A stretch of DNA of 64,000 bases from NCBI RefSeq assembly GCF_008831285.2, contig NC_045143.1, positions 248,001 through 312,000 on the forward strand. The letters are read 5' to 3'. The notes below the pieces were generated by a model that worked only from the letters and a program-made list of their open reading frames with translations, searched no databases and was not told the DNA's origin. This stretch comes from Nymphaea colorata (Eukaryota > Streptophyta > Magnoliopsida > Nymphaeales > Nymphaeaceae). Positions 1 to 64,000 of the stretch are shown one piece after another (the stretch's first letter is position 1; each line of letters starts with the position of its first letter). A program made the translations under genes and the position numbers.

Positions 1-318
1 ACCACAGACCAACCCCTGTCCTTGGGCACACTGCTTACTAGGAGGTTGGTGAATCCAATCCTTTTTCTTCTTGTTTTGTAAAGAGGTTCGAATGTGTGAA
101 TTCTGAAGCGCCACTCATCGCGCATTCAAGTTTTCAACCATGCATGCGCACACCGATGCGGACATGAAAATGCTGGTGAATAAGTTGATTAATTAGCAAA
201 GGTATGTTATAATAGTCATCATCACCAAGAGATGCTATCCAAATTCATATAGTTTAATATGCCTCAATGGATTTATGGCCCAATTGGCGAGCGGCGGAAG
301 GATGGACGAATATCACAA
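1..318 (+). repeat. Dispersed direct repeat, copy A
   Basis: The first 318 bases recur almost unchanged at 4151-4473, in the same orientation. Shared landmarks are the run starting accacagacc, the stretch cttgggcacactgcttacta, and tttatggcccaattggcgag near the end. Copy B has small indels. Similarity stops abruptly after tatcacaa in both copies. The window begins inside copy A, so its true left end is unknown. No coding signal was seen in it. Confidence 0.85.
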
Positions 319-550
319 CCGTCCTGAAGATAGTGTTGTGCCACCTCCTAAGGATCTTAATCCCTGCTACGATTCTCCAAAGAGTAAGAAGAGTAAAAAG
401 CACCCAATATCCATAGTAGATTTTGTGTTTTTGAAAGTTTGTTTCTTCGCTTTGGAACTAATTGTTGTTCTCCTGCCAAAACTTGCACGAAGGCATCGAC
501 AAGTGTGACCCTTGAGAATTGTCCAATGCGAGTCCGAATCCAACCTGATA

Positions 551-1513
551 TTAGGGGTGGGTATCGGGCCAGGCCGGTTACCGGGCCTGTCCACCAAAAA
601 TCAGGCCCAGCCCGGCCCGTTAATGTTAACTGACGGGTTGGGATGGGCCGGATATCGGGCCTGTCCACCAAAAATCAGGCCCGGGCCCGATTATTGATGG
701 GCCGGCCCAGGGGTTGAGGGAGAACTCGACGAACCAGGGGAGGCAGAACTTTCGGGAGGGGAGGACGGCAGCGAGGAACCGGCCGGTGGGGTGGGAGGCG
801 ATCTGGACAGAAACATTTTCTCCAACTAATCATGAACAGAGATTGACCAAGGAAATCAGGGGAATACCAAAACGGAAGAAGCCTCAACAGAGATGATTTT
901 TCCAACTAATCTTGAACAAGGAAATCAGGGGAACACCAAAAGGTGTAAACAAAGGAGAAGATCAAACTAATTACAACGGCCACAGATCTAAAAATACAAG
1001 CCCAGATCAGGTGAAGGATGAGAAAAAGAAACGATCTGAGAAAAATAGGAAACCCTAGATCGGACGAACGAGAAAAGCAACGAACGAGTTGGAAGACGGC
1101 GAAACCCTAAGAGCGAAATTTACGGCGGCGAGTCCTCGTCCTCTGCCTCTTTCTTGCCGCCTCTGCCCTCCTGCTTCTCCCAACCAGGGAGCTCAGATTC
1201 CCTCTGCGTGATCTCCGTTTCCTTCATCTCGCCCCTCTCCATCCTTGCTTCTCTGCCTCCCTCGATGGAAAAATTGAATTAGGGAGGGGAGTGCGCGTGT
1301 GATCTCCGTTTCCTTCATCTCGCCCCTCTCGATCCTTGCGGCTCTGCCTCCCTCGATGGAAAAATCAAATTAGGGAGGGGAGTGCGTGGGAGGAGTGACG
1401 TAATGGGCCGTCGGGCTGGGCCGGGCTCACTCAAGTTGAGCCCAATAAGAAAATTTCCCGGCCCAAGCCCGGCCCATACCGGGCCGGGCCGGCCACGCCC
1501 GACACCCAGGCAT
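551..1513. mobile_element. Non-autonomous hAT-like element with 8-bp target site duplication
   Basis: A GC-rich block is flanked by the same 8-bp word acctgata at 543-550 and 1514-1521, the target duplication size of hAT transposons. The left end reads ttaggggtgggtatcgggcc. The right end, read inward on the other strand, is atgcctgggtgtcgggcg, so the ends are imperfect inverted repeats. The subterminal parts are crowded with ccgggcc-type words in both orientations, as in many plant hAT-derived elements. The interior has no transposase ORF and holds a 91-bp tandem duplication (1208-1389). The family is inferred from the duplication size and termini only. Confidence 0.7.
1208..1389 (+). repeat. 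91-bp tandem duplication inside the hAT-like element
   Basis: Two head-to-tail copies start at 1208 and 1299 with gtgatctccgtttccttcat. Both run through ctccctcgatggaaaaat to agggaggggagtgcg. They differ at a few bases (for example ccatcct versus gatcct). This is an internal expansion of the non-autonomous element. Confidence 0.85.
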
Positions 1514-1521
1514 ACCTGATA

Positions 1522-3128
1522 TCACTCGAAGCTGAATTATACCTGAATGAATCATGTCAGATTTCATTCCCTAAACCCAAACCTAATTGTATTTATTCAT
1601 ACGAAACTCAGAACAAGTAAGGTGACTATAAAAAATCTTGAACTCTGTTAAGATGGAATAATGTGTCAGTTTTCCAAATGATCTGTGTCTTCGAAAAGAT
1701 GGACAATTTGTCACATTTAGCATAAGTGGACTAGGTTTGAGGAGTTCCATGACTTCATCTATTCTATGAACGGACTAGTGGTTTGTTAATGAAATGGTGG
1801 ACACCTTTCAAGACCAAAGGGGATTGGTTAGTTCCTCTTATGCCTAGAAAACCTCGAAACATAACAAGAGATGTCAAGTTTTTACTTTGAAATAGTTTAA
1901 AATTGTCAATTTAACTCATAAACTTAAGTGCTCGTGTTGTGCAAACAATATGTCATTCATTTACCCATAGTACTATACAAGCATTAGGATTCATTTTCGC
2001 ATCAATGTCATCAAACCTATAGAAGGGATATCTTTCAATTTCCAAAATGTGAACATAAAGGAAGCATCCTCGACATCTTAGGTAATAAAAAAGAGGAGCA
2101 TATTTTGACTCCAAAATCGCACAACCAAAGATTGTCACATTTAATTCTTGCGAGTTCAGCCTTCATGTCTTTCATCTCTTGGCAGACACCATTTGTCTTT
2201 TTTTCTTAGTTTTTTTTCTTTCTTTTGCATTCAGTTTTTTGCCTTTTTGATTTTTTTTTCCATTGATTTTTTTTCAGGTTGACCTTCACCTTTGAGGGAA
2301 TACCTCACCACCTCAAAAGCTACTACGAAGCTCCACCGCTTTGGTGGTTATGTGTAGCTTTGTCACGTGTCCAACCCGCTTCACCTTATGAGTTTTCGAC
2401 GAGTCAAAGGTTTATAAGTCATTATCTTCGCGAAATAGACATAAATCAGCATTATGCCTACTCAGTACTTTTGATTACTGACTTAGAAGAACAACTACAC
2501 AAGCCCCGAGCCCATCTCTCAACCCTCATTTGCTACCTGCCAAGATATTATAGAACATTGTGGCTTCTCTCTCAGTATATTATATCCTTTGAAGTTTTGA
2601 GTTTTGTTCTTGGCTTCATCTAATATTTGTCTTGGCTTAATCTAATATTTGTCTTGGCTTGAAATGCATGGTTTTGCAAAATCGGATGGAATTATTCTTC
2701 ATCATCACCAACTACCCACCCATGCTTTTGCTTCGACAGCTGGGTCCTTCATAGATTGGACCAGGTTATTATTCAGTTCTTTCTTGTTTCTTCTTGTGTG
2801 TCATGTTAGTTGAGAGTTATGGATATTTTGACTAGTATGTGTTTGTTTATCCATAAATCAGGACAATATCCTGCATTGGGGAAAAATTATGATATTATTG
2901 AATCTTTTCTCATTGATGCTATTTATGTTGTGCCTCTCATTTAAGGTTGGTTGTTCGACCTGCTCCCCATGGATTGAGGCTATTGCTTTTAATCTAGTTC
3001 TTTCCCTTCCCATAACCGAGATGTTTTTCCTACATTGGAGGAGAAGGTGGGTTGAGGTTGGTCCAAAATTATATCAGAATGTAAGTTCTTTAGGCATGAA
3101 AATGACACAGTTAAGGCTTAAGCTAAGG
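1522..3128. other. Spacer without a recognisable gene
   Basis: This stretch is AT-rich with T-homopolymer runs around 2200-2275. An open frame at 2279-2623 (114 codons) and another at 2889-3269 give no motif I recognise and lack convincing codon structure. I treat both as chance or decayed transposon sequence. No RNA gene or terminal-repeat element could be delimited. Confidence 0.5.
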
Positions 3129-3340
3129 CTTATTTCAGAATGTCATAGAAAGCTTCTTTTTAGATTTGTTAATGGTCTTGTTTTTAATGTTCTTATCCAA
3201 ATGTTGTTGCTGCAGGTAATCCATGATCATGAACCTTATTTCAGAATGTCGTGGAAAGCTTCTTTTTAGATTTGTTATTGGTCTTGTTTTTGATGTTTTT
3301 ATCCAAATGTTGTTGCTGCAGGTAACCCATGATCATGAAC
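3129..3340 (+). repeat. 106-bp tandem duplication
   Basis: Two direct copies start with cttatttcagaatgtc at 3129 and 3235 and end with catgatcatgaac. Each contains a pyrimidine tract followed by gttgctgcag and gtaaNccatgatcatgaac, which resembles an intron 3' splice site followed by exon. The duplication may therefore have copied a splice acceptor. The copies differ by several substitutions. Confidence 0.85.
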
Positions 3341-3437
3341 TAGAAGGTGAACAGTGATACTTTTTTTTTTCAAGAATAATTCCTAACACTTGATATGGCA
3401 AACATTTTATGCAGAGGTTGGGCACTATTGCATGAAT

Positions 3438-3640
3438 TCGTGAACTTGATCCTAACATTTTGGGTTTTCCTGAACTTGGTTGTCTGCCCATGCCTATTGT
3501 GATTGGCGAACCAAGAGCCCTTGATGCCATTCACCCATTCAACGACAACTTTTCTAGAAAAAACAAAATCCTTAATACAACCAAAGGAGGTTGTTGAGTT
3601 GGTTGAAGGCATCCTTAAGAATGTGTTGTTGATGTATTGA
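3438..3640 (+). pseudogene. Unidentified coding-like remnant with a frameshift
   Basis: From about 3441 one frame reads RELDPNILGFPELGCLPMPI followed by VIGEPRALDAIHPFNDN, then closes at a stop near 3595. A +1/-1 shift away, the frame continues QPKEVVELVEGILKNVLLMY and ends at a stop near 3640, like a natural C-terminus. The residue composition looks protein-like and the break suggests decay. I do not recognise the family. It lies just downstream of the duplicated splice-acceptor-like sequence and could be a last exon. Confidence 0.3.
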
Positions 3641-4150
3641 ACACGAAATAATGTCTTTTCTTTTTATGTTTGTTGTGGTTTAAAGCATATGTTGCTGGCA
3701 ACCAAAACTGGTTTGATATCGGCACCAAAACTGGTTTGATATCGGCATTTCCAATGGGTTAAACACTTGCTGGAAGCTCGAGTCTAGACATAGAATTGAG
3801 TTGCAGCTCATGACCAGGAGATTGGAGTAACTTTGGATGGATGAAGGTCGAGAGGTATGCCATGAAACAACTTAGCCATCAAGATATACTAGTCTTGATC
3901 ATACACCCAACATACAGTAATTGAGAGCAGCACTTATTATGACCATTTCCCTGGTTGGATGGAAGGCACAAGGTATGTTTGCACATCAGACACCAATTAA
4001 ATAACCTAGTCGACTTAACACCAGCTGATGGAGGTTGAGAGTTCGATCCTGCGATAGTGTCTTGGCATAATCTGGTAGCTTTAATTTAATTTAAATCCAA
4101 ATTTTCACTCACATCCAAGAGATGAATGTTAGCCCATGTTTGAAAAAGGA

Positions 4151-4473
4151 ACCACAGACCGGCCCCTGTCCTTGGGCACACTGCTTACTAGGAAGTTGGT
4201 GAATCCAATCCTTTTTCTTCTTGCTTTTTACAGAGATTCGAATTTGTGAATTCTGAAGCACTCATCGCGCATTCAACCATGCATGCGCACACCGATGTGA
4301 ACATGAAAATGCTGGTGAATATGATGATTAGTTAGCAAAGGTAAGTTGAAGTACATAATAGTCATCATCATGAAGAGATGCTATCCAAATTCATATAGTT
4401 TATTCATATAGTTTAATATGCCTCAATGGATTTATGGCCCAATTGGCGAGCAGCGGAAGGATAAATATCACAA
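4151..4473 (+). repeat. Dispersed direct repeat, copy B
   Basis: This is a second copy of the sequence at 1-318, in the same orientation and 4.15 kb away. It starts accacagacc and ends at tatcacaa. On its right it abuts the syntaxin-like fragment read from the minus strand, and it supplies that fragment's last codons. Copy A has no syntaxin sequence next to it, so the boundary near 4473-4490 looks like a junction between captured gene DNA and the repeat. Confidence 0.85.
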
Positions 4474-4829
4474 GGGCGAGTGACACACACTACGCCTCGG
4501 TATTCTTCCATGTCCTTCTGGTGTGCATGATCACAAAGTGATTCCATGATGCTAAGAATAGGAATTAAGTTGGATGAAGCTGCCTCCAGCCTTGCCCCGT
4601 GCTCGGACTTCGCCGCTTCGTTTGATCCTTGGAGACCTTGGAAGAGGTGGGAGACGACCTCCATCTCGAATTTAATGGCGCCCACTTCCTCGAAGAACTG
4701 TGAGAGGTGTTCTATATCGGCGTGGCTGAGTTGGCCCATTTCAAGATCTTGGTCGGCCTCCAAATCCTTGAGAGCCTGCTTCTTCAACTCCACATAACTC
4801 ATAAAGGATTTTGTCATCAGATCATTCAT
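4413..4829 (-). pseudogene. Syntaxin (SYP1-type Qa-SNARE) N-terminal fragment
   Basis: The reading frame starts MNDLMTKSFMSYVELKKQAL and continues with LEMGQLSHADIEHLSQFFEEV and AIKFEMEVVSHLFQGLQ. That is the N-terminal region of plant plasma-membrane/cell-plate syntaxins, upstream of and within the start of the Habc bundle. I chose the Met at 4829 because family proteins start there; the frame is open further upstream to 4922. Only 138 codons are present against roughly 300 in the family. The later Habc helices are compressed, and the SNARE helix and C-terminal membrane anchor are missing. After MEEYRGVV the frame runs into the dispersed repeat and stops. I infer a captured or truncated gene piece that cannot work in membrane fusion. 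Confidence 0.75.
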
Positions 4830-4922
4830 CTTGACAATTGGTTCTTCAAGAACAAAGCAGGAACAGGGGAGACGAGTTACAAAAGATACTGAAGCGAACT
4901 GTCCACGAGAGAGAGAAAGCAA

Positions 4923-5932
4923 AGCCTGATTTAATATAATTAATTAGCACAAAGTCCTGGTACAGCGGAGGTACTGGAGAGAGCCAGGCGACGCATCCCT
5001 TCTAGACGTTCACCAATCACCGGATTCTCCTTTAATTTTCAAATTCAAAAGTTGCGGGGGTTCGTTCTCATCACTCCAACGTTCGTCTGCTCAAAACCAT
5101 GCAAAAGAACCACTGCTAGATGTCATAGGTATGTAAATGGACCCAGAAAATCGGAATCACATTCGATCAGATCTATTCCGTACCCAAGTAGTCCTCGTTT
5201 TCATGGAATTTCATGCCACGACAAGGTCCTCATTCAACTCTGGCTAATATCTGATCATTAAAACCCTAAAAGAAAAAAGAAAAAAAAATACGGATCAGGG
5301 TTAAACTCAATCGGAGATCAGACTGGAGAGAGATCTGGATCTTGTACAGGCGGTCATATCCAGGCCCGAACAACCTACGTTTCGTGAAGCAAAATCCTTC
5401 TACGCTTCTATATAGTCTGGTGGCAATATCTAATCAATCCTACCAAGAGATAAACCCCAGAAACTGCTGTCGTGATCTTGTTCTATTTGAAGGTTTTAAA
5501 GCTAAACCCGCATGCAGAAGACAGTAGAATAGATACAGAAAATTTCAATATAAATTTATATTCTGCTGCATTAATTCTACGGCTAATGACACATTAACGC
5601 TGAAAGAAACCAAGATCAGAAAATCATATTGCCATTCAAATATTTTTGACGCTTGAGCAAGAAACTTCTCGAATTAAGCCAACACTTGGAAGAAATGTGA
5701 GCAAGTGATATGTACAAGGTAATTAGAACCCAAGTTTCAGTATCTGATAATGTCAGACAATGTACAAGGAATTCAAAGATAACTGGTTCTCACAATGTTG
5801 ATCCATCAAATCTTTCACGGCTACCAGTGGAAACATTCACAGCATCAGGTTTGCAAAACAACCTTTCAGCTTCGGAGGCGACACCAGAAAGAACACAGGA
5901 TGGAGAATCAAAAGTATCAACCATGAGCACTC
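4923..5932. other. Spacer between the syntaxin fragment and the FDM-like gene
   Basis: The stretch contains short open frames only, none with a recognisable motif. The part next to 5932 is probably the 3' untranslated region of the FDM-like minus-strand gene. No terminal repeat or RNA gene was seen. Confidence 0.4.
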
Positions 5933-6160
5933 CTAAATCCTGCGGGTGCGTGTCTTGTAAGTCTTTACAAGATAGCCAATAACTTCTTTTAAGGTTGCCT
6001 TTCTGTTTTCCTTGTGATTCCACATTTCCTCGATTACATACCGTCCACTGGGATTATATTCATTTAACTGCTTCATGGCAGTCACTACAGCTTCGTGGGG
6101 GCCTTCACCCCACTCAATTCTTAAGCGCCTTAACTTTTCATCATTTTCATCTATGACACC
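5933..6160 (-). CDS. FDM/IDN2-like protein, terminal exon (C-terminal half of XH domain)
   Basis: On the minus strand a good acceptor (ttccttacag, ending at 6161) opens an exon reading GVIDENDEKLRRLRIEWGEG, then AVVTAMKQLNEYNPSGRYVI, EEMWNHKENRKATLKEVIGY and a stop at 5933-5935. This is the conserved end of the XH domain of plant FDM/IDN2 proteins, including the W..KE.RKATLKEVI motif. The XH domain mediates dimer and partner contacts of these double-stranded-RNA-binding proteins in RNA-directed DNA methylation. The first half of XH, and the coiled coil before it, is not found between this exon and the N-terminal exon at 7593. The phase at the acceptor is 0. Confidence 0.8.
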   Translation of the reverse strand, partial: GVIDENDEKLRRLRIEWGEGPHEAVVTAMKQLNEYNPSGRYVIEEMWNHKENRKATLKEVIGYLVKTYKTRTRRI

Positions 6161-6166
6161 CTGTAA

Positions 6167-7592
6167 GGAAAAAAAATATCATATATCAGAGACGATCCTA
6201 GAAGTCAAGAATCTACACAACTTAAGTCCCAAGCACGTAGAAAAGTGCTTCTAGAAGGCAGCAAAACCTGCGTCAACACAATAAGATGCTATAAGCAAGC
6301 AAGTCTAGCACCCAACATGCGAGATAAAAGACCTGCATCTTGGGCCAGGTACTGTCCAGGGTGTAGCCCAAAAGCGTCATGCACAGACAAGACAAAGTTT
6401 TGTACGGTCAATTAGGATCCGCTGTGCCCAAAAATAAGACCAATCGTTTGACTGAAACTACTTTTTTACATTTGTATCCTTCCTCCTGGACTTCCTTTTA
6501 CTAGGGTTTCACGACAAATCTCTTCCTCCTGCACTTCCTTCTACTAGAGGTGCACAACGAGTCGAGCTATGCTCGGCTCATATGAACTGGACTCAAGCTC
6601 GACTCATGTTAACTCCACTTAAGCTCCACTCGTTTAATAAGCGAGTCAAGTTCGATTAAAAAACACAAATGCATTTTGTTTCTTTCGGAGTTGAGCTAGA
6701 TTTTTTTTTTTTTTTATTGCACCGTGTGTCCTCTTTGCCTTTGTAAAGGTAGGTCCTCATTTCAAATTACTGGGTGTTCACTTTCATTTTAAAATAAAAT
6801 ACTCTTTTTAATGCTTGGCTAGGCAAACACGACCTTGAGTTCAAGCTGGCTCAACTCTGGTCACGAAAAAGCCTACCTTTTACCTCTTCTTGTTAGCTTC
6901 TCTGTGGATGAGCCCTGACCTAGGCATCAAAAGTGATCTGATCTTTCATTCTGAATAAAATTGTTCTTTAGCTCAACTGCACTCGCCAATGTATGCATGC
7001 ATTTTGTATCCCCAGTTTTAATGAAATGCCGTTTTACACCCTTCACATCCAACCACATCTACCATGACAAATATGCAAAAACCCAAGGCAGAACCTACAA
7101 TTCCCACGTTGACTGAAAAAAATTAGGTCCAGGATCAAGCAATGAATAAACTCTACGGAAAGGGAAAAAAGGAGATGGTGCTTGAAGAATAAGGTGGTTG
7201 GCCATATAAAGTGGCGATGTCTTCTCATTAAGATGACTAGAGAGAGAAACTTAAAAGTGAGTGTTATACTTTATATGTAAACATTCAATGTCACTGCAGA
7301 GAAAAGTGATTCCTGTTTCTTTGCCCACAATTATATGGAATCTTTCAAGTCATAGTGCAGTAATACTAAAATGTTGTATCTAACAACTATAAGCAGACAA
7401 AATAGGATACATAGTGCACAACGCCTAGTGTATCAGACCATTTAGGCAGGTGTTATCTTCTTTTGCATAAAATAATCATGAAAACATAATTACCTACAAT
7501 AAACAGACAAAGAACATAATGATACAATTAGATGGCAACAAGCAATCATGGTGGTTTGGAACAAAATGTTTGAGCTTAGAAAAAAAAAACAG
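6167..7592. other. Interval where central FDM exons are expected but not seen
   Basis: Read on the minus strand, this 1.4 kb should encode most of the coiled coil and the first part of XH (roughly 200 residues in relatives). I find no frame with such sequence. The frames there are short and hydrophobic. The plus strand at about 6546-6660 has words such as gagtcgagctatgctcggct and caagctcgactcat, resembling the gagctcg-rich ends of plant hAT-like repeats. A transposon insertion with deletion may have replaced the missing exons. Confidence 0.45.
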
Positions 7593-8498
7593 CTAATGAC
7601 CTTCAAGCAGTCGTGCCATCTCACTGTCTTTCCTTTCAAGTGCAGACTTAAACTGATTCAATGAGTAAGTCATTTCCATCAGCTGTTCACCCGAAGACTG
7701 CAAGTCCTTATTCTTTTCATCGATTCTAAGTGTGAGGTCGTCTACTAGAGTGTTCTTCTTTCGTTCTTCCTCCTCTTGGAGCTCACTAATAGTCTTTAGA
7801 TCACCATGATGAAGTTGCATCTTTACATAATCATCAGAATTGTGATAGTCATCTTCCCGCGCTAGCCATGCATACATACTTGAATCACACTTTTTTGACT
7901 CAATCCACTGAGTTTTACCATGGCACCTCAGCTCAAATGACTTCTCAAATGATATTGCACAGTAGAAACCTGTCCAATTCTTCTCAAATTCAACAACCGC
8001 CATTCCTCGAAAGCCCAGTGCATCCCACATAAGGGTTACTTTTGCTGGGCTGAATTCAGAAAACTGTGCCTTTAGCTTTCCATTAGTAACATAAGCCCCA
8101 TTCTCCAACGCAGTTGGTATATTAGCAACAATAGCCATCCAAGGCCATACAAATCTTTCTTCCTTACGTTCTAGTCTTACACGCTTGGGAGGTCTAGAAT
8201 CAATCATGGGTGGCCCGGAAGGCTTCAGCTGTTCCGCATCCTCCATCAAAATCATCTCTAGTGCACGATGTTTGGCAGCCTTTTCCAAACTCTTAGGTGA
8301 ATTTGCCACTCCATTCGCATGTTGGAGAATATCTTTATATCGATAGTCCTGCTTTTTCTTCCCCAGACAAAAAGGGCACTTGAATGTCCCATCTGCATTC
8401 CTTCGGAAAATTCCTCCTTCTTTCAGTTGTGCGTATGATTTCTGAACTCGATCTTCAAGCTCAGATTCACTGAAATCACTATTTTCATCTGAAGACAT
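7593..8498 (-). CDS. FDM: FDM/IDN2-like protein, zf-XS and XS domains (truncated gene)
   Basis: I chose the Met at 8498 (MSSDENSDFSESELEDRVQK) because relatives begin with this acidic stretch; the frame also has a Met at 8516. Domains in order: a zf-XS zinc finger with FKCPFCLGKK and a following ILQHANG; a basic linker (PPKRVRLERKEE); an XS domain opening FVWPWMAIVANIPT and continuing GFRGMAVVEFEKNW; then a coiled-coil start (ISELQEEEERKKNTL). FDM/IDN2 proteins bind double-stranded RNA with 5' overhangs and act with AGO4/Pol V in RNA-directed DNA methylation. The frame stops at 7593-7595. A weak donor (gaag/gtcatt) lies just before the stop, but its phase (1) does not match the phase-0 terminal exon at 6160. 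I infer an internally deleted, probably non-functional copy; a missed exon set is the alternative. Confidence 0.8.
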   Translation of the reverse strand: MSSDENSDFSESELEDRVQKSYAQLKEGGIFRRNADGTFKCPFCLGKKKQDYRYKDILQHANGVANSPKSLEKAAKHRALEMILMEDAEQLKPSGPPMIDSRPPKRVRLERKEERFVWPWMAIVANIPTALENGAYVTNGKLKAQFSEFSPAKVTLMWDALGFRGMAVVEFEKNWTGFYCAISFEKSFELRCHGKTQWIESKKCDSSMYAWLAREDDYHNSDDYVKMQLHHGDLKTISELQEEEERKKNTLVDDLTLRIDEKNKDLQSSGEQLMEMTYSLNQFKSALERKDSEMARLLEGH

Positions 8499-8894
8499 AT
8501 CCAGTTGCTTCCGCAATGCTTAGAATAGCTGAAATCAGCAACCTGATGGTAAACTTCGGGATGCACATAAACAATTCCCAAAGTCACTCTTCTTGCAAAA
8601 CAGAAACTTCAATTCACAATCATATGACGAATCCAGGATGCCAAAAGAGCATGGTTAAAGAAGTACTTCATGTCCAACTTCCAATTCACTGAAATCACTA
8701 TTTTCATCTGAAGACATATCCGGTTGCTTCCCCAGTGCTTAGAATAGCTGAAATTAGCAACTTGATGGTAAACTTCGGGATGCACAGTAAACAACTCCCA
8801 GGGTCACTCTTCCTGCAAAACAGAAACTTCAATTCTCAATCATATGACGAATCCAGGATGCCAAAAGAGCGTGGTTAAAGAAGTACTTCATGTC
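8468..8894 (-). repeat. 219-bp tandem duplication of the FDM-like 5' end
   Basis: Segments 8468-8674 and 8687-8894 are near-identical direct copies. Both contain cactgaaatcactattttca, the start-codon region, tgcttagaatagctgaaat and, at the far end, aagtacttcatgtc. On the minus strand, the copy closer to the gene carries the real start codon at 8498. The upstream copy carries a second start codon at 8717, in the leader of the gene. The copies differ by a few substitutions and a 2-bp indel, so the duplication is fairly recent. Confidence 0.9.
8655..8717 (-). CDS. Upstream ORF mimicking the FDM N-terminus
   Basis: The tandem copy of the FDM-like 5' end contains its own ATG at 8717. It opens a 20-codon frame, MSSDENSDFSELEVGHEVLL, closed by TAA at 8655. 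The first 11 residues are identical to those of the downstream protein; the rest comes from duplicated leader read past the junction. If the leader is transcribed through this point, this ORF would be met by scanning ribosomes before the main start, with the same sequence context. Translation is inferred, not shown. Confidence 0.5.
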   Translation of the reverse strand: MSSDENSDFSELEVGHEVLL

Positions 8895-11413
8895 ACCATG
8901 GAAAAGGAAGCCAAAACCCTGATTTTTACCTTCTGTAGAGAATACCAGAGATGACACTGGAACAGCAAAAGAAACGGAACAAGAGCCAGAGGGGGAGAGA
9001 GAGAGGGGGGAGAGAGAAAGGTTGGAAGCAGTGCAGACCGCTTTCAGTTCTGTGTCTTCTTCCTTATCCATCACAATGCAGACAAAGCAGCGTTTCTAAC
9101 GTCTCCACTGGGGCCGTTTGATGGCTTGAAAATGTGGAATTGGAAATATATTTCCTGGAAAAAATGAATGGGAAAAATCTTTCCGATTCCAATTTTAGTG
9201 TGTGTGTGATGACTGACGTATCTAACCCATCCACCAGCTCAAGCAACAGCTTACAGCACAAAACTCCTGTTAAGTTTGTGCATATGGGGGATCGGGTTTG
9301 TTCAGACCTGATCCACTTCTTTTATATCCACACGCCCAAATATACTAGGCGGTGGCACTCTTGTAATTTTTTATATATTTTTGTACAATCTGTTGTAACC
9401 TGATTAGGTTAATGTTTTAATAGAGATTAAGGATTGCAGGGCTGCATTGGCCGACTGCACCTTTTCCTCCATTGTCTTCCTTTCTATCCTCTCTTCTCGA
9501 TCTTTCTTATTTTCAGCCGGAGAGACATAATTTTGTGAAGATTCTATCAACTTCTACCTGGATATCAAATATTCAACACGATCCCCTCAGTGCTCTCCTT
9601 CTCTATGCCACTTTCTCAGCCCCCCTTCGGAGGCTAGGTTGAAGGGAAAAAACTATGGGATGAACCCCCAACTGTTGTCAAAATCTGACTAAGAAACTGG
9701 TAGGTGATGGCCTTAGAAATCTCACTTCTGTGATAGGCAACAGGTTCTAGCATCAGCAGGCCTGTAGCAGCCTGTCTCACCCAAGAGCCAGACTTTCTTT
9801 ACAAGATCCTCATGTTCAAGGTCAAGAGCATTTGTTTAACTTCTCTGCACCTAGTACTCAAAATAGGTAGCAAGAAAATACGACATTGTAAGGCCGGACC
9901 TTCCCTGGACATAACGACAATCAGCATGACCCCCCCAAACTATGCATTTAAGTAGCTCAGCCATGGTGATCAGCACTGACACTGGCCACGCCTCACACTC
10001 TCACATATTTGGCTGCTAAGGACACACAGATTCTGGAACAATATCAAAAAGTTAACCCCTATGAAATATTATTACCAAAAGTCTGAATATCTTTACAAAG
10101 AGGATAAAGCCTCATTTATAGACATATACACCTAACCTGCCCAGTAAGTTCCCCTTGGCCAACAATGACCTTCAACAAGTTCCACCTCTCATCTGCCCAC
10201 TAGACTGTCAACTGAAAGCTTCACTACTGCAGATCTCAGCTTCCTGAAGCTGCTGAATGCCTCTATGTGCTACTCATAGCCAATTCTCAAGTTCCATATC
10301 ACCTCAGTGCATCTCAAAACGACCATCACCAGAACATTGATGATAACAGGTCTTACTTATATCAGACATACCGATGTAGCGTTGTCAAAATCAAAATGGC
10401 TTTCAGATCTATCCAATCAACTACTGTTTAAGCAGCTACAGAACTATATGCATATGGCCATCTGATGCAGAGACACATTCAAATAAACAAGAGATGACGC
10501 TGTTAAGTAACTTCTAAAAACTATACCGCCCAAAAAGGACAGATTCAGATTGGCCGAGCACCTGAATCAAAGTTGTCATCTACATCAACACAAGAGCATT
10601 CACAAACAGGAAACTCCAATGAAAATTACACTGGCACGCCCTCTGATGAGAGAAAACTCCAAGCGAAACAAGATTTTACCAACACAAGCAAAACCTTCAA
10701 CTAAAAGAAGCATAAGAAAAAGCCCGACACAAATCAAGCACCGATGAGGGGTTCTCTGGCAGGCGGCAGCCCCTCCAAAGAAAAAGGAGTGCTGGAGAGA
10801 ACCCACTTTGCACTGGAGCATCTTACAAACCAAAAGCTCCTTCCCAATAATGAGAGATACATAGATAAATAGAGAGACAGAAATTATAGAGAAATAACCA
10901 CACCAACCAATAGCCATCTCTAAATTAAGAATTGTACAATTCATTCTTCTTCAGACAAAGAAATCACAAACCAGGAAATGCGAGCAGACTTGTGAATTTC
11001 TTTCAATGCATCAATATGATTAATCTTATCCAAGATTCTAGAGATGATCTCATCTCAACAAATCCATGATATGCGGATTCTCCATTTTGACTCCTGTTGT
11101 CCTGCACTATCTCCATCTCATATCAAGTCCATAGAAAATGCTGATTGTGGAATCAACAGACACATCCACATGAATAGGATGCAGGACAGCATGTCCACAA
11201 TTTGCTTGCGTTCCTCTCCTTACCTATCCAATTAAGTAACATCTAGCCTAGTTGTACATTAACCGAATATATTATATTGAAACCTGTCTTCAAGCCAACA
11301 AGAGATTGGTCCTAGTACTGTTGATGTTCAAGAGCATTAATTCTTTGGGTGCTCACCGCAGGAGTTTTATCCTTCAAAACCAAAATTGCAAGTTCTAGAG
11401 TTTGAGTTCTGAC
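8895..11413. other. Spacer with transposon-like ends and gene-leader sequence
   Basis: Around 9000-9075 the minus strand encodes MDKEEDTELKAVCTASNLS, an open frame that may be a leader exon of the FDM-like locus; part of this sequence recurs beside the hairpin at 18.9 kb. At 9107-9247 a stretch starting ggggccgtttgatggc ends with tctaacccatccaccagctc, a word that also forms the outer end of the 3.15 kb palindrome. From 9269 (tgttaagtttgtgcat) to about 9600 the layout resembles a degenerate LTR, but no second copy or coding domain supports this. The remainder to 11413 shows nothing I can name. Confidence 0.35.
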
Positions 11414-14400
11414 GCAATTTCACAGCCATCTAACCCATCCACCAGCTCAAGCAACAGACCTCTGGCGGTGCAGGCGACGGACGTTCGCAGACTGAAGATA
11501 CGATACAGGCCGGCAGGGCAAACAGTGGACGATGGAGTGAGACGACGAGCAGCGGCAGGAGGGAGACGACGAGCAACAGGCAGGCAGACCAGGGGAGGCA
11601 AGGCAGCAGCGGCAACAGGGAGACGAGCAGCAAGATGCGATGCGCGGGTGCTCTAATGGGAAAAAAATAAACCCGGAAAAATATATAATCAGGACTGCAT
11701 TATGTTGCGGTTTTGCCTTTCATGTTCCACTCCATTTTGTTTTGTTTATGGAATAATGTCGTGATGAAGATATATTATGGAGTATGTTTACCTTTTTCTT
11801 ATTTGAGGGCAGCTGGTTACGTCGGACTGGCTCAAAGCACAAGAAAGCTTTCGCTTTTTTCCCAATTGGCAGAACGATGTAGAATGAGAGAGAAAGGAAA
11901 ATAACAAAACATAAGCCCAACAACTTGAAAAAAATTACATCTACAAATCAGCTCTTAATGCTTGTATGAGGTTGAATGTACCAGTATTTTTCCATAGGTT
12001 ACTGAAAATTAACCAAACGTCATACAAAATGAAGGAAACCATGCGTTTCACTGAGACCGCCTCATTTCTATAGATAATATCATTTCTGGAACGATGCAGA
12101 ATGGAACCTAACAAAAGTTTACTCCGTCATTCCTGATCATTCTACCATCAAACATGGATCGAGATTTGAAAAATCAAAATTTTTCATTCGGAATGTTTTT
12201 CCTGAAATTTTTTCACTGGGTAAATTTACCCTGCCATCAAACGGGGCTTCAAGAAAAAAACAAAATGTTGTTTAATCTTTTAGCAATAATTTTCGCGTCC
12301 GAACACATTTTGAAATGATTTAATTTCTGTTCTTGACAAATACTTTGATTCATGCAACCATGTGTTCAATTCCTCGTTCTGAATGTTAAAAATGTTTTGG
12401 CCTCGCGAGCAGTGGCATCTCCTCTTCGTTCCAAGGCCATCCTTCTTGCCAAGCAGACCAAGTTCTTGCTGCCCGTTAAACTGGTATTCAATCCAATACC
12501 TTTTAATTAAAATTAAGTGAAAAATACAAAAAGTCAGTTGAAGTTTGATCAAATAACAAATCCCCGTTCAACTTTTGAATGTCAGCAAACAGATGATTAA
12601 CTTTTGAGAAGAATTTTCAAAGGACCGACCATTTACTAATAGAAAACAGTAAAATATGATAAAAATGCCTCTCCTTAAAAACTACTCTTCCTTTGGTTCT
12701 TTTTGTCTTTAAAAAGGTACTATTATTATCTTCTATTAGATATTACTTTTTATTTATATACTATACTTTTATAGATGGTTCTTTAAAAAATTTTCGCATT
12801 GTTTATATGCTTCCAATTTAACTATTTTATTAAAAGCCTTCGTCGTTCGGTCGTTGAGCTTTGGTTCAATCAAAACTATTAATCTCGTACTGTTCAAAAA
12901 GTAACGAACACATCCATCGAATTCATCTTACCACAAAAATGTAACCATACGTTAGAAAATAAATAACCAAAATTATATATATATATATATATATGACCCT
13001 TAAGTATTTCCTTTTAAACTGGTATTTACACTAGAGCCTTGGTTACGACATTTTCAAGATCGTCGTTGATGCTCTGTCTAGATTCCCGGCGTCATCGATT
13101 GGAGAAACCAGTGGACTCAGTTGGCGCCACCCATCACTATAGAAGCCGTTCGGAATTCCTTCTCCTTCCAGTTTACTCACCCGTCCTTCCCAGATCAAAG
13201 GTTAGGGGGCAAACGTCGAGGATGGTTAAATCTCTTCTCTCTCCGTCTCCTGGCCCTTTCGCTTAAAAAATTAAGGGGAGAATGTGAAAACAAGGAGAGA
13301 GTTCCATTCCAAGGGGCGAGGGTTATATTCCATGCTCTTCCGCCACCGCCACTGTTCCCCTCATTACCTTTATTGAGAACAAACAAAAGCAAAACGAGAA
13401 GGAATGGGTTTCCAGAAGATGCCCACAAACCATCCTCCACCTAAACAGGTGCCACCAATTTATATATATATATATATATATATTGGGTTGAATACCAGTT
13501 TAACGGGCAGCAAGAACTTGGTCTGCTTGGCAAGAAGGATGGCCTTGGAACGAAGAGGAGATGCCACTGCTCGCGAGGCCAAAACATTTTTAACATTCAG
13601 AACGAGGAATTGAACACATGGTTGCATGAATCAAAGTATTTGTCAAGAACAGAAATTAAATCATTTCAAAATGTGTTCGGACGTGAAAATTATTGCTAAA
13701 AGATTAAACAACATTTTGTTTTTTTCTTGAAGCCCCGTTTGATGGCAGGGTAAATTTACCCAGTGAAAAAATTTCAGGAAAAACATTCCGAATGAAAAAT
13801 TTTGATTTTTCAAATCTCGATCCATGTTTGATGGTAGAATGATCAGGAATGACGGAGTGAACTTTTGTTAGGTTCCATTCCGCATCGTTCCAGAAATGAT
13901 ATTATCTATAGAAATGAGGCGGTCTCAGTGAAACGCATGGTTTCCTTTTTGGTATGACGTTTGGTTAATTTTCAGTAACCTATGGAAAAATACTGGTACA
14001 TTCAACCTCATACAAGCATTAAGAGCTGATTTGTAGATGTAATTTTTTTTCAAGTTGTTGGGCTTATGTTTTGTTATTTTCCTTTCTCTCTCTCATTCTG
14101 CATCGTTCTGCCAATCTGGGAAAAAAGCGAAAGCTTTCTTGTGCTTTAAGCCAGTCCGACGTAACCAGCTGCCCTCAAATAAGAAAAAGGTAAACATACT
14201 CCATAATATATCTTCATCACGACATTATTCCATAAACAAAACAAAATGGAGTGGAACATGAAAGGCAAAACCGCAACATAATGCAGTCCTGATTATATAT
14301 TTTTCCGGGTTTATTTTTTTCCCATTAGAGCACCCGCGCATCGCATCTTGCTGCTCGTCTCCCTGTTGCCGCTGCTGCCTTGCCTCCCCTGGTCTGCCTG

Positions 14401-14567
14401 CCTGTTGCTCGTCGTCTCCCTCCTGCCGCTGCTCGTTGTCTTACTCCATTGTCCACTGTTTGCCCTGTCGGCGTGTATCGTATCTTCAGTCTGCCAACGT
14501 CCATCGCCTGCTCCGCCAGAGGTCTGTTGCTTGAGCTGGTGGATGGGTTAGATGGCTGTGAAATTGC
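11414..14567. mobile_element. 3.15-kb palindrome (fold-back or long-TIR element)
   Basis: The left arm (11414 to about 12497) and right arm (about 13483-14567) are inverted copies of roughly 1.1 kb around a spacer of about 1 kb. The outermost bases are gcaatttcacagccatctaa on the left and its complement ending gctgtgaaattgc on the right. The inner ends are ctggtattcaatccaata and tattgggttgaataccag. The arms contain the mirrored words cgtttgatggcagggtaaat and gcatctcctcttcgttccaa. No transposase ORF and no clear target duplication are visible. The right end abuts the terpene synthase intron sequence exactly at 14567/14568, which marks an insertion boundary. A fold-back element or Mutator-like element with long terminal inverted repeats is the most likely class. 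Confidence 0.85.
12498..13482 (+). other. Spacer of the 3.15-kb palindrome
   Basis: The first half is AT-rich with an (AT)n run at about 12972-12994. The second half (about 13030-13440) is more GC-balanced, with open frames of up to 107 codons whose products I do not recognise. It could be captured host DNA. A (TA)n run at about 13459-13483 lies exactly against the right arm. Confidence 0.5.
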
Positions 14568-16080
14568 TTTTTCCTTTATCATTAATTTCAATTGATTTTG
14601 TTGGGATTCTTTCCTTGAATCTCTCTAACACGGTTGCCTTCCAACCTTATCGTTAACAGAATGAGGCGACAGTAGCGGAAGAGCAAGCATGACAACACAT
14701 AAGGAACTTGGTAAGGGATGCATGGAGGAAGCTGAAGAAGGAGTTGCTCTCTGCTCAGCAGCAGCAACAACAGGCCGCCTTCTCTTGTTCCTTCTTCAAC
14801 GTGGCTGTCAACATTGCGAGGGTCTCTCTCTGACTGCTAGAGGGTGTAAAAAATATTTGAACGCTAACTTCTCACGGCGGCTGGGCTGGAAAAGATGTTT
14901 TTCAAGTAAAGGGGATTGATCAAAGTCGAAGAATGTTGCCTCGAATTTCAACCCTACCTTTTGATGTTATTTCCATTGAAGCTTGTTTAGCAAGTTCGAG
15001 TTTGTATTGGAATGCACTGGCACCTGACTATATAATGAACTAGTCCACTCTCACATCGATCCTTTTCGATATGGCCCCATGGTTTGATGAATTGGTTCTT
15101 AGTAGTTTTGCTTTTAGCTCCAAAAAGGTTGGACATCAGAATGAATGTCTACTTTAACAACCTCTTTTATTATTTTTTTGAGATTTGTCACTATGTTAAA
15201 TACCATATCAAACTTTTTAAAGTGGGATGTTAAAGTCCACATTCCTTAAAGCACACTTCTACTTTTGTGGAGAAATAGATTTGAGTGTTGAACCATGTTT
15301 TGATACCAATGAAATTAACCTTTTTAAAGCTAGAAACTGATATATATCTGTCCCGATCAATGCTGAAAACTATCTTTGTTTTCCTGGTCTTTGATTAAAC
15401 ACAAAACCAGCAAACACGGACAATAACTACCTTTTTAAAGAAGAAATGAAATATGTTCAGCCCTCATATTCTAGCTTCACAAAAGATGATAGAACATATG
15501 ACAAATGATGGCTTTATAATGTTAACGTCTTATATATATATATATATATTCGTCGCTAGATCTCGTTAAATGGCCGTCAAGTGGAAGAAAGAGTTTATAT
15601 CGTATATCCTGTAGGGATGCATTTCAAGGCCTACACTCATCGAATTTACCTTGCCACAAACACATAATATAGGGACGGAGCAGAGAAGAGATCGAAATGC
15701 ATAACAAACTTGGGTGACAAGTTGTCACTGCAAGAACATAAAAGGAGGGAGAGAAGGAGAGCTTTCTCATCAAATCCTGCCCTCGGGTGAGCAAGTAGAC
15801 CAAAGAAGAACCCATCTGTCCCAAAAAAGGTAGTTATGTACTCTGATCGGGAAACTTTTTTGTTCAAGGGATTTCTCAAGTTGTTTTCCTAGTTATTGGA
15901 GGAATGACCATTGCCAAGGGCCAGAGCTAGGCTGTCACACTAGTTCAATATAATATCTGTCAACTCTTGACCAATGCCTCAGTTGGTCATATATATATGA
16001 CCAGCTGGCATGAAAACAATTGCAATAGCTTTGCAATATTTGGTTAGCCACATACTCACTTTAGATTCGTAAGTTTTGTC
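14568..16080 (+). repeat. Segmental direct duplication, copy 1 (first part)
   Basis: This segment matches about 21184-22770 in the same orientation, with scattered substitutions and indels. Shared landmarks are the intron end gattctttccttgaatctct, the terpene synthase exon remnant, gcttgtttagcaagttc, acacaaaaccagcaaacac, a (TA)n run, tcgtcgctagatctcgttaa, and ccaatgcctcagttggtcat. After about 16080 (ttttgtcaaacc) similarity stops. It resumes at 18104 in this copy but continues directly at 22772 in the other. Confidence 0.9.
14660..14833 (+). pseudogene. Terpene synthase last-exon remnant, copy 1
   Basis: After an acceptor-like ccttatcgttaacag the frame reads NEATVAEEQA, a stop, QHIRNLVRDAWRKLKKELLS, a glutamine run, then FSCSFFNVAVNIARVSL and a stop. 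The pattern E.A..HI..L...AW..LN.E.L followed by F...F..VA.N.AR matches the C-terminal helices of plant terpene synthases, near the end of the alpha domain. The usual GDG loop and C-terminus are missing. With an in-frame stop after EEQA and no upstream catalytic exons (DDxxD) nearby, this is a dead fragment. It sits directly beside the 3.15 kb palindrome. Confidence 0.65.
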
Positions 16081-18103
16081 AAACCGTCGATATTCAAACT
16101 ACAAAATGGTCATTGTCTGTCATGAGTGGAATGAAAAATTCATGGAATTAATGCAAACCAAACGTCTTTTAGACAAGAGACATGATTCTCGTTGGAATTT
16201 ATCCGTGTGAGATATTGCCCGATCTCGAATAGTCTCTAATCCCATACCACAAATTTGTTTTCCCGTCATTTGAAGGAAATGTATGTGTGCCAAATTGACA
16301 CATGAACTTTTCGATGATAAAACTGTGTCGTGTGCCAAATTGACACATGAACTTTCCGATTATAAAACTGTGTCATTAGGAAAAAAAACGAGTCTATTTT
16401 GATCATAAAACAAGTTTATTTTGATTATAACAAAAGTTAATATTAGTGGATTTATTTCAAAATATCTAAAATTATGTAACTATTTAGTGGATTTATTTTA
16501 AAACATCTAAACAATATAACTTTTTTTGCAGGGTAGAGCAATAAATTTATCTATATATAACTATTTAGTGGATCTATAGATTTGACTATATATAAACCAG
16601 TTGTGTAGATTTTGAATTGATAGTGCATATCTAGTGACACAAATGTGTTTGCCTTGATAAGATACTCCGTTAGTTCCTCTTCCTCTATGGCGATGACGAC
16701 ACCTGCTCCTTTTAGGGTTTATGGTCCATGGTAGTGTCTCAATGCATCTCTAATACTCTCTGGCACCCCTAGGCACCAATGTGTCGTGTGTTTGTGTGAT
16801 TAATGTGTAGATTTTGTATCTATTGGCAGTCGGCAGCTTTACCGTATAAGCAATGGTAGAGAGAGGGAGAGAGGAGAAGGGGAGAGAGAGACAAGAACCA
16901 GTCCATTTGAATTTTGGCCTGATCATGACACATCTAATTTCAAGATGAACACTACTTCTCAATATTATTAAGATAACATCCTTCAAAAATCAAACTAAAG
17001 ATGTGGCTATAGCACGCCATCCAACCCAACCGGTTGCAATCAACTTGGTGTGTGTGTGTTTTTAGTGTGTGTGTTAGAGAGAGAGAGAGAAAGGGAAAAA
17101 AAAAGAAGAGAAAGATAGATAGATAGATAAATGGGTACAGACTAAACCACTACCTTCTTCATTTGAACCACTAAATGTAAAACCCTCAGCCTAAATCTCA
17201 ATGCTATCGGGAGGATAGATAGCACTCATGGAAAATGAACTGTGACATGCTTCTTAACACACCTCTAACCTAATCAGCTACACGTCATTCCATCTAATTA
17301 TGAAGGAGAGTTAACTATTACTAACTCTCTGTACAAGTGGGTGTGGTGGCAGGTTCACTAACTACAGACACACACACACGATAGAGAGAGATAATGAAAA
17401 TGCACATACTAGCTAGATATGCGTTCTCTTCCGGCGATCTGACTGCTGTCTACTTGATTTTTGGGGTTCTTTCGATGCATCTTCTTGCTAGCACTTCATG
17501 CCCTGCTGGTTTTCATATAAAATAAAAATTTTGAAAAAATTAATTAAATGGAATTGGGTCCCATCGAGCCGACCCAAGTCAGGCTGGTTCGATAATCATT
17601 GGGCGGTCGAGGTTGGTTTCTGATATCAAGTGCCCGTCGGCTACCCAAAGTCCGAAGCTCAGTAACTAGCGTCGTTTATTGCTATGTTGTTTTTTATTTT
17701 ATATTGCCAAAAAATATTGTCGCAAAAAGGACATTTCGTCGCTAAAAAACATAGCTCTATGGTTAATATTTTTTTTTTAAACGATTTTTAGCTAACCATG
17801 CAGCCACAAAACGTTTTTAACAGATTTCAATATATATATATTCCATGTTGTGATGGGGATTCCACGCGAGGCCGTAATGATGCAGTGGTTTTGACAGCAC
17901 TTCACTTTTTCAATTCTCTTTGTCCTTTTATTCTCGGTGTATAGTTATACAGACTAGCTGGTGCTTTTACGGGCCAGCCGGACACTCCACCAGCCATTAT
18001 GTACCGTATTGTACACCTCTATCATCATCCCCACTCGCCTTTGGTTTTGAGCTAAGCTTGGACCGAGCCAACTCAACTCAGAGCACCTAAACTTTGACGA
18101 GGC
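16081..18103. other. 2-kb segment present in only one copy of the segmental duplication
   Basis: This stretch interrupts the similarity between 14568-18605 and 21184-23338. It contains a tandem pair at 16285-16375, a GA-rich tract near 17070-17115, and no recognisable gene. Either it was inserted into copy 1 or it was deleted from copy 2. No terminal inverted repeat or target duplication is obvious at its edges. Confidence 0.6.
16285..16375 (+). repeat. 46-bp tandem duplication
   Basis: Two direct copies begin tgtgccaaattgacacatga at 16285 and 16331 and continue actttNcgatNataaaactg tgtc. They differ by a few bases. Confidence 0.85.
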
Positions 18104-18605
18104 CAGTTGCTTCTCTACCCACTTTGTAGTCCACGTTCAATCTCTATAAATCTCAGACCAAGGGCAGACCCATTGGGCTCGATGCCCATTTGGGATGAAT
18201 TGAATATTTTGTTTGTTAAGAGAAAATTAGGAACAAGGAACAACTTTATGTTTGTCCGATGCGCCTATACAACCTATTACGCTGAGATTATAAAAAATAA
18301 TTGGTTGCAGTTTTCTTAGCTTAAAAATTAATGTTTTCTTACATTATAAAATGAATTGCCCAACTGTCCTATGTCTATCATTGCAGTTGTCAAGGGTGCT
18401 ACGTATTTTTGTTTTTATAGTGTCCCTTACACCAAATAATTGACATAAAAAGAAACTTTTATGTACATTATAACTGACCAAATAACTTTTTTTTTAATTT
18501 TATATCATTGAAGGTACATTTGAATACTAAATGCAAGTATCGTCATCAATACACATCTTGTCATGTAAAGCAAAGTAAAACACAATCATTTAACATCGAA
18601 AGCAG
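18104..18605 (+). repeat. Segmental direct duplication, copy 1 (second part)
   Basis: Similarity to 22772-23338 resumes here, with shared words agggcagacccattgggctc, ttgcccaactgtcctatgtc and acacaatcatttaac. It is decayed by indels. No coding function was seen. Confidence 0.85.
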
Positions 18606-18924
18606 TTAACTGTTCGGTGAATTTCTCTCTTATAAGTATGTACAGGTAATACTTAAAGTACAGATAAGATTTCAAGATGCTTAATATAGTATAAGGATGG
18701 CTGGTCGGATGTAGAAGGCCGGTTTGATTCATGTGCACGCCACTTTCCTCAACTCAACATTTAAAGTTAAGAATGAGCCCTACCATCCATTAAAATGAGG
18801 AGTAGCTAGCTAAGCTAGGACTCATTTGGCTCTCCCGTCGTGTTGCAAATTATCACAAACAAGACGGCTTTTACCTCTGTGATCCATCGTCCACGAAGCC
18901 TCCAGACCGCTTTCAGTTCTGCGT

Positions 18925-19526
18925 CTTCTTCCTTGTCAGTATATGTCAGTGTGAGTGCTTGGCAGTCCAGCGTGTATGCTAGAAATGGATAGACGTTGAT
19001 GATTTTAGATTATAATAAGATCAAGAGTTCATTTCAACTGATGAATTGGATAAGCCACTTCCTACAAAAATATAAATTGCTCGATTCATGTGCACATCTA
19101 AATCAAATCTTGCTTGTATATGTATACTTTTCCAAACAACCTCCTTGACTTTTGTGTCCTCTCTTGGTTAATAAAAAGAGAAACAAACACGATTGAAACT
19201 AATGATCTACTTTTTGTTACAAGATCTTTTGTAGATCATTAGTTTCAATCGTGTTTGTTTCTCCTTTTATTAACCAAGAGAGGACACAAAAGTCAAGGAG
19301 GTTGTTTGGAAAAGTATACATATACAAGCAAGATTTGATTTAGATGTGCACATGAATCGAGCAATTTATATTTTTTGTAGGAAGTGGCTTATCCAATTCA
19401 TCAGTTGAAAGGAACTCTTGATCTTATTATAATCTAAAATCATCAACGTCTATCCATTTCTAGCATACACGCTGGACTGCCAAGCACTCACACTGCCGTT
19501 CCATACATATACTGACAAGGAAGAAG
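18925..19526. repeat. Near-perfect 0.6-kb inverted repeat (long hairpin)
   Basis: The left arm 18925-19210 and right arm 19231-19526 are complementary over about 285 bases around a 20-base loop. Inner ends are aatgatctac and gtagatcatt; outer ends are cttcttccttgtcag and its complement. I count only a few differences: two substitutions, one single-base indel and one short insertion (about 9 bases) near the outer end. Such identity implies a young inverted duplication. A transcript through it would fold into a long, almost uninterrupted stem, of the kind plants process with several Dicer-like enzymes. It encodes no protein. Confidence 0.9.
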
Positions 19527-20395
19527 GGTGCTCCACGTGGTGGAAATTTAACGGAGAAATAACAGGGTGCTCCACGACCGTCCGTCCACCTTAACAAACA
19601 TGCCCTCACTTCTGGTGTGAAAATTTAGGCGATATGCCGTCAAAATTTAGGCGATGAGTGAAAGCTGCGACAGGCCATCTGCACTGCTTCCAACCTCTCT
19701 CTCTCTCTCTCTCTTTTTCTGGCACTATACAGTGGAAAAAAGAATGAGCGTCGGAAACTATACCGTGGAAATTAATTCTACAAAATGACACTTTTTAAAA
19801 AGTAAATTATTCTTTTGTTTTATATAAATAAGTTTTTTCTTCTTTAATTTGTCACTTTATTTATAAAAAAATTAAATTGTGCTCTTTAAGTAGTGTTTAA
19901 TAAAAAACAACACTTTATTCTTAAAACAAGTGTTTTAGTAATACTATGATCTTACTTGAAGAAATATAACTCGACTAGGTCCCTCATTTGGTTGTTGGAC
20001 TTATAAATTATATTCATATTGCACATATATATATTTTTTAAAACATGTGTTTTAAAAGCGCAAGTTTTTCTTATTAAATACCCCCTTAAGTACTCGCGTG
20101 CATGTGTATGCAATGTTTAAAATACATTTTTTTTTACAATGTGAAGCATAAATAGATTTGTGGCAATTGTTGTTTATGAAACATTATGCTTTGAATAATA
20201 TTTTAAGAAATACAATGGTAAAATTATAACTCTCCAAGTTTTAATGGATTGTGATTTATTGATGTCTTAAATGGTGGGTTGTACACTTGGTTCAATGTCT
20301 TTTCATTAAACATGCATGGTTTTTCACCATGGAAGACCACTATAAGTCTTGGTTACAAAATGCATAGAAAGAATGTAAATAGTTGAAATTTCTAT
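19527..20395. other. AT-rich spacer
   Basis: The word gtgctccacg occurs twice (near 19528 and 19566). A (CT)n tract follows gcactgcttccaacc at about 19678-19715, and that word pair is the reverse complement of sequence at 9.0 kb. Nothing coding is visible. Confidence 0.4.
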
Positions 20396-21274
20396 AACCT
20401 TCGATAAACATGAGAAACTAAATCGGATTTTTGTGAAAAGATTTTTTTTTCCTTTATCATTAATTTTGATTGATCATACTGGGATTCTTTCATTGAATTT
20501 TTCTAAAACGGTTATCTTTCAATCTTATCATTAACATCATCCCTCAAAGTAGACGATAGATCTAAAACTCAAAGTTTGTTGCTTTGTAAAAGGTGATCAT
20601 GCCATCTCTTTGGCAGTGATTCGGTGAACCTAAATTTGCTTCATAAAATTTTTTGTGAAGCTAGATCCTGTTTTGGCAGCGATTCAGAAAACTCAAGTTT
20701 GATTCTTCAAGATTTTCTTCACAGAATAAAGTCTTCACTTTGATGGAGGAGGCAGCCATGTATTTGGTTATTTGCAGGCCACCTATGGGCTTAATTCTTC
20801 TTCGTCAAGCATTCTGCTCTGATATCAAGTTAAAAAATAAAGAAAAAACAAAACAAATAAAAACTAGCAATAAAAAGATTATTTTAATTAAATGTGCATG
20901 GTTTTTCACCATGGAAGGCTACTATGAGCCTTAGTTACACAACACATAGAACGGGCTTAAATAGTTGAAGTTTCTATAATTTTGGCAATGATAAACATGG
21001 AAAACTAAATCTGATTTTGTGAAAAGATTTTCTTTTCCTTTGTCATTAATTTTGATTGATCTTGCTGAGATTCTTTCCTTGAATTTCTCTAGAACGATTG
21101 CCTTTCAACCTTATCGTTAACACTATAATCTTGACAACGATAAACATAGGAAACTAAATCTGATTTTTTTGAAAAGATTTTCTTTTTCTTTTATCATTAT
21201 TTTTAATTGATCTTATTGAGATTCTTTCCTTGAATCTCTCTAACACGGTTGTCTTTCAACCTTATCGTTAACAG
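20396..21274 (+). repeat. Three copies of a terpene synthase intron-end repeat (~148 bp)
   Basis: Segments at about 20396-20536, 20975-21124 and 21125-21274 share ataaacat.gaaactaaat, gaaaagatttt, ttgatt, gattcttt.cttgaat and cttatc.ttaaca. The last two are head to tail. A fourth, shorter copy ends at 14659. Only the copies ending at 14659 and 21274 are followed by the terpene synthase exon remnant. The unit therefore looks like the 3' end of an intron that was amplified locally. Confidence 0.75.
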
Positions 21275-21460
21275 AATGAGACAACGGTAGCGAAGGAGCA
21301 AGCACGACAACACATAAGGAACTTGCTAAGGGATGCATGGAGGAGGCTAAACAGGGAGCTGCTCTCGGCTCAGCAGCAGTAGCAACAGGCTGCCTTCTCT
21401 CGTTCCTTCTTGAATGTGGCTCTCAACATTGCGAGGGTCTCTTTCTGGCAGCTAGAGGGT
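21275..21460 (+). pseudogene. Terpene synthase last-exon remnant, copy 2
   Basis: The exon follows ccttatcgttaacag and reads NETTVAKEQARQHIRNLLRD, AWRRLNRELLSAQQQ, a stop, then QQAAFSRSFLNVALNIARVS. It is better preserved than the copy at 14660: the codon that is a stop there is Arg here, while here the stop lies in the glutamine run. The two copies thus carry different inactivating changes and decayed independently. Function in the intact family is cyclisation of prenyl diphosphates; this fragment lacks the metal-binding motifs and cannot do this. Confidence 0.65.
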
Positions 21461-22115
21461 GTAAAAGAATATTTGAACGCTAACTTCTCACGACGGCTGA
21501 GCTGGAAAAGATGTTTTTCAAGTAAAGGGGATTGATTAAACCCGTAGAACGTTGCCTTTAGGAATTGTGTGTTACATTGTTTTGTCGAATTTCAGTCCTG
21601 CCTTTTGATGTTATTTCCATTGAAGCTTGTTTAGCAAGTTCAAGTATGTATTGTAATGCACTGGCACCTGATTATATAATGACCTAGTCCACTCTCATAT
21701 TGATCCTTTTTTATATGGCCCCATGGTTTGATGAATTGGTTCTTAGTAGTTTTGCTTTCAGCTCGGAAAAGGTTGGACATCAAAATGATTGACTACTTTA
21801 ACAACCTCTTTTATGAGTTTCTTGAGATTTCTCGCTATGTTAGATACCATATCAAACTTTTAAAAGTGGGATGTTAAAATCCACATTCCTTAAAGCACAC
21901 CTTCTACTTTTGTGGAGCTATAGATTTGAGTGTTGAACCATGTTTTGATACCATTGAAACTAACCTTTTTAAAGCTAGAAACTGATATATATCTATCCCG
22001 AGCAATGCTGAAAACTATCTTTGCTTTCCTAGTCTTTGATTAAACACAAAACCAGCAAACACAGACGCTAACTACCTTTTTAAAGGAGAAATATGTTCAG
22101 TCCTCATATTATAGC

Positions 22116-22263
22116 TTCACAAAAGACGATAGAACATATGACAAATGATGGCTGATGGCTTTATAATGTTAGCGCCTTATATATATATATATATATATAT
22201 AAGGCGCTAACATTATAAAGCCATCAGCCATCATTTGTCATATGTTCTATCGTCTTTTGTGAA
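22116..22263. repeat. 148-bp palindrome centred on (TA)n
   Basis: The left arm ttcacaaaagacgatagaac ... aatgttagcgcctta and its exact complement on the right enclose a pure (TA)n centre. Beyond the right arm a second (AT)n run (22263-22282) leads back into sequence collinear with copy 1 at 15.55 kb. The arms look essentially identical. Confidence 0.9.
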
Positions 22264-22771
22264 TATATATATATATATATATCCAAAATGAGTACACATC
22301 GTCGCTAGATCTCGTTAAATGGTCGTCAAGTGGAAGAAAGAGTTTATATCGTATATCCTGTAGGGATGCATTTTGAAGCCTACACTCATCGAATTTACCT
22401 TGCCACAAACACATAATATAGGGAGGAAGCACAGAAGAGATCGAAATGCATTAACAAAATTGGGTGACAAGTTGTCACTACAAGAACATAAAAGGAGGGA
22501 GAGAAGAAGAGCTTTCTCATCAGATCCTGCCCTCGGGTGAGCAAGTAGACCAATGAAGAACCCATCGGTCCCAGAAAAGGTGGTTATATACTCTGATCGG
22601 GAAACTTTTTTGTTCGAGGGATTTCTCAGGTAGTCTTCCTAGTTATTGGAGGAATGACCATTGCCAAGGGCCACGGTTAGGCTGTCACACTAGTTCAATA
22701 TAATATCTGTCAACTGATGACCAATGCCTCAGTTGGTCATATATATGTTAGATTCATACGTTTTGTCGAAC

Positions 22772-23338
22772 CAGCTGCTTCTATACCCAGTTTGATCATT
22801 TTGTAGTCCATGTTCAATCTCTATATAAATCTCTCAGACGAAGGGCAGACCCATTGGGCTCGATGCTCATTTGGGATCATTTGAAAATTTTAGTTGTAAT
22901 TTGAATATTGTATTTGTTTAGAGGAACAATGAACAATTATGTTTGTCCAATGCCTATACAACCTATCACACCAAGATTACAAAAAATAATTGGTTGTAGT
23001 TTTCTTAGCTTAAAAATTAATGTTTTTTTACATTATAAAATGAATTGCCCAACTGTCCTATGTCTATCATTGCAATTGCCAATGGTGGAACATATTTTTA
23101 TTTTTTATTTTTTGGGAAGGGAGGTCATGGCCTCCCCTTCCCGATGCCTTCAATGTTTTGGTAAGAAACTTTTTTGTATATTATAACTGACCAAATAATT
23201 TTATGTGAATTTCATCATCAATACCTCAATACACATCTTGTGATGTAATTTTATGTGAATTTCATCATCAATACCTCAATACACATCTTGTGATGTAAGG
23301 CAAAGTAAAACACAATCATTTAACGTCGAAGCAGCCAA
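22772..23338 (+). repeat. Segmental direct duplication, copy 2 (second part)
   Basis: This continues directly from the first part and matches 18104-18605. It includes a local 50-bp tandem duplication at 23196-23295 (ttatgtgaatttcatcatca followed by atacctcaatacacatcttg, twice) that copy 1 lacks. Confidence 0.85.
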
Positions 23339-23936
23339 CTGCCTTGAATTGTCATATATATATATAATTAAAATTCACATATTACTTTTGTAGAGAGATG
23401 ATTTTTTAAAAGTATTTTCTTAGTAAAAACCAAAAAAACGTCCTCAGAAACCAAAGCCAAAGAAAAACCGTTGCGTATGTACTTTTTACACGGATTTTGA
23501 CAGCTAAAAATAAAAAAAGGCCCTCGTCGGTAAATTTCTCTCTCATATTTAAACTTTACTCGGAAGTCGAAACTCAGTCCAATTAATAAGCGATTAATTT
23601 CTTTTTTATTTTCTAAACTTTTGCTGTCGCTCCAGCCGTCGCATCATTTCGCGGGAAATGGAGGCCGTCTACACGTCATCTATAGCGTCCATCTGAAAGA
23701 TGAATGGGAGAAAGGCGGAGAACGGTGACGGGCGGAGCCCCCCGAAACCCAATGACCCAGGTTTCTTCCGGTCATCTTGAAGACGTACGGCTAAAGATCC
23801 ACTCCCCGATCTCCGTTGCCTGATCGAGATCTCGCTCTCCCACTGAGCAAGATGAAGCAGCAGAAGAAGGAGCCATAGAGGAAGGAAGGAGGGAGAGAGA
23901 TTAGGGTGGCGGAGGAGCAGCGGTGGTCCGGAAAAG
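23339..23936 (+). promoter_or_regulatory. Upstream and 5' leader region of the AP-3 beta gene
   Basis: Base composition shifts from AT-rich to GC-balanced at about 23630. The last 250 bases contain purine-rich leader-type sequence (gaggaaggaaggagggagag) leading to the start codon at 23937. No confident TATA box or transcription start can be assigned by eye. Confidence 0.4.
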
Positions 23937-26900
23937 ATGTTCCCTCAATTCGGGCCGACGGCGGCGAGCATAACTAAAGCGTCGACTATGGTGTTCAGGA
24001 TCGGAACGGATGCCCACCTTTACGACGACCCAGAGGACGTGAGCATCGGGCCCCTCCTCGACAGCAAATTCGACTCGGAGAAGGTCGATGCCTTGAAGCG
24101 CCTCCTCGCGCTCATCGCCCAGGGTTGCGACGTCGTCAATTTCTTCCCTCAGGTTTCATCTTTTCCTTCTGTATTTAGGGCTTGATTACGTACCTTCTGT
24201 TATCTCCTAGTCGAATTCTGAGATCGTCCGGTTATATTCACTTATCGGTCAATTGAACAAAGGGTTTCCATTGTTCGAATGGAAAAGTAGTTCATGTGGG
24301 AGATAGCTAATGAGTTGCTGATCCAATATTGAGTATGGGTGTTAGGAATGGCGGATCTTGGTTCACTGATTAACTGTAGTCACTGATTGGCTGGTAACAC
24401 GGCAAATTTCGATGTAGAAATCGAAAATTTAGTTCGTACGGCCGTCTTCTGATAGTAGTTCAAGACGACTACGTGAGATTGGGTTTCTGTATAGCCAGGT
24501 GCTCTTTTTTCTTCTTTTTGGTTTTACTTCAGAATATGGAGTAACGTTTTTCCTGAAGTTTGAGCATCCAGCAATGCCAAGAAAAGATCGCCGACTCTAA
24601 TGATCTTTATTATTTTATTGGATCTTACCTTTCTTTTTTGGTAGAAATACTTTTTTCTCCCCTTCTTTGCTTTGGTTCTTAGAATTTGGTAACTGATTGA
24701 GCAGCGTGAAACGTCTGTTTGTTTTTTTATACCTCGTGTCTAACCTCTTCTGTTATTGTACTTCCATTCTGGCTGTGAGGCTAATCTTTTCCTTTCTGGT
24801 TCATGTTTTCTGGGAACTGAAAATGTAGGTTGTTAAAAATGTTGCATCTCAATCATTGGAAGTGAAGAAGCTCGTCTACTTGTATCTACTGCATTATGCG
24901 GAAAAGTACGTTATCTCCTTCCGTGTCTTCATATGTTTATTTGGGTAAGCTTTCCATGAGCTGGCGTCAATAACACAGGCTAAGATACTGAATTGCGTTG
25001 GAGTTTCCTTATCGGATTTGAAATTGATAGAAGCACGAATGTGACACTTTCTCTTTCACAAATTGAAGGTGGCAAAGGGCGACTCATGGTGTATTGGCCT
25101 CTGATTCCCAGTGATTTTAAAGGTTTTTCATGTTCCACTATGCCATGAACAGCTGCCTGAGCTTGGACAAGTTTGATAGTTGTCCAACTGATATGTCACA
25201 CATCCCCTTCCTTCCACTAAGTTTTGTTAGCATTGATTAAGTACAAGTCAGTGGCTTTAATGGAACATGTTTGAGTGGACATCTGATTTTTTGGGTTCCT
25301 TTTTCTCGAGCTTCTCACTGTGTTGATTAAGCTCTCATGTTTTTGAACTGCCCTACCATTCAGTAAAACAGATTACTGAAACAAATGAAAATAGAACAAT
25401 CAAAGTCATGTTAGTGTAACATTTAGTTGATTAATAGATGGAATTTAGTATGTTGAATGAAGTATTCTTTGAAGTCTCTTGATGAGGCCTTAGGCACCCC
25501 ATTGGCTAGAGCTGCTTGTGAATGGTTAATTGAGTAGATTACCTATCATGTGGGCTGGTGTAACTAAATAACTGTGTCTAGATAATGCTTAGGCTTCTAT
25601 AGTGCAAGTGTAGCACATGGGGGTCTAGGTAACCACCAAAATGAGAATCATCCAGGCTTTATTTTCTTATTTTAGCTTTTCATTGGAAGGTCTTGTAAAA
25701 TGTGAGGTTTTCATGTAGACTTTTTATTATTTAAATTTTTGTAGTTCTTCTTTATTTTTAAAGTTGATCTCATAGTCTAAGCTTGTTTGACCATGTTGGT
25801 CAATGTATTTGCTTAATTGTCACTAGGTTATGTTTGTGGGTGACTAGGCGAGTCAGCGAGCTAGTTGTCGATAAAATTATAATAAGTTAGGATGTTCTGT
25901 GGTAGAGCACAGCATGCTACAGCCATTTGTCTCAGTCTCCTTGATGGTATCTGCATGCAAGTACTGCCTTCCCCCTTACCATGTTGTCTGAGTATCTGGC
26001 CTTCTTTCAGTTTATAAGCCATTGATTTTGAAAAGAAATTGTCTTCTTTCTGAAACTCTTTGTATCTGATTGATGTCAAATTGCTTCTTGTTTTTCATAT
26101 TTCATTGTTCCAGACGACCAAATGAAGCACTGTTATCCATTAATTGTTACCAGAAGGACTTAGCAGATCTGAACCCATTGGTACGTGCCTGGGCTCTTCG
26201 TGCAATGGCAGGTATTCGCTTACATGTTGTAGCTCCTCTTGTTTTAGCAGCTGTTGGGAAGTGCGCTCGAGATCCATCTGCATATGTTAGGAAATGTGCT
26301 GCTAATGCCCTTCCAAAGTTGTATGATTTGCGTCAGGAGCAAACCTATGGTTCTATTGAAGAGGTAAAAATTTTTACTTATCCCATATTTATCCCATATT
26401 TCGTCTTTAAATAATGGCTACTTTTTTTCATCTTTTATCGTCCTGTCATGCAGCTTATTGGAATCTTGCTGAACGACAATTCACCTGGTGTTGTTGGAGC
26501 TGCTGCAGCAGCATTTAATTATATTTGCCCCACTAATTTGGTGCTGATAGGCAGAGGATTTCGCAGACTCTGTGAGATTCTTCCTGATGTTGATGAATGG
26601 GGACAGATAATCTTAATTGGGATTCTTCTGCGATATGCTGTGGCAAGATATGGCCTTCCAAGTAGATCATCTGTTGGTGTATCTTCTGAGAATCGGAGCT
26701 CATTTTCTAAAACAATTTCTGTAAATGTGGATGCTTTACCTGAAAATCGTTTTGGAATGACAGAAGGACAAGTTGATGATTCAAATTTTATTTCGTTGTT
26801 GTTCAGTTCTTATGTGGAAGGACAAGATGAGTTCTTGTTAAGATCAAACTGTACAACCAAAAGTTCAGACTTCTTAGAAAGTCCAGGTCTTTCGTGTGGT

Positions 26901-29900
26901 GAAAACCATGATGTTAAGATTCTTCTGCAATGTACTTCACCTCTTTTGTGGAGTCAAAACAGTGCTGTGGTCCTTGCAGCAGCTGGAGTCCACTGGATTG
27001 TGGCTCCCAGGGAAGATATCAAGAGGATCATTAATCCAATTTTATTTCTTCTCAGATCAGCAAACTCCTCATTATATGTGGTAAACAACTGATTCAATTA
27101 AGCAAGCAGCTTATATTTTATCACCTTCATGAAATGCAATATCATGACGTCTGTGGGAACTTCGTTTTTGTTTGGTTTGTGCAAGTATGTTCCATTTGAC
27201 TTTTTGTGTGAAATATTTCCATTCATTTAATTAATTCTTTAAGTTCTAATATTGCCTTTGCAGGTTCTGTGCAACTTATTAGTGTTTGCAAAGGCAATGC
27301 CTTCTCTCTTTGCACCATACTTCAAGAACTTTTTTGTGCATTCTTCTGATTCATACCATATCAGGGCTATGAAGCTTGAGATACTGTCTATCATTGCTAC
27401 TGACTCATCAATTCCACTTATTTTTCAAGAGTTTCAGGTAGGGCTTTATCCTTTTTCATAGTTGCATTCCAAATGTTGACTGGGATTCCTAGCAATTAAC
27501 AAATGATAAAGACTGCTATTTTGCACAGTCCTGTAATGTAAAGTCACCTATCACATTTCACAATCAAGTAGGTTTGCTTACAGTTTCTATCTCTCTCTAA
27601 GTCACACACATACTTACACGCACATTGTCAAAGATTAGGTGATGTACCACCTATATGCATCATCATCACAAGTCAAGTGTTAGTGTTTTACAGCCTGCTG
27701 TCAAAATGTGAGGGATCTAGTTTTCTTTTTTTTCCCTCTTCTGTTTTTTTTTTATGAAAATATACAATTTGTGGAATCCTCAAAATGTCTGTTATTATTT
27801 TTTCAATTATTTTTCATTTTTAAATTTAATTTTGTAATTTTTAAATTTGTCTTTTGGACTTTCAAAGTCCTGCTCAGGTTATTAGAGCCTTGACTGCCTA
27901 AGCATCTAATCAGTTTTTGATTGTCTGGCTCTCTCCCCTCTTCCCTCCCCCCCCCCCCCCCCCCCCCCGAACACCAAAAAAAAAAAAAAACCTCTTCAGA
28001 CATACGCACATTGGTTTTTGCATGAGTGCTTGGTCCTGGCCAGGCAGGATTTTCGATCATTTGGTGATAGTAGGGAACATTCATGCATTTAAAGAGCTAT
28101 GTGGTTGCACTAAGTTTATGATAATCTTTCAAGGCATTGACTACATTAAATCAACTTTTCATTCAATCTGCTGAGGAAGTTTTAGGTCTGATTCTTACCT
28201 TTTTAGTGTATTGTTAGGACTATCTTAAAGATCCAGATAGAAGATTTGTTGCTGATACAGTTCATGTGATTGGTGAATGTGCACAACGGCTTCCAAAAGT
28301 TTCTGCTACATGCTTGGAAGGACTTTTGAATTTGATCAGACAAGGTTCATAAAATATTCTCTGCATTAGTATGAATGCATTTCTCTTTTGGTTGGAGAAG
28401 ATATTCCACTAACATAGCACTTCATTCTTTAGAGTCCTCTGAAAATATCATGAATATGGAAGAAGAGGGAGCTGTGCTATCGCAGGCAGTGGTTGCCCTC
28501 AAAACAATTGTAAAAGACAGTCCTGCTAAGCATGAAAAGGTAATGTTTTTGGTAAACTACATCCTCTTTCTCTGAAATAAGTCAAAGGAGAAGTCCAGGT
28601 TCTAAAAATTGACACGTCAAATTTCTTATAGACTTCTTCCATACATGCAATATGAGGTTGCCCAGTTTAATTACAATATATAGCTTTGAAGTTTGATATT
28701 TATGTTCCATGATTTGTTTCTATATTTGACTCTATAATGGTTAGATGTAGGAATGTGTTTTACAATGTTTAAAATTGTAGACTTCTGTGAATCTGATGAG
28801 TTTTATAGTAGAACCACTTGGCTTTTCATGGTGCAGCATGACCTCATTGTGGAAGTCAAGGGCTAATGTTCCAATCATTGAAAAAGAAAACCTATTCATG
28901 TCACCCGAATTGGAGGGCAACAAGGTTCATATGATTAATTTTTTTTCCGAAATTTCATGGACCACCACCAATCTTTCTAGATATTTATATGTTCTTAGAA
29001 ACCATGTTCCTTCTATCTAGCTAAGATAGTCCTCTATGGGGTCTGAATTCGTGACCTCTTCCTTATACTAGTGCAATCTAACCACCTTGAGATAAGTTGC
29101 AATCCAATCTCAAAACTTTTGAAATCCTTGCAAATTGTAGTGATTCAAATTGATGGTGAAACTTCAACAAAAAGAACATAATTTGCAATATCATTTCAGA
29201 GTTGCTGTCAGTTTAACTTATTGTTTCTATGTTTTTGAAGGTGATTATCCGTCTCGCTCGTTGCTTAGATATAATCAAGGTCCCTGCTGCTCGTGCTCTG
29301 ATTGTTTGGATGATAGGAGAATATTGTACAGTTGGGCGTGACTTTCTGCAGACGATACCTGTCATACTTCAATATCTTGCTCAACACTTCAGTTCGGAAA
29401 ACATGGAAACAAAGCAACAAATCCTTAATACAACTGCTAAGGTAATGATGTTGCACATAGATGTGTAGTGGATGTGAAGATTGAAGAACCAGGACTGTTG
29501 CCTTAATGGTGTGTCTGCTATATTGAGATTGCTATTTTTCTTCTATTATTTATTACAGGTTAAAAATGTTGTGGTCCAAATATTTTTTGCCTTTTTTTTT
29601 TTGCGGGTTGGGTTGGAGAAGGGGGGGGGGGGGTTTGGGGGATTGCATAGGGAAATGATAAGTAATAATTACACATTTTGTCATAAATGAGAAATGGTGT
29701 CTGCTTTTGAAAATTTCTTACTACTCTGCTAATCTAAGTAACATAGACTCTTTAGAAAGGTTGCCACACTTGAGTCGACAAAACTCAGGTAAGGCAATGG
29801 ACAGTTTGCTTGCTTTTCCATTGAATAACTGAGTGGACACACACACACACACGCACATGTGTCCTGCACCCATGTTTTTATGAAGAATGCCACATGGTGC

Positions 29901-32900
29901 ATCTTTTTAAATAATTTTGCTTTCATGTTCTTCTTGGACTTTAAGAATGCTGATTGGAGTTAAATAGGAATTTATTTATTATTATTATGTTACCATTACA
30001 TTATTCCACTATTATTCTTTTTATCTTGCTATAGCTTTTCCTGGAGTTGTTCTCTGGAATCTTCCAATACAGAACTACTTTGTATTTTTTCCTTAGTTCT
30101 CTATTGCAATTCCTGCAGTATACATCAGTTCTGTTCTCCATGTTCTGCATCTGATAGATGTAATGGCTTCTGTGAAGTCGATTTTCAAATGGTGGGTTTG
30201 GCCCATGTTATGACTAGTGGTTGACATGTAGAAATAGAATATACTTCATGGTTTATTCAAATTTTCTAGTATTGGCACTCATGAGATCTAAATGAGAAGG
30301 AACTTTTATTAGCTTTCTGTGACGTGAATTCATATAAATCTTTCAGGTCATAGGCCACATATGAATAAGGAGATTCAACTAGTGGGATGGCTCTTGTCAT
30401 CTTTAGGGGTTCCGTTGCCTATTGCTCTGTTGCTTTCTGTCAATCAAGCTTGAACAAGGATAGAATCTGTTATATGTCTGGGTTTTTAGTTTTCAGATTA
30501 TATGGGATCAGGGGCAGAGCCAGGAATTTTTCATTAGTAGGGCCAAGCTATAGTTTCAAAATTTTAACATGGGTCGAAATATAATTTTTCAAAATCTTTA
30601 TATTGGACTAAATGAAAATTTTTAAAAATTGCCATTTTTTTTTTGGGGGTGGGGCGGGGGTTGGATGCAAGGCCCCTTGCCCACCTCCGGCCCTCTATGA
30701 GATGGCTTCAGATAGGCCGAGAGGCAGTTGTTTTTTTATCTACTTATAAACTTTCAATTTTTTTTTTTAAAATGCTTGATCCTTCTGAATGTACCTGTTT
30801 AGTGCCTATAACCTAACCTGAAGTCTGAACAAGCCTGAATAGAAACAACAACAAAAAAAGTGTGCTTTCACAGGCGGATTCTAGGCATGGATTTGTTGTT
30901 TTCTGTAGATCACCCTGAAAAAGCGTTGAATATTATTGCAATGAGCAAGTTCCTTTCTTTTTTTCTTTTCATCTTTTTTATTTGAATATGACTTTAAATT
31001 TTTGATTTTGCAAAATCTCATTTTCTTTTCTGTTTGTAATATGTTGTTCTGCTATTTTTTTTTCCAGAACTTCTTTTACTATCCTCTCATTATTTTAGAA
31101 AACAGACAAAATGTATACACGTTCTTCAGATATGCCAGATCAAGTGGTTCTGCATTAACTTGTTGAGGGGCACAAACTATGTCACATCCTTGTTAGGTTA
31201 CCACTAAAGATGTGGGCAGGGCTAACCATGGTGTCTGGAGTTTAAAATTCAAGTTCTTTCTCATATGTAGGAGTAACTTGAAGGAGTGATTAGAGTTCCT
31301 CACTCTAATACTCGTGGGAAAAGCACCAGGAGCAAAGAATGATGGGAAAAACAGGAAAAAATATGAAACAATACCAGAGGGAATTTAAGGTTTTCTTGAT
31401 CATCAATTTTGCTCTAAATAAAAGAAAAAAGACCTTTTTAAGAAGCCTAACCCCTAGATCCGAATTGGATCTTGGATCCACTAAACAAAAGGGTCCAAAT
31501 CCCAAAGAAAATCAATGCCAACTAAGACCAAATCCAAAGGCTAACTGGGTCCGAGTCTGGGATCCAATCTGCCATTAAACCACACTGTGCCATAAGTGAT
31601 CAATGCCTATGGTTGTCTAAGTTTTCAGTCACCCGATTTTCTGGCTTTTCAAGTCATTGTTGTCTATCTGTTGAGGCATCCTTTCAGTAAGTTTGGAATA
31701 ATATATGTGCTTTGCTTTCATCCTGCCTTAATCACATGTTCTATCCTATCCCGATCTTTCTCAGTCCATGTCAAATAAAGTCAACAGTTTTAGGTGGTTG
31801 ACTCCCTACAAAAGATACTCAAGAATAAAACAATATTTTATTGATCGGGGTCAATGATAGATATAGTATATATGAAGTCAAATGTGCTATAACGAGTCAA
31901 GCAACATAATATTAAACATAAGAAGCTATGTTATCATGAAGAAGTTAAGCAATTAAATCTTTAAATTTACAGGAAAGCAAACTGAATATAAGAACATCAC
32001 TTATTTTACCTTCAAAAGTCCAATACCAACGACACAATGAAATTGTATTTATAAACTGACTCCACAGTTGAAAGCTTATAGAAGGATGTTTGTTCTACTA
32101 CGTTTAAAAGAAGACAGATGCATACACACACATGCATATAGTAGTATGATGACAAAACAAAATCATAGAGTAGGTTTATAAAAAATAATTGATGAAAATC
32201 AATAAACATTTTTAACTAATACATGAAGAGTAGAATTAACGAGCTAAATTACACTGAATATTATAGTTTACTTTTGACAACAATGTTAAGCTATTTGAGC
32301 AGTTGGAGACCCTAATAGCAGCATATCAGATAAGAAAAAGTAACTATTGTGCAAAAGCATTTTAATTACCACAATAAAAAATTATGCCTCAATGAGCTCA
32401 CAAAAGTAGGATAAAATTTTCTTTCATCTGCCAGATAAAATGGGTCCTTGTTGACTAATTCCAATTTTAAATGAGAATGAACATGAGTGCATGACTGCAT
32501 TTAACACTGCTTTATCTGTGTTTGAGACTGCAATTACGTCCTGTTGTGTTGGCACTGTGCAGCATCCTTAAGGAGTGTCCATGTAATATACTTTTGCAGT
32601 ATACAGCTACACCAATAATTTGGCGTCATTTCTGACCAAAATACAAAATATATATTTCTTTCCTCTGCAGGTCGTAGTATGTTCCCAAACTGAAGATATG
32701 CATACATGCATCAAGGTGCTTATTTATGTACTGGAACTAGCAAGGTGTGACTTGAACTATGATGTGCGTGATCGTGCACGCATTGTAAGTAAACTTCTAG
32801 CATGCCATGTCAATTCTCAAAATGCTGAAGGCGGCAGAACCCATCCTGTTCTAAATCCAAGCTTGCACTATGAGCTTGCAGAGAGTATGCTGGGAAGGAA

Positions 32901-35690
32901 AGTGAAACCAATTTCACATGTTCCAGCTTGCAGTCGCTTTTATCTTCCTGGATCTCTTTCACATATTGTGCTGCATCCTGCTCCGGGCTATGAATCACTT
33001 CCCAAGCCTTGTAGTCTTGCAAATGTTGACCTTCATTGTAGCCTGGAGGATCTTCATGAGGAAAAGGTGACTGGTGACAAATGTAATTCTCCTGGCTCAA
33101 GTTATACTGAGAATGGGTCAAGTGATTCTGACTCATTGTCAGGATCTTCAGAAAAAGAGAGATCAGATTATGATTCTCAAGGGCCTGATTCTAATGAAAA
33201 TGAAGGGGCTGCCTCTGTTGACGGTGGAAGGGGTAATGGTACTAGCAGATTACTCCTTGCTGATGTTGAGGACATGCAGACCTCAGGTGCACTAATACAT
33301 TTTTCAGATGTTGATGCTGAGTATAACGAACTGAATCAAGCTGCAGACGGCAATGGTTCTTCATCGTCTCATCTGAATGTTTCTGAATTGTTATCTAAGG
33401 AAAAGCTGGAGTCATGGTTGGGACAACAACAAAGCATGTCTGAGCCAAGGTGTCCAGCAGAAGGGATTTCATTACCTTCTACAGCTAGAATTACAATAAG
33501 GGAGACTGACCTAACAATCAAACCCAAAGTCCATAAACTGTTAGACCCCACGAGTGGGAATGGGTTGGGTGTTGAATATTCTTTCTCCTCTGAGGTTTCA
33601 GGCATTTCTCCAGAACTTGTTTGTTTGGAGATTTACTTTGAGAACCATTCTACTGAACCATTGACAAAAATATCTGTGATGGATGAAGGTTCAAGTAAAA
33701 GTCAAGACAGTGTGGCTCAAAAACTTGAAATAGCTGAAATGTAAATATTTAACTCCTACACTCTACCTTTTATGCAGTGATACTCCTTGCCTTTTTCTTT
33801 CTTGTCTCAAGATTTTATATAGGAGAATTGGATTTCCCTCCTTTAGTGATTCTTCTTGCACTTTGCAGCTCAGTGACGCCAACTCAGATGCAAGGGATAG
33901 TTCCAATGGAGGAAATTCCCTGTCTTCATCCTGGTGAAGGAATCAAAAGATTTTTGCATGTCCGTTTTCACCATCATCTCTTGCCTATCAAGATTTCTAT
34001 ATGCTGCAGTGGCAAGAAGTATCCTGCTAAGTTGCGGCCAGACGTGGGATATTTTATAAAGCCGCTTTTCTTGGATTTGAAAACTTTTGTTGATAAGGAA
34101 TCTCAGCTTCCTGGAATGTTTGAATATACTCGAAGGTTAGTAAATTTTTTCTTTCTGTTTGCAGAAATTACAAGTTCCCTGCTTTTTTAAGTTCTTAAAC
34201 ATAGGCTATTGGTAGTTAAGGATGAAATACTGTATCTTAGGATCTCAAGTCGTAACTTCCCTTAACTTTGTCTTTGAATGTCACATTTTTTTTTTTTTCA
34301 TTTTACACCATGAAGGCTGATCATTTGTAAATGGTGCTTTTGTAGACATGAATCAGATTAAAACAGGCAAAGCAACATAAAGAACTTATTAGTTGAGTTG
34401 TCCCTGTTGATTTGCATATAGCATCATACTGTCTATCACCTTGGCGCTATTAAACGTAGTCTATAATGTTGCACAATTTTGATTGCTCTCCAGAAAGTCT
34501 TATCTACATTATTGTGAGGTTGCACAGCATGTAAGTGGCAGCATCTGTAGTGTGACAAGCTTGTATTGATGAGGAAATTGTGTAATTACATATCAAGACC
34601 AATATGCTGGGAACGATGTTATGATAAAGTAACATGAGTTGGGGCAGGAGATATTTTCATGTTCTTGGTTAATTAATGGTGCTTTAATCTTCAACATATT
34701 CTTACCATGAGATCCAGAGATTCCTTTTCTTGTCTTTCCTAATGTTATAACATGAGAAGCAAGTTTGTTTGTTTGGAATTGATATTCAAATTTTAGATTA
34801 ATTTGTTCCTTTCTCAATCTTTCCGCATGCTGTGACATGAAAAGGAAACAACTTTTGTTTGGGTCTGCTCTTAAAATTTTAGGTCAATCTGAATGTCTCA
34901 ATGAATCCCATTATGCATGTCTTGGCCTGGTTCCTACCGTTTTGACAGGGAATGGGAAGGAGATAAGAGGAATTGGTTGCATCGGCGGAAGATATTTGAA
35001 TTTCCATCTTGCTAGAGTCTTTTATATGCATGCATTGCTGGAGGTTGAGATTAGAATTTATATGATTCTTCAACAATTATGACCACTTTTTCATTGTTAA
35101 TTGTTTGTTTAATCTTTCCTTCTACTGTTAATTATTGTAACATGCTTGTATACTTGCTTGATTGTTGACTTTTTCATTGAAATGGGTTCTGTTATGCATA
35201 TACAAACTTTTTTTCTTCCTGGTATTGATGCCTTTCACTGTCTTGTTTGATATCTTGTCTTTGCTTGGTGGATCACTTGCAATTGACGTGGGAAAACATT
35301 ATGGTTATTTTCCATCTAAGCAGATGTACATTCACTGCCCACATTGGTGATCTGCATTCTGAGAGATTTGATGGCTCTGCAAGCAGCGACAAGGTTCTTG
35401 TGGTGGCCCAGAGGTTAGCATCAGAAATACTCAGCAATGCAAATATTTCACTGGTCGCAGTTACCATACCAGTCTCTGTAACTGATGCTCATGTGAAGGA
35501 CGTTGATGATGTTTCTGGCTTGTGCTTGCGATTTGGTTGTGAAATCTCTAGTAGTTCTATTCCCTGTCTGCTTACTGTTACTGCTGAAGGTAGATACAGT
35601 GGACCTCTCACAGTTGTATTAAGAATCAACTGCGAGGAAAGCATATTTGGTTTAAACTTGTTGAATAGGATAGGTGCAGTATTTGCTTGA
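23937..35690 (+). CDS. AP3B: AP-3 adaptor complex subunit beta
   Basis: Eleven exons join in frame: 23937-24152, 24829-24905, 26114-26363, 26454-27080, 27264-27437, 28218-28344, 28433-28539, 29241-29441, 32671-33740, 33869-34135 and 35324-35690 (stop TGA). All borders are GT-AG. The product is about 1160 residues. Residues 1-600 are an adaptin trunk of HEAT/ARM-like helices (KKLVYLYLLHYAEKRPNEAL; VLELARCDLNYDVRDRAR). Residues near 725-790 form an acidic, serine-rich hinge (SSDSDSLSGSSEKERSDYDS). The C-terminal part carries the appendage-type sequence VRFHHHLLPIKI and LPGMFEYTRR. AP-3 beta pairs with the delta, mu and sigma subunits to sort cargo from Golgi/endosomes to vacuoles; Arabidopsis PAT2 is the relative. 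I see no disabling change. Intron 8 (29442-32670) is 3.2 kb. Confidence 0.93.
27948..27992 (+). repeat. Adjacent poly-C and poly-A runs in AP-3 beta intron 5
   Basis: A cytosine run of about 20 bases is followed by gaacacc and an adenine run of about 15. It lies in the intron between 27437 and 28218. Run lengths of this kind are prone to assembly error. Confidence 0.8.
29442..32670 (+). other. Large intron 8 of AP-3 beta, with transposon-like material
   Basis: This is the longest intron of the gene, more than twice any other. At about 30509-30700 it holds a repeat-like block starting ggggcagagccaggaatttt and ending in a G-run and caaggccccttgcccacctc, a composition typical of widespread plant repeats. 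A related sequence in reverse orientation occurs at about 41700-41850. A G-run lies near 29624. Many short frames are present; none has a recognisable domain. Confidence 0.6.
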
Positions 35691-37612
35691 GGTTTATAAT
35701 GAAGATGTGCCCAAGATTCAGATAGAAGTATGGTTTGCTATCATTCAGTTTTTGTGTCAGCAACATGTTCTTTTTGTGGTGGCAATATTTGATTTTAGCG
35801 ACAAAGCAAGGAATCGGGTCAGAAGTGGTGAACTTTGGAGGCTCAAAAGGTCGTTTTGGATTTTCTGAGAGTGAGGAGAATGATCATGGATCTTCTGATC
35901 TTTTTTGCAAGATATGTTGGGTCTGCATATAGTTGGTGCAGGGAAACGTCTAGTGGTTTTTTACGACTAAATGGGTCTCACACGTGAGTAACTTGGAAAA
36001 GCTATGGATGCTTCTGCGCAGTCACTGAGTGAACATGGAAAAGCAAAGGGGCTTACTGGGAAATAGATATCAGTTGCAAACCTATGAAGGGTTCAGCTCT
36101 GGTAGCAATAATGTAGAATAGCTTATTAGTTAGATGAATATACTTGAATTTCTTGGCCAGATGAGGAAGGGCCCTTGTAACACATTTATGGGTAACAGTG
36201 TGGGGCTGACGCTCAGGATCTCTTGGTTCATTTCATGCAACATTGAGCATCCAATGACTGGACCCATGAAAAAGCGGTGATGCTTCAGAATTTTTTTTAG
36301 AGGAAGAAGCGTCCATGCATTACACGGAAATGTGTTTTGTCGTGTTCTCCCTGTAACTAGCTGATACTAGAGAATGATGTCGTTTGAGGAGCAAATGCTA
36401 TTCTTGCAAATATGCCGGTTTTTGAGTTGTTCGGTTGAGACTTTATTTGTTTCTTTTCCCGTATGTCATTATCATTTGTATGTTGCACTCTACAGTCGTC
36501 GGAGTAAATCTTCGACTACGGGGAAGTAGGAATGCGTCCCACGGTATTGTTTTTATACGTCAGAATTTCATAGGCATGTTGATAATAATAGATTGCCGCA
36601 CTGTGAAACCGCCAGAAGGTTCTAATTCTGCACAAAGGGTACTTTAAATGGATCCCAGCCATAGCAACCAGGATTCCAGTATCTACAAAAATTCCTGAGC
36701 AGAATAACATAAAGCGGGTGATTAGCCTCAGCACCAGTGTAATAGCTCATCCAAAATCAACCCCATTTTTTTGAACCGAGGTACCGATGATTGGTCTGGT
36801 GTCTTGAGAAATACTTGCTGGCCATTTTAATAGCTAAACTTTTTTCTCGTTCTTTCGAAGCGTGATTATGGTTGTCTAAGAAACTCGTGCTTGTCTGCAA
36901 TTTACCATAGCTTCGATTGAACGGGCTCTCGGGTTTTCTTTTGGTTACAAATAACCTAGTAGGTCTCCAGTCTCTTGATAGAGACGACCCGCTTATGGAG
37001 TTGGCTTGGACCTGTGGGATCTGATTATTGTTTGGTCGAAGGTTGTATTGGGAGCCAGGTTTCTGTTAGACGAGAGGTCATTCTGAATTCAAGAAAAATT
37101 CACGTCACGTAAAAAGTATTAAAGGGATTCTTTTATTTGAAAGAAGGCTGGTTGAATATGTGTATAGGTTTGTCACGAGTACGTCAGATTTGGATCTATT
37201 TTTATGTGGAGTATTTCATCCAATTGTGCAACCTTGGACTAAGGTACTGGGCCTACTCACGGTACCTTAGGGAAACACCTCACTATATATCAACTTGCAT
37301 GTTGATGTCTCCATGGGAACTGGCTGCCTACCAACCCCTGCCCTCTCTATTGTTAACTGTTTACATACTACAGTTGTTACCAAGAAGACAAAGGATCAGC
37401 ATAGGCTCCTCAAGAATTTAATATCGTCTTCTTACACTGCGAAACAACGCATGTACAAATGGATGCTTCGAGGTCGACTCTGCACCATTAGCTCAACTTA
37501 TTTCCATGTTTGAAAATTTTAAAATTTTGCATATGTACACAAAATTCTACTGGAAATGGGATGTGGAAGATGGCTGGCTGCCTTTTTGCTTTGCACCTGA
37601 GAATTCAATGGA
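35691..37612. other. Spacer between the convergent AP-3 beta and DUF547 genes
   Basis: Both neighbouring genes end into this interval, so it should hold two 3' untranslated regions. Short frames of up to 94 codons are present, without recognisable domains. No repeat boundaries were found. Confidence 0.5.
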
Positions 37613-40295
37613 CTAAGATAATGCCAATATGTAGCGAAAGTCAGACACATACGGCTGCAACTCTACCATTTTCTGGATCGGCCATTTTCTTTCTCCTTTT
37701 AAGCAATCCATTATTGACTTCCTCAAGGATGTGGTTCTTGGCAATTGACTGTAGATCCACTCCAGCAGCGATTCCAGATCGTCTGCAAAATCGCGCATAT
37801 ACCAGTACAGAAGCTTGGGCAGTACTATCCTTTTCTTGATGGTAACTCCAATTGAAGCCTGTAAAAACTCTGTTTTGGCATTCTCCAGTTCATTCATCAC
37901 ATTTTCTGCAGTATACACCCTTATCTGTAATTGCCACAGATCTCAAGTCAGTTCACGTAGCTGACACAGTGTGAGCAACTCTCTGTAGAATCAAGTAATA
38001 GCAGAAAGGATATTCAAGACGAGGATTCAAGTAACAATGTGAAGTTACAACATGTTGTAGGAATTGTTTGGAGCACAACCAAAATAAGGTCAATTTCACG
38101 CTTGGAAGAAGAGCAGTTCACCTACCGCAGGAGATGAGCAGCTTCCACGGCAAAGAGCAAAGGTCACATTTGGTTCTGGATATCCTAGACCATAAGCGCG
38201 CCTTAGGAGTACTTCTTTCTCATCCATTAATCCCTTTTCATGACCATGAAGTAAACAACGTTTTAGAGTTTCCATCACACACGCTATTTTAGCTCACAAC
38301 AGAGAAAATGGCAGCTTACATTTTTGTAGTCAGACGGATGCCTCAGAATGAAATGCTCAATTGCCAATGCATTCAATACTATACCACCCACGTTTAAAGC
38401 AGCCTGTGAATCACGAGTTTCTGCTCTTAATTTAGCACATTCAAAGAAGAAGATTATTGTTCTGGATTTGAATTTCACGATAACAGCGGCTGTTGGAGGT
38501 ACCTTATTCATTAGAGCAAGCAATTTGTCCGTCGTTGAAGGCAGTCCATAGTGAAGAAATGCCTGACATGCAAGAAAAGATTAAGCATATCTCAACGATA
38601 CTAATTATGATTCAAACAGCAATATGCCCTTGATAAAATCTTGCTAGCAAAACTTACATGCATAATGCACGCATTATATGTGTTAATCCAGAATGCCAGC
38701 TTCTTTTTGTAAGTCAAGAGCCTTAAGTCCACTGTACGTAGCTTGTCCATCAAGTCCCTGAAAAGAAACAGAGGAGTTAGATTGACAACAACCATGCAAC
38801 TGAGGAGAAGCGACTTGGTGACGCACCTTAATTTGTCAAGAGAAGGTATGCATTGGGGCATCTGGCTAAAGTTCAGCGAATTCCGAGTGAGCTGAACGTA
38901 GTTCTTGTAAGGGCCAATATCTCCTGGTAAGCAGTCGTAATTTGCTGCCACGCCGTAAGGGTCGGATAGTGGATATGAATCAAGCCAGAGAGGGATTGGT
39001 GGCTTTCCGTTGAAAGAAGACTTGGAAACGAAGCTCCTAGAGCTCATGCACGAAAGTGTTAGCTTGGAAATGGTGGCTGAAGATACAGAGTCTAGCTGTG
39101 AAGGTGTCTTGTTCAGTGTCCGGAAGATGCTGATCAGACACTTCACCAATTCTTCTGAGAGCTGGTTGGGCTTTTCACTAACGGGTTCTGTATCTTTCTG
39201 ACTGCTCTTTTCTGGTTCCTCTTCATCTGCGGCAAAAAACAAGGAATTACACAATGTAGGACACTTTCTTGGAAGAATTTGTGCATCGATTATCAGGTTA
39301 TGAATCTCTGGCTACCTTTTACGGTACAGTTTTGATCGCAGAACAGAGGATTGGTTTCAGAACATGAGCTCCACGAAGTTTTCCTTTCTCTTTGTGGGGA
39401 AGACGTTTCCAAGTCCCCAGGTGCACTTTGAGTCTGAAACATGCAGAAGTTCTCGTGGTGCCGGTGCCATCCGCGAGATTTTATCTCTTGCGTTTGTATC
39501 TTTTCCTCATATAGGCGCAATTTGAGCTCACTAATTTTCTTTTCAAGATAAGATATCTCTTCCTCCACGATGGTGATTTCTGACAGAAGAAGCTGAACCT
39601 GAAGATTTAAAATGTTTGAACAAATTGAGTCGGTCAGTGAAGTAATTCAATTTGGGATAAGAAGACGAGCTTCATGCCTTGCGTGGAAGACATGGATAGA
39701 AGTAACAATGCGACGTCAGAGGTTTATGAAGGGCATATTGCAGAACCTTCTTCAACTTCTGTTGCTCCTTCAAGATTTTCTGCAACTCACCCACCTGAGA
39801 TGGAGAAAGATTAAATCAGATGGTCTGGATAGACGGAACGGGAAGAAATGGAGCAAAATATCTTCCAGGAGCCGAGCAATTTATGAACTCATTCAATAGC
39901 AGAGGCAAACTTTTATTACTCCCACTAAATTCTTGAATCCACAAAACCCATTTGAGAAATCATTCTGGAAAACTTCAAAAGTTCTCTATCGGCGACCATT
40001 TGTACATGAAACTACTATTTCTGCAAATTCATGTGGAAGAATCCAGTCGAGAACTTAAAAATCTCTTTTCATGGCGAATTTAATTAACCACGAGAAAACT
40101 CAATTACAGAAGTACGTTTCCACAGTGAGACCACTAAACTCATCAAGCAAGAGCCATCTTCCTTACAGTTGACAGAAAAACATTCCCAGATAAACATTTT
40201 ACGTAATGTTGAAGAACTTGCAGTACCTCCTGTTGCAACTCCATCCTCCTCTGCTCCATCTTACTGCTCTGCTTCAACAAGTCGACCAATTTCAT
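37613..40295 (-). CDS. Leucine-zipper (MIP1-type) and DUF547 protein
   Basis: Eight exons on the minus strand join in frame: 40295-40227, 39794-39678, 39598-39316, 39226-38827, 38757-38658, 38562-38320, 38233-38126 and 37924-37613 (stop TAG). The product is about 543 residues. The N-terminal 60-100 residues are a coiled-coil zipper (MEQRRMELQQEVGELQKILK; IVEEEISYLEKKISELKLRL). A polar linker follows, then DUF547 from about residue 285 (LLTYKKKLAFWINTYNACIM; HAFLHYGLPS; GLGYPEPNVTFALCRGSCSS; VYTAENVMNELENAKTEFLQ). The family is plant-specific and often annotated as ternary complex factor MIP1-like; its biochemical role is unclear. The Met at 40295 is the best start seen, but a further 5' exon cannot be excluded. 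The exon at 38233 was placed where phase and family length agree; an upstream acceptor would break the frame. Confidence 0.88.
39599..39677 (-). other. GC-AG intron in the DUF547 gene
   Basis: On the minus strand the exon ends ...ccacgcaag and the next bases are gcatga. The acceptor side is aaatcttcag/gttcag. Joining at AAG/GTT gives LPRKVQLLLSEI, which has the length and pattern of relatives (LPRKA.ELL.EI). No GT at a compatible phase is visible at that point, and reading on gives a stop after RKA. A GC donor is the simplest explanation. Confidence 0.6.
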
Positions 40296-43200
40296 GATAA
40301 ACCCGACAGAAAGTGACTTAAATTTCAACAAAGAATAAGGAGAAAAATAACGGTGAGTACAGAAATTCCGGAAATCTGTTTCGCAGGAGGCCAAAAATGG
40401 GAAATCTTGAATTCCATATCACTGCCATTAAAACAGTAAAAAACAAAGATGGTTAAACTAGGAAAACCGTGGCGAATTAAAAAGATGAAAAAGCCTGGTG
40501 CAGCGGTGCTGAAGGGCTTGTACCTACACACACAGCGTGCTAAGTCCAGAACGAAATTCAACATAGCAAAATGGTCAAGACCCAAGCCCAAGTGGCCAAC
40601 TACAAGTTAAATCCAGTTGGCAACGAGGGAGCGTCTGAGATCTTTTCAAGTCGGAAAGATATAGAGAGTTCAACGTCCACATACAATTTTTTAACGAAAA
40701 TTCGTAGTCCGGTTAACCCCAACTTACTCGTCAAAGACAAATGAGTTCTTTAATCAGATTTTAATCAGAACTTGGGTGTAACCTTCTTCATGCGGGTCAG
40801 GTTGGATCAAACACGATTCTTTGGCACTACCAATCTGGAACAAAGAATCTAAAAAATACAGATTGAACAAAAATGTGGCCGTGATTTTCTTCAATTTGGG
40901 AGTGGATCACATGCCTCCACCTACAACCTTTGGTCACCCTCATGACAAGAAAAGCATGACCACCTTCACTTCAAGTGGGTTGTATCAAGAAGGGAAGTGG
41001 GGAAAGCTGCATCTGGTTGGGGGATAAATGCTCCCTTTCTTTTTCCTACCAAAGTAAACCGCACAGTAAAACAGTAAAAATTTAGGGTTCCTTTTCTCTT
41101 CTTTTTTTTTCACCAGAGTGCAAGAATCTCAGTGTCTGACAAGGTTGGTGATGGCGGGGATATAGAAGAGTACAGTCAGATCTCGAATGGTGACAAGAAA
41201 AAAATGGGCATGATTTCATGGGATGGGCTAGTTTGGATTTTGACTTAAGAAATGAATAAACTATTGTTATCGGTTGTTTTTCTTTCCATTTTTGGAGAAA
41301 CAGACAGGCTCTCCTCAAGTGGGAAAAATGAATGCTTGGAGACTTTGGTTTGGACTCAAAGCTTAGTCAAGGTTTAGGTAAAGGTGTGCCCATCTTTTCA
41401 TGGGCTTGTTTGGACTCATGTCCTTTTCCAATGGTCGTCACGTAATGTAAATGTACTTTTTCTTAGAAAAGAGAATATAAGGGCACATATTAAGGCGTTC
41501 AAAATGTGTAGTTATCAATAAAATAAAGTTTTTTGAACTTAAACATAAATAGTAATTATCTCAAAAGCTACAACAATTGCATGTCCTTGTGGCATAAATT
41601 GGAAGTGTTTGAGGTGTGGCATAAATTGGAAGTGTTTGAGGTGTCTACGAAGGACTCAAGGGATTTGGCGTAGTTGGTTGGACTAGTGACCAAGGGCGTA
41701 GACATGTGTGGGCATGGTGCGGGCGATTGCTCATGCATGCTCACAAAAAGTTTTATTTTCATAACGAAATTTCATAACAGTTTTTCTCATTTACAATTTT
41801 AAAATTATATAGCTGGTGCCCGCTTAACCAAAATTTTTTGGCTCTGCCCTTGCCAGTTGACTATTACAAAGCGAGCCAACCATTGAGCAAGCTAATGTAG
41901 CTACAAACCCTGGAGACAAGGAAAAAGGAAAGGAGAGCGAGCCCGGATTGAACCGATGAGCACACCAAGCTCTAGCTTGGTTCAAGTTCATAATGCACAT
42001 GCACCATTAAGGCACACACATGCATATGTGTAATATACTCGAGTTCAACCGGAGGCAAAGTAGGTAAGTTCAGAACGACTCAATTGCATAACTATCCTAA
42101 CTGAATCAGAAAAAGGCAAAAGTGCAGGCGCTTTATTCACATGAATTGCATTTATTTTTTCTGCAACTTATTTATGGAAAAGAGGTGCATCGGACCACGC
42201 ATTTTTTTCATTAGAGCAAGAACGTTACTGCAAACAGAACTGCATTTGCATTTTGTAATTAAATGGACAAGCTTTTTTTTGTGAAACTAATCCCACGGTC
42301 TTCTAAAAAAGATGTAATGCCAAGAACATGCAGACGTCTAAATCAGGCAAACAAGCCTACGTTTTAATTGATAGGAATTCTACATGCTGTAAGCCTGATG
42401 ATTTTTTGTCATTAGAAAGCAGGAATTCTATACTTAAAAAGGGGCCGTTTGGCAGAACATCTTGTACCTTAGCAACGCCTTGACTGATGTGAGATACTTT
42501 TGTTGACGGATCCACAAGAAAATTGATAGTTCATCAAACAAAGGATCTTAAGTTCATGTTTTCTAAAATCCCGAGGATTTTAAATCAAGGACAATCAAAC
42601 GCCGCTTTGTGTGGGTTTGTGTAGGCAGTTGCCCACACAAGCCCACATGAACCTCCACCACTGGCTGCCATCTGCATCTATGAAATGTACTCAAGTATAG
42701 TTTTACTACTAATCTCAAGAAGGAATTAGGAATACACCTTAAGCCAATACTGTAAACTCGGATTTTGGAAGGTGAATCAAACACTCTTCAGTCGGAACCT
42801 GAAGAGGCCGCTCTGGTCTTGACGTTCTGCGTTTCTCTGATTCGCGTACAATTTCCTTCCTATTTAGATCCAGATCCAATCCGACCTGTTTGGATCCTAC
42901 TATCGGGGATAAAGACGTCCAGGCATATTGAGGAGCCTGTTTGTGATTGAGATGGTTCAGTTTGGTCTCCCTCCATGTCCCCTATCATGTGTTTATTCTT
43001 AAATAAGTAACCAGATAAGAACTTGGACATGTTCTTGTGTCTTTTAGCCAATGTTGCATACTCCAAGAGCCAAGTTATATTTGTATTGTAGTGAAGAGGT
43101 CTCTTCGAAAATCCACCTTCATGATGCCTATGTCCTTGAACTGGTCTGCAATCAGGTCGGATGTGGATCAGTCTGCATCCAGATCCAGAATACTATTATT

Positions 43201-46001
43201 AAGTCTCAATGGTATGTGTTTCTGAAACTATCCAGTTCACGGAGATCGGATCCAAACCTAACAGCTTTTGTGCTATTAAAAGGTGTATTAGGAAGTAGCC
43301 GAGAAGAGATGGGGTCTGACAAAAGGTCGCAAGAGGCATTCAGCTCGAAAAATCGGATCCAGATCAAAGCCTAATCCATTTTGAAGCATGGATTAAGCCT
43401 TGGAATTAAATCTAATTTTGCAAAGCCCACATCCGATTCGAGGAGTAACACAGTTCCTTTCTCATGATCCGAATGTGAAAATAATGGGTCCATAGTCCAT
43501 TCGAGATGTGATATTTGATTAGAACAGATCCATTTGCATCTCCTGTTGCAAGACTACTGTAGTAAGTAAGAGGAACAATGCGGGCCAGGAAGATTGCTCA
43601 CTAATTTGAAGGATGATTGGTAAAAATGGAACCGAATTTGCAGATTACTTACTTTCAACTAAATTTCATGAAATCGTTCAACAATACAGAGAGAAACATA
43701 ACTTGCAGACAGAGGCATAGGTGCCAAACTCTTGGGGTCTCAATCAATCTATGAACATAGCTTGAATACCACAAAGGTACTTAAATTTGCGTGTTTATTA
43801 ACTTCAACATCATCAATCCCTAAAACTCTCTTCCCATCCTCCCAAATCTTCATCTTGGTCCGCATAACCATTCCCTGTCTCTGTCTGTTCTTCCTGTAAT
43901 CCCAACAGGATGAAAATTAAAGGAAACAACTAAAAGTAATGACAGTCAATAGGTAATAGCTGTTCTTCACACTTATTATTCAAATCTTGAAATTTAAAAC
44001 ATGCTCAGTGTGGCAGTGTCGATTGTCATTCAAGTATTGAAGCTTTAAAATTTTGTGCTGAGTTGATCTCTCATTAGAATCTCAAATCGTTGGTTATAGC
44101 GCAAGTTGGTACCAAGAAGTTCGAGAGATTTCACTGTTAACTCTTTAGTGATGAATCTCAAATCTCATTAGAATCTCAATTCTTTAGTGATCAATTCCAT
44201 CAATTGGTAATCAAAGACCAAAAGTTTGATGGAACTCTTTACCGATGAATTCCAATTCACAACTTAAAAAATAGATATTTGAGATGCATTTCCTTGCAGA
44301 GATTCACTTTGAGGTATTTCACAATAGTTCCACCAAGATTTGGTGCCTATTGAAAGTCTAGGAATGACCTTTTATCCCTAATTCTCAAAAAAAAAAATCT
44401 GATGAACTTATCAGTTTAGGTAACAAGTTCCTGAACAAATGCCAAAAGGAGGACTTTCTCAGGTTAAAAACTCACTTATATTGTATAAATTGTTCTTTCT
44501 GGGGGTTGGAACTTAGATCAATGTTGGGAACCTCAAACACCTTATCCGAGTGATAATCTTCTTAACTTGAGTCCATATTTGAGAGTCCTTAATCAGTTTT
44601 GAGATTAGGAGCAAAAGATTGGCTAATTAGTTGCCTATCGTTCTATAATTGTACAATTGGAGACACATACTTATGCATCATATGATCAATAGAAAAAAAA
44701 AATGAAAGAAGAATAAAAGCTTTCGAAGTTTCGCCGACGAAATCATCATTGGAGAACGTATCCTTGTCTTAAATCCTTAGCACGAACTTGAACTGTTCAT
44801 CTACACACGGAAGTTGCACAGGGAAACTGATTTTCTCGTTCCACACAGGGTTGCTTCCTTGATCTTTTGTCATAAAAAAAAATCAAACAAATAGGAGGAA
44901 AATTACATTTAACCTCATATAACATTTGCGAATACATTGCAAAAGAAGAAAAAAGAAGAGAAGAGGAAAATGTTGAATGTAAATATTTACTATCAATTTC
45001 AAGATTTAAATACAATACCATAAGGAGAGAGAGACCTTTGGCGATACTGCTCTTGCGTTCATAGTTCGTGCGTTAAATCACGACGTATGGATCCATCTTC
45101 CCTGATTAACCAATTAATTAATCATTTAATATCCAAATCTACAAATCAGAAACCCAAGAAAGAAAAGAACAAGAAAAGAAAATCCAAATACAAAGAAAAG
45201 AGAAAGAATCCCATCATCCACAAAAAGAAGGGTCAGATAAAAGTTCACATGTAGTGAATATGAAACGGGAAAAGTTGAAATTAGATTGTCTTCTTCTTCA
45301 TTTCTTGTGATGCAGTAAAAGATGCACGTGATGTCCCCCGTCCCCCTTATGTGAGATAGAGAGATACACACCATGAATAAGACATAAAAGGAAATGATGT
45401 CTCCTCTTCTTCTTCTTTGACTCTGGTTTCTGGGCGTGATGAATCAAGTGAAGAACGTATACATTTATTTATATACGTCCTTCTATATATATGTATGTAT
45501 ATTCTCTTCCTCGATTCTACAGTCAATAAGAAGAGGAAAGTGGCCGGATTGCGGCCGTCCAGTCAAGATGACCATTTTTTGTTCTTCTCAGCGTATGAAT
45601 CTCAAGATTGTCCACGTTCCATGGTTTGTGGAATCATAAATAAGATAAGATCCAATAACATTCAGATCAGAAACAGAGTCGCCTCACAACCAGAGATCTT
45701 CTCGATACAATTTTTTTCTCGGTAAGCTACTAGTCTTGGCAGTTCCTATAAACCAGTCTCACAATTGAGATCCTAAATTCGTATTTGAGATACTTGGATA
45801 AGACGTAGCAAAATCATCTTACCAGGAAGAACCGGTATAGATCTATACGGTTGTCGTAATCATCACTGGTATAGATCTGCACCAGTTGTCATCATCACCG
45901 GTATAGGTTATTTTGTTATTTCGTCCATTGATGATCTCCCCCCTCTTCTTCTTCCTCTCTTGCGCTTCGTCTCTGTCTCTGTCGCTCGCTCGGCTTGAAG
46001 G
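40296..46001. other. Long spacer with promoter of the DUF547 gene and scattered repeats
   Basis: The part next to 40296 should contain the DUF547 leader and promoter. At 41589-41643 a 27-bp unit (gtggcataaattggaagtgt ttgag) occurs twice in tandem. At about 41700-41850 lies a block ending ttttttggctctgcccttg, related in reverse to the repeat in AP-3 beta intron 8. At 42443 the word ggggccgtttggcagaac resembles a MITE end. Short frames throughout (up to 107 codons) have no recognisable domain. No RNA gene was seen. Confidence 0.45.
45832..46001 (+). promoter_or_regulatory. Leader of the TSJT1-like exon with a triplicated short motif
   Basis: The words ccggtatagatct, ctggtatagatct and ccggtatagg occur at about 45832, 45868 and 45898, spaced by 30-36 bases with cgtaatcatca or gtcatcatca between. 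They precede a pyrimidine-rich leader that runs into the ATG at 46002. Regulatory function is only a possibility. Confidence 0.35.
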
Positions 46002-46259
46002 ATGTTGGCGGTGTTTGAGGAATCGGTGGCCAAGAGCCCAACAGGAGCTCAAGAGACCATTCTCTGCTGCCTCAAAAACGGCAGGGCTCTGATCGACTAC
46101 TTAGCTTCCAACGCAACCGGATTCGTCGCCATTAATCTAGGCAGCTCTGGCTCCCTGGTCTACAGCACCGATCGGCAGAACCCTCTTCTCTCCATGTTTG
46201 ATTTTGTGACCCCAGTGAATCTCAGACACTTTTCCTGCTTCTTCTTTTTTAGGTCGTGA
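46002..46259 (+). pseudogene. TSJT1: TSJT1-like (DUF3700) first exon, truncated
   Basis: The frame reads MLAVFEESVAKSPTGAQETI, then VAINLGSSGSLVYSTDRQNP and LLS. This is the start of plant stem-specific TSJT1-like/aluminium-induced proteins, which adopt a class II glutamine-amidotransferase-like fold. Family members continue NPLLPRLFAVVDDIFCLFQG and run to about 230-250 residues, with YGL and LRDR motifs. Here similarity ends at about 46198 and the frame closes at 46259 with unrelated residues. None of the later motifs is found to 64000. Either the gene is truncated, or its remaining exons lie past a very long intron; truncation is more likely. Confidence 0.75.
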
Positions 46260-46889
46260 TTTAGACATGTTTTTGTTTCCGATTAATCCGTTCTGATCGA
46301 TAAACTTCAATAAAATACAAGGTAAATGATGAAACCCACGAAGTAAATTGTAGTTTTATGGTTGGTTTTGGATCCTTCCCTTGGAAAGGACGTGTATTTC
46401 ATTGTTCTGGTCGTCTGTAAGGGCACTTCTGATCCGGTGCTGCTTCCTGAAATTTTGTTCTTTCGTAGATAAATGCAAGAAAATCGGAATCGTAGGATGG
46501 CAGTGATGATGTACATGGTGGTTAACCGCTCATAGTTCAAGATTGAGAACTAAAGTCTGCGACTGGCTCTTTTTAAGAGTTTAAACTTGCTCTTACTCCC
46601 ACCTTCCTTACTCCATTTTACATTTCATAATCAGTTTTGAAGTGGTCTTGGATATATAGCAGCTGCTATATATGTTTCTGACAGAATTTTCAGCATATTA
46701 AAAAATTGTTTTAAATTATGAAATCACATCAAGAAATTCTGTTTTCTTTTTCTGTAAAATGGAGACCAGTTTTGGGTCGGGCCTCTTTTGTTGGATTTGT
46801 ATGTTTGGAATTTACAATTTTCTGAATGAGCAAAGCAGTTTTGTAAAATTCTGTTTTAAATATAGAACTGCCTTTTGAAAATTATGCTT

Positions 46890-47500
46890 TTCTATATGTA
46901 ACTACTTTGATATCTGTCAAATAGAAACCAGCTTTTGGTTGGGCCTCAAGTTGGATTTGCAACATTATTTACTATGTCATCATTTTCTTGTTAGAAGTTT
47001 GAATGTTTCTCATTAACATTGCAGGGCACTGGTGGAAAGGTATGTATTGGTTTTAAATTGCTTTCCTTCTTGAAGTTATGGAGCTTAAAGTGCAAGGAAG
47101 GAGTGATTAGACAGGTGGGGATAGAGTATCATAGATATTTGTGTTTGATGTTTGAAATTGATTGCTTCTTTTTGTTTTTGTTGAGTTAATAGCTTTTTTT
47201 TGAAGAATTTAGATTTTTTTTTTAATTTTGAGGATCATTTTTGAAGTATCCTCGAAATTGTACCTGTTGTTCTTTGACTTTGACAGAATTTTCACCACAT
47301 TAAAAACTGTTTAAAATATAAAACTTTGTACCCTCAAAATTTCAAAATTTTTGGACCTATAGATTGGAAATTATAGAATTTTTGTTCGAGGTTGTTTCTT
47401 GCTACCTAGTTGCACAAACTTAAAATTTCTAAAATTTACCTGATTTTGCCCAAATTTTACCTTTTATGTGCAGAGCAACTTTTTTGTCTCTTGGAAGCTT
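46890..47500 (+). repeat. Segmental direct duplication B, copy 1
   Basis: This is similar to about 57745-58545 in the same orientation. Shared words include gcagcattattta/gcaacattattta, the exon-like gggcactggtggaaaggt preceded by ag, gacagaattttca.cacatta and aaactgtttaaa. The two copies lie 11 kb apart and are clearly diverged. Confidence 0.65.
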
Positions 47501-47788
47501 GTTTTGTCTAGTTTTTATGATTAGTTTTTATTGTTGTAAGCCTGTTTGCTTCATTGTCTACAAAGCAGTCTTACTTGTGTGTTTTCCTTAAATTTTGTGT
47601 GAATCTTGTGTTCTTAGCCTAGGATTTAGCTAGTTTTAGGTTGTTTTTAGGTTTTTATGTAGGTAAGTGGCATCGTACGTGTGCATCATTATCTAGCGTC
47701 TTTGTGAAGTCCATGAAAGTGAGGAGATGACTGCAAGGAGAGACTAGAGAACTGTTGGAGGATGTGAATCCTTCTTTCTGAAGCGTTC

Positions 47789-48482
47789 TGGAACAAAATC
47801 AATGGTTAATGAAGAAAATGATCATGTGAGAGGCATTGGCAGTTAGACATTTTAATGGGTGTTTGGTGCTTACATTACTGCTGCATTAGGCAACCCATGT
47901 AGGAGCTGGTCAACATGGAATAAAGTCATCAGTTATACAACTACAATCATCTAGGGCCAAAAACGTATTTTGGTCGGTCTTATGGAGATCTAATTTAAGA
48001 TGGGAAAGTGGCTTACAAGTGTTGCAATGTACCATTCTCAGGAGGAATTACTCAGTTCAAGTATCATTTGGCAGGAACTTAGTGTCATGATGTTGCTTTT
48101 ATATAGACATGTGCTTGAAAATATTAAGTACATGACAATTAAAGCTTGCAGAGATTTTAATGAAATACCCATAAAGAAAGGGAATACACAAGGTGATGCA
48201 ATCTATTCATGTGGAAGTGGAGCTTATCTAGTTCGTTTAATATGTCTTATGGGACAAAACCAAAGGTTAAGGAAGGAAATAATCATGTCACAAGCAGTGA
48301 CGATACCCATGTTAGACTTCTCACGTGATATTTTCTGGTTGCCTTACTCTTGCATTGGGGAATCAGTGGAGGAGCTGCTCAATATGAAATCAAGTCATCA
48401 TTTATACAACTACAACATCTTTTTTTTGTTTGACATAGTCAAGAAGACCCTTACTGTCATTTTGATGAATTCCTTGAAATAA
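47789..48482 (+). other. Unidentified 160-codon ORF overlapping an internal duplication
   Basis: An open frame at 48000-48482 begins MGKWLTSVAMYHSQEELLSS and has no motif I recognise. Its 3' half (about 48249-48425) is a diverged direct copy of 47789-47960. Both contain ggttaa.gaaga/gaagga, atcatgt, gctg.tcaa.atg.aat.aag and tcatcagttatacaactaca-like ends. It may be part of an unnamed transposable element. Expression is not implied. Confidence 0.35.
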
Positions 48483-48496
48483 CCAAATGCAAAACC

Positions 48497-49457
48497 AACA
48501 ATTTTATGATCAAATAAGACCATTGATCAAAGCCCACTACCGGCGGTAAATGCAACAATTTCTGGATCATATAAGACCATTGATCCGGGCCCACTGCTAG
48601 TTTCAAATCCAACAGTTTTCAGATCAGATAACACCACCGATCTAGACTCCCTACCCGATCCCATTCCAATAATTTCTAGATCAGATAAGACCACTGATCG
48701 GGGCCCATACCAAAATCAAAGTCCAACAATTTATGGATCTCATAGGACCAATGATCTACATCTATTACGAGATCCAAGTCCGACAATTTTTGGATCATAT
48801 AAGACCAATGATCCAGACAACAACATGATCTAAAATCAACAGTTTCTTATTTGAGAAGACCACTAATCCAGACACAGAGTCATATGCAAGTCCAATAATC
48901 TCTAGGTGAGATAAGACTACTGATCTAAACTTGCAATAAGATCATAATCCAATAATTTCAAAATCAGATAAAACCACAGAAGCAAACCCACTACTAATTT
49001 GAAATCCAACATTTTTTTATCAGGTAATACCACATATGTAGACCCATTACGTATCGAAATCCAACAATTTAAGGATCAGACAAGACCCTTGATCCGGATC
49101 CATGTCCAACGTTTTCGAATCAGCTAAGACCACTGGTCCAGAGCCATAACCACTGCGAAGTCCAACAATTTCTGGATTTGATATCAACATTGATCGAAAA
49201 CCACAACAATTCTAAATTCAAGCCCATTACCGGCAGCAAATGCAACAATTTCTGGATCATATAAGACCGTTGATGCGGGCCCACTGCTAGTTTCAAATCC
49301 AACAATTTTCATATCAGATGAGACCACCGATCTAGACCTCATACCTGATCCCATTCTAACAATTTCTATATCTGAGAAAACCACTGATTGAGTCTCATAC
49401 CAAGATCGACATCCAACAATTTATGGATCTTGTAGGACTAATGATCTACATGTTGTG
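48497..49457 (+). repeat. 57-bp minisatellite (about 17 units) with higher-order structure
   Basis: Units of 45-80 bases, mostly 57, start at caacaattt(c)tggatca and run through gataagaccactgatc to a variable end in atc or gtc. Starts lie near 48497, 48554, 48611, 48667, 48724, 48781, 48838, 48893, 48950, 49007, 49062, 49107, 49163, 49246, 49303, 49357 and 49414. Most units are strongly diverged. Four consecutive units at the right end closely match four at the left end, about 691 bases away, including the preceding word ccggc.g.aaatg. It has no coding capacity. Confidence 0.9.
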
Positions 49458-49567
49458 TCACACGGATACGGCAGTTTGGGTCACGTACCAGCGTCCACAT
49501 GCGGACACACCCAATTTTCTTTTTAAACGTCGTTTTCTTTTTACGCTTTACCCTCGACGGTTGACCT

Positions 49568-49936
49568 TCCTTTCAACAACAAAGAAAAGTGCAAAAGCAA
49601 GGAAAACGAGTTTAAAAAAATTGTAAGTTGGCTACCATTGATTTGCATGTTTTTAAAAACGAAAAAACGTTGCAAATTTTTTTCCAACAGTTGCCTCATA
49701 ATTGCTTTGGCTGTATCTTTAAATTTTAACTATTAGTAAGCAACAAGACCAAGCGATGCGCTAAGCCTGTGAAGCAAGGAGGCATAGCTAAGCTATGCAT
49801 AGTGAAAGCAAGGCATAACTAAGCGACCCATAGTGATGCATAGTGAAAGCAAAGCATTGCTAAGCGACGACACTGTTTTGCCAGTTGTTGTGTAGACAAA
49901 AAGAATTTAGCTGTTATTAACAATTTTGTCAATGTT
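49568..49936 (+). repeat. Dispersed repeat C, copy 1
   Basis: The part 49568-49725 (caaagaaaagtgcaaaagca, gtaagttggctaccattga, ggctgtatctttaaattt) recurs at 57308-57466. The part 49682-49936 (caacagttgcc, gtaagcaacaaga, gcgatgcgctaagcctgtga, agctgttattaacaatttt) recurs at 50810-51091. The block is thus a mosaic shared with two other places. A short internal unit around gcatagtgaaagcaa is tandemly repeated near 49795-49860. Confidence 0.8.
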
Positions 49937-50472
49937 GTTAAAAGTCTGATCCGTAAGTAAATGGTGTCACACTTGAACTATAACACTCTGTTTGGAGGGA
50001 GGAGAAAGGAATAGAAAGGGTGTTCTAAGTTAAAATGGACTCGATGGAAAGAAGTCTTGTCAATTTAAAATTGCAGAACTTACAAAAGTGTTACGTGGGG
50101 TTTTTTTTAAAGGGAGATGAGACCTGAACCATTGGTCAGATGCTTGACTGCATATGACGGCTTCACCAAAGCTAAAGACTAGGATTTACCTTTCTATTGT
50201 CAAGTATCTAAATATCATCTTCATCCTAACGTAAGAATAAAATACAAAAGTTCTAGGTTTTTAAAGTAATGTCTTATTAAAATCTAATTTGATCTTCAGA
50301 ACATAGAATTTTTTAATGAGATGTCCTTATTGTCATGATAGGCCATATAACGATCTACCCTTAGCTACATGATGCATCTAAGGATTAGAGTTGAGTTTCA
50401 TGGTTGACAGTTAATTTTGAATGTGAGGTTTGGAAAGTTTTGCAAACAAGGGTCTATTTGCCAATTCATATC

Positions 50473-50803
50473 AAGCTATTTTGCCAAAAAATTGATAGAT
50501 TTTTTAAACCCTTGGACTTAACCACTGCATCTGATTGAGTCCATTTGCCAATTCATGCTGATTTGGACTAATTCTTATAAAAATACTTTAGGGTGCTACT
50601 CTGTTGGTATAATCTTGGAGGGTTCTGCCTAACCCTTGTCTTGTTAGCCAAAGAAAAAGGAGAGGAAAGCATGATTATGTGGAGCCTTTTTTCAGTCTCT
50701 TCTTGAGGTAAATATTTAAATTTTATTTTAGTATTAATTGGTTGCTTGGATTTGAGTTATTTGTCATAATCTTATCAGTATGCACTTCCTGTGCATAGAG
50801 TAT
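50473..50803 (+). repeat. Dispersed repeat D, copy 1
   Basis: This matches 63689-64000 in the same orientation at high similarity. Landmarks are aaattgatagattttt, cccttggacttaacc, gggttctgcctaacccttgt, aagaaaaaggagaggaaagc and ttggatttgagttatttgtc. It lies between the two copies of repeat C (49682-49936 and 50810-51091), so it may be the interior of a small element with direct terminal repeats. Confidence 0.9.
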
Positions 50804-50809
50804 TTTTCA

Positions 50810-51091
50810 ACAGTTGCCAAATTTCATTGGTCTGGCTGCTGTATCTTTAAATTTTAGCTAGTAGTAAGCAACAAGACGAAGCGATGCGCTAAGCCTGTGA
50901 AGCAAGTGAGGCATAGCTAAGTGATGCATAGTGAAGCAGGGCAAAAATAGTCTAATATATAAGGTCATGTCAAAAATAAAAAAAGTAACACGAAAATGAC
51001 ATTTTTTTCACGTCAAAATTCGAAATGAACGATCACATGTTTTGCCAGTTATGCCGACAAAAATTTTTTAGCTGTTATTAACAATTTTATA
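50810..51091 (+). repeat. Dispersed repeat C, copy 2
   Basis: A direct copy of 49682-49936, about 1.13 kb away, sharing caacagttgcc, gcgatgcgctaagcctgtga, gttttgccagtt and agctgttattaacaatttt. The pair brackets repeat D, in an arrangement like short LTRs. No primer-binding site, polypurine tract or target duplication could be assigned. Confidence 0.75.
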
Positions 51092-53180
51092 TCAAAGATT
51101 AATACATTATAAGGAAAAAAATTACTTTCTGTAATTTGAGCAATATACTTACGAGAGGGCCGATTTCATGCATTGGTCACAAGTTCAATAAATCCCTAAA
51201 TTCTAAGATTCTACCAAACATTTATTAAATTTCACGATTTAATTCAACAGACTGTGTTCAATAAATACAACGTCATCGATTTCATCCAACATTAATCACA
51301 AAAGAAAGAGAGAGACCTGAGTCATAAGATGGTGGCACCTGAGTCGGTAGTATCTTCCATATGGATTGTTTTCGGTACTTGAGTTACTCCGTCAAGAGGG
51401 AGGCAAAGACATTTTCATGATCAATCAAGGATACTTGAACAAATAAAATGTAAAATCTTCCTCATATATTATTGCAAGTGTCATTTTATAAAAACTAGCT
51501 AGTTGCACATATGGATTTGATTTTCAAGTCAACGACCTTGTTCTTCATATATTTTGGTAAGACAAGCTCATATTTCTAGACATAGAGATCCCATTTATAT
51601 TTTTTTATTTAATTAAAATTTAATGTTTTAAAAACCATCATTGTTTTTAAAATTTGGGAGAAAAATAATCAACTTTCGTGAATAAAACATCATTTAAAGA
51701 TATTGAGAAAAGGCAACCGGTGGATAAATAAATAGTAATTGTGTACACCGGTCAGGCTCTTACCAAAATTGGTAATCGGGACTCAGATCCGACTATGATG
51801 AAGGAGTCTGATCCGAGTTCTCGGATCAATCTTTAAAAGCGAGAGCAAGAAAAGATAAATATTTTGATTTAACTGAGATTCAGATTCAGTTCCTTTATGT
51901 ATAATAAACCAACTGGATTCGAACATGAACATTCTCCTTAATTTGCTTTTGAAGTTATATTCATATTCATTAATTTTGACTATTAAATTCAGTGAAAGAA
52001 CATATGAAAAGAGTGCATAAAGTTCTCAAACTCTCGATAATGTTTTATGCAAGGGAAGCCTTTACTTCCCTTTTATAGCCTTTCCCATTAAATGTTAAGA
52101 GATAAAATTTGAAACGAAAAAACAAGGTTATCGCAACGGTTCTTTGTTTTGAGCAATACTTTCCTCGTTTTCTTTCCTCATTTTCAACGTCAATTCCCCT
52201 CTCGTCTCTCGATCTTTCAAGGTCTCTCTCATCTCTCGATTCACCAGCAACCAGCGATGCACCGGAGCGTCCCCGGAGCGGATCTCCGACAACCACTCAC
52301 GAAACCATGGTAAGAGGTATGTCTCTCTCTCTCTCTCTCTCGCTCTCAATGCTAGACACCCTCTTTCGAGGGTTTCTGAAACCAGAGGAAGCCCTTTGCC
52401 TCGAGGCAGAGGGTTTCCTCTGAAACACTCTCAAGCGGAGGGTCTCAGAGTTCAGAGAAAACCCTTGCCTCATGGCAAAAGGTTTCCTCTACAAATCCTC
52501 TGCCTTCTAGGCAGAGGGTTTGAGGCTTGAGAGAGTTTCTTTGAAACTTTCTCTTCGGGGTGGACGATTTTTCAGAAAAACCCTCTACCTTGAGGCGAAG
52601 AGTTTCTGCGTCGATGTAGCTCGCCTTGAGAAAGTTTTAATATATTATATAAGTTCAAGTCCGACTAATGAGTGAATTTTCTCAAATTGGTCGGTTTCAA
52701 TATTTTGGAACCCACTTCCCAATAAGGTTTCTCAAAGTTGTTTCTTTGTTGTCATCGAAATCTTGATTTTGTAAAGTTCTAATTTCATGAGCAGAGATAA
52801 TCTGTTGAGCAGTATACCAATCTATGGTCGAGAGCTTTTCTTTTGTTTGTAATCTCTAAGAATTCTATTCGGGCTTCATCACTGTGCCATGTCTACATCA
52901 AGATATATCTTTATTTACCCTTGATATTTCCTTGAGAAAGGGGAGAAATTTCAAGTTGTTGCTATCAGTTGGTTGTATGGAATTTTGGATGACCTTCGAT
53001 ATGAGCAATGAGGTGAAGTTCGATGAAGTTGAGAAAGCTTGGCAAAGGATATTACATTGACTTTGACAATCAGGCATTTGCAAGGGTTCAACAAGGAAAT
53101 ACTATGAGAAGAAACCCTCATATTCTATAAGATTCTGACAGGATATCAAAAAAACAAGAGCACCTAGAGCAGGGGGCTTG
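51092..53180. other. Spacer with a leader-like block and a hairpin-rich stretch
   Basis: At 52109-52320 a frame of 104 codons crosses a (CT)n run and an ATG followed immediately by gtaagagg, like a first exon ending at its start codon. No downstream exons are recognised. At 52340-52620 imperfect palindromes built on gccttt/aggcagaggg recur (for example ccctttgcctcgaggcagag and cctctgccttctaggcagag). The rest is AT-rich, without recognisable content. Confidence 0.4.
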
Positions 53181-53407
53181 GGGATTTCTCTACTGTCATT
53201 GAGCTGAAGGTGATGGAATGAGTTTCCTCTAAGCAAACCTCAAAAGTGCTTATAAAAAAAAATATAGGGGGGCACCGTGGGGGAGGAATTCTGTACTGTC
53301 ACTGAGATGAAGGTGATGGAATGGGCTTTCTCGCGAGGGAATTTCTCTACTGTCACTAAGTTGAAGGTGATGGAATGAGATTTTTTCAAGCAAACCACCA
53401 AAGTGCT

Positions 53408-53445
<38 letters not shown>

Positions 53446-53690
53446 CACCAAGAGGGAGGATTTCTGTACTGTCACTGAGCTGAAGGTGATGGAATGGGTT
53501 TTCTCGCGAGGGAATTTCTCTACTGTCACTAAGTTGAAGGTGATGGAATGAGCTTTTTCCAAGCAAACCTCAAAAGTGCTTAAAAAAAAAAAAGAAAGGC
53601 ACCAAAAGGGGGGGAATTTCTGTACTGTCACTAAGCTGAAGGTGATGGAATGGTCTTTCCTCCAAGCAAACCTCAGAAGTGCTAAAAAAA
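53181..53690 (+). repeat. Compound satellite with a microsatellite inside its unit
   Basis: The core tactgtcactgagctgaagg tgatggaatg occurs six times (near 53190, 53294, 53346, 53468, 53520, 53622). Copies alternate between a short spacing of 52 bases through ttctcgcgagggaatttctc and a long one of 104-122 bases through aagcaaacctc.aaagtgct and an A-run or (TA)n of variable length plus a G-rich .gcaccaagaggg. The higher-order unit is therefore about 150-175 bases. It has no coding meaning. Confidence 0.85.
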
Positions 53691-54978
53691 AGAAGAAGAA
53701 AAGAAAAAAAAATGATACCTGTCAGGAATTGTAAAATTATGGGGGTCAAAATCTCAAGTATCAATTGCAACAATCTTTTGTACATGCGAGATTCCAAGTC
53801 AATGTTTACTCTTTTGTTGTGCTTTTCTATGAGGATGAGAATTACTCCTCTATGTTCATATCCTAGAGATGTAAAGAGTTCCATTCAAGAAGCTTGATAG
53901 CATTGCCATGAGGTACATCTTAATACTCATGAAATATTTTAGGTAAAAGAGAACAAACACTTGCACTCACAAAGCTCAAGTTGAAATTCTTAGAGATTCT
54001 GGCAAATAAAGTTGTGATCCTATTGATATATTGCTCACCTTTTGCTCATGAAAAAGTGTAAGCAAAGTTTTCAAACAAAATTCATCCCCCTTTGCATCGA
54101 ACTATTTTTCCCAGAATTAATCCCTGCTGTCTCACCAAAGTAGGGTCAAACCTAAGGCTATTTGTTCTTATTAGAGTATTAAATCATAACACTATGATGC
54201 TTGAAGGGGTCCTTGATGAGAAGCAACCATGTATTTTCTACTTCAAGCAAAAATGCTTTCTTTGGAGGTTTTAGGGAAGTGGAAGAGGGATGGCCAATTA
54301 GTTTGCCGGGGAGGAGGTGCAGGATAGAACCTTTTTCTTTTTGTTTTTGGTTGATTTCTCTTCTTCTTGTTAACTTCTCTTATGGCAGACTGAAATTAGT
54401 GGAGTTTGGTTCAGTTTGGAATTACATTTAGGCCATGCTTGGCTTTGGCTTTTCTGTGTTTGATCTCCATATTTTTTGTTTGTGAAGGGTCTACATGGTT
54501 TAAGTAGAGGGTTAAAAACTTTTCAAAATTGGGTCTCCCCTCTCTCTTCGACTCTGTCTCTCTTTCTCCATGGTATTGATTTCCCTCTTCAGGTGAGTAT
54601 TGTTCTCTTATCATATTCAATTGTTTTTTTCTTCTCGTTGGAATTTTTTCTCATTTTTTTTTATGTGCATTTATGCTTCTTCTCCTTACTTGCCATGTTC
54701 ATCTCTCTTCGTCTCCTTCCAACCAGAAAATCTCTTCTTTTCAGCATGTGGGTGCTGGTCTTTCAGGTGGTGAGTATTCTTTGCTATCATGTCCACATAT
54801 TGTTCAGCTAGTTTGCATTTCCACTTGTTTAATATTGAAGCAACGTTAATTGCTAGGCACTTCTGGGCTTCCCTCTATTGACATTGAAAAAGTAAATATT
54901 ACAACATGGGATCTAGGTAAGTCTTGAATATATAAACATTTCAAGAAAACCCTGAAAATGGTTTTACACCTCCTAGGT

Positions 54979-55500
54979 CCAACCGTGGGTGGAAAACTAA
55001 TCCCCTTTTCAATAATATTTGGGATCATCATAAATTTCATTTTCTTCTGTTCTTCTTGGTAAACAAGATTTGTGTGTTTCACAATTCACACATACACATA
55101 TAAGATCAGGTAATGGTGTTGTTGGCAAAATGCTTTGTATTCTCCCTATGTCACTATGTCTAGCTCTGTCTTCAAACACTGCTTTATGGTTGCCAGATGA
55201 GACTGTCAAGGTATGTGCATCTGCACCATCTCAATCATCTATTTCTTCTTTTTTTTTTTTCTTTTCTCTGTTAATGCTTAGCTTTCCTTGCTGCTAAGGT
55301 GTATGCCTAGCGGTGTCCTCAAACACTTGAATGCATTAGTTATATGCCAAGTTGTATGCCAATATAGAGCCTAATGACGCCTTCAAGACACCAGCACCAT
55401 GACAATTATCTCTTTCTTCTTTCTCTCTTCAATGTATGCCTTGTGCAATAAAATTGAATTTGGATTTGATTCTTGGTGTTTTGTGAAAAAATTTCAGGAT
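54979..55500 (+). repeat. Segmental direct duplication E, copy 1
   Basis: This is similar to 58760-59270 in the same orientation. Shared words include gggatcatcataaatttcat, aagatttgtgtgtttcacaa, ttcacacatacacata, ttggcaaaatgcttt, aaggtgtatgcctagc and caatgtatgccttgtgc. Weaker similarity continues to about 55840 against 59440-59580 (gaagccaacatgagccatta). No gene is recognised inside. Confidence 0.8.
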
Positions 55501-56348
55501 TTTTTGAATTTCCAGTTCTTTTTGATAGATTTTTAAGCTTTTCCTTGCATGAAAACTTGTGAACAAAGGGATTAGGAGCATTTCTTTCTATGGTTCAATT
55601 TACGAGTGTGTGAAAAAGGACATCTTTTAAGCTGAGGATTCATTGGAAGCCAACATGAGCCATTAATCATGTATCTTGTGTGACGTATGGATATGTCCGA
55701 CATTTTGTATGCATTGTATTTTCATAATGAGGAAAATTGCTAGCCAATGAAGCTCAACCAAGAGTTTGTGAAGAAATGGATTCGGAGCATTTTATCATTT
55801 CTCCTGTGTATTTTTCCTGTTGCAGTTGCTTTGCAAGAGGTACATTTGAAATTTCTTGGGAAATGGAAGGAATCTCTGAATATGTAGGTGGCAAGTTTAT
55901 TCATGTTGGTGGTATCTCTTACTACTTACAGCACCATATGTTGGTGGTATCTCTTATTACTTACAGCACCATGGAGATGATTATTTTGCTTATTCATTTC
56001 CTTGCATTTAAATGATGTATCTTGGTGTTGTTTTACCTCTGTTTTTTTCCAAGCAATATTATTCTTTTTGTCCTCTTCTCATTACATAATTTGTCTACAA
56101 ATCTAATAACTTGAAGATGCATTGCAGCCTGGCAGATATGGCATCCAATCCATTCCATGCTCTTTTCTTCATTGTTTTTATGCTATTAGCATGTGCACAC
56201 GTTTTCTTTAAGTTAATAAACATAAAAATCTTCCTTATCATTTTCTTATGCTCCTTTAAAGTTGATTTGTATTGCTTTTCTTTTTGGAATATGGCAGCAG
56301 GTTCTTTTTCAATCCATGCATAAGAAGGCCTCATAAAATGAAGTAATG

Positions 56349-56423
56349 ACACATCGCAAGGTTCATAGCCTATGCACTTTGGTGTGCTGATGAGGCTCTT
56401 ACAGATGCAAATTGGTTACTCGA
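56349..56423 (+). pseudogene. Isolated mtKAS exon fragment
   Basis: The frame reads IARFIAYALWCADEALTDAN and WLLD. It matches the exon of mitochondrial beta-ketoacyl-ACP synthase that in family members reads about RSISRFIAYALCAADEALRD. The same exon occurs at 61144 in the larger pseudogene. Both share the unusual W-C-A after AYA. No neighbouring mtKAS exon is visible within a kilobase, so this is a lone duplicated fragment. It lies beyond duplication E, as the larger pseudogene lies beyond that duplication's other copy. Confidence 0.7.
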
Positions 56424-56913
56424 CACTTTTAAATGTGATGCAGTTGAAACCTATCATGTAGCAAGCATACTATGATGCAGTTTTCATTATATGATATTCA
56501 TGAAACGAATATACATATAAAGTCGACACTAACATATGGAAAGCAAGTCGAAACAAGGCAAACTGTATGAAATTTTGATGACTAAAATCATTTTTGTAGT
56601 CTCAAGAGGATAACTCTTAATTTTTAAAACCTTACAAAACATATCCGATTATCATGAACCATGATTGATGTTTAGAAACTGAAAGGAAGTAGCCAAGTGG
56701 TGTGCGACAACCAAAAGTTTAGCTATGTTGAATTTGGAATATTAGCATGATTCTTGAGTAGTAAATAGATTGAAAGCTTGTTGAAGTAGGGCCTTATTTT
56801 GTCTGCCGCAACTTGTAATCCTTTAGCCAGCAGCACACGAAAAGAATAGTGAAGGGAGCATAACAAACACAGAGAAAGAGAAAGAGAAAGTGGCCCTATA
56901 TTGTTTATTAAAA

Positions 56914-57198
56914 CATTGAAAGCTAGAGTTAAATCTGGGCTCATGCAACTGTCTAAATGTGAAAAAACTCACATAAGAAGAATCAAAGCTCAAAAGGGTC
57001 ACACTTACGATGTGCATAATGCACATTGTGAAGAAAATATAAGACCATTTACTAATAAACATCGAAAGCTAGAGTTAAATCAGGACTCATGCAACTGTCT
57101 AAATGTGAAAAAACTCGCATAAGAAGAATCAAAGCTCAAAAGGGTCACACTTATGATGTGCATAATGCACATTGTGAAGAAGATATAAGACCATTTAC
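56914..57198 (+). repeat. 146-bp tandem duplication
   Basis: Two direct copies start gaaagctagagttaaat.. and contain catgcaactgtctaaatgtg, aaaaaact.. and agaagaatcaaagctcaaaa, ending ataagaccatttac. They differ at few positions. The frames inside are repeated, not genic. Confidence 0.9.
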
Positions 57199-57307
57199 AT
57201 GGCCAAACTCAGCCCTTATAATCACCTGGCTCCTTTCTGCAGCTAGAACTCTAGTAACAGGACAACAGGTAGGTGTGTGACCATCCTATAATGACCACTC
57301 TACCCCT

Positions 57308-57466
57308 AATCAACAACAAAGAAAAGTGCAAAAGCAAGAAAAACAAGTTTAAAAAAAAATTGTAAGTTGGCTACCATTGAATTGCATGTTTTTAAAAAAG
57401 AAAAAACGTTGCAATTTTTTTTCCAACGGTTGCCCAATTTCATTGGTTTGGCTGTATCTTTAAATT
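57308..57466 (+). repeat. Dispersed repeat C, partial copy 3
   Basis: This matches 49568-49725: acaacaaagaaaagtgcaaa, gtaagttggctaccattga, aaaaaacgttgcaa, ggctgtatctttaaattt. Similarity ends sharply at aaattt, where the sequence continues ctcaagtttcttag. Confidence 0.8.
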
Positions 57467-57744
57467 TCTCAAGTTTCTTAGTTCCTAACATGTGCATCAT
57501 CTAGCTCCAGTCAGAATTATTTGTAGTTTTTGTTCCCAACGCTACTTAGTTTGTTGAAAGTTAAATGTTGATGAGTTATCTCTCTATCAGTGCCTTACAG
57601 GTCTGTTACAGTCACCAATTCAAGGAGCTGAGAGGCATGGGCTTCCTGGAGCATTATCTGGTATATTTTGTCCTTTCTCTTTTCCTCTTAATATGTTGCA
57701 TGGATGCCTGTGTCACATCAGTATGGATACAGGTAACAGCTTAT

Positions 57745-58545
57745 TGGAACTTATTTGATATCTGTAAAATGGAAGCCATCTTTCGATTGGGACTCTTAGG
57801 TTGAATTTGCAGCATTATTTAGTATCCATAGTTTCCCTTTTAGAATTTTCAATGTCTCTTTACCTCGTAGGGCACTGGTGGAAAGGTTTGCATTCTTACT
57901 TTATTGTTTTCTTTTTGGGTGTGAGATTATATATCTTGTGATTAGTGAAAACAGGTTTCAATTTAGTTATTAAATATAGGTTCACTTATTTATTTTCTTG
58001 GTGTTTTTATATTCCTAGTTGTTTTGTATTGCTTTTCTTTTTGTTTGAATTCTTGAATCCTTGGGTGGGGATAAAGTAAAAATGACTTTGTGTTTGATTT
58101 TTGAATTTGATTGTTTATTTTTGCTTTTATTTTGCTAAATTTTTTTTAGAACCTATAATTTTTTATTTTTAGGATCATTTTCAAAGTGGTCTAGGAATTG
58201 TTGCTGTTGTTCTGTGTTTTTGACAGAATTTTCATCACATTAAAAAATTGTTTAAATGTTAAAACCACCTTCCAAATTTCTGCTTTTTTATCTGTAACTT
58301 CTTCTATGTATGTAAAATGGGGGGTCTTTCTGTTTCAAAATTTCAACTTCTAATTTATTTTCCCCAAACTGCTAAAAGACTGCTATTTTTGGACAGAAGG
58401 TTGCAGGCTGATTTTGAACAGGATAGGGCCGATTTTTCATTTGGTTTTTCAAAGTCAGGTGCAGAAACTCAAAATTTCACAAATTTATCTGAGTTTGCCA
58501 AATTTTACCTTTCTTCTCAGAACAATATCTTTATGTGTTTTGGTG
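57745..58545 (+). repeat. Segmental direct duplication B, copy 2
   Basis: Counterpart of 46890-47500. It includes an ag/GGCACTGGTGGAAAG/gt block that looks like a 15-base exon. Just upstream (57600-57660), cttacag is followed by a run whose second frame reads LLQSPIQGAERHGLPGALSG and then a gt. This may be a real but unidentified exon. I cannot name the gene. Confidence 0.55.
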
Positions 58546-58759
58546 ACGTTTGAAAACTTGTTTTGACCTAAGTCACCTGGGTATGGGTGCGGGTTTGGCT
58601 ACGGGTATGGTGAATGGTGAAACGAGTTTTGGTACGACGATTTTTAGAAAATTTGGGTATGGGGTAGGAGATAGGATATATATATAAATGTATACATTAT
58701 ATATATATACACACACACAATAATCCACACAAATTCTCAAAATTAAAAGAAAAATTAGA

Positions 58760-59270
58760 CCATGGGTGGAAACCTAGTCCCCTTCTCAATGTTGTTTCGG
58801 ATCATCATAAATTTCATTTTGTTCTGTTCTTCTTGGTAGACAAGATTTGTGTGTTTCACAATTCACACATACACATAAAAGATCACGTACTAGTTAGTGT
58901 TCTAGTTGGCAAAATGCTTTATAAGAAATATGCTGCCAAGGTGTATGCCTAGCTTTGTCTGTCTTCAAACAGCTATGTCTTCAAACACTGCTTTATATTG
59001 CCCAGATGAGACCTTCAAGATGCTGCACCATCACAATCATCTCTTTCTTTTGTTTTCTATGTTCATGCTTAGCTTTCCTTGCTGCCAAGGTGTATGCCTA
59101 GCGCTGTCCTCAAACGCTTTTACCAGCACCATTACAATAATACTTTCTTCTTTCTTTCTTCAATGTATGCCTTGTGCGATAAAATTGAATTTGGATTCGA
59201 TTATTGGTGTTGTGTGAAAATTAGCCAACAAAATTTCAGGATTTTTTGAACTTCCAGTTATTTTTTATAC
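58760..59270 (+). repeat. Segmental direct duplication E, copy 2
   Basis: Counterpart of 54979-55500, about 3.8 kb downstream in the same orientation, diverged by substitutions and indels. Confidence 0.8.
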
Positions 59271-60358
59271 ATTTTAAGCTATTCCCTGTTTTTGTTTGTC
59301 ACCAACCAAAATTCTGAAAACCAAGCTCAATTCTCGTTTTTTTAATTCTATCTATTAAAGAGATTTTTTCAATTCTACTTTCTCTGAGTGTTTTGTCAAA
59401 TTTTATAGTTTTTATTTTATTTTGGTAGTGAGAAAAATTTTTTGCTAGTGATGCTCAACCAAAGATGAAAAGTAGTGAAGAAAGGGATTAGGAGCATTTT
59501 ATCATTTCTTTCTATGCTTCAATGTAAGAGTGCATGAAGAAGGACCTTTTTTAAGTTCGAGGAAGCCAACATGAGCCATTAATATCCACAAAGGTCATGT
59601 CAAGATGTAAAATTTTAAAATTTTAAGGGTTGCCAAGATGTAAATGAGAAAAATTGTTCGTAAATATGAATATAGAAATAAGAAGTTTTTGGGCTCCATG
59701 TAGCCAAATGCCCTTAGGCCACACCTGAGTTCGCCTTGGCATAGAAAATATCTTGCAACAACAATTGGTAGTATACCTACGTTTATCTTGGGTAACTTTC
59801 CAGAAATTGAAAAATTCAACTTGCTAATTCAGAAATAACTAACTCAAATGTATTAAACATGTAGCAAGATTATTAAAAATTAGTCAAGTGGCATGCAAAT
59901 ATCGAAAAACCCATGTTTGCTTTTATTATTTCTGATATAGGAGGATGTCTACTTTTTGTCAATGTGCTAGGCTAGTGACGTATACAACAAAGAAGATCGG
60001 GATAATGTAGGTGTCCAAACAAAGCTAGACTCATTTATTAAACCAACCAACTTCAAATTAAAAACCATAACTAGTTTACACGTGAATCGAGCGAGCCCTG
60101 TGAGCTCAACTCATTTAAGTTTGAGTGAATTTGTTTAGAACTTATAAATATTACATTTGTCCAGAAACAAGACAATCGAGTTGGTATATTATTAAGACTT
60201 CATTTTCCTATTTAAATTAAATTTCATGTACAATGTTCAATTACGTTGATTAATCTCCAAAAACATTTTTGTAACCTAACGTTAAATCCCTTTTTTAAAC
60301 TTTTCTCGATTTCGTGCCTTTTAAAATATCGGCGAAAATGTGTTCGTAAGCTGGCGAC

Positions 60359-60594
60359 GCCTCTCTGCCCAGCAGCGTGTCGTCGTTACCGGTAAAGAAC
60401 ATTTCGCCCGCCTGGCCGCCCGCCTTGTGTATCTGCAAAGAGGAGCGCAGTGCAGTGTGCTGCAGCAGGTGGTCTAGGGGTTCGATCGAGTGAAGTACGC
60501 TGCCTGCAATGATAATCGACCGCCAGATAGTCGTCTGCCCTTTCGACAATGCTTCGATGCCTCTCTGCCCAGCAGCGTGTCGTCGTTACCGGTA
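60359..60594 (+). repeat. 36-bp perfect direct repeat, 200 bases apart
   Basis: The 36-base sequence gcctctctgcccagcagcgt followed by gtcgtcgttaccggta occurs at 60359-60394 and 60559-60594. One frame of it reads RLSAQQRVVVTG, which fits the end of the first coding part of mtKAS (family: RRVVVTGLGMVTPLG). The second copy runs into ..accg/gtaatc, a plausible donor, followed by (CT)n(GT)n. Confidence 0.7.
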
Positions 60595-60595
60595 A

Positions 60596-60599
<4 letters not shown>

Positions 60600-60627
<28 letters not shown>

Positions 60628-60635
60628 TGTGTGTA
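60600..60635 (+). repeat. (CT)n(GT)n compound microsatellite
   Basis: A run of ct dinucleotides passes directly into a run of gt dinucleotides. It lies just after the putative first-exon donor of the mtKAS pseudogene. Confidence 0.95.
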
Positions 60636-60704
60636 TGCTTTTTTAATTGTTGACGGTGTGGGGAAAGGGCTAGGCTTGTAATTCGGATTCTCTGCCGGTT
60701 TGAG

Positions 60705-62497
60705 ATCTCATGGAAACGGTTGATCAACGGGGAATGCGGCATATAGGTGAAATGGTTGATCAACGGGCAATGCGGCGTCTGTCACCGGAGGATTTCCAAG
60801 ATGGACGGTTTCGATCAAGACACCCTTGCTCACTTCTCAGATGTTCCAACAGTTGACGTCCAAGGTTGCCGCTATCGTTCCTGGTTCCGCAGACGGTGAA
60901 ATCGATGAATAAACGTGGATCCATTCCAGGGTAAACTTTCTCTCTCTCCCATTTTTTTCTTTACAAGCGGATAGATTAGGGTTCTTCAGATTTGAGCAAT
61001 TGCTTGGTTAATTATAAAAGAGACAACAAAGAGAGAAAGAGAGAGAGTGTGTGTGTTGGCATACAGAGAGTCTCCTTGTGTGGTCACCACTTGCACACAA
61101 ATTTTGCCGCTTCCCCTCATTTCGTTTTCCTTCGCTGGACCAGAGATCCATCGCAAGGTTCATAGCCTATGCAATTTGGTGTGCCGCTGAGGCTCTGAAA
61201 GATGTAAATTGGTTACCAGAGGAGCAGAAAGAAAAACAAAGGCGGTAATGAAATAATCTCAACTATTGGAAATCTAAATTTCTTGACTAGCTTGGCGTTA
61301 TTTGGCTCAAAAATTTGATAATCTAGGGCGTTTCAATAGGTGGGGTTATTGGAAGCATCAGTGGGACTCTTGACGCAGCAAAGTTGATCTGTGAAAAGGT
61401 TTGTTCAGATTAAATGATCTGCTGAAATCTTGATTTTTCATCCTGCTTTCATATATGAATTTTACTCTTATCTCCATGTTGTAGTTTGTGGATTCGTGCA
61501 GACTGATTCATTTTCTCTGTGAGGTTGTACCTGATCTCTTTTTTGTTTCACCTTCTTGATAGCGCCTTCGTCGGCTTACTCCATTTTTCATCCCTCGGAT
61601 ATTGATTAATATGGTACAAGACACGTGGGCATGAAATATGGACTGCAGGTACTTAAATCAATCTGTGAGGGATTGTGAATTTTTGTAGTTCCTGATGGTC
61701 TCATACGTTTCTGTAGTTACTTGTTGTAGTATAAAATCTGTAGAACAAACTTCAATCCGGGGTCCAAATCATGCTTCTGTCATAGCTTATGCTACTGATG
61801 CAGATTCAATTGGGGATGCTGCTAGGTTTATTCATTTTGGTGATGCAGATGTTATGATTGCTAGACGAATTGAGTCCAGTATAGATGCTCTTTCAATAGT
61901 GGGATTTTGCAGGTGACTAAACTGCCTTAATTTTACTCCCGACCAAAATATAGTGGTGCAAGTGTAAACTGTAAAGTAACTACATATAATCATAAAAGTT
62001 TTTTAAAAATAAACTAAAAGAAACAAAAATGGACTCAAAATTCATATAACACACTTTTTTGGTTTGGAAAAGATTGCAAAATATCAATTGGCTCTCACCT
62101 GTTATTATTGTTTGAAAACCATTTTGTTGGTAAAAAATGGCAAAATTTTCTGAGCATCGTGAAAAATATCAGTGTTTGTGGTTCGTCATACTTTTGTTCT
62201 GTTCCTTGACTATTAATCTTGTTTTGTTACATTTTATCACCTTTAGTGGATGATTTGGGTGCTGTGTTAATGGATTCTCAATTGCAGATGAAGAGCATTG
62301 CCAACAAAGTTTAACATGCTTCCACAAGAGGCATCACGACCTTTTGATAGCGGTTGAGACGGATTTGTGTAAGCCATCTCTTGTAACTTCTTGAAATTTG
62401 GTATCCTTTCCTGCCTTTTGTCGGAGTTAAACCTCATACTTTTTCCTCTGATTGGTCATATAGGATAGTTGAAGGTTGGGGTCTCATGGTTCTAGAG
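60705..62497 (+). pseudogene. mtKAS: Mitochondrial beta-ketoacyl-ACP synthase (mtKAS) pseudogene
   Basis: Intron-containing remnants follow family order. About 60709-60930: WKRLINGECGI (duplicated in a 36-bp tandem), RLSPEDFQ, DGFDQDTLAH and QLTSKVAAIVPGSADGEIDE, in different frames and then a stop. 61144-61244: RSIARFIAYAIWCAAEALKD. 61327-61398: GVSIGGVIGSISGTLDAAKL. 61563-61648: RLRRLTPFFIPRILINM, frame shift, HVGMKYGLQ. About 61762-61912: GPNHASVIAYATDADSIGDA, ESSIDALSIVGFCR. 62288-62368: RALPTKFNMLPQEASRPFDS with two stops. 62464-62497: VEGWGLMVLE. The normal enzyme extends acyl chains in the mitochondrial matrix (for lipoate synthesis) using a Cys in ACATGAHS; here that Cys is Tyr. The C-terminal half with the two His residues is not seen. 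Confidence 0.9.
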
Positions 62498-62638
62498 GTG
62501 AGTTAAAATATTTATTGGAAAATTTTCTAGTTGATACCCTGTTAGATGAAGCTTAATTGTTGCCTGATGTTTGTCCAAATTCACAACTTCTCCTGATCGC
62601 TGATTTGCTATGCTTAAATAAGCAAAATAATGGCTGAT

Positions 62639-62775
62639 TTACATTATTTAGTAAAATGATGAACACCCCAAAGCACAAGTGCATGGAGAGTTGCATGTCA
62701 AATTGCTTATTTACTTTATTTAGTAGAATGATGAACATCACATACAGCAAGTGCTAGGGGAGATGCATCTCAAGA
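62639..62775 (+). repeat. Diverged ~72-bp local duplication
   Basis: The word ttta..ttatttagta.aatgatgaaca occurs at about 62639 and 62711, each followed by a caa/agcacaagtg or cagcaagtg stretch and gagatgcat/gagttgcat. It lies downstream of the last mtKAS remnant. Confidence 0.6.
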
Positions 62776-63688
62776 GCTCATCCATTTGGCTAGGGTTTTG
62801 AATGTAAGAGCTGCCAGCTTAAGAGGGTCCAGAGCTCAATTCGTAGATTAATTGAATTGGATAGGCTATTGATTCAATGAATCAGTTGAATTGAGTTAGA
62901 ATTGTTTATGAATTTAGTTAATTAAAGAATGTGTTTTAAATTTAAAAATGTTATTTAAATAAAAATAGGAAAATAAATGCAGTAAAAAATTCAAAACATT
63001 AATATGAAATCATGAACAATTTAAAGAAATCTATTTTCATTGTATCAGTTGTCCTATTTGAAGTTTGAACATATCAATTATTTCAACATATGAAATTAAT
63101 AGTCATACGTGAAGCGATTTGAACATGTCGGAGAATTTTTTGTTTCGGTTGCTATCAAGTTGGATTAACAGGTTTGCCTTTCTTTTTGTGTTTCAAATAG
63201 AAAGTTTTTTAGCCAATGGTTGAGATTTTGGCTTTTAGCGTCTTTATCTCTGAGCTTGTGCTTTTCCTTTCTCATTTCTTTTCCTTTTTCCGCAAAAAAA
63301 CTACAAGGATTTTGTTTGTGCTTTTTTTTTTTTGGAATGTAGATGTGCACAAAGCAAAAGAAATTCAGCACTGCGGAGGACCCATTGGAATCTTCCTTAC
63401 AGCTTTGTGATTATCTTTCACAATGTCTACTAGCAATCAATATCAAAGGTTATACATACAACTTCAGCAGCCCTCATCGTCTCCCTCTTACTGTGTAATC
63501 ATATTGAAGTTAATGATAAGCCAACTTTTAATTGCTAAAATTTTAGGAAATTTTACTAAAGTAAAAATGGATTATCAATGTTTTTGTAAAATTTTTCAAA
63601 TATTGTGATTAATAAGTACATCTATGGAGTTGGGCTATATGATGGGTGATTCTTTTTGGATTGGCTGGTTCACTCCCAAGTCAGGCCA
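62776..63688. other. AT-rich spacer
   Basis: Only short open frames are present. The expected C-terminal exons of mtKAS are not found here. No delimited element was seen. Confidence 0.5.
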
Positions 63689-64000
63689 TTCAGCCAAAAA
63701 TTGATAGATTTTTTTAAACCCTTGGACTTAACCCTTGCATCTGATTCGCCAATTCATTCTGATTTGGACCAATTCTTATAAAAATACTTCAGGGTGCTAC
63801 TCTGTTGCTATAATCTGGAAGGGTTCTGCCTAACCCTTGTCTTGTCAGCCAAAGAAAAAGGAGAGGAAAGCCTGATTATGTGGAGCCTTTTGTTGTCTCT
63901 TCTTGAGGTAAATATTTAAATGTTATTTTAGTATTAATTGATTGCTTGGATTTGAGTTATTTGTCATAATCTTCTCAGGATGCACTTCGTGCACGTAGAG
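63689..64000 (+). repeat. Dispersed repeat D, copy 2 (cut by window end)
   Basis: Direct copy of 50473-50803, 13.2 kb away. The window ends at gcacgtagag, which corresponds to about 50803. In copy 1 the sequence then enters repeat C (from about 50810) within a few bases. Confidence 0.9.

Follow-up and report, generated by a model that had tools for sequence, protein, structure and literature searches.

The inverted repeat that lies at exactly 18925-19210 / 19231-19526 in a 64-kb window of Nymphaea colorata NC_045143.1 (248,001-312,000; the window is the whole stretch of DNA that was analysed, and positions are counted from its first base) is probably a low-divergence, head-to-head inverted duplication of about 290 bp, which would have been taken from the promoter side of an FDM/IDN2-like 5' end that had itself been duplicated, with a 20-nt spacer between the two copies. 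An inverted duplication of this 5' end is better supported than a proto-microRNA as an account of the hairpin. The arms themselves probably consist of promoter-side sequence, judging only from the 13-nt edge of the arm and from the flanks.

The interest of the locus lies in the neighbouring gene of RNA-directed DNA methylation and in the preserved fold-back history of the region. The hairpin is a natural inverted repeat that seems to be young and lies close to its probable source, the undoubled paralogue of another fold-back has been kept nearby, and the birth of hairpins by inverted duplication can consequently be read from the sequence of this region.

Structure of the hairpin

An earlier sequence-only reading of this DNA had described two nearly identical arms of about 285 bases around a 20-base loop, and the alignment of the arms confirms this description, including its exact coordinates, with two substitutions and two indels between the arms. 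The parts of the hairpin are as follows.

18925-19210, plus strand: left arm of the inverted repeat, 286 nt
19211-19230, no strand: loop, 20 nt, with a small internal near-palindrome around AAGATCTT
19231-19526, minus strand: right arm of the inverted repeat, 296 nt, including a 9-nt segment absent from the left arm

Over the 286 aligned bases there are 284 matches, and the substitutions, at 19031 and 19177, correspond to a rate of 0.7% (95% interval 0.2-2.5%). One of the indels is a 1-nt difference in an A run, and the other is the 9-nt segment carried by the right arm only. The low divergence of the arms may reflect either youth or gene conversion, and the unlike flanks are compatible with both.

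The predicted RNA fold of 18900-19550 has an energy of -505.4 kcal/mol, and because none of 20 dinucleotide shuffles of this sequence (mean -142.5, sd 4.8) reaches so low a value, the hairpin cannot be regarded as a chance structure. The whole foldback measures 602 nt, and perfect duplex is formed in 184 of the 266 21-nt windows of the left arm, so that the long, near-perfect stem by which hpRNA or inverted-repeat siRNA loci are recognized is present. The longest stop-free stretch in the arm, taken over all six frames, is 51 codons. The ratio of observed to expected CpG is 0.47 and 0.53 in the arms, 0.80 and 0.82 in the flanks and 0.54 in the whole window; with values near the window mean and only four to five CpGs per arm, the arms show no special loss of CpG that would mark past methylation.

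The sequence-only reading had also held that the parent of the arm is not found elsewhere in the window. For the body of the arm, where 21-mer matches stay at the level of shuffled sequence, this stands; at the outer edge it has to be corrected, because the outermost 13 nt of the left arm, together with the 22 nt that precede them, match 9034-9068. The arm body, of about 270 nt, has no match at 9069-11413, upstream of the FDM-like gene described below, nor elsewhere in the 64-kb window, and dispersed related copies of the arm are likewise absent from the window. When the 21-mers of the arm are compared with the rest of the window, the best of them have 4 mismatches, a level reached by 23 of 266 and undercut by none, and when 10 shuffled arms are treated in the same way their minima are 2-4 mismatches, with 1-27 windows at 4 mismatches. 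Candidate small-RNA targets inside the window were rejected, since the matches of the arm 21-mers fall within the range of the shuffled arms. A search for an exact 25-mer of the arm in viral contigs, where a plant repeat is not expected, gave 0 matches.

Neighbouring genes and the presumed leader sequence at the borders of the hairpin

The gene to the left of the hairpin combines the three domains of the IDN2/FDM family, zf-XS, XS and XH, in separate open frames on one strand.

5939-9068, minus strand: FDM/IDN2-like gene with zf-XS, XS and XH domains

The ORF at 7593-8519 contains zf-XS (E 1.2e-16) and XS (E 3.3e-32), and XH is found at 5939-6178 (E 9.4e-29). Proteins of the XH/XS family are reported to occur only in plants (PMC3935573), and in Arabidopsis IDN2 and its paralogues are reported to take part in RNA-directed DNA methylation as components of the pathway (PMC3342958). 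The stretch 9010-9068, about 500 nt ahead of the coding start, appears to be the leader of the gene, judging from its position and from the TC-rich sequence around it. A 220-bp tandem duplication at 8465-8894 extends across this coding start, and in its second copy the first 58 residues of the protein are readable at only 45% identity. There is no FDM coding match in the hairpin or its flanks, as tblastn of the XS ORF returns only the gene itself and 8580-8735.

To the right of the hairpin, on the plus strand, lies an AP-3 adaptor beta-subunit-like gene (Adaptin_N at 26415-27089 and AP3B1_C at 32587-33741, both passing the Pfam cut-offs). On our reading, this AP3B-like gene starts near 23.9 kb, at the ORF 23856-24185, which has no Pfam match of its own.

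Two abutting parts of one sequence, the presumed leader of the FDM-like gene, flank the hairpin in opposite orientations. The features that border the arms are these.

18613-18902, no strand: left flank, from the end of the first tandem copy (see below) to the leader piece, mostly unmatched
18903-18937, plus strand: direct copy of 9034-9068 (presumed leader), 33 of 35 nt, lying across the outer edge of the left arm
19527-19677, no strand: gap between the right arm and the leader piece, 151 nt, with no significant match
19678-19705, minus strand: inverted copy of 9037-9010 (the abutting part of the leader), 27 of 28 nt, continuing into a TC tract

The left match scores 55.4 bits (E 3e-8), with 22 of its bases outside the arm and 13 inside. 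The right match, which includes the low-complexity TC tract, scores 48.7 bits (E 1e-7) when other scoring is applied and 50.0 bits when it is left unfiltered. As a control, 18613-20299 was compared with 30 dinucleotide-shuffled windows, for which the best score was 35.6 bits (BLAST 2/-3, low-complexity filter); the left match was scored under these same settings and the right one under others, so that the right match is compared with the shuffles less strictly. Gapped alignment to the leader gives scores of 61 on the left and 66 on the right, and the maxima in 300 mononucleotide shuffles each are 26 and 32.

The order on the right side, 9068-9056 followed by 9037-9010, is collinear with an inverted copy of the leader. 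The left and right pieces represent nearly non-overlapping parts of the leader, and when they are aligned directly with each other the score does not rise above that of shuffles (reached by 110 of 500). Beyond the leader pieces, similarity of the flanks to 7593-9033 is at a level that shuffles also reach (74 of 100 on the left and 66 of 100 on the right), and the same is true of the right flank when it is compared with the upstream stretch 9069-11413 (28 of 100). A 13-mer at 19525-19537 recurs at 19564-19576, which is at chance level (E 0.93), and in the left flank only 18614-18634 resembles another sequence, 23527-23547, upstream of the AP3B-like gene (E 0.026; the score is reached by 0 of 100 shuffles). 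The mark of an inverted duplication of host-gene sequence is thus found at the edge of the arm and in the flanks, in the form of the FDM-like leader, and is not found in the arm body as far as the window extends.

Duplications in the intergenic region

The hairpin is situated in the intergenic region between the FDM-like and AP3B-like genes, where it lies between the two copies of an older tandem duplication.

14564-18612, plus strand: first copy of the older tandem duplication, adjoining the hairpin region on its left
21179-23341, plus strand: second copy, on the right side of the hairpin region, leading into the AP3B-like gene

Substitutions between the copies amount to 8.5% and 5.6% in two parts of the duplication, and a third part (18093-18612 in the first copy) is about 75% identical with many gaps. 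Because this third part is more diverged than the other two, the history of the tandem duplication cannot have been a simple one. About 2.1 kb of the first copy, 15997-18092, are absent from the second (22747-22761), and this segment is possibly a transposon insertion or else the trace of a deletion.

The window contains 17 inverted pairs of at least 40 nt, and arms that are at least 98% complementary are confined to three repeats, situated between 11.4 and 22.3 kb; this clustering within 11 kb was noticed post hoc and carries no formal test. One of the three is the hairpin. Another is a low-divergence inverted repeat at 11414-12498 / 13481-14567, which has arms of about 1.1 kb, a 982-nt spacer and 15 substitutions over 1083 aligned bases. 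No exact direct repeat of 5-15 nt that could represent a target-site duplication lies within 12 nt of its ends. Near the outer ends it carries 30 bases that also occur, without a difference, at 9220-9249, upstream of the FDM-like gene, and on the left side the similarity reaches further out.

The remaining repeat is a palindrome at 22106-22274 in the second tandem copy, with 80-nt arms, no spacer and a TA repeat at the pivot, and its counterpart in the first tandem copy is a single version at 15476-15549. The palindrome looks like a fold-back duplication of which both the doubled and the undoubled states are visible.

Further repeats lie elsewhere in the window. Direct repeats at 1-318 and 4151-4473 are 84% alike and about 4.15 kb apart, and may have arisen by duplication or as the long terminal repeats of an element. 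A second pair at 50543-50800 and 63744-64000, 90-94% alike and 13.2 kb apart, with the second member reaching the end of the window, may also represent long terminal repeats. A diverged 57-bp minisatellite occupies 48482-49455, in which the frame 48510-48833 is open for 107 codons.

Proposed origin and expected behaviour

The most economical history of the inverted duplication would be the following. When the region between the FDM-like and AP3B-like genes underwent its older tandem duplication, a truncated FDM leader would have become part of the second unit, and a fold-back or template switch would then have copied this truncated 5' end, along with about 270 nt upstream of it, in the inverse orientation. 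The innermost 7 nt of the arms could have primed the fold-back. The junctions would have been altered later, with the middle of the leader on the right side being replaced by 151 bases. The left leader piece stands in the order expected of a tandem copy with the remainder 14564-18612 / 21179-23341, and a fold-back origin is supported by the fact that a second fold-back adjoins its undoubled paralogue in the same region. Template switching has been reported to produce perfect stems from one event (PMC8794818).

Transcripts of either copy would be expected to leave the stem in an outward direction. Since both arms appear to be promoters that face outwards, native transcription would not cross the stem, and a hairpin RNA would form only through read-through from outside or through Pol IV. 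Several Dicer-like enzymes would be expected to process any such RNA into a mixture of 21-24-nt siRNAs, not into a single microRNA; Pol II transcripts with inverted repeats are described as possible substrates of DCL3, which yields 24-nt RNAs, and of other Dicer-like proteins, which yield 21-22-nt RNAs (PMC7544125). The siRNAs would act on their own locus and on any locus that shares the promoter sequence of the arm. The hairpin DNA is also likely, as an inverted repeat, to attract methylation, which inverted-repeat DNA is reported to draw both at PAI1-PAI4, where it is dense, and in hpRNA transgenes (PMC9263138). If it is read through, the hairpin is possibly an inverted-repeat silencing locus.

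Alternative explanations

The same inverted duplication might be an inert by-product, untranscribed, unmethylated and without effect. Since this possibility assigns the hairpin the same origin as the explanation favoured here, the odds of the two overlap, and we regard inertness as a possibility that deserves some weight but is on the whole doubtful. It would be in keeping with an intergenic region rich in tandem and inverted duplications, and it is opposed by the wide observation that inverted-repeat DNA in plants attracts methylation (PMC9263138).

It is unlikely that the hairpin is instead a MITE or another fold-back transposable element with long terminal inverted repeats. The size of 602 nt and the full-length inverted repeats would be fitting for such an element, and the arm is without a relative in the window, as would be the case for an insertion. 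The ends of the repeat, however, do not have the properties of element ends: no exact direct repeat of 6-15 nt that could represent a target-site duplication is present within 25 nt of them, 2-3 nt at the exact ends are unmatched, and, because the FDM-like leader is matched by the arm's outermost 13 nt and by the adjoining flank, the point at which the repeat ends is not the end of an element.

The sequence-only reading had proposed a young proto-microRNA or siRNA locus. The structure, the low divergence and an origin by inverted duplication are all in agreement with that proposal, and a hairpin-siRNA locus is possible; the proto-microRNA, a transcribed hairpin evolving towards a DCL1-processed microRNA directed against the parent of the arms, is the weaker half, and we consider it decidedly improbable. 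A near-perfect long stem formed by inverted duplication suits the inverted-duplication model, in which, as reportedly formulated by Allen in 2004, the arms are copied from transcribed target sequence; the arms considered here look promoter-derived and are oriented outward, which speaks against a proto-microRNA, as does the lack of any target in the window beyond shuffle level. A precise miRNA/miRNA* duplex in small-RNA reads is reportedly the criterion for a MIRNA gene (Meyers in 2008, and Axtell and Meyers in 2018), and no single miRNA/miRNA* duplex is favoured in this stem, because perfect duplex extends over so many of its 21-nt windows (184 of 266). The foldback also exceeds, at 602 nt, the usual limit for plant MIRNA foldbacks of about 300 nt or less. 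A figure quoted in PMC11706861 has 98% of plant hairpins at most slightly above 300 nt, and PMC3053258 gives an average of about 146 nt for plant precursors and a range of 55-930 nt, so that 602 nt is inside the range. The 64-kb window has 0 Rfam families at gathering score (cmscan), although a young MIR gene need not match. More favourable to a proto-microRNA is the report that proto-miRNA inverted repeats at the Arabidopsis S locus produce heterogeneous small RNAs, some of them against the 5' region of a gene (PMC13128112). On this evidence, the hairpin is not likely to be a microRNA gene.

An assembly or library artefact, in which a fold-back chimera was read into the assembly, could be suspected from the presence of two more inverted repeats of high arm identity within 11 kb, but it is very unlikely, as the 9-nt indel, the two substitutions and the unlike flanks on each side are not expected of a chimeric copy, and the other nearby duplications differ by 1.4 to 8.5% substitutions, as in a natural history.

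Comparison with known systems

The inverted duplication of the FDM/IDN2-like 5' end is related by position to a known family, since the neighbouring gene has the domains of IDN2/FDM proteins and the leader of that gene borders the hairpin; in contrast to IDN2/FDM genes, the hairpin offers no more than pieces of a leader together with putative upstream sequence. None of the papers listed in literature searches has an FDM-derived hairpin in its title, which is a weak negative. One can imagine a self-silencing loop, in which siRNAs from a hairpin of FDM/IDN2 promoter sequence would guide RNA-directed DNA methylation to the promoter of that same family, and if this were true, a component of the methylation machinery would be throttled by its own product. 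The idea is speculative, and we give it very little credence. Because the copy in the window shares only the 13-nt edge with the arm, such a loop requires a family member that has the arm in its promoter.

The PAI inverted repeat is a pair of whole genes, whereas the hairpin described here comprises only about 290 bp of probable promoter-side sequence. PAI1-PAI4 in Arabidopsis Wassilewskija is also a natural inverted repeat, and it is reported to be densely methylated there (PMC9263138). Methylated inverted-repeat loci are, according to the same source, able to act on single-copy loci elsewhere (PMC9263138).

The precursors of the mir1887 and mirS3 families at the Arabidopsis S locus are likewise inverted-repeat hairpins, and one of them, Ah04mir1887, gives rise to small RNAs with a match in the 5' region of its target gene, SCR01 (PMC13128112). 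Where hairpins of the S locus correspond to the 5' region or to an intron of SCR, they are reported to lower the SCR transcript, apparently without RdDM (PMC13128112), so a match to a promoter need not mean methylation. These precursors differ from the hairpin in the present work in that they are described as transcribed, processed and active, apparently without RdDM (PMC13128112), whereas the hairpin here is known from its sequence alone.

The template-switch hairpins of Monttinen and Loytynoja resemble the proposed fold-back in that perfect stems are described as arising from reverse-complement copies made in one event (PMC8794818). The two differ in scale: that report deals with RNA stems whose helices comprise 2-10 consecutive pairs (PMC8794818), and the arm here is about 290 nt long. 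The 80-nt palindrome at 22110-22269 is closer in size to the template-switch stems described there than is the arm of the hairpin.
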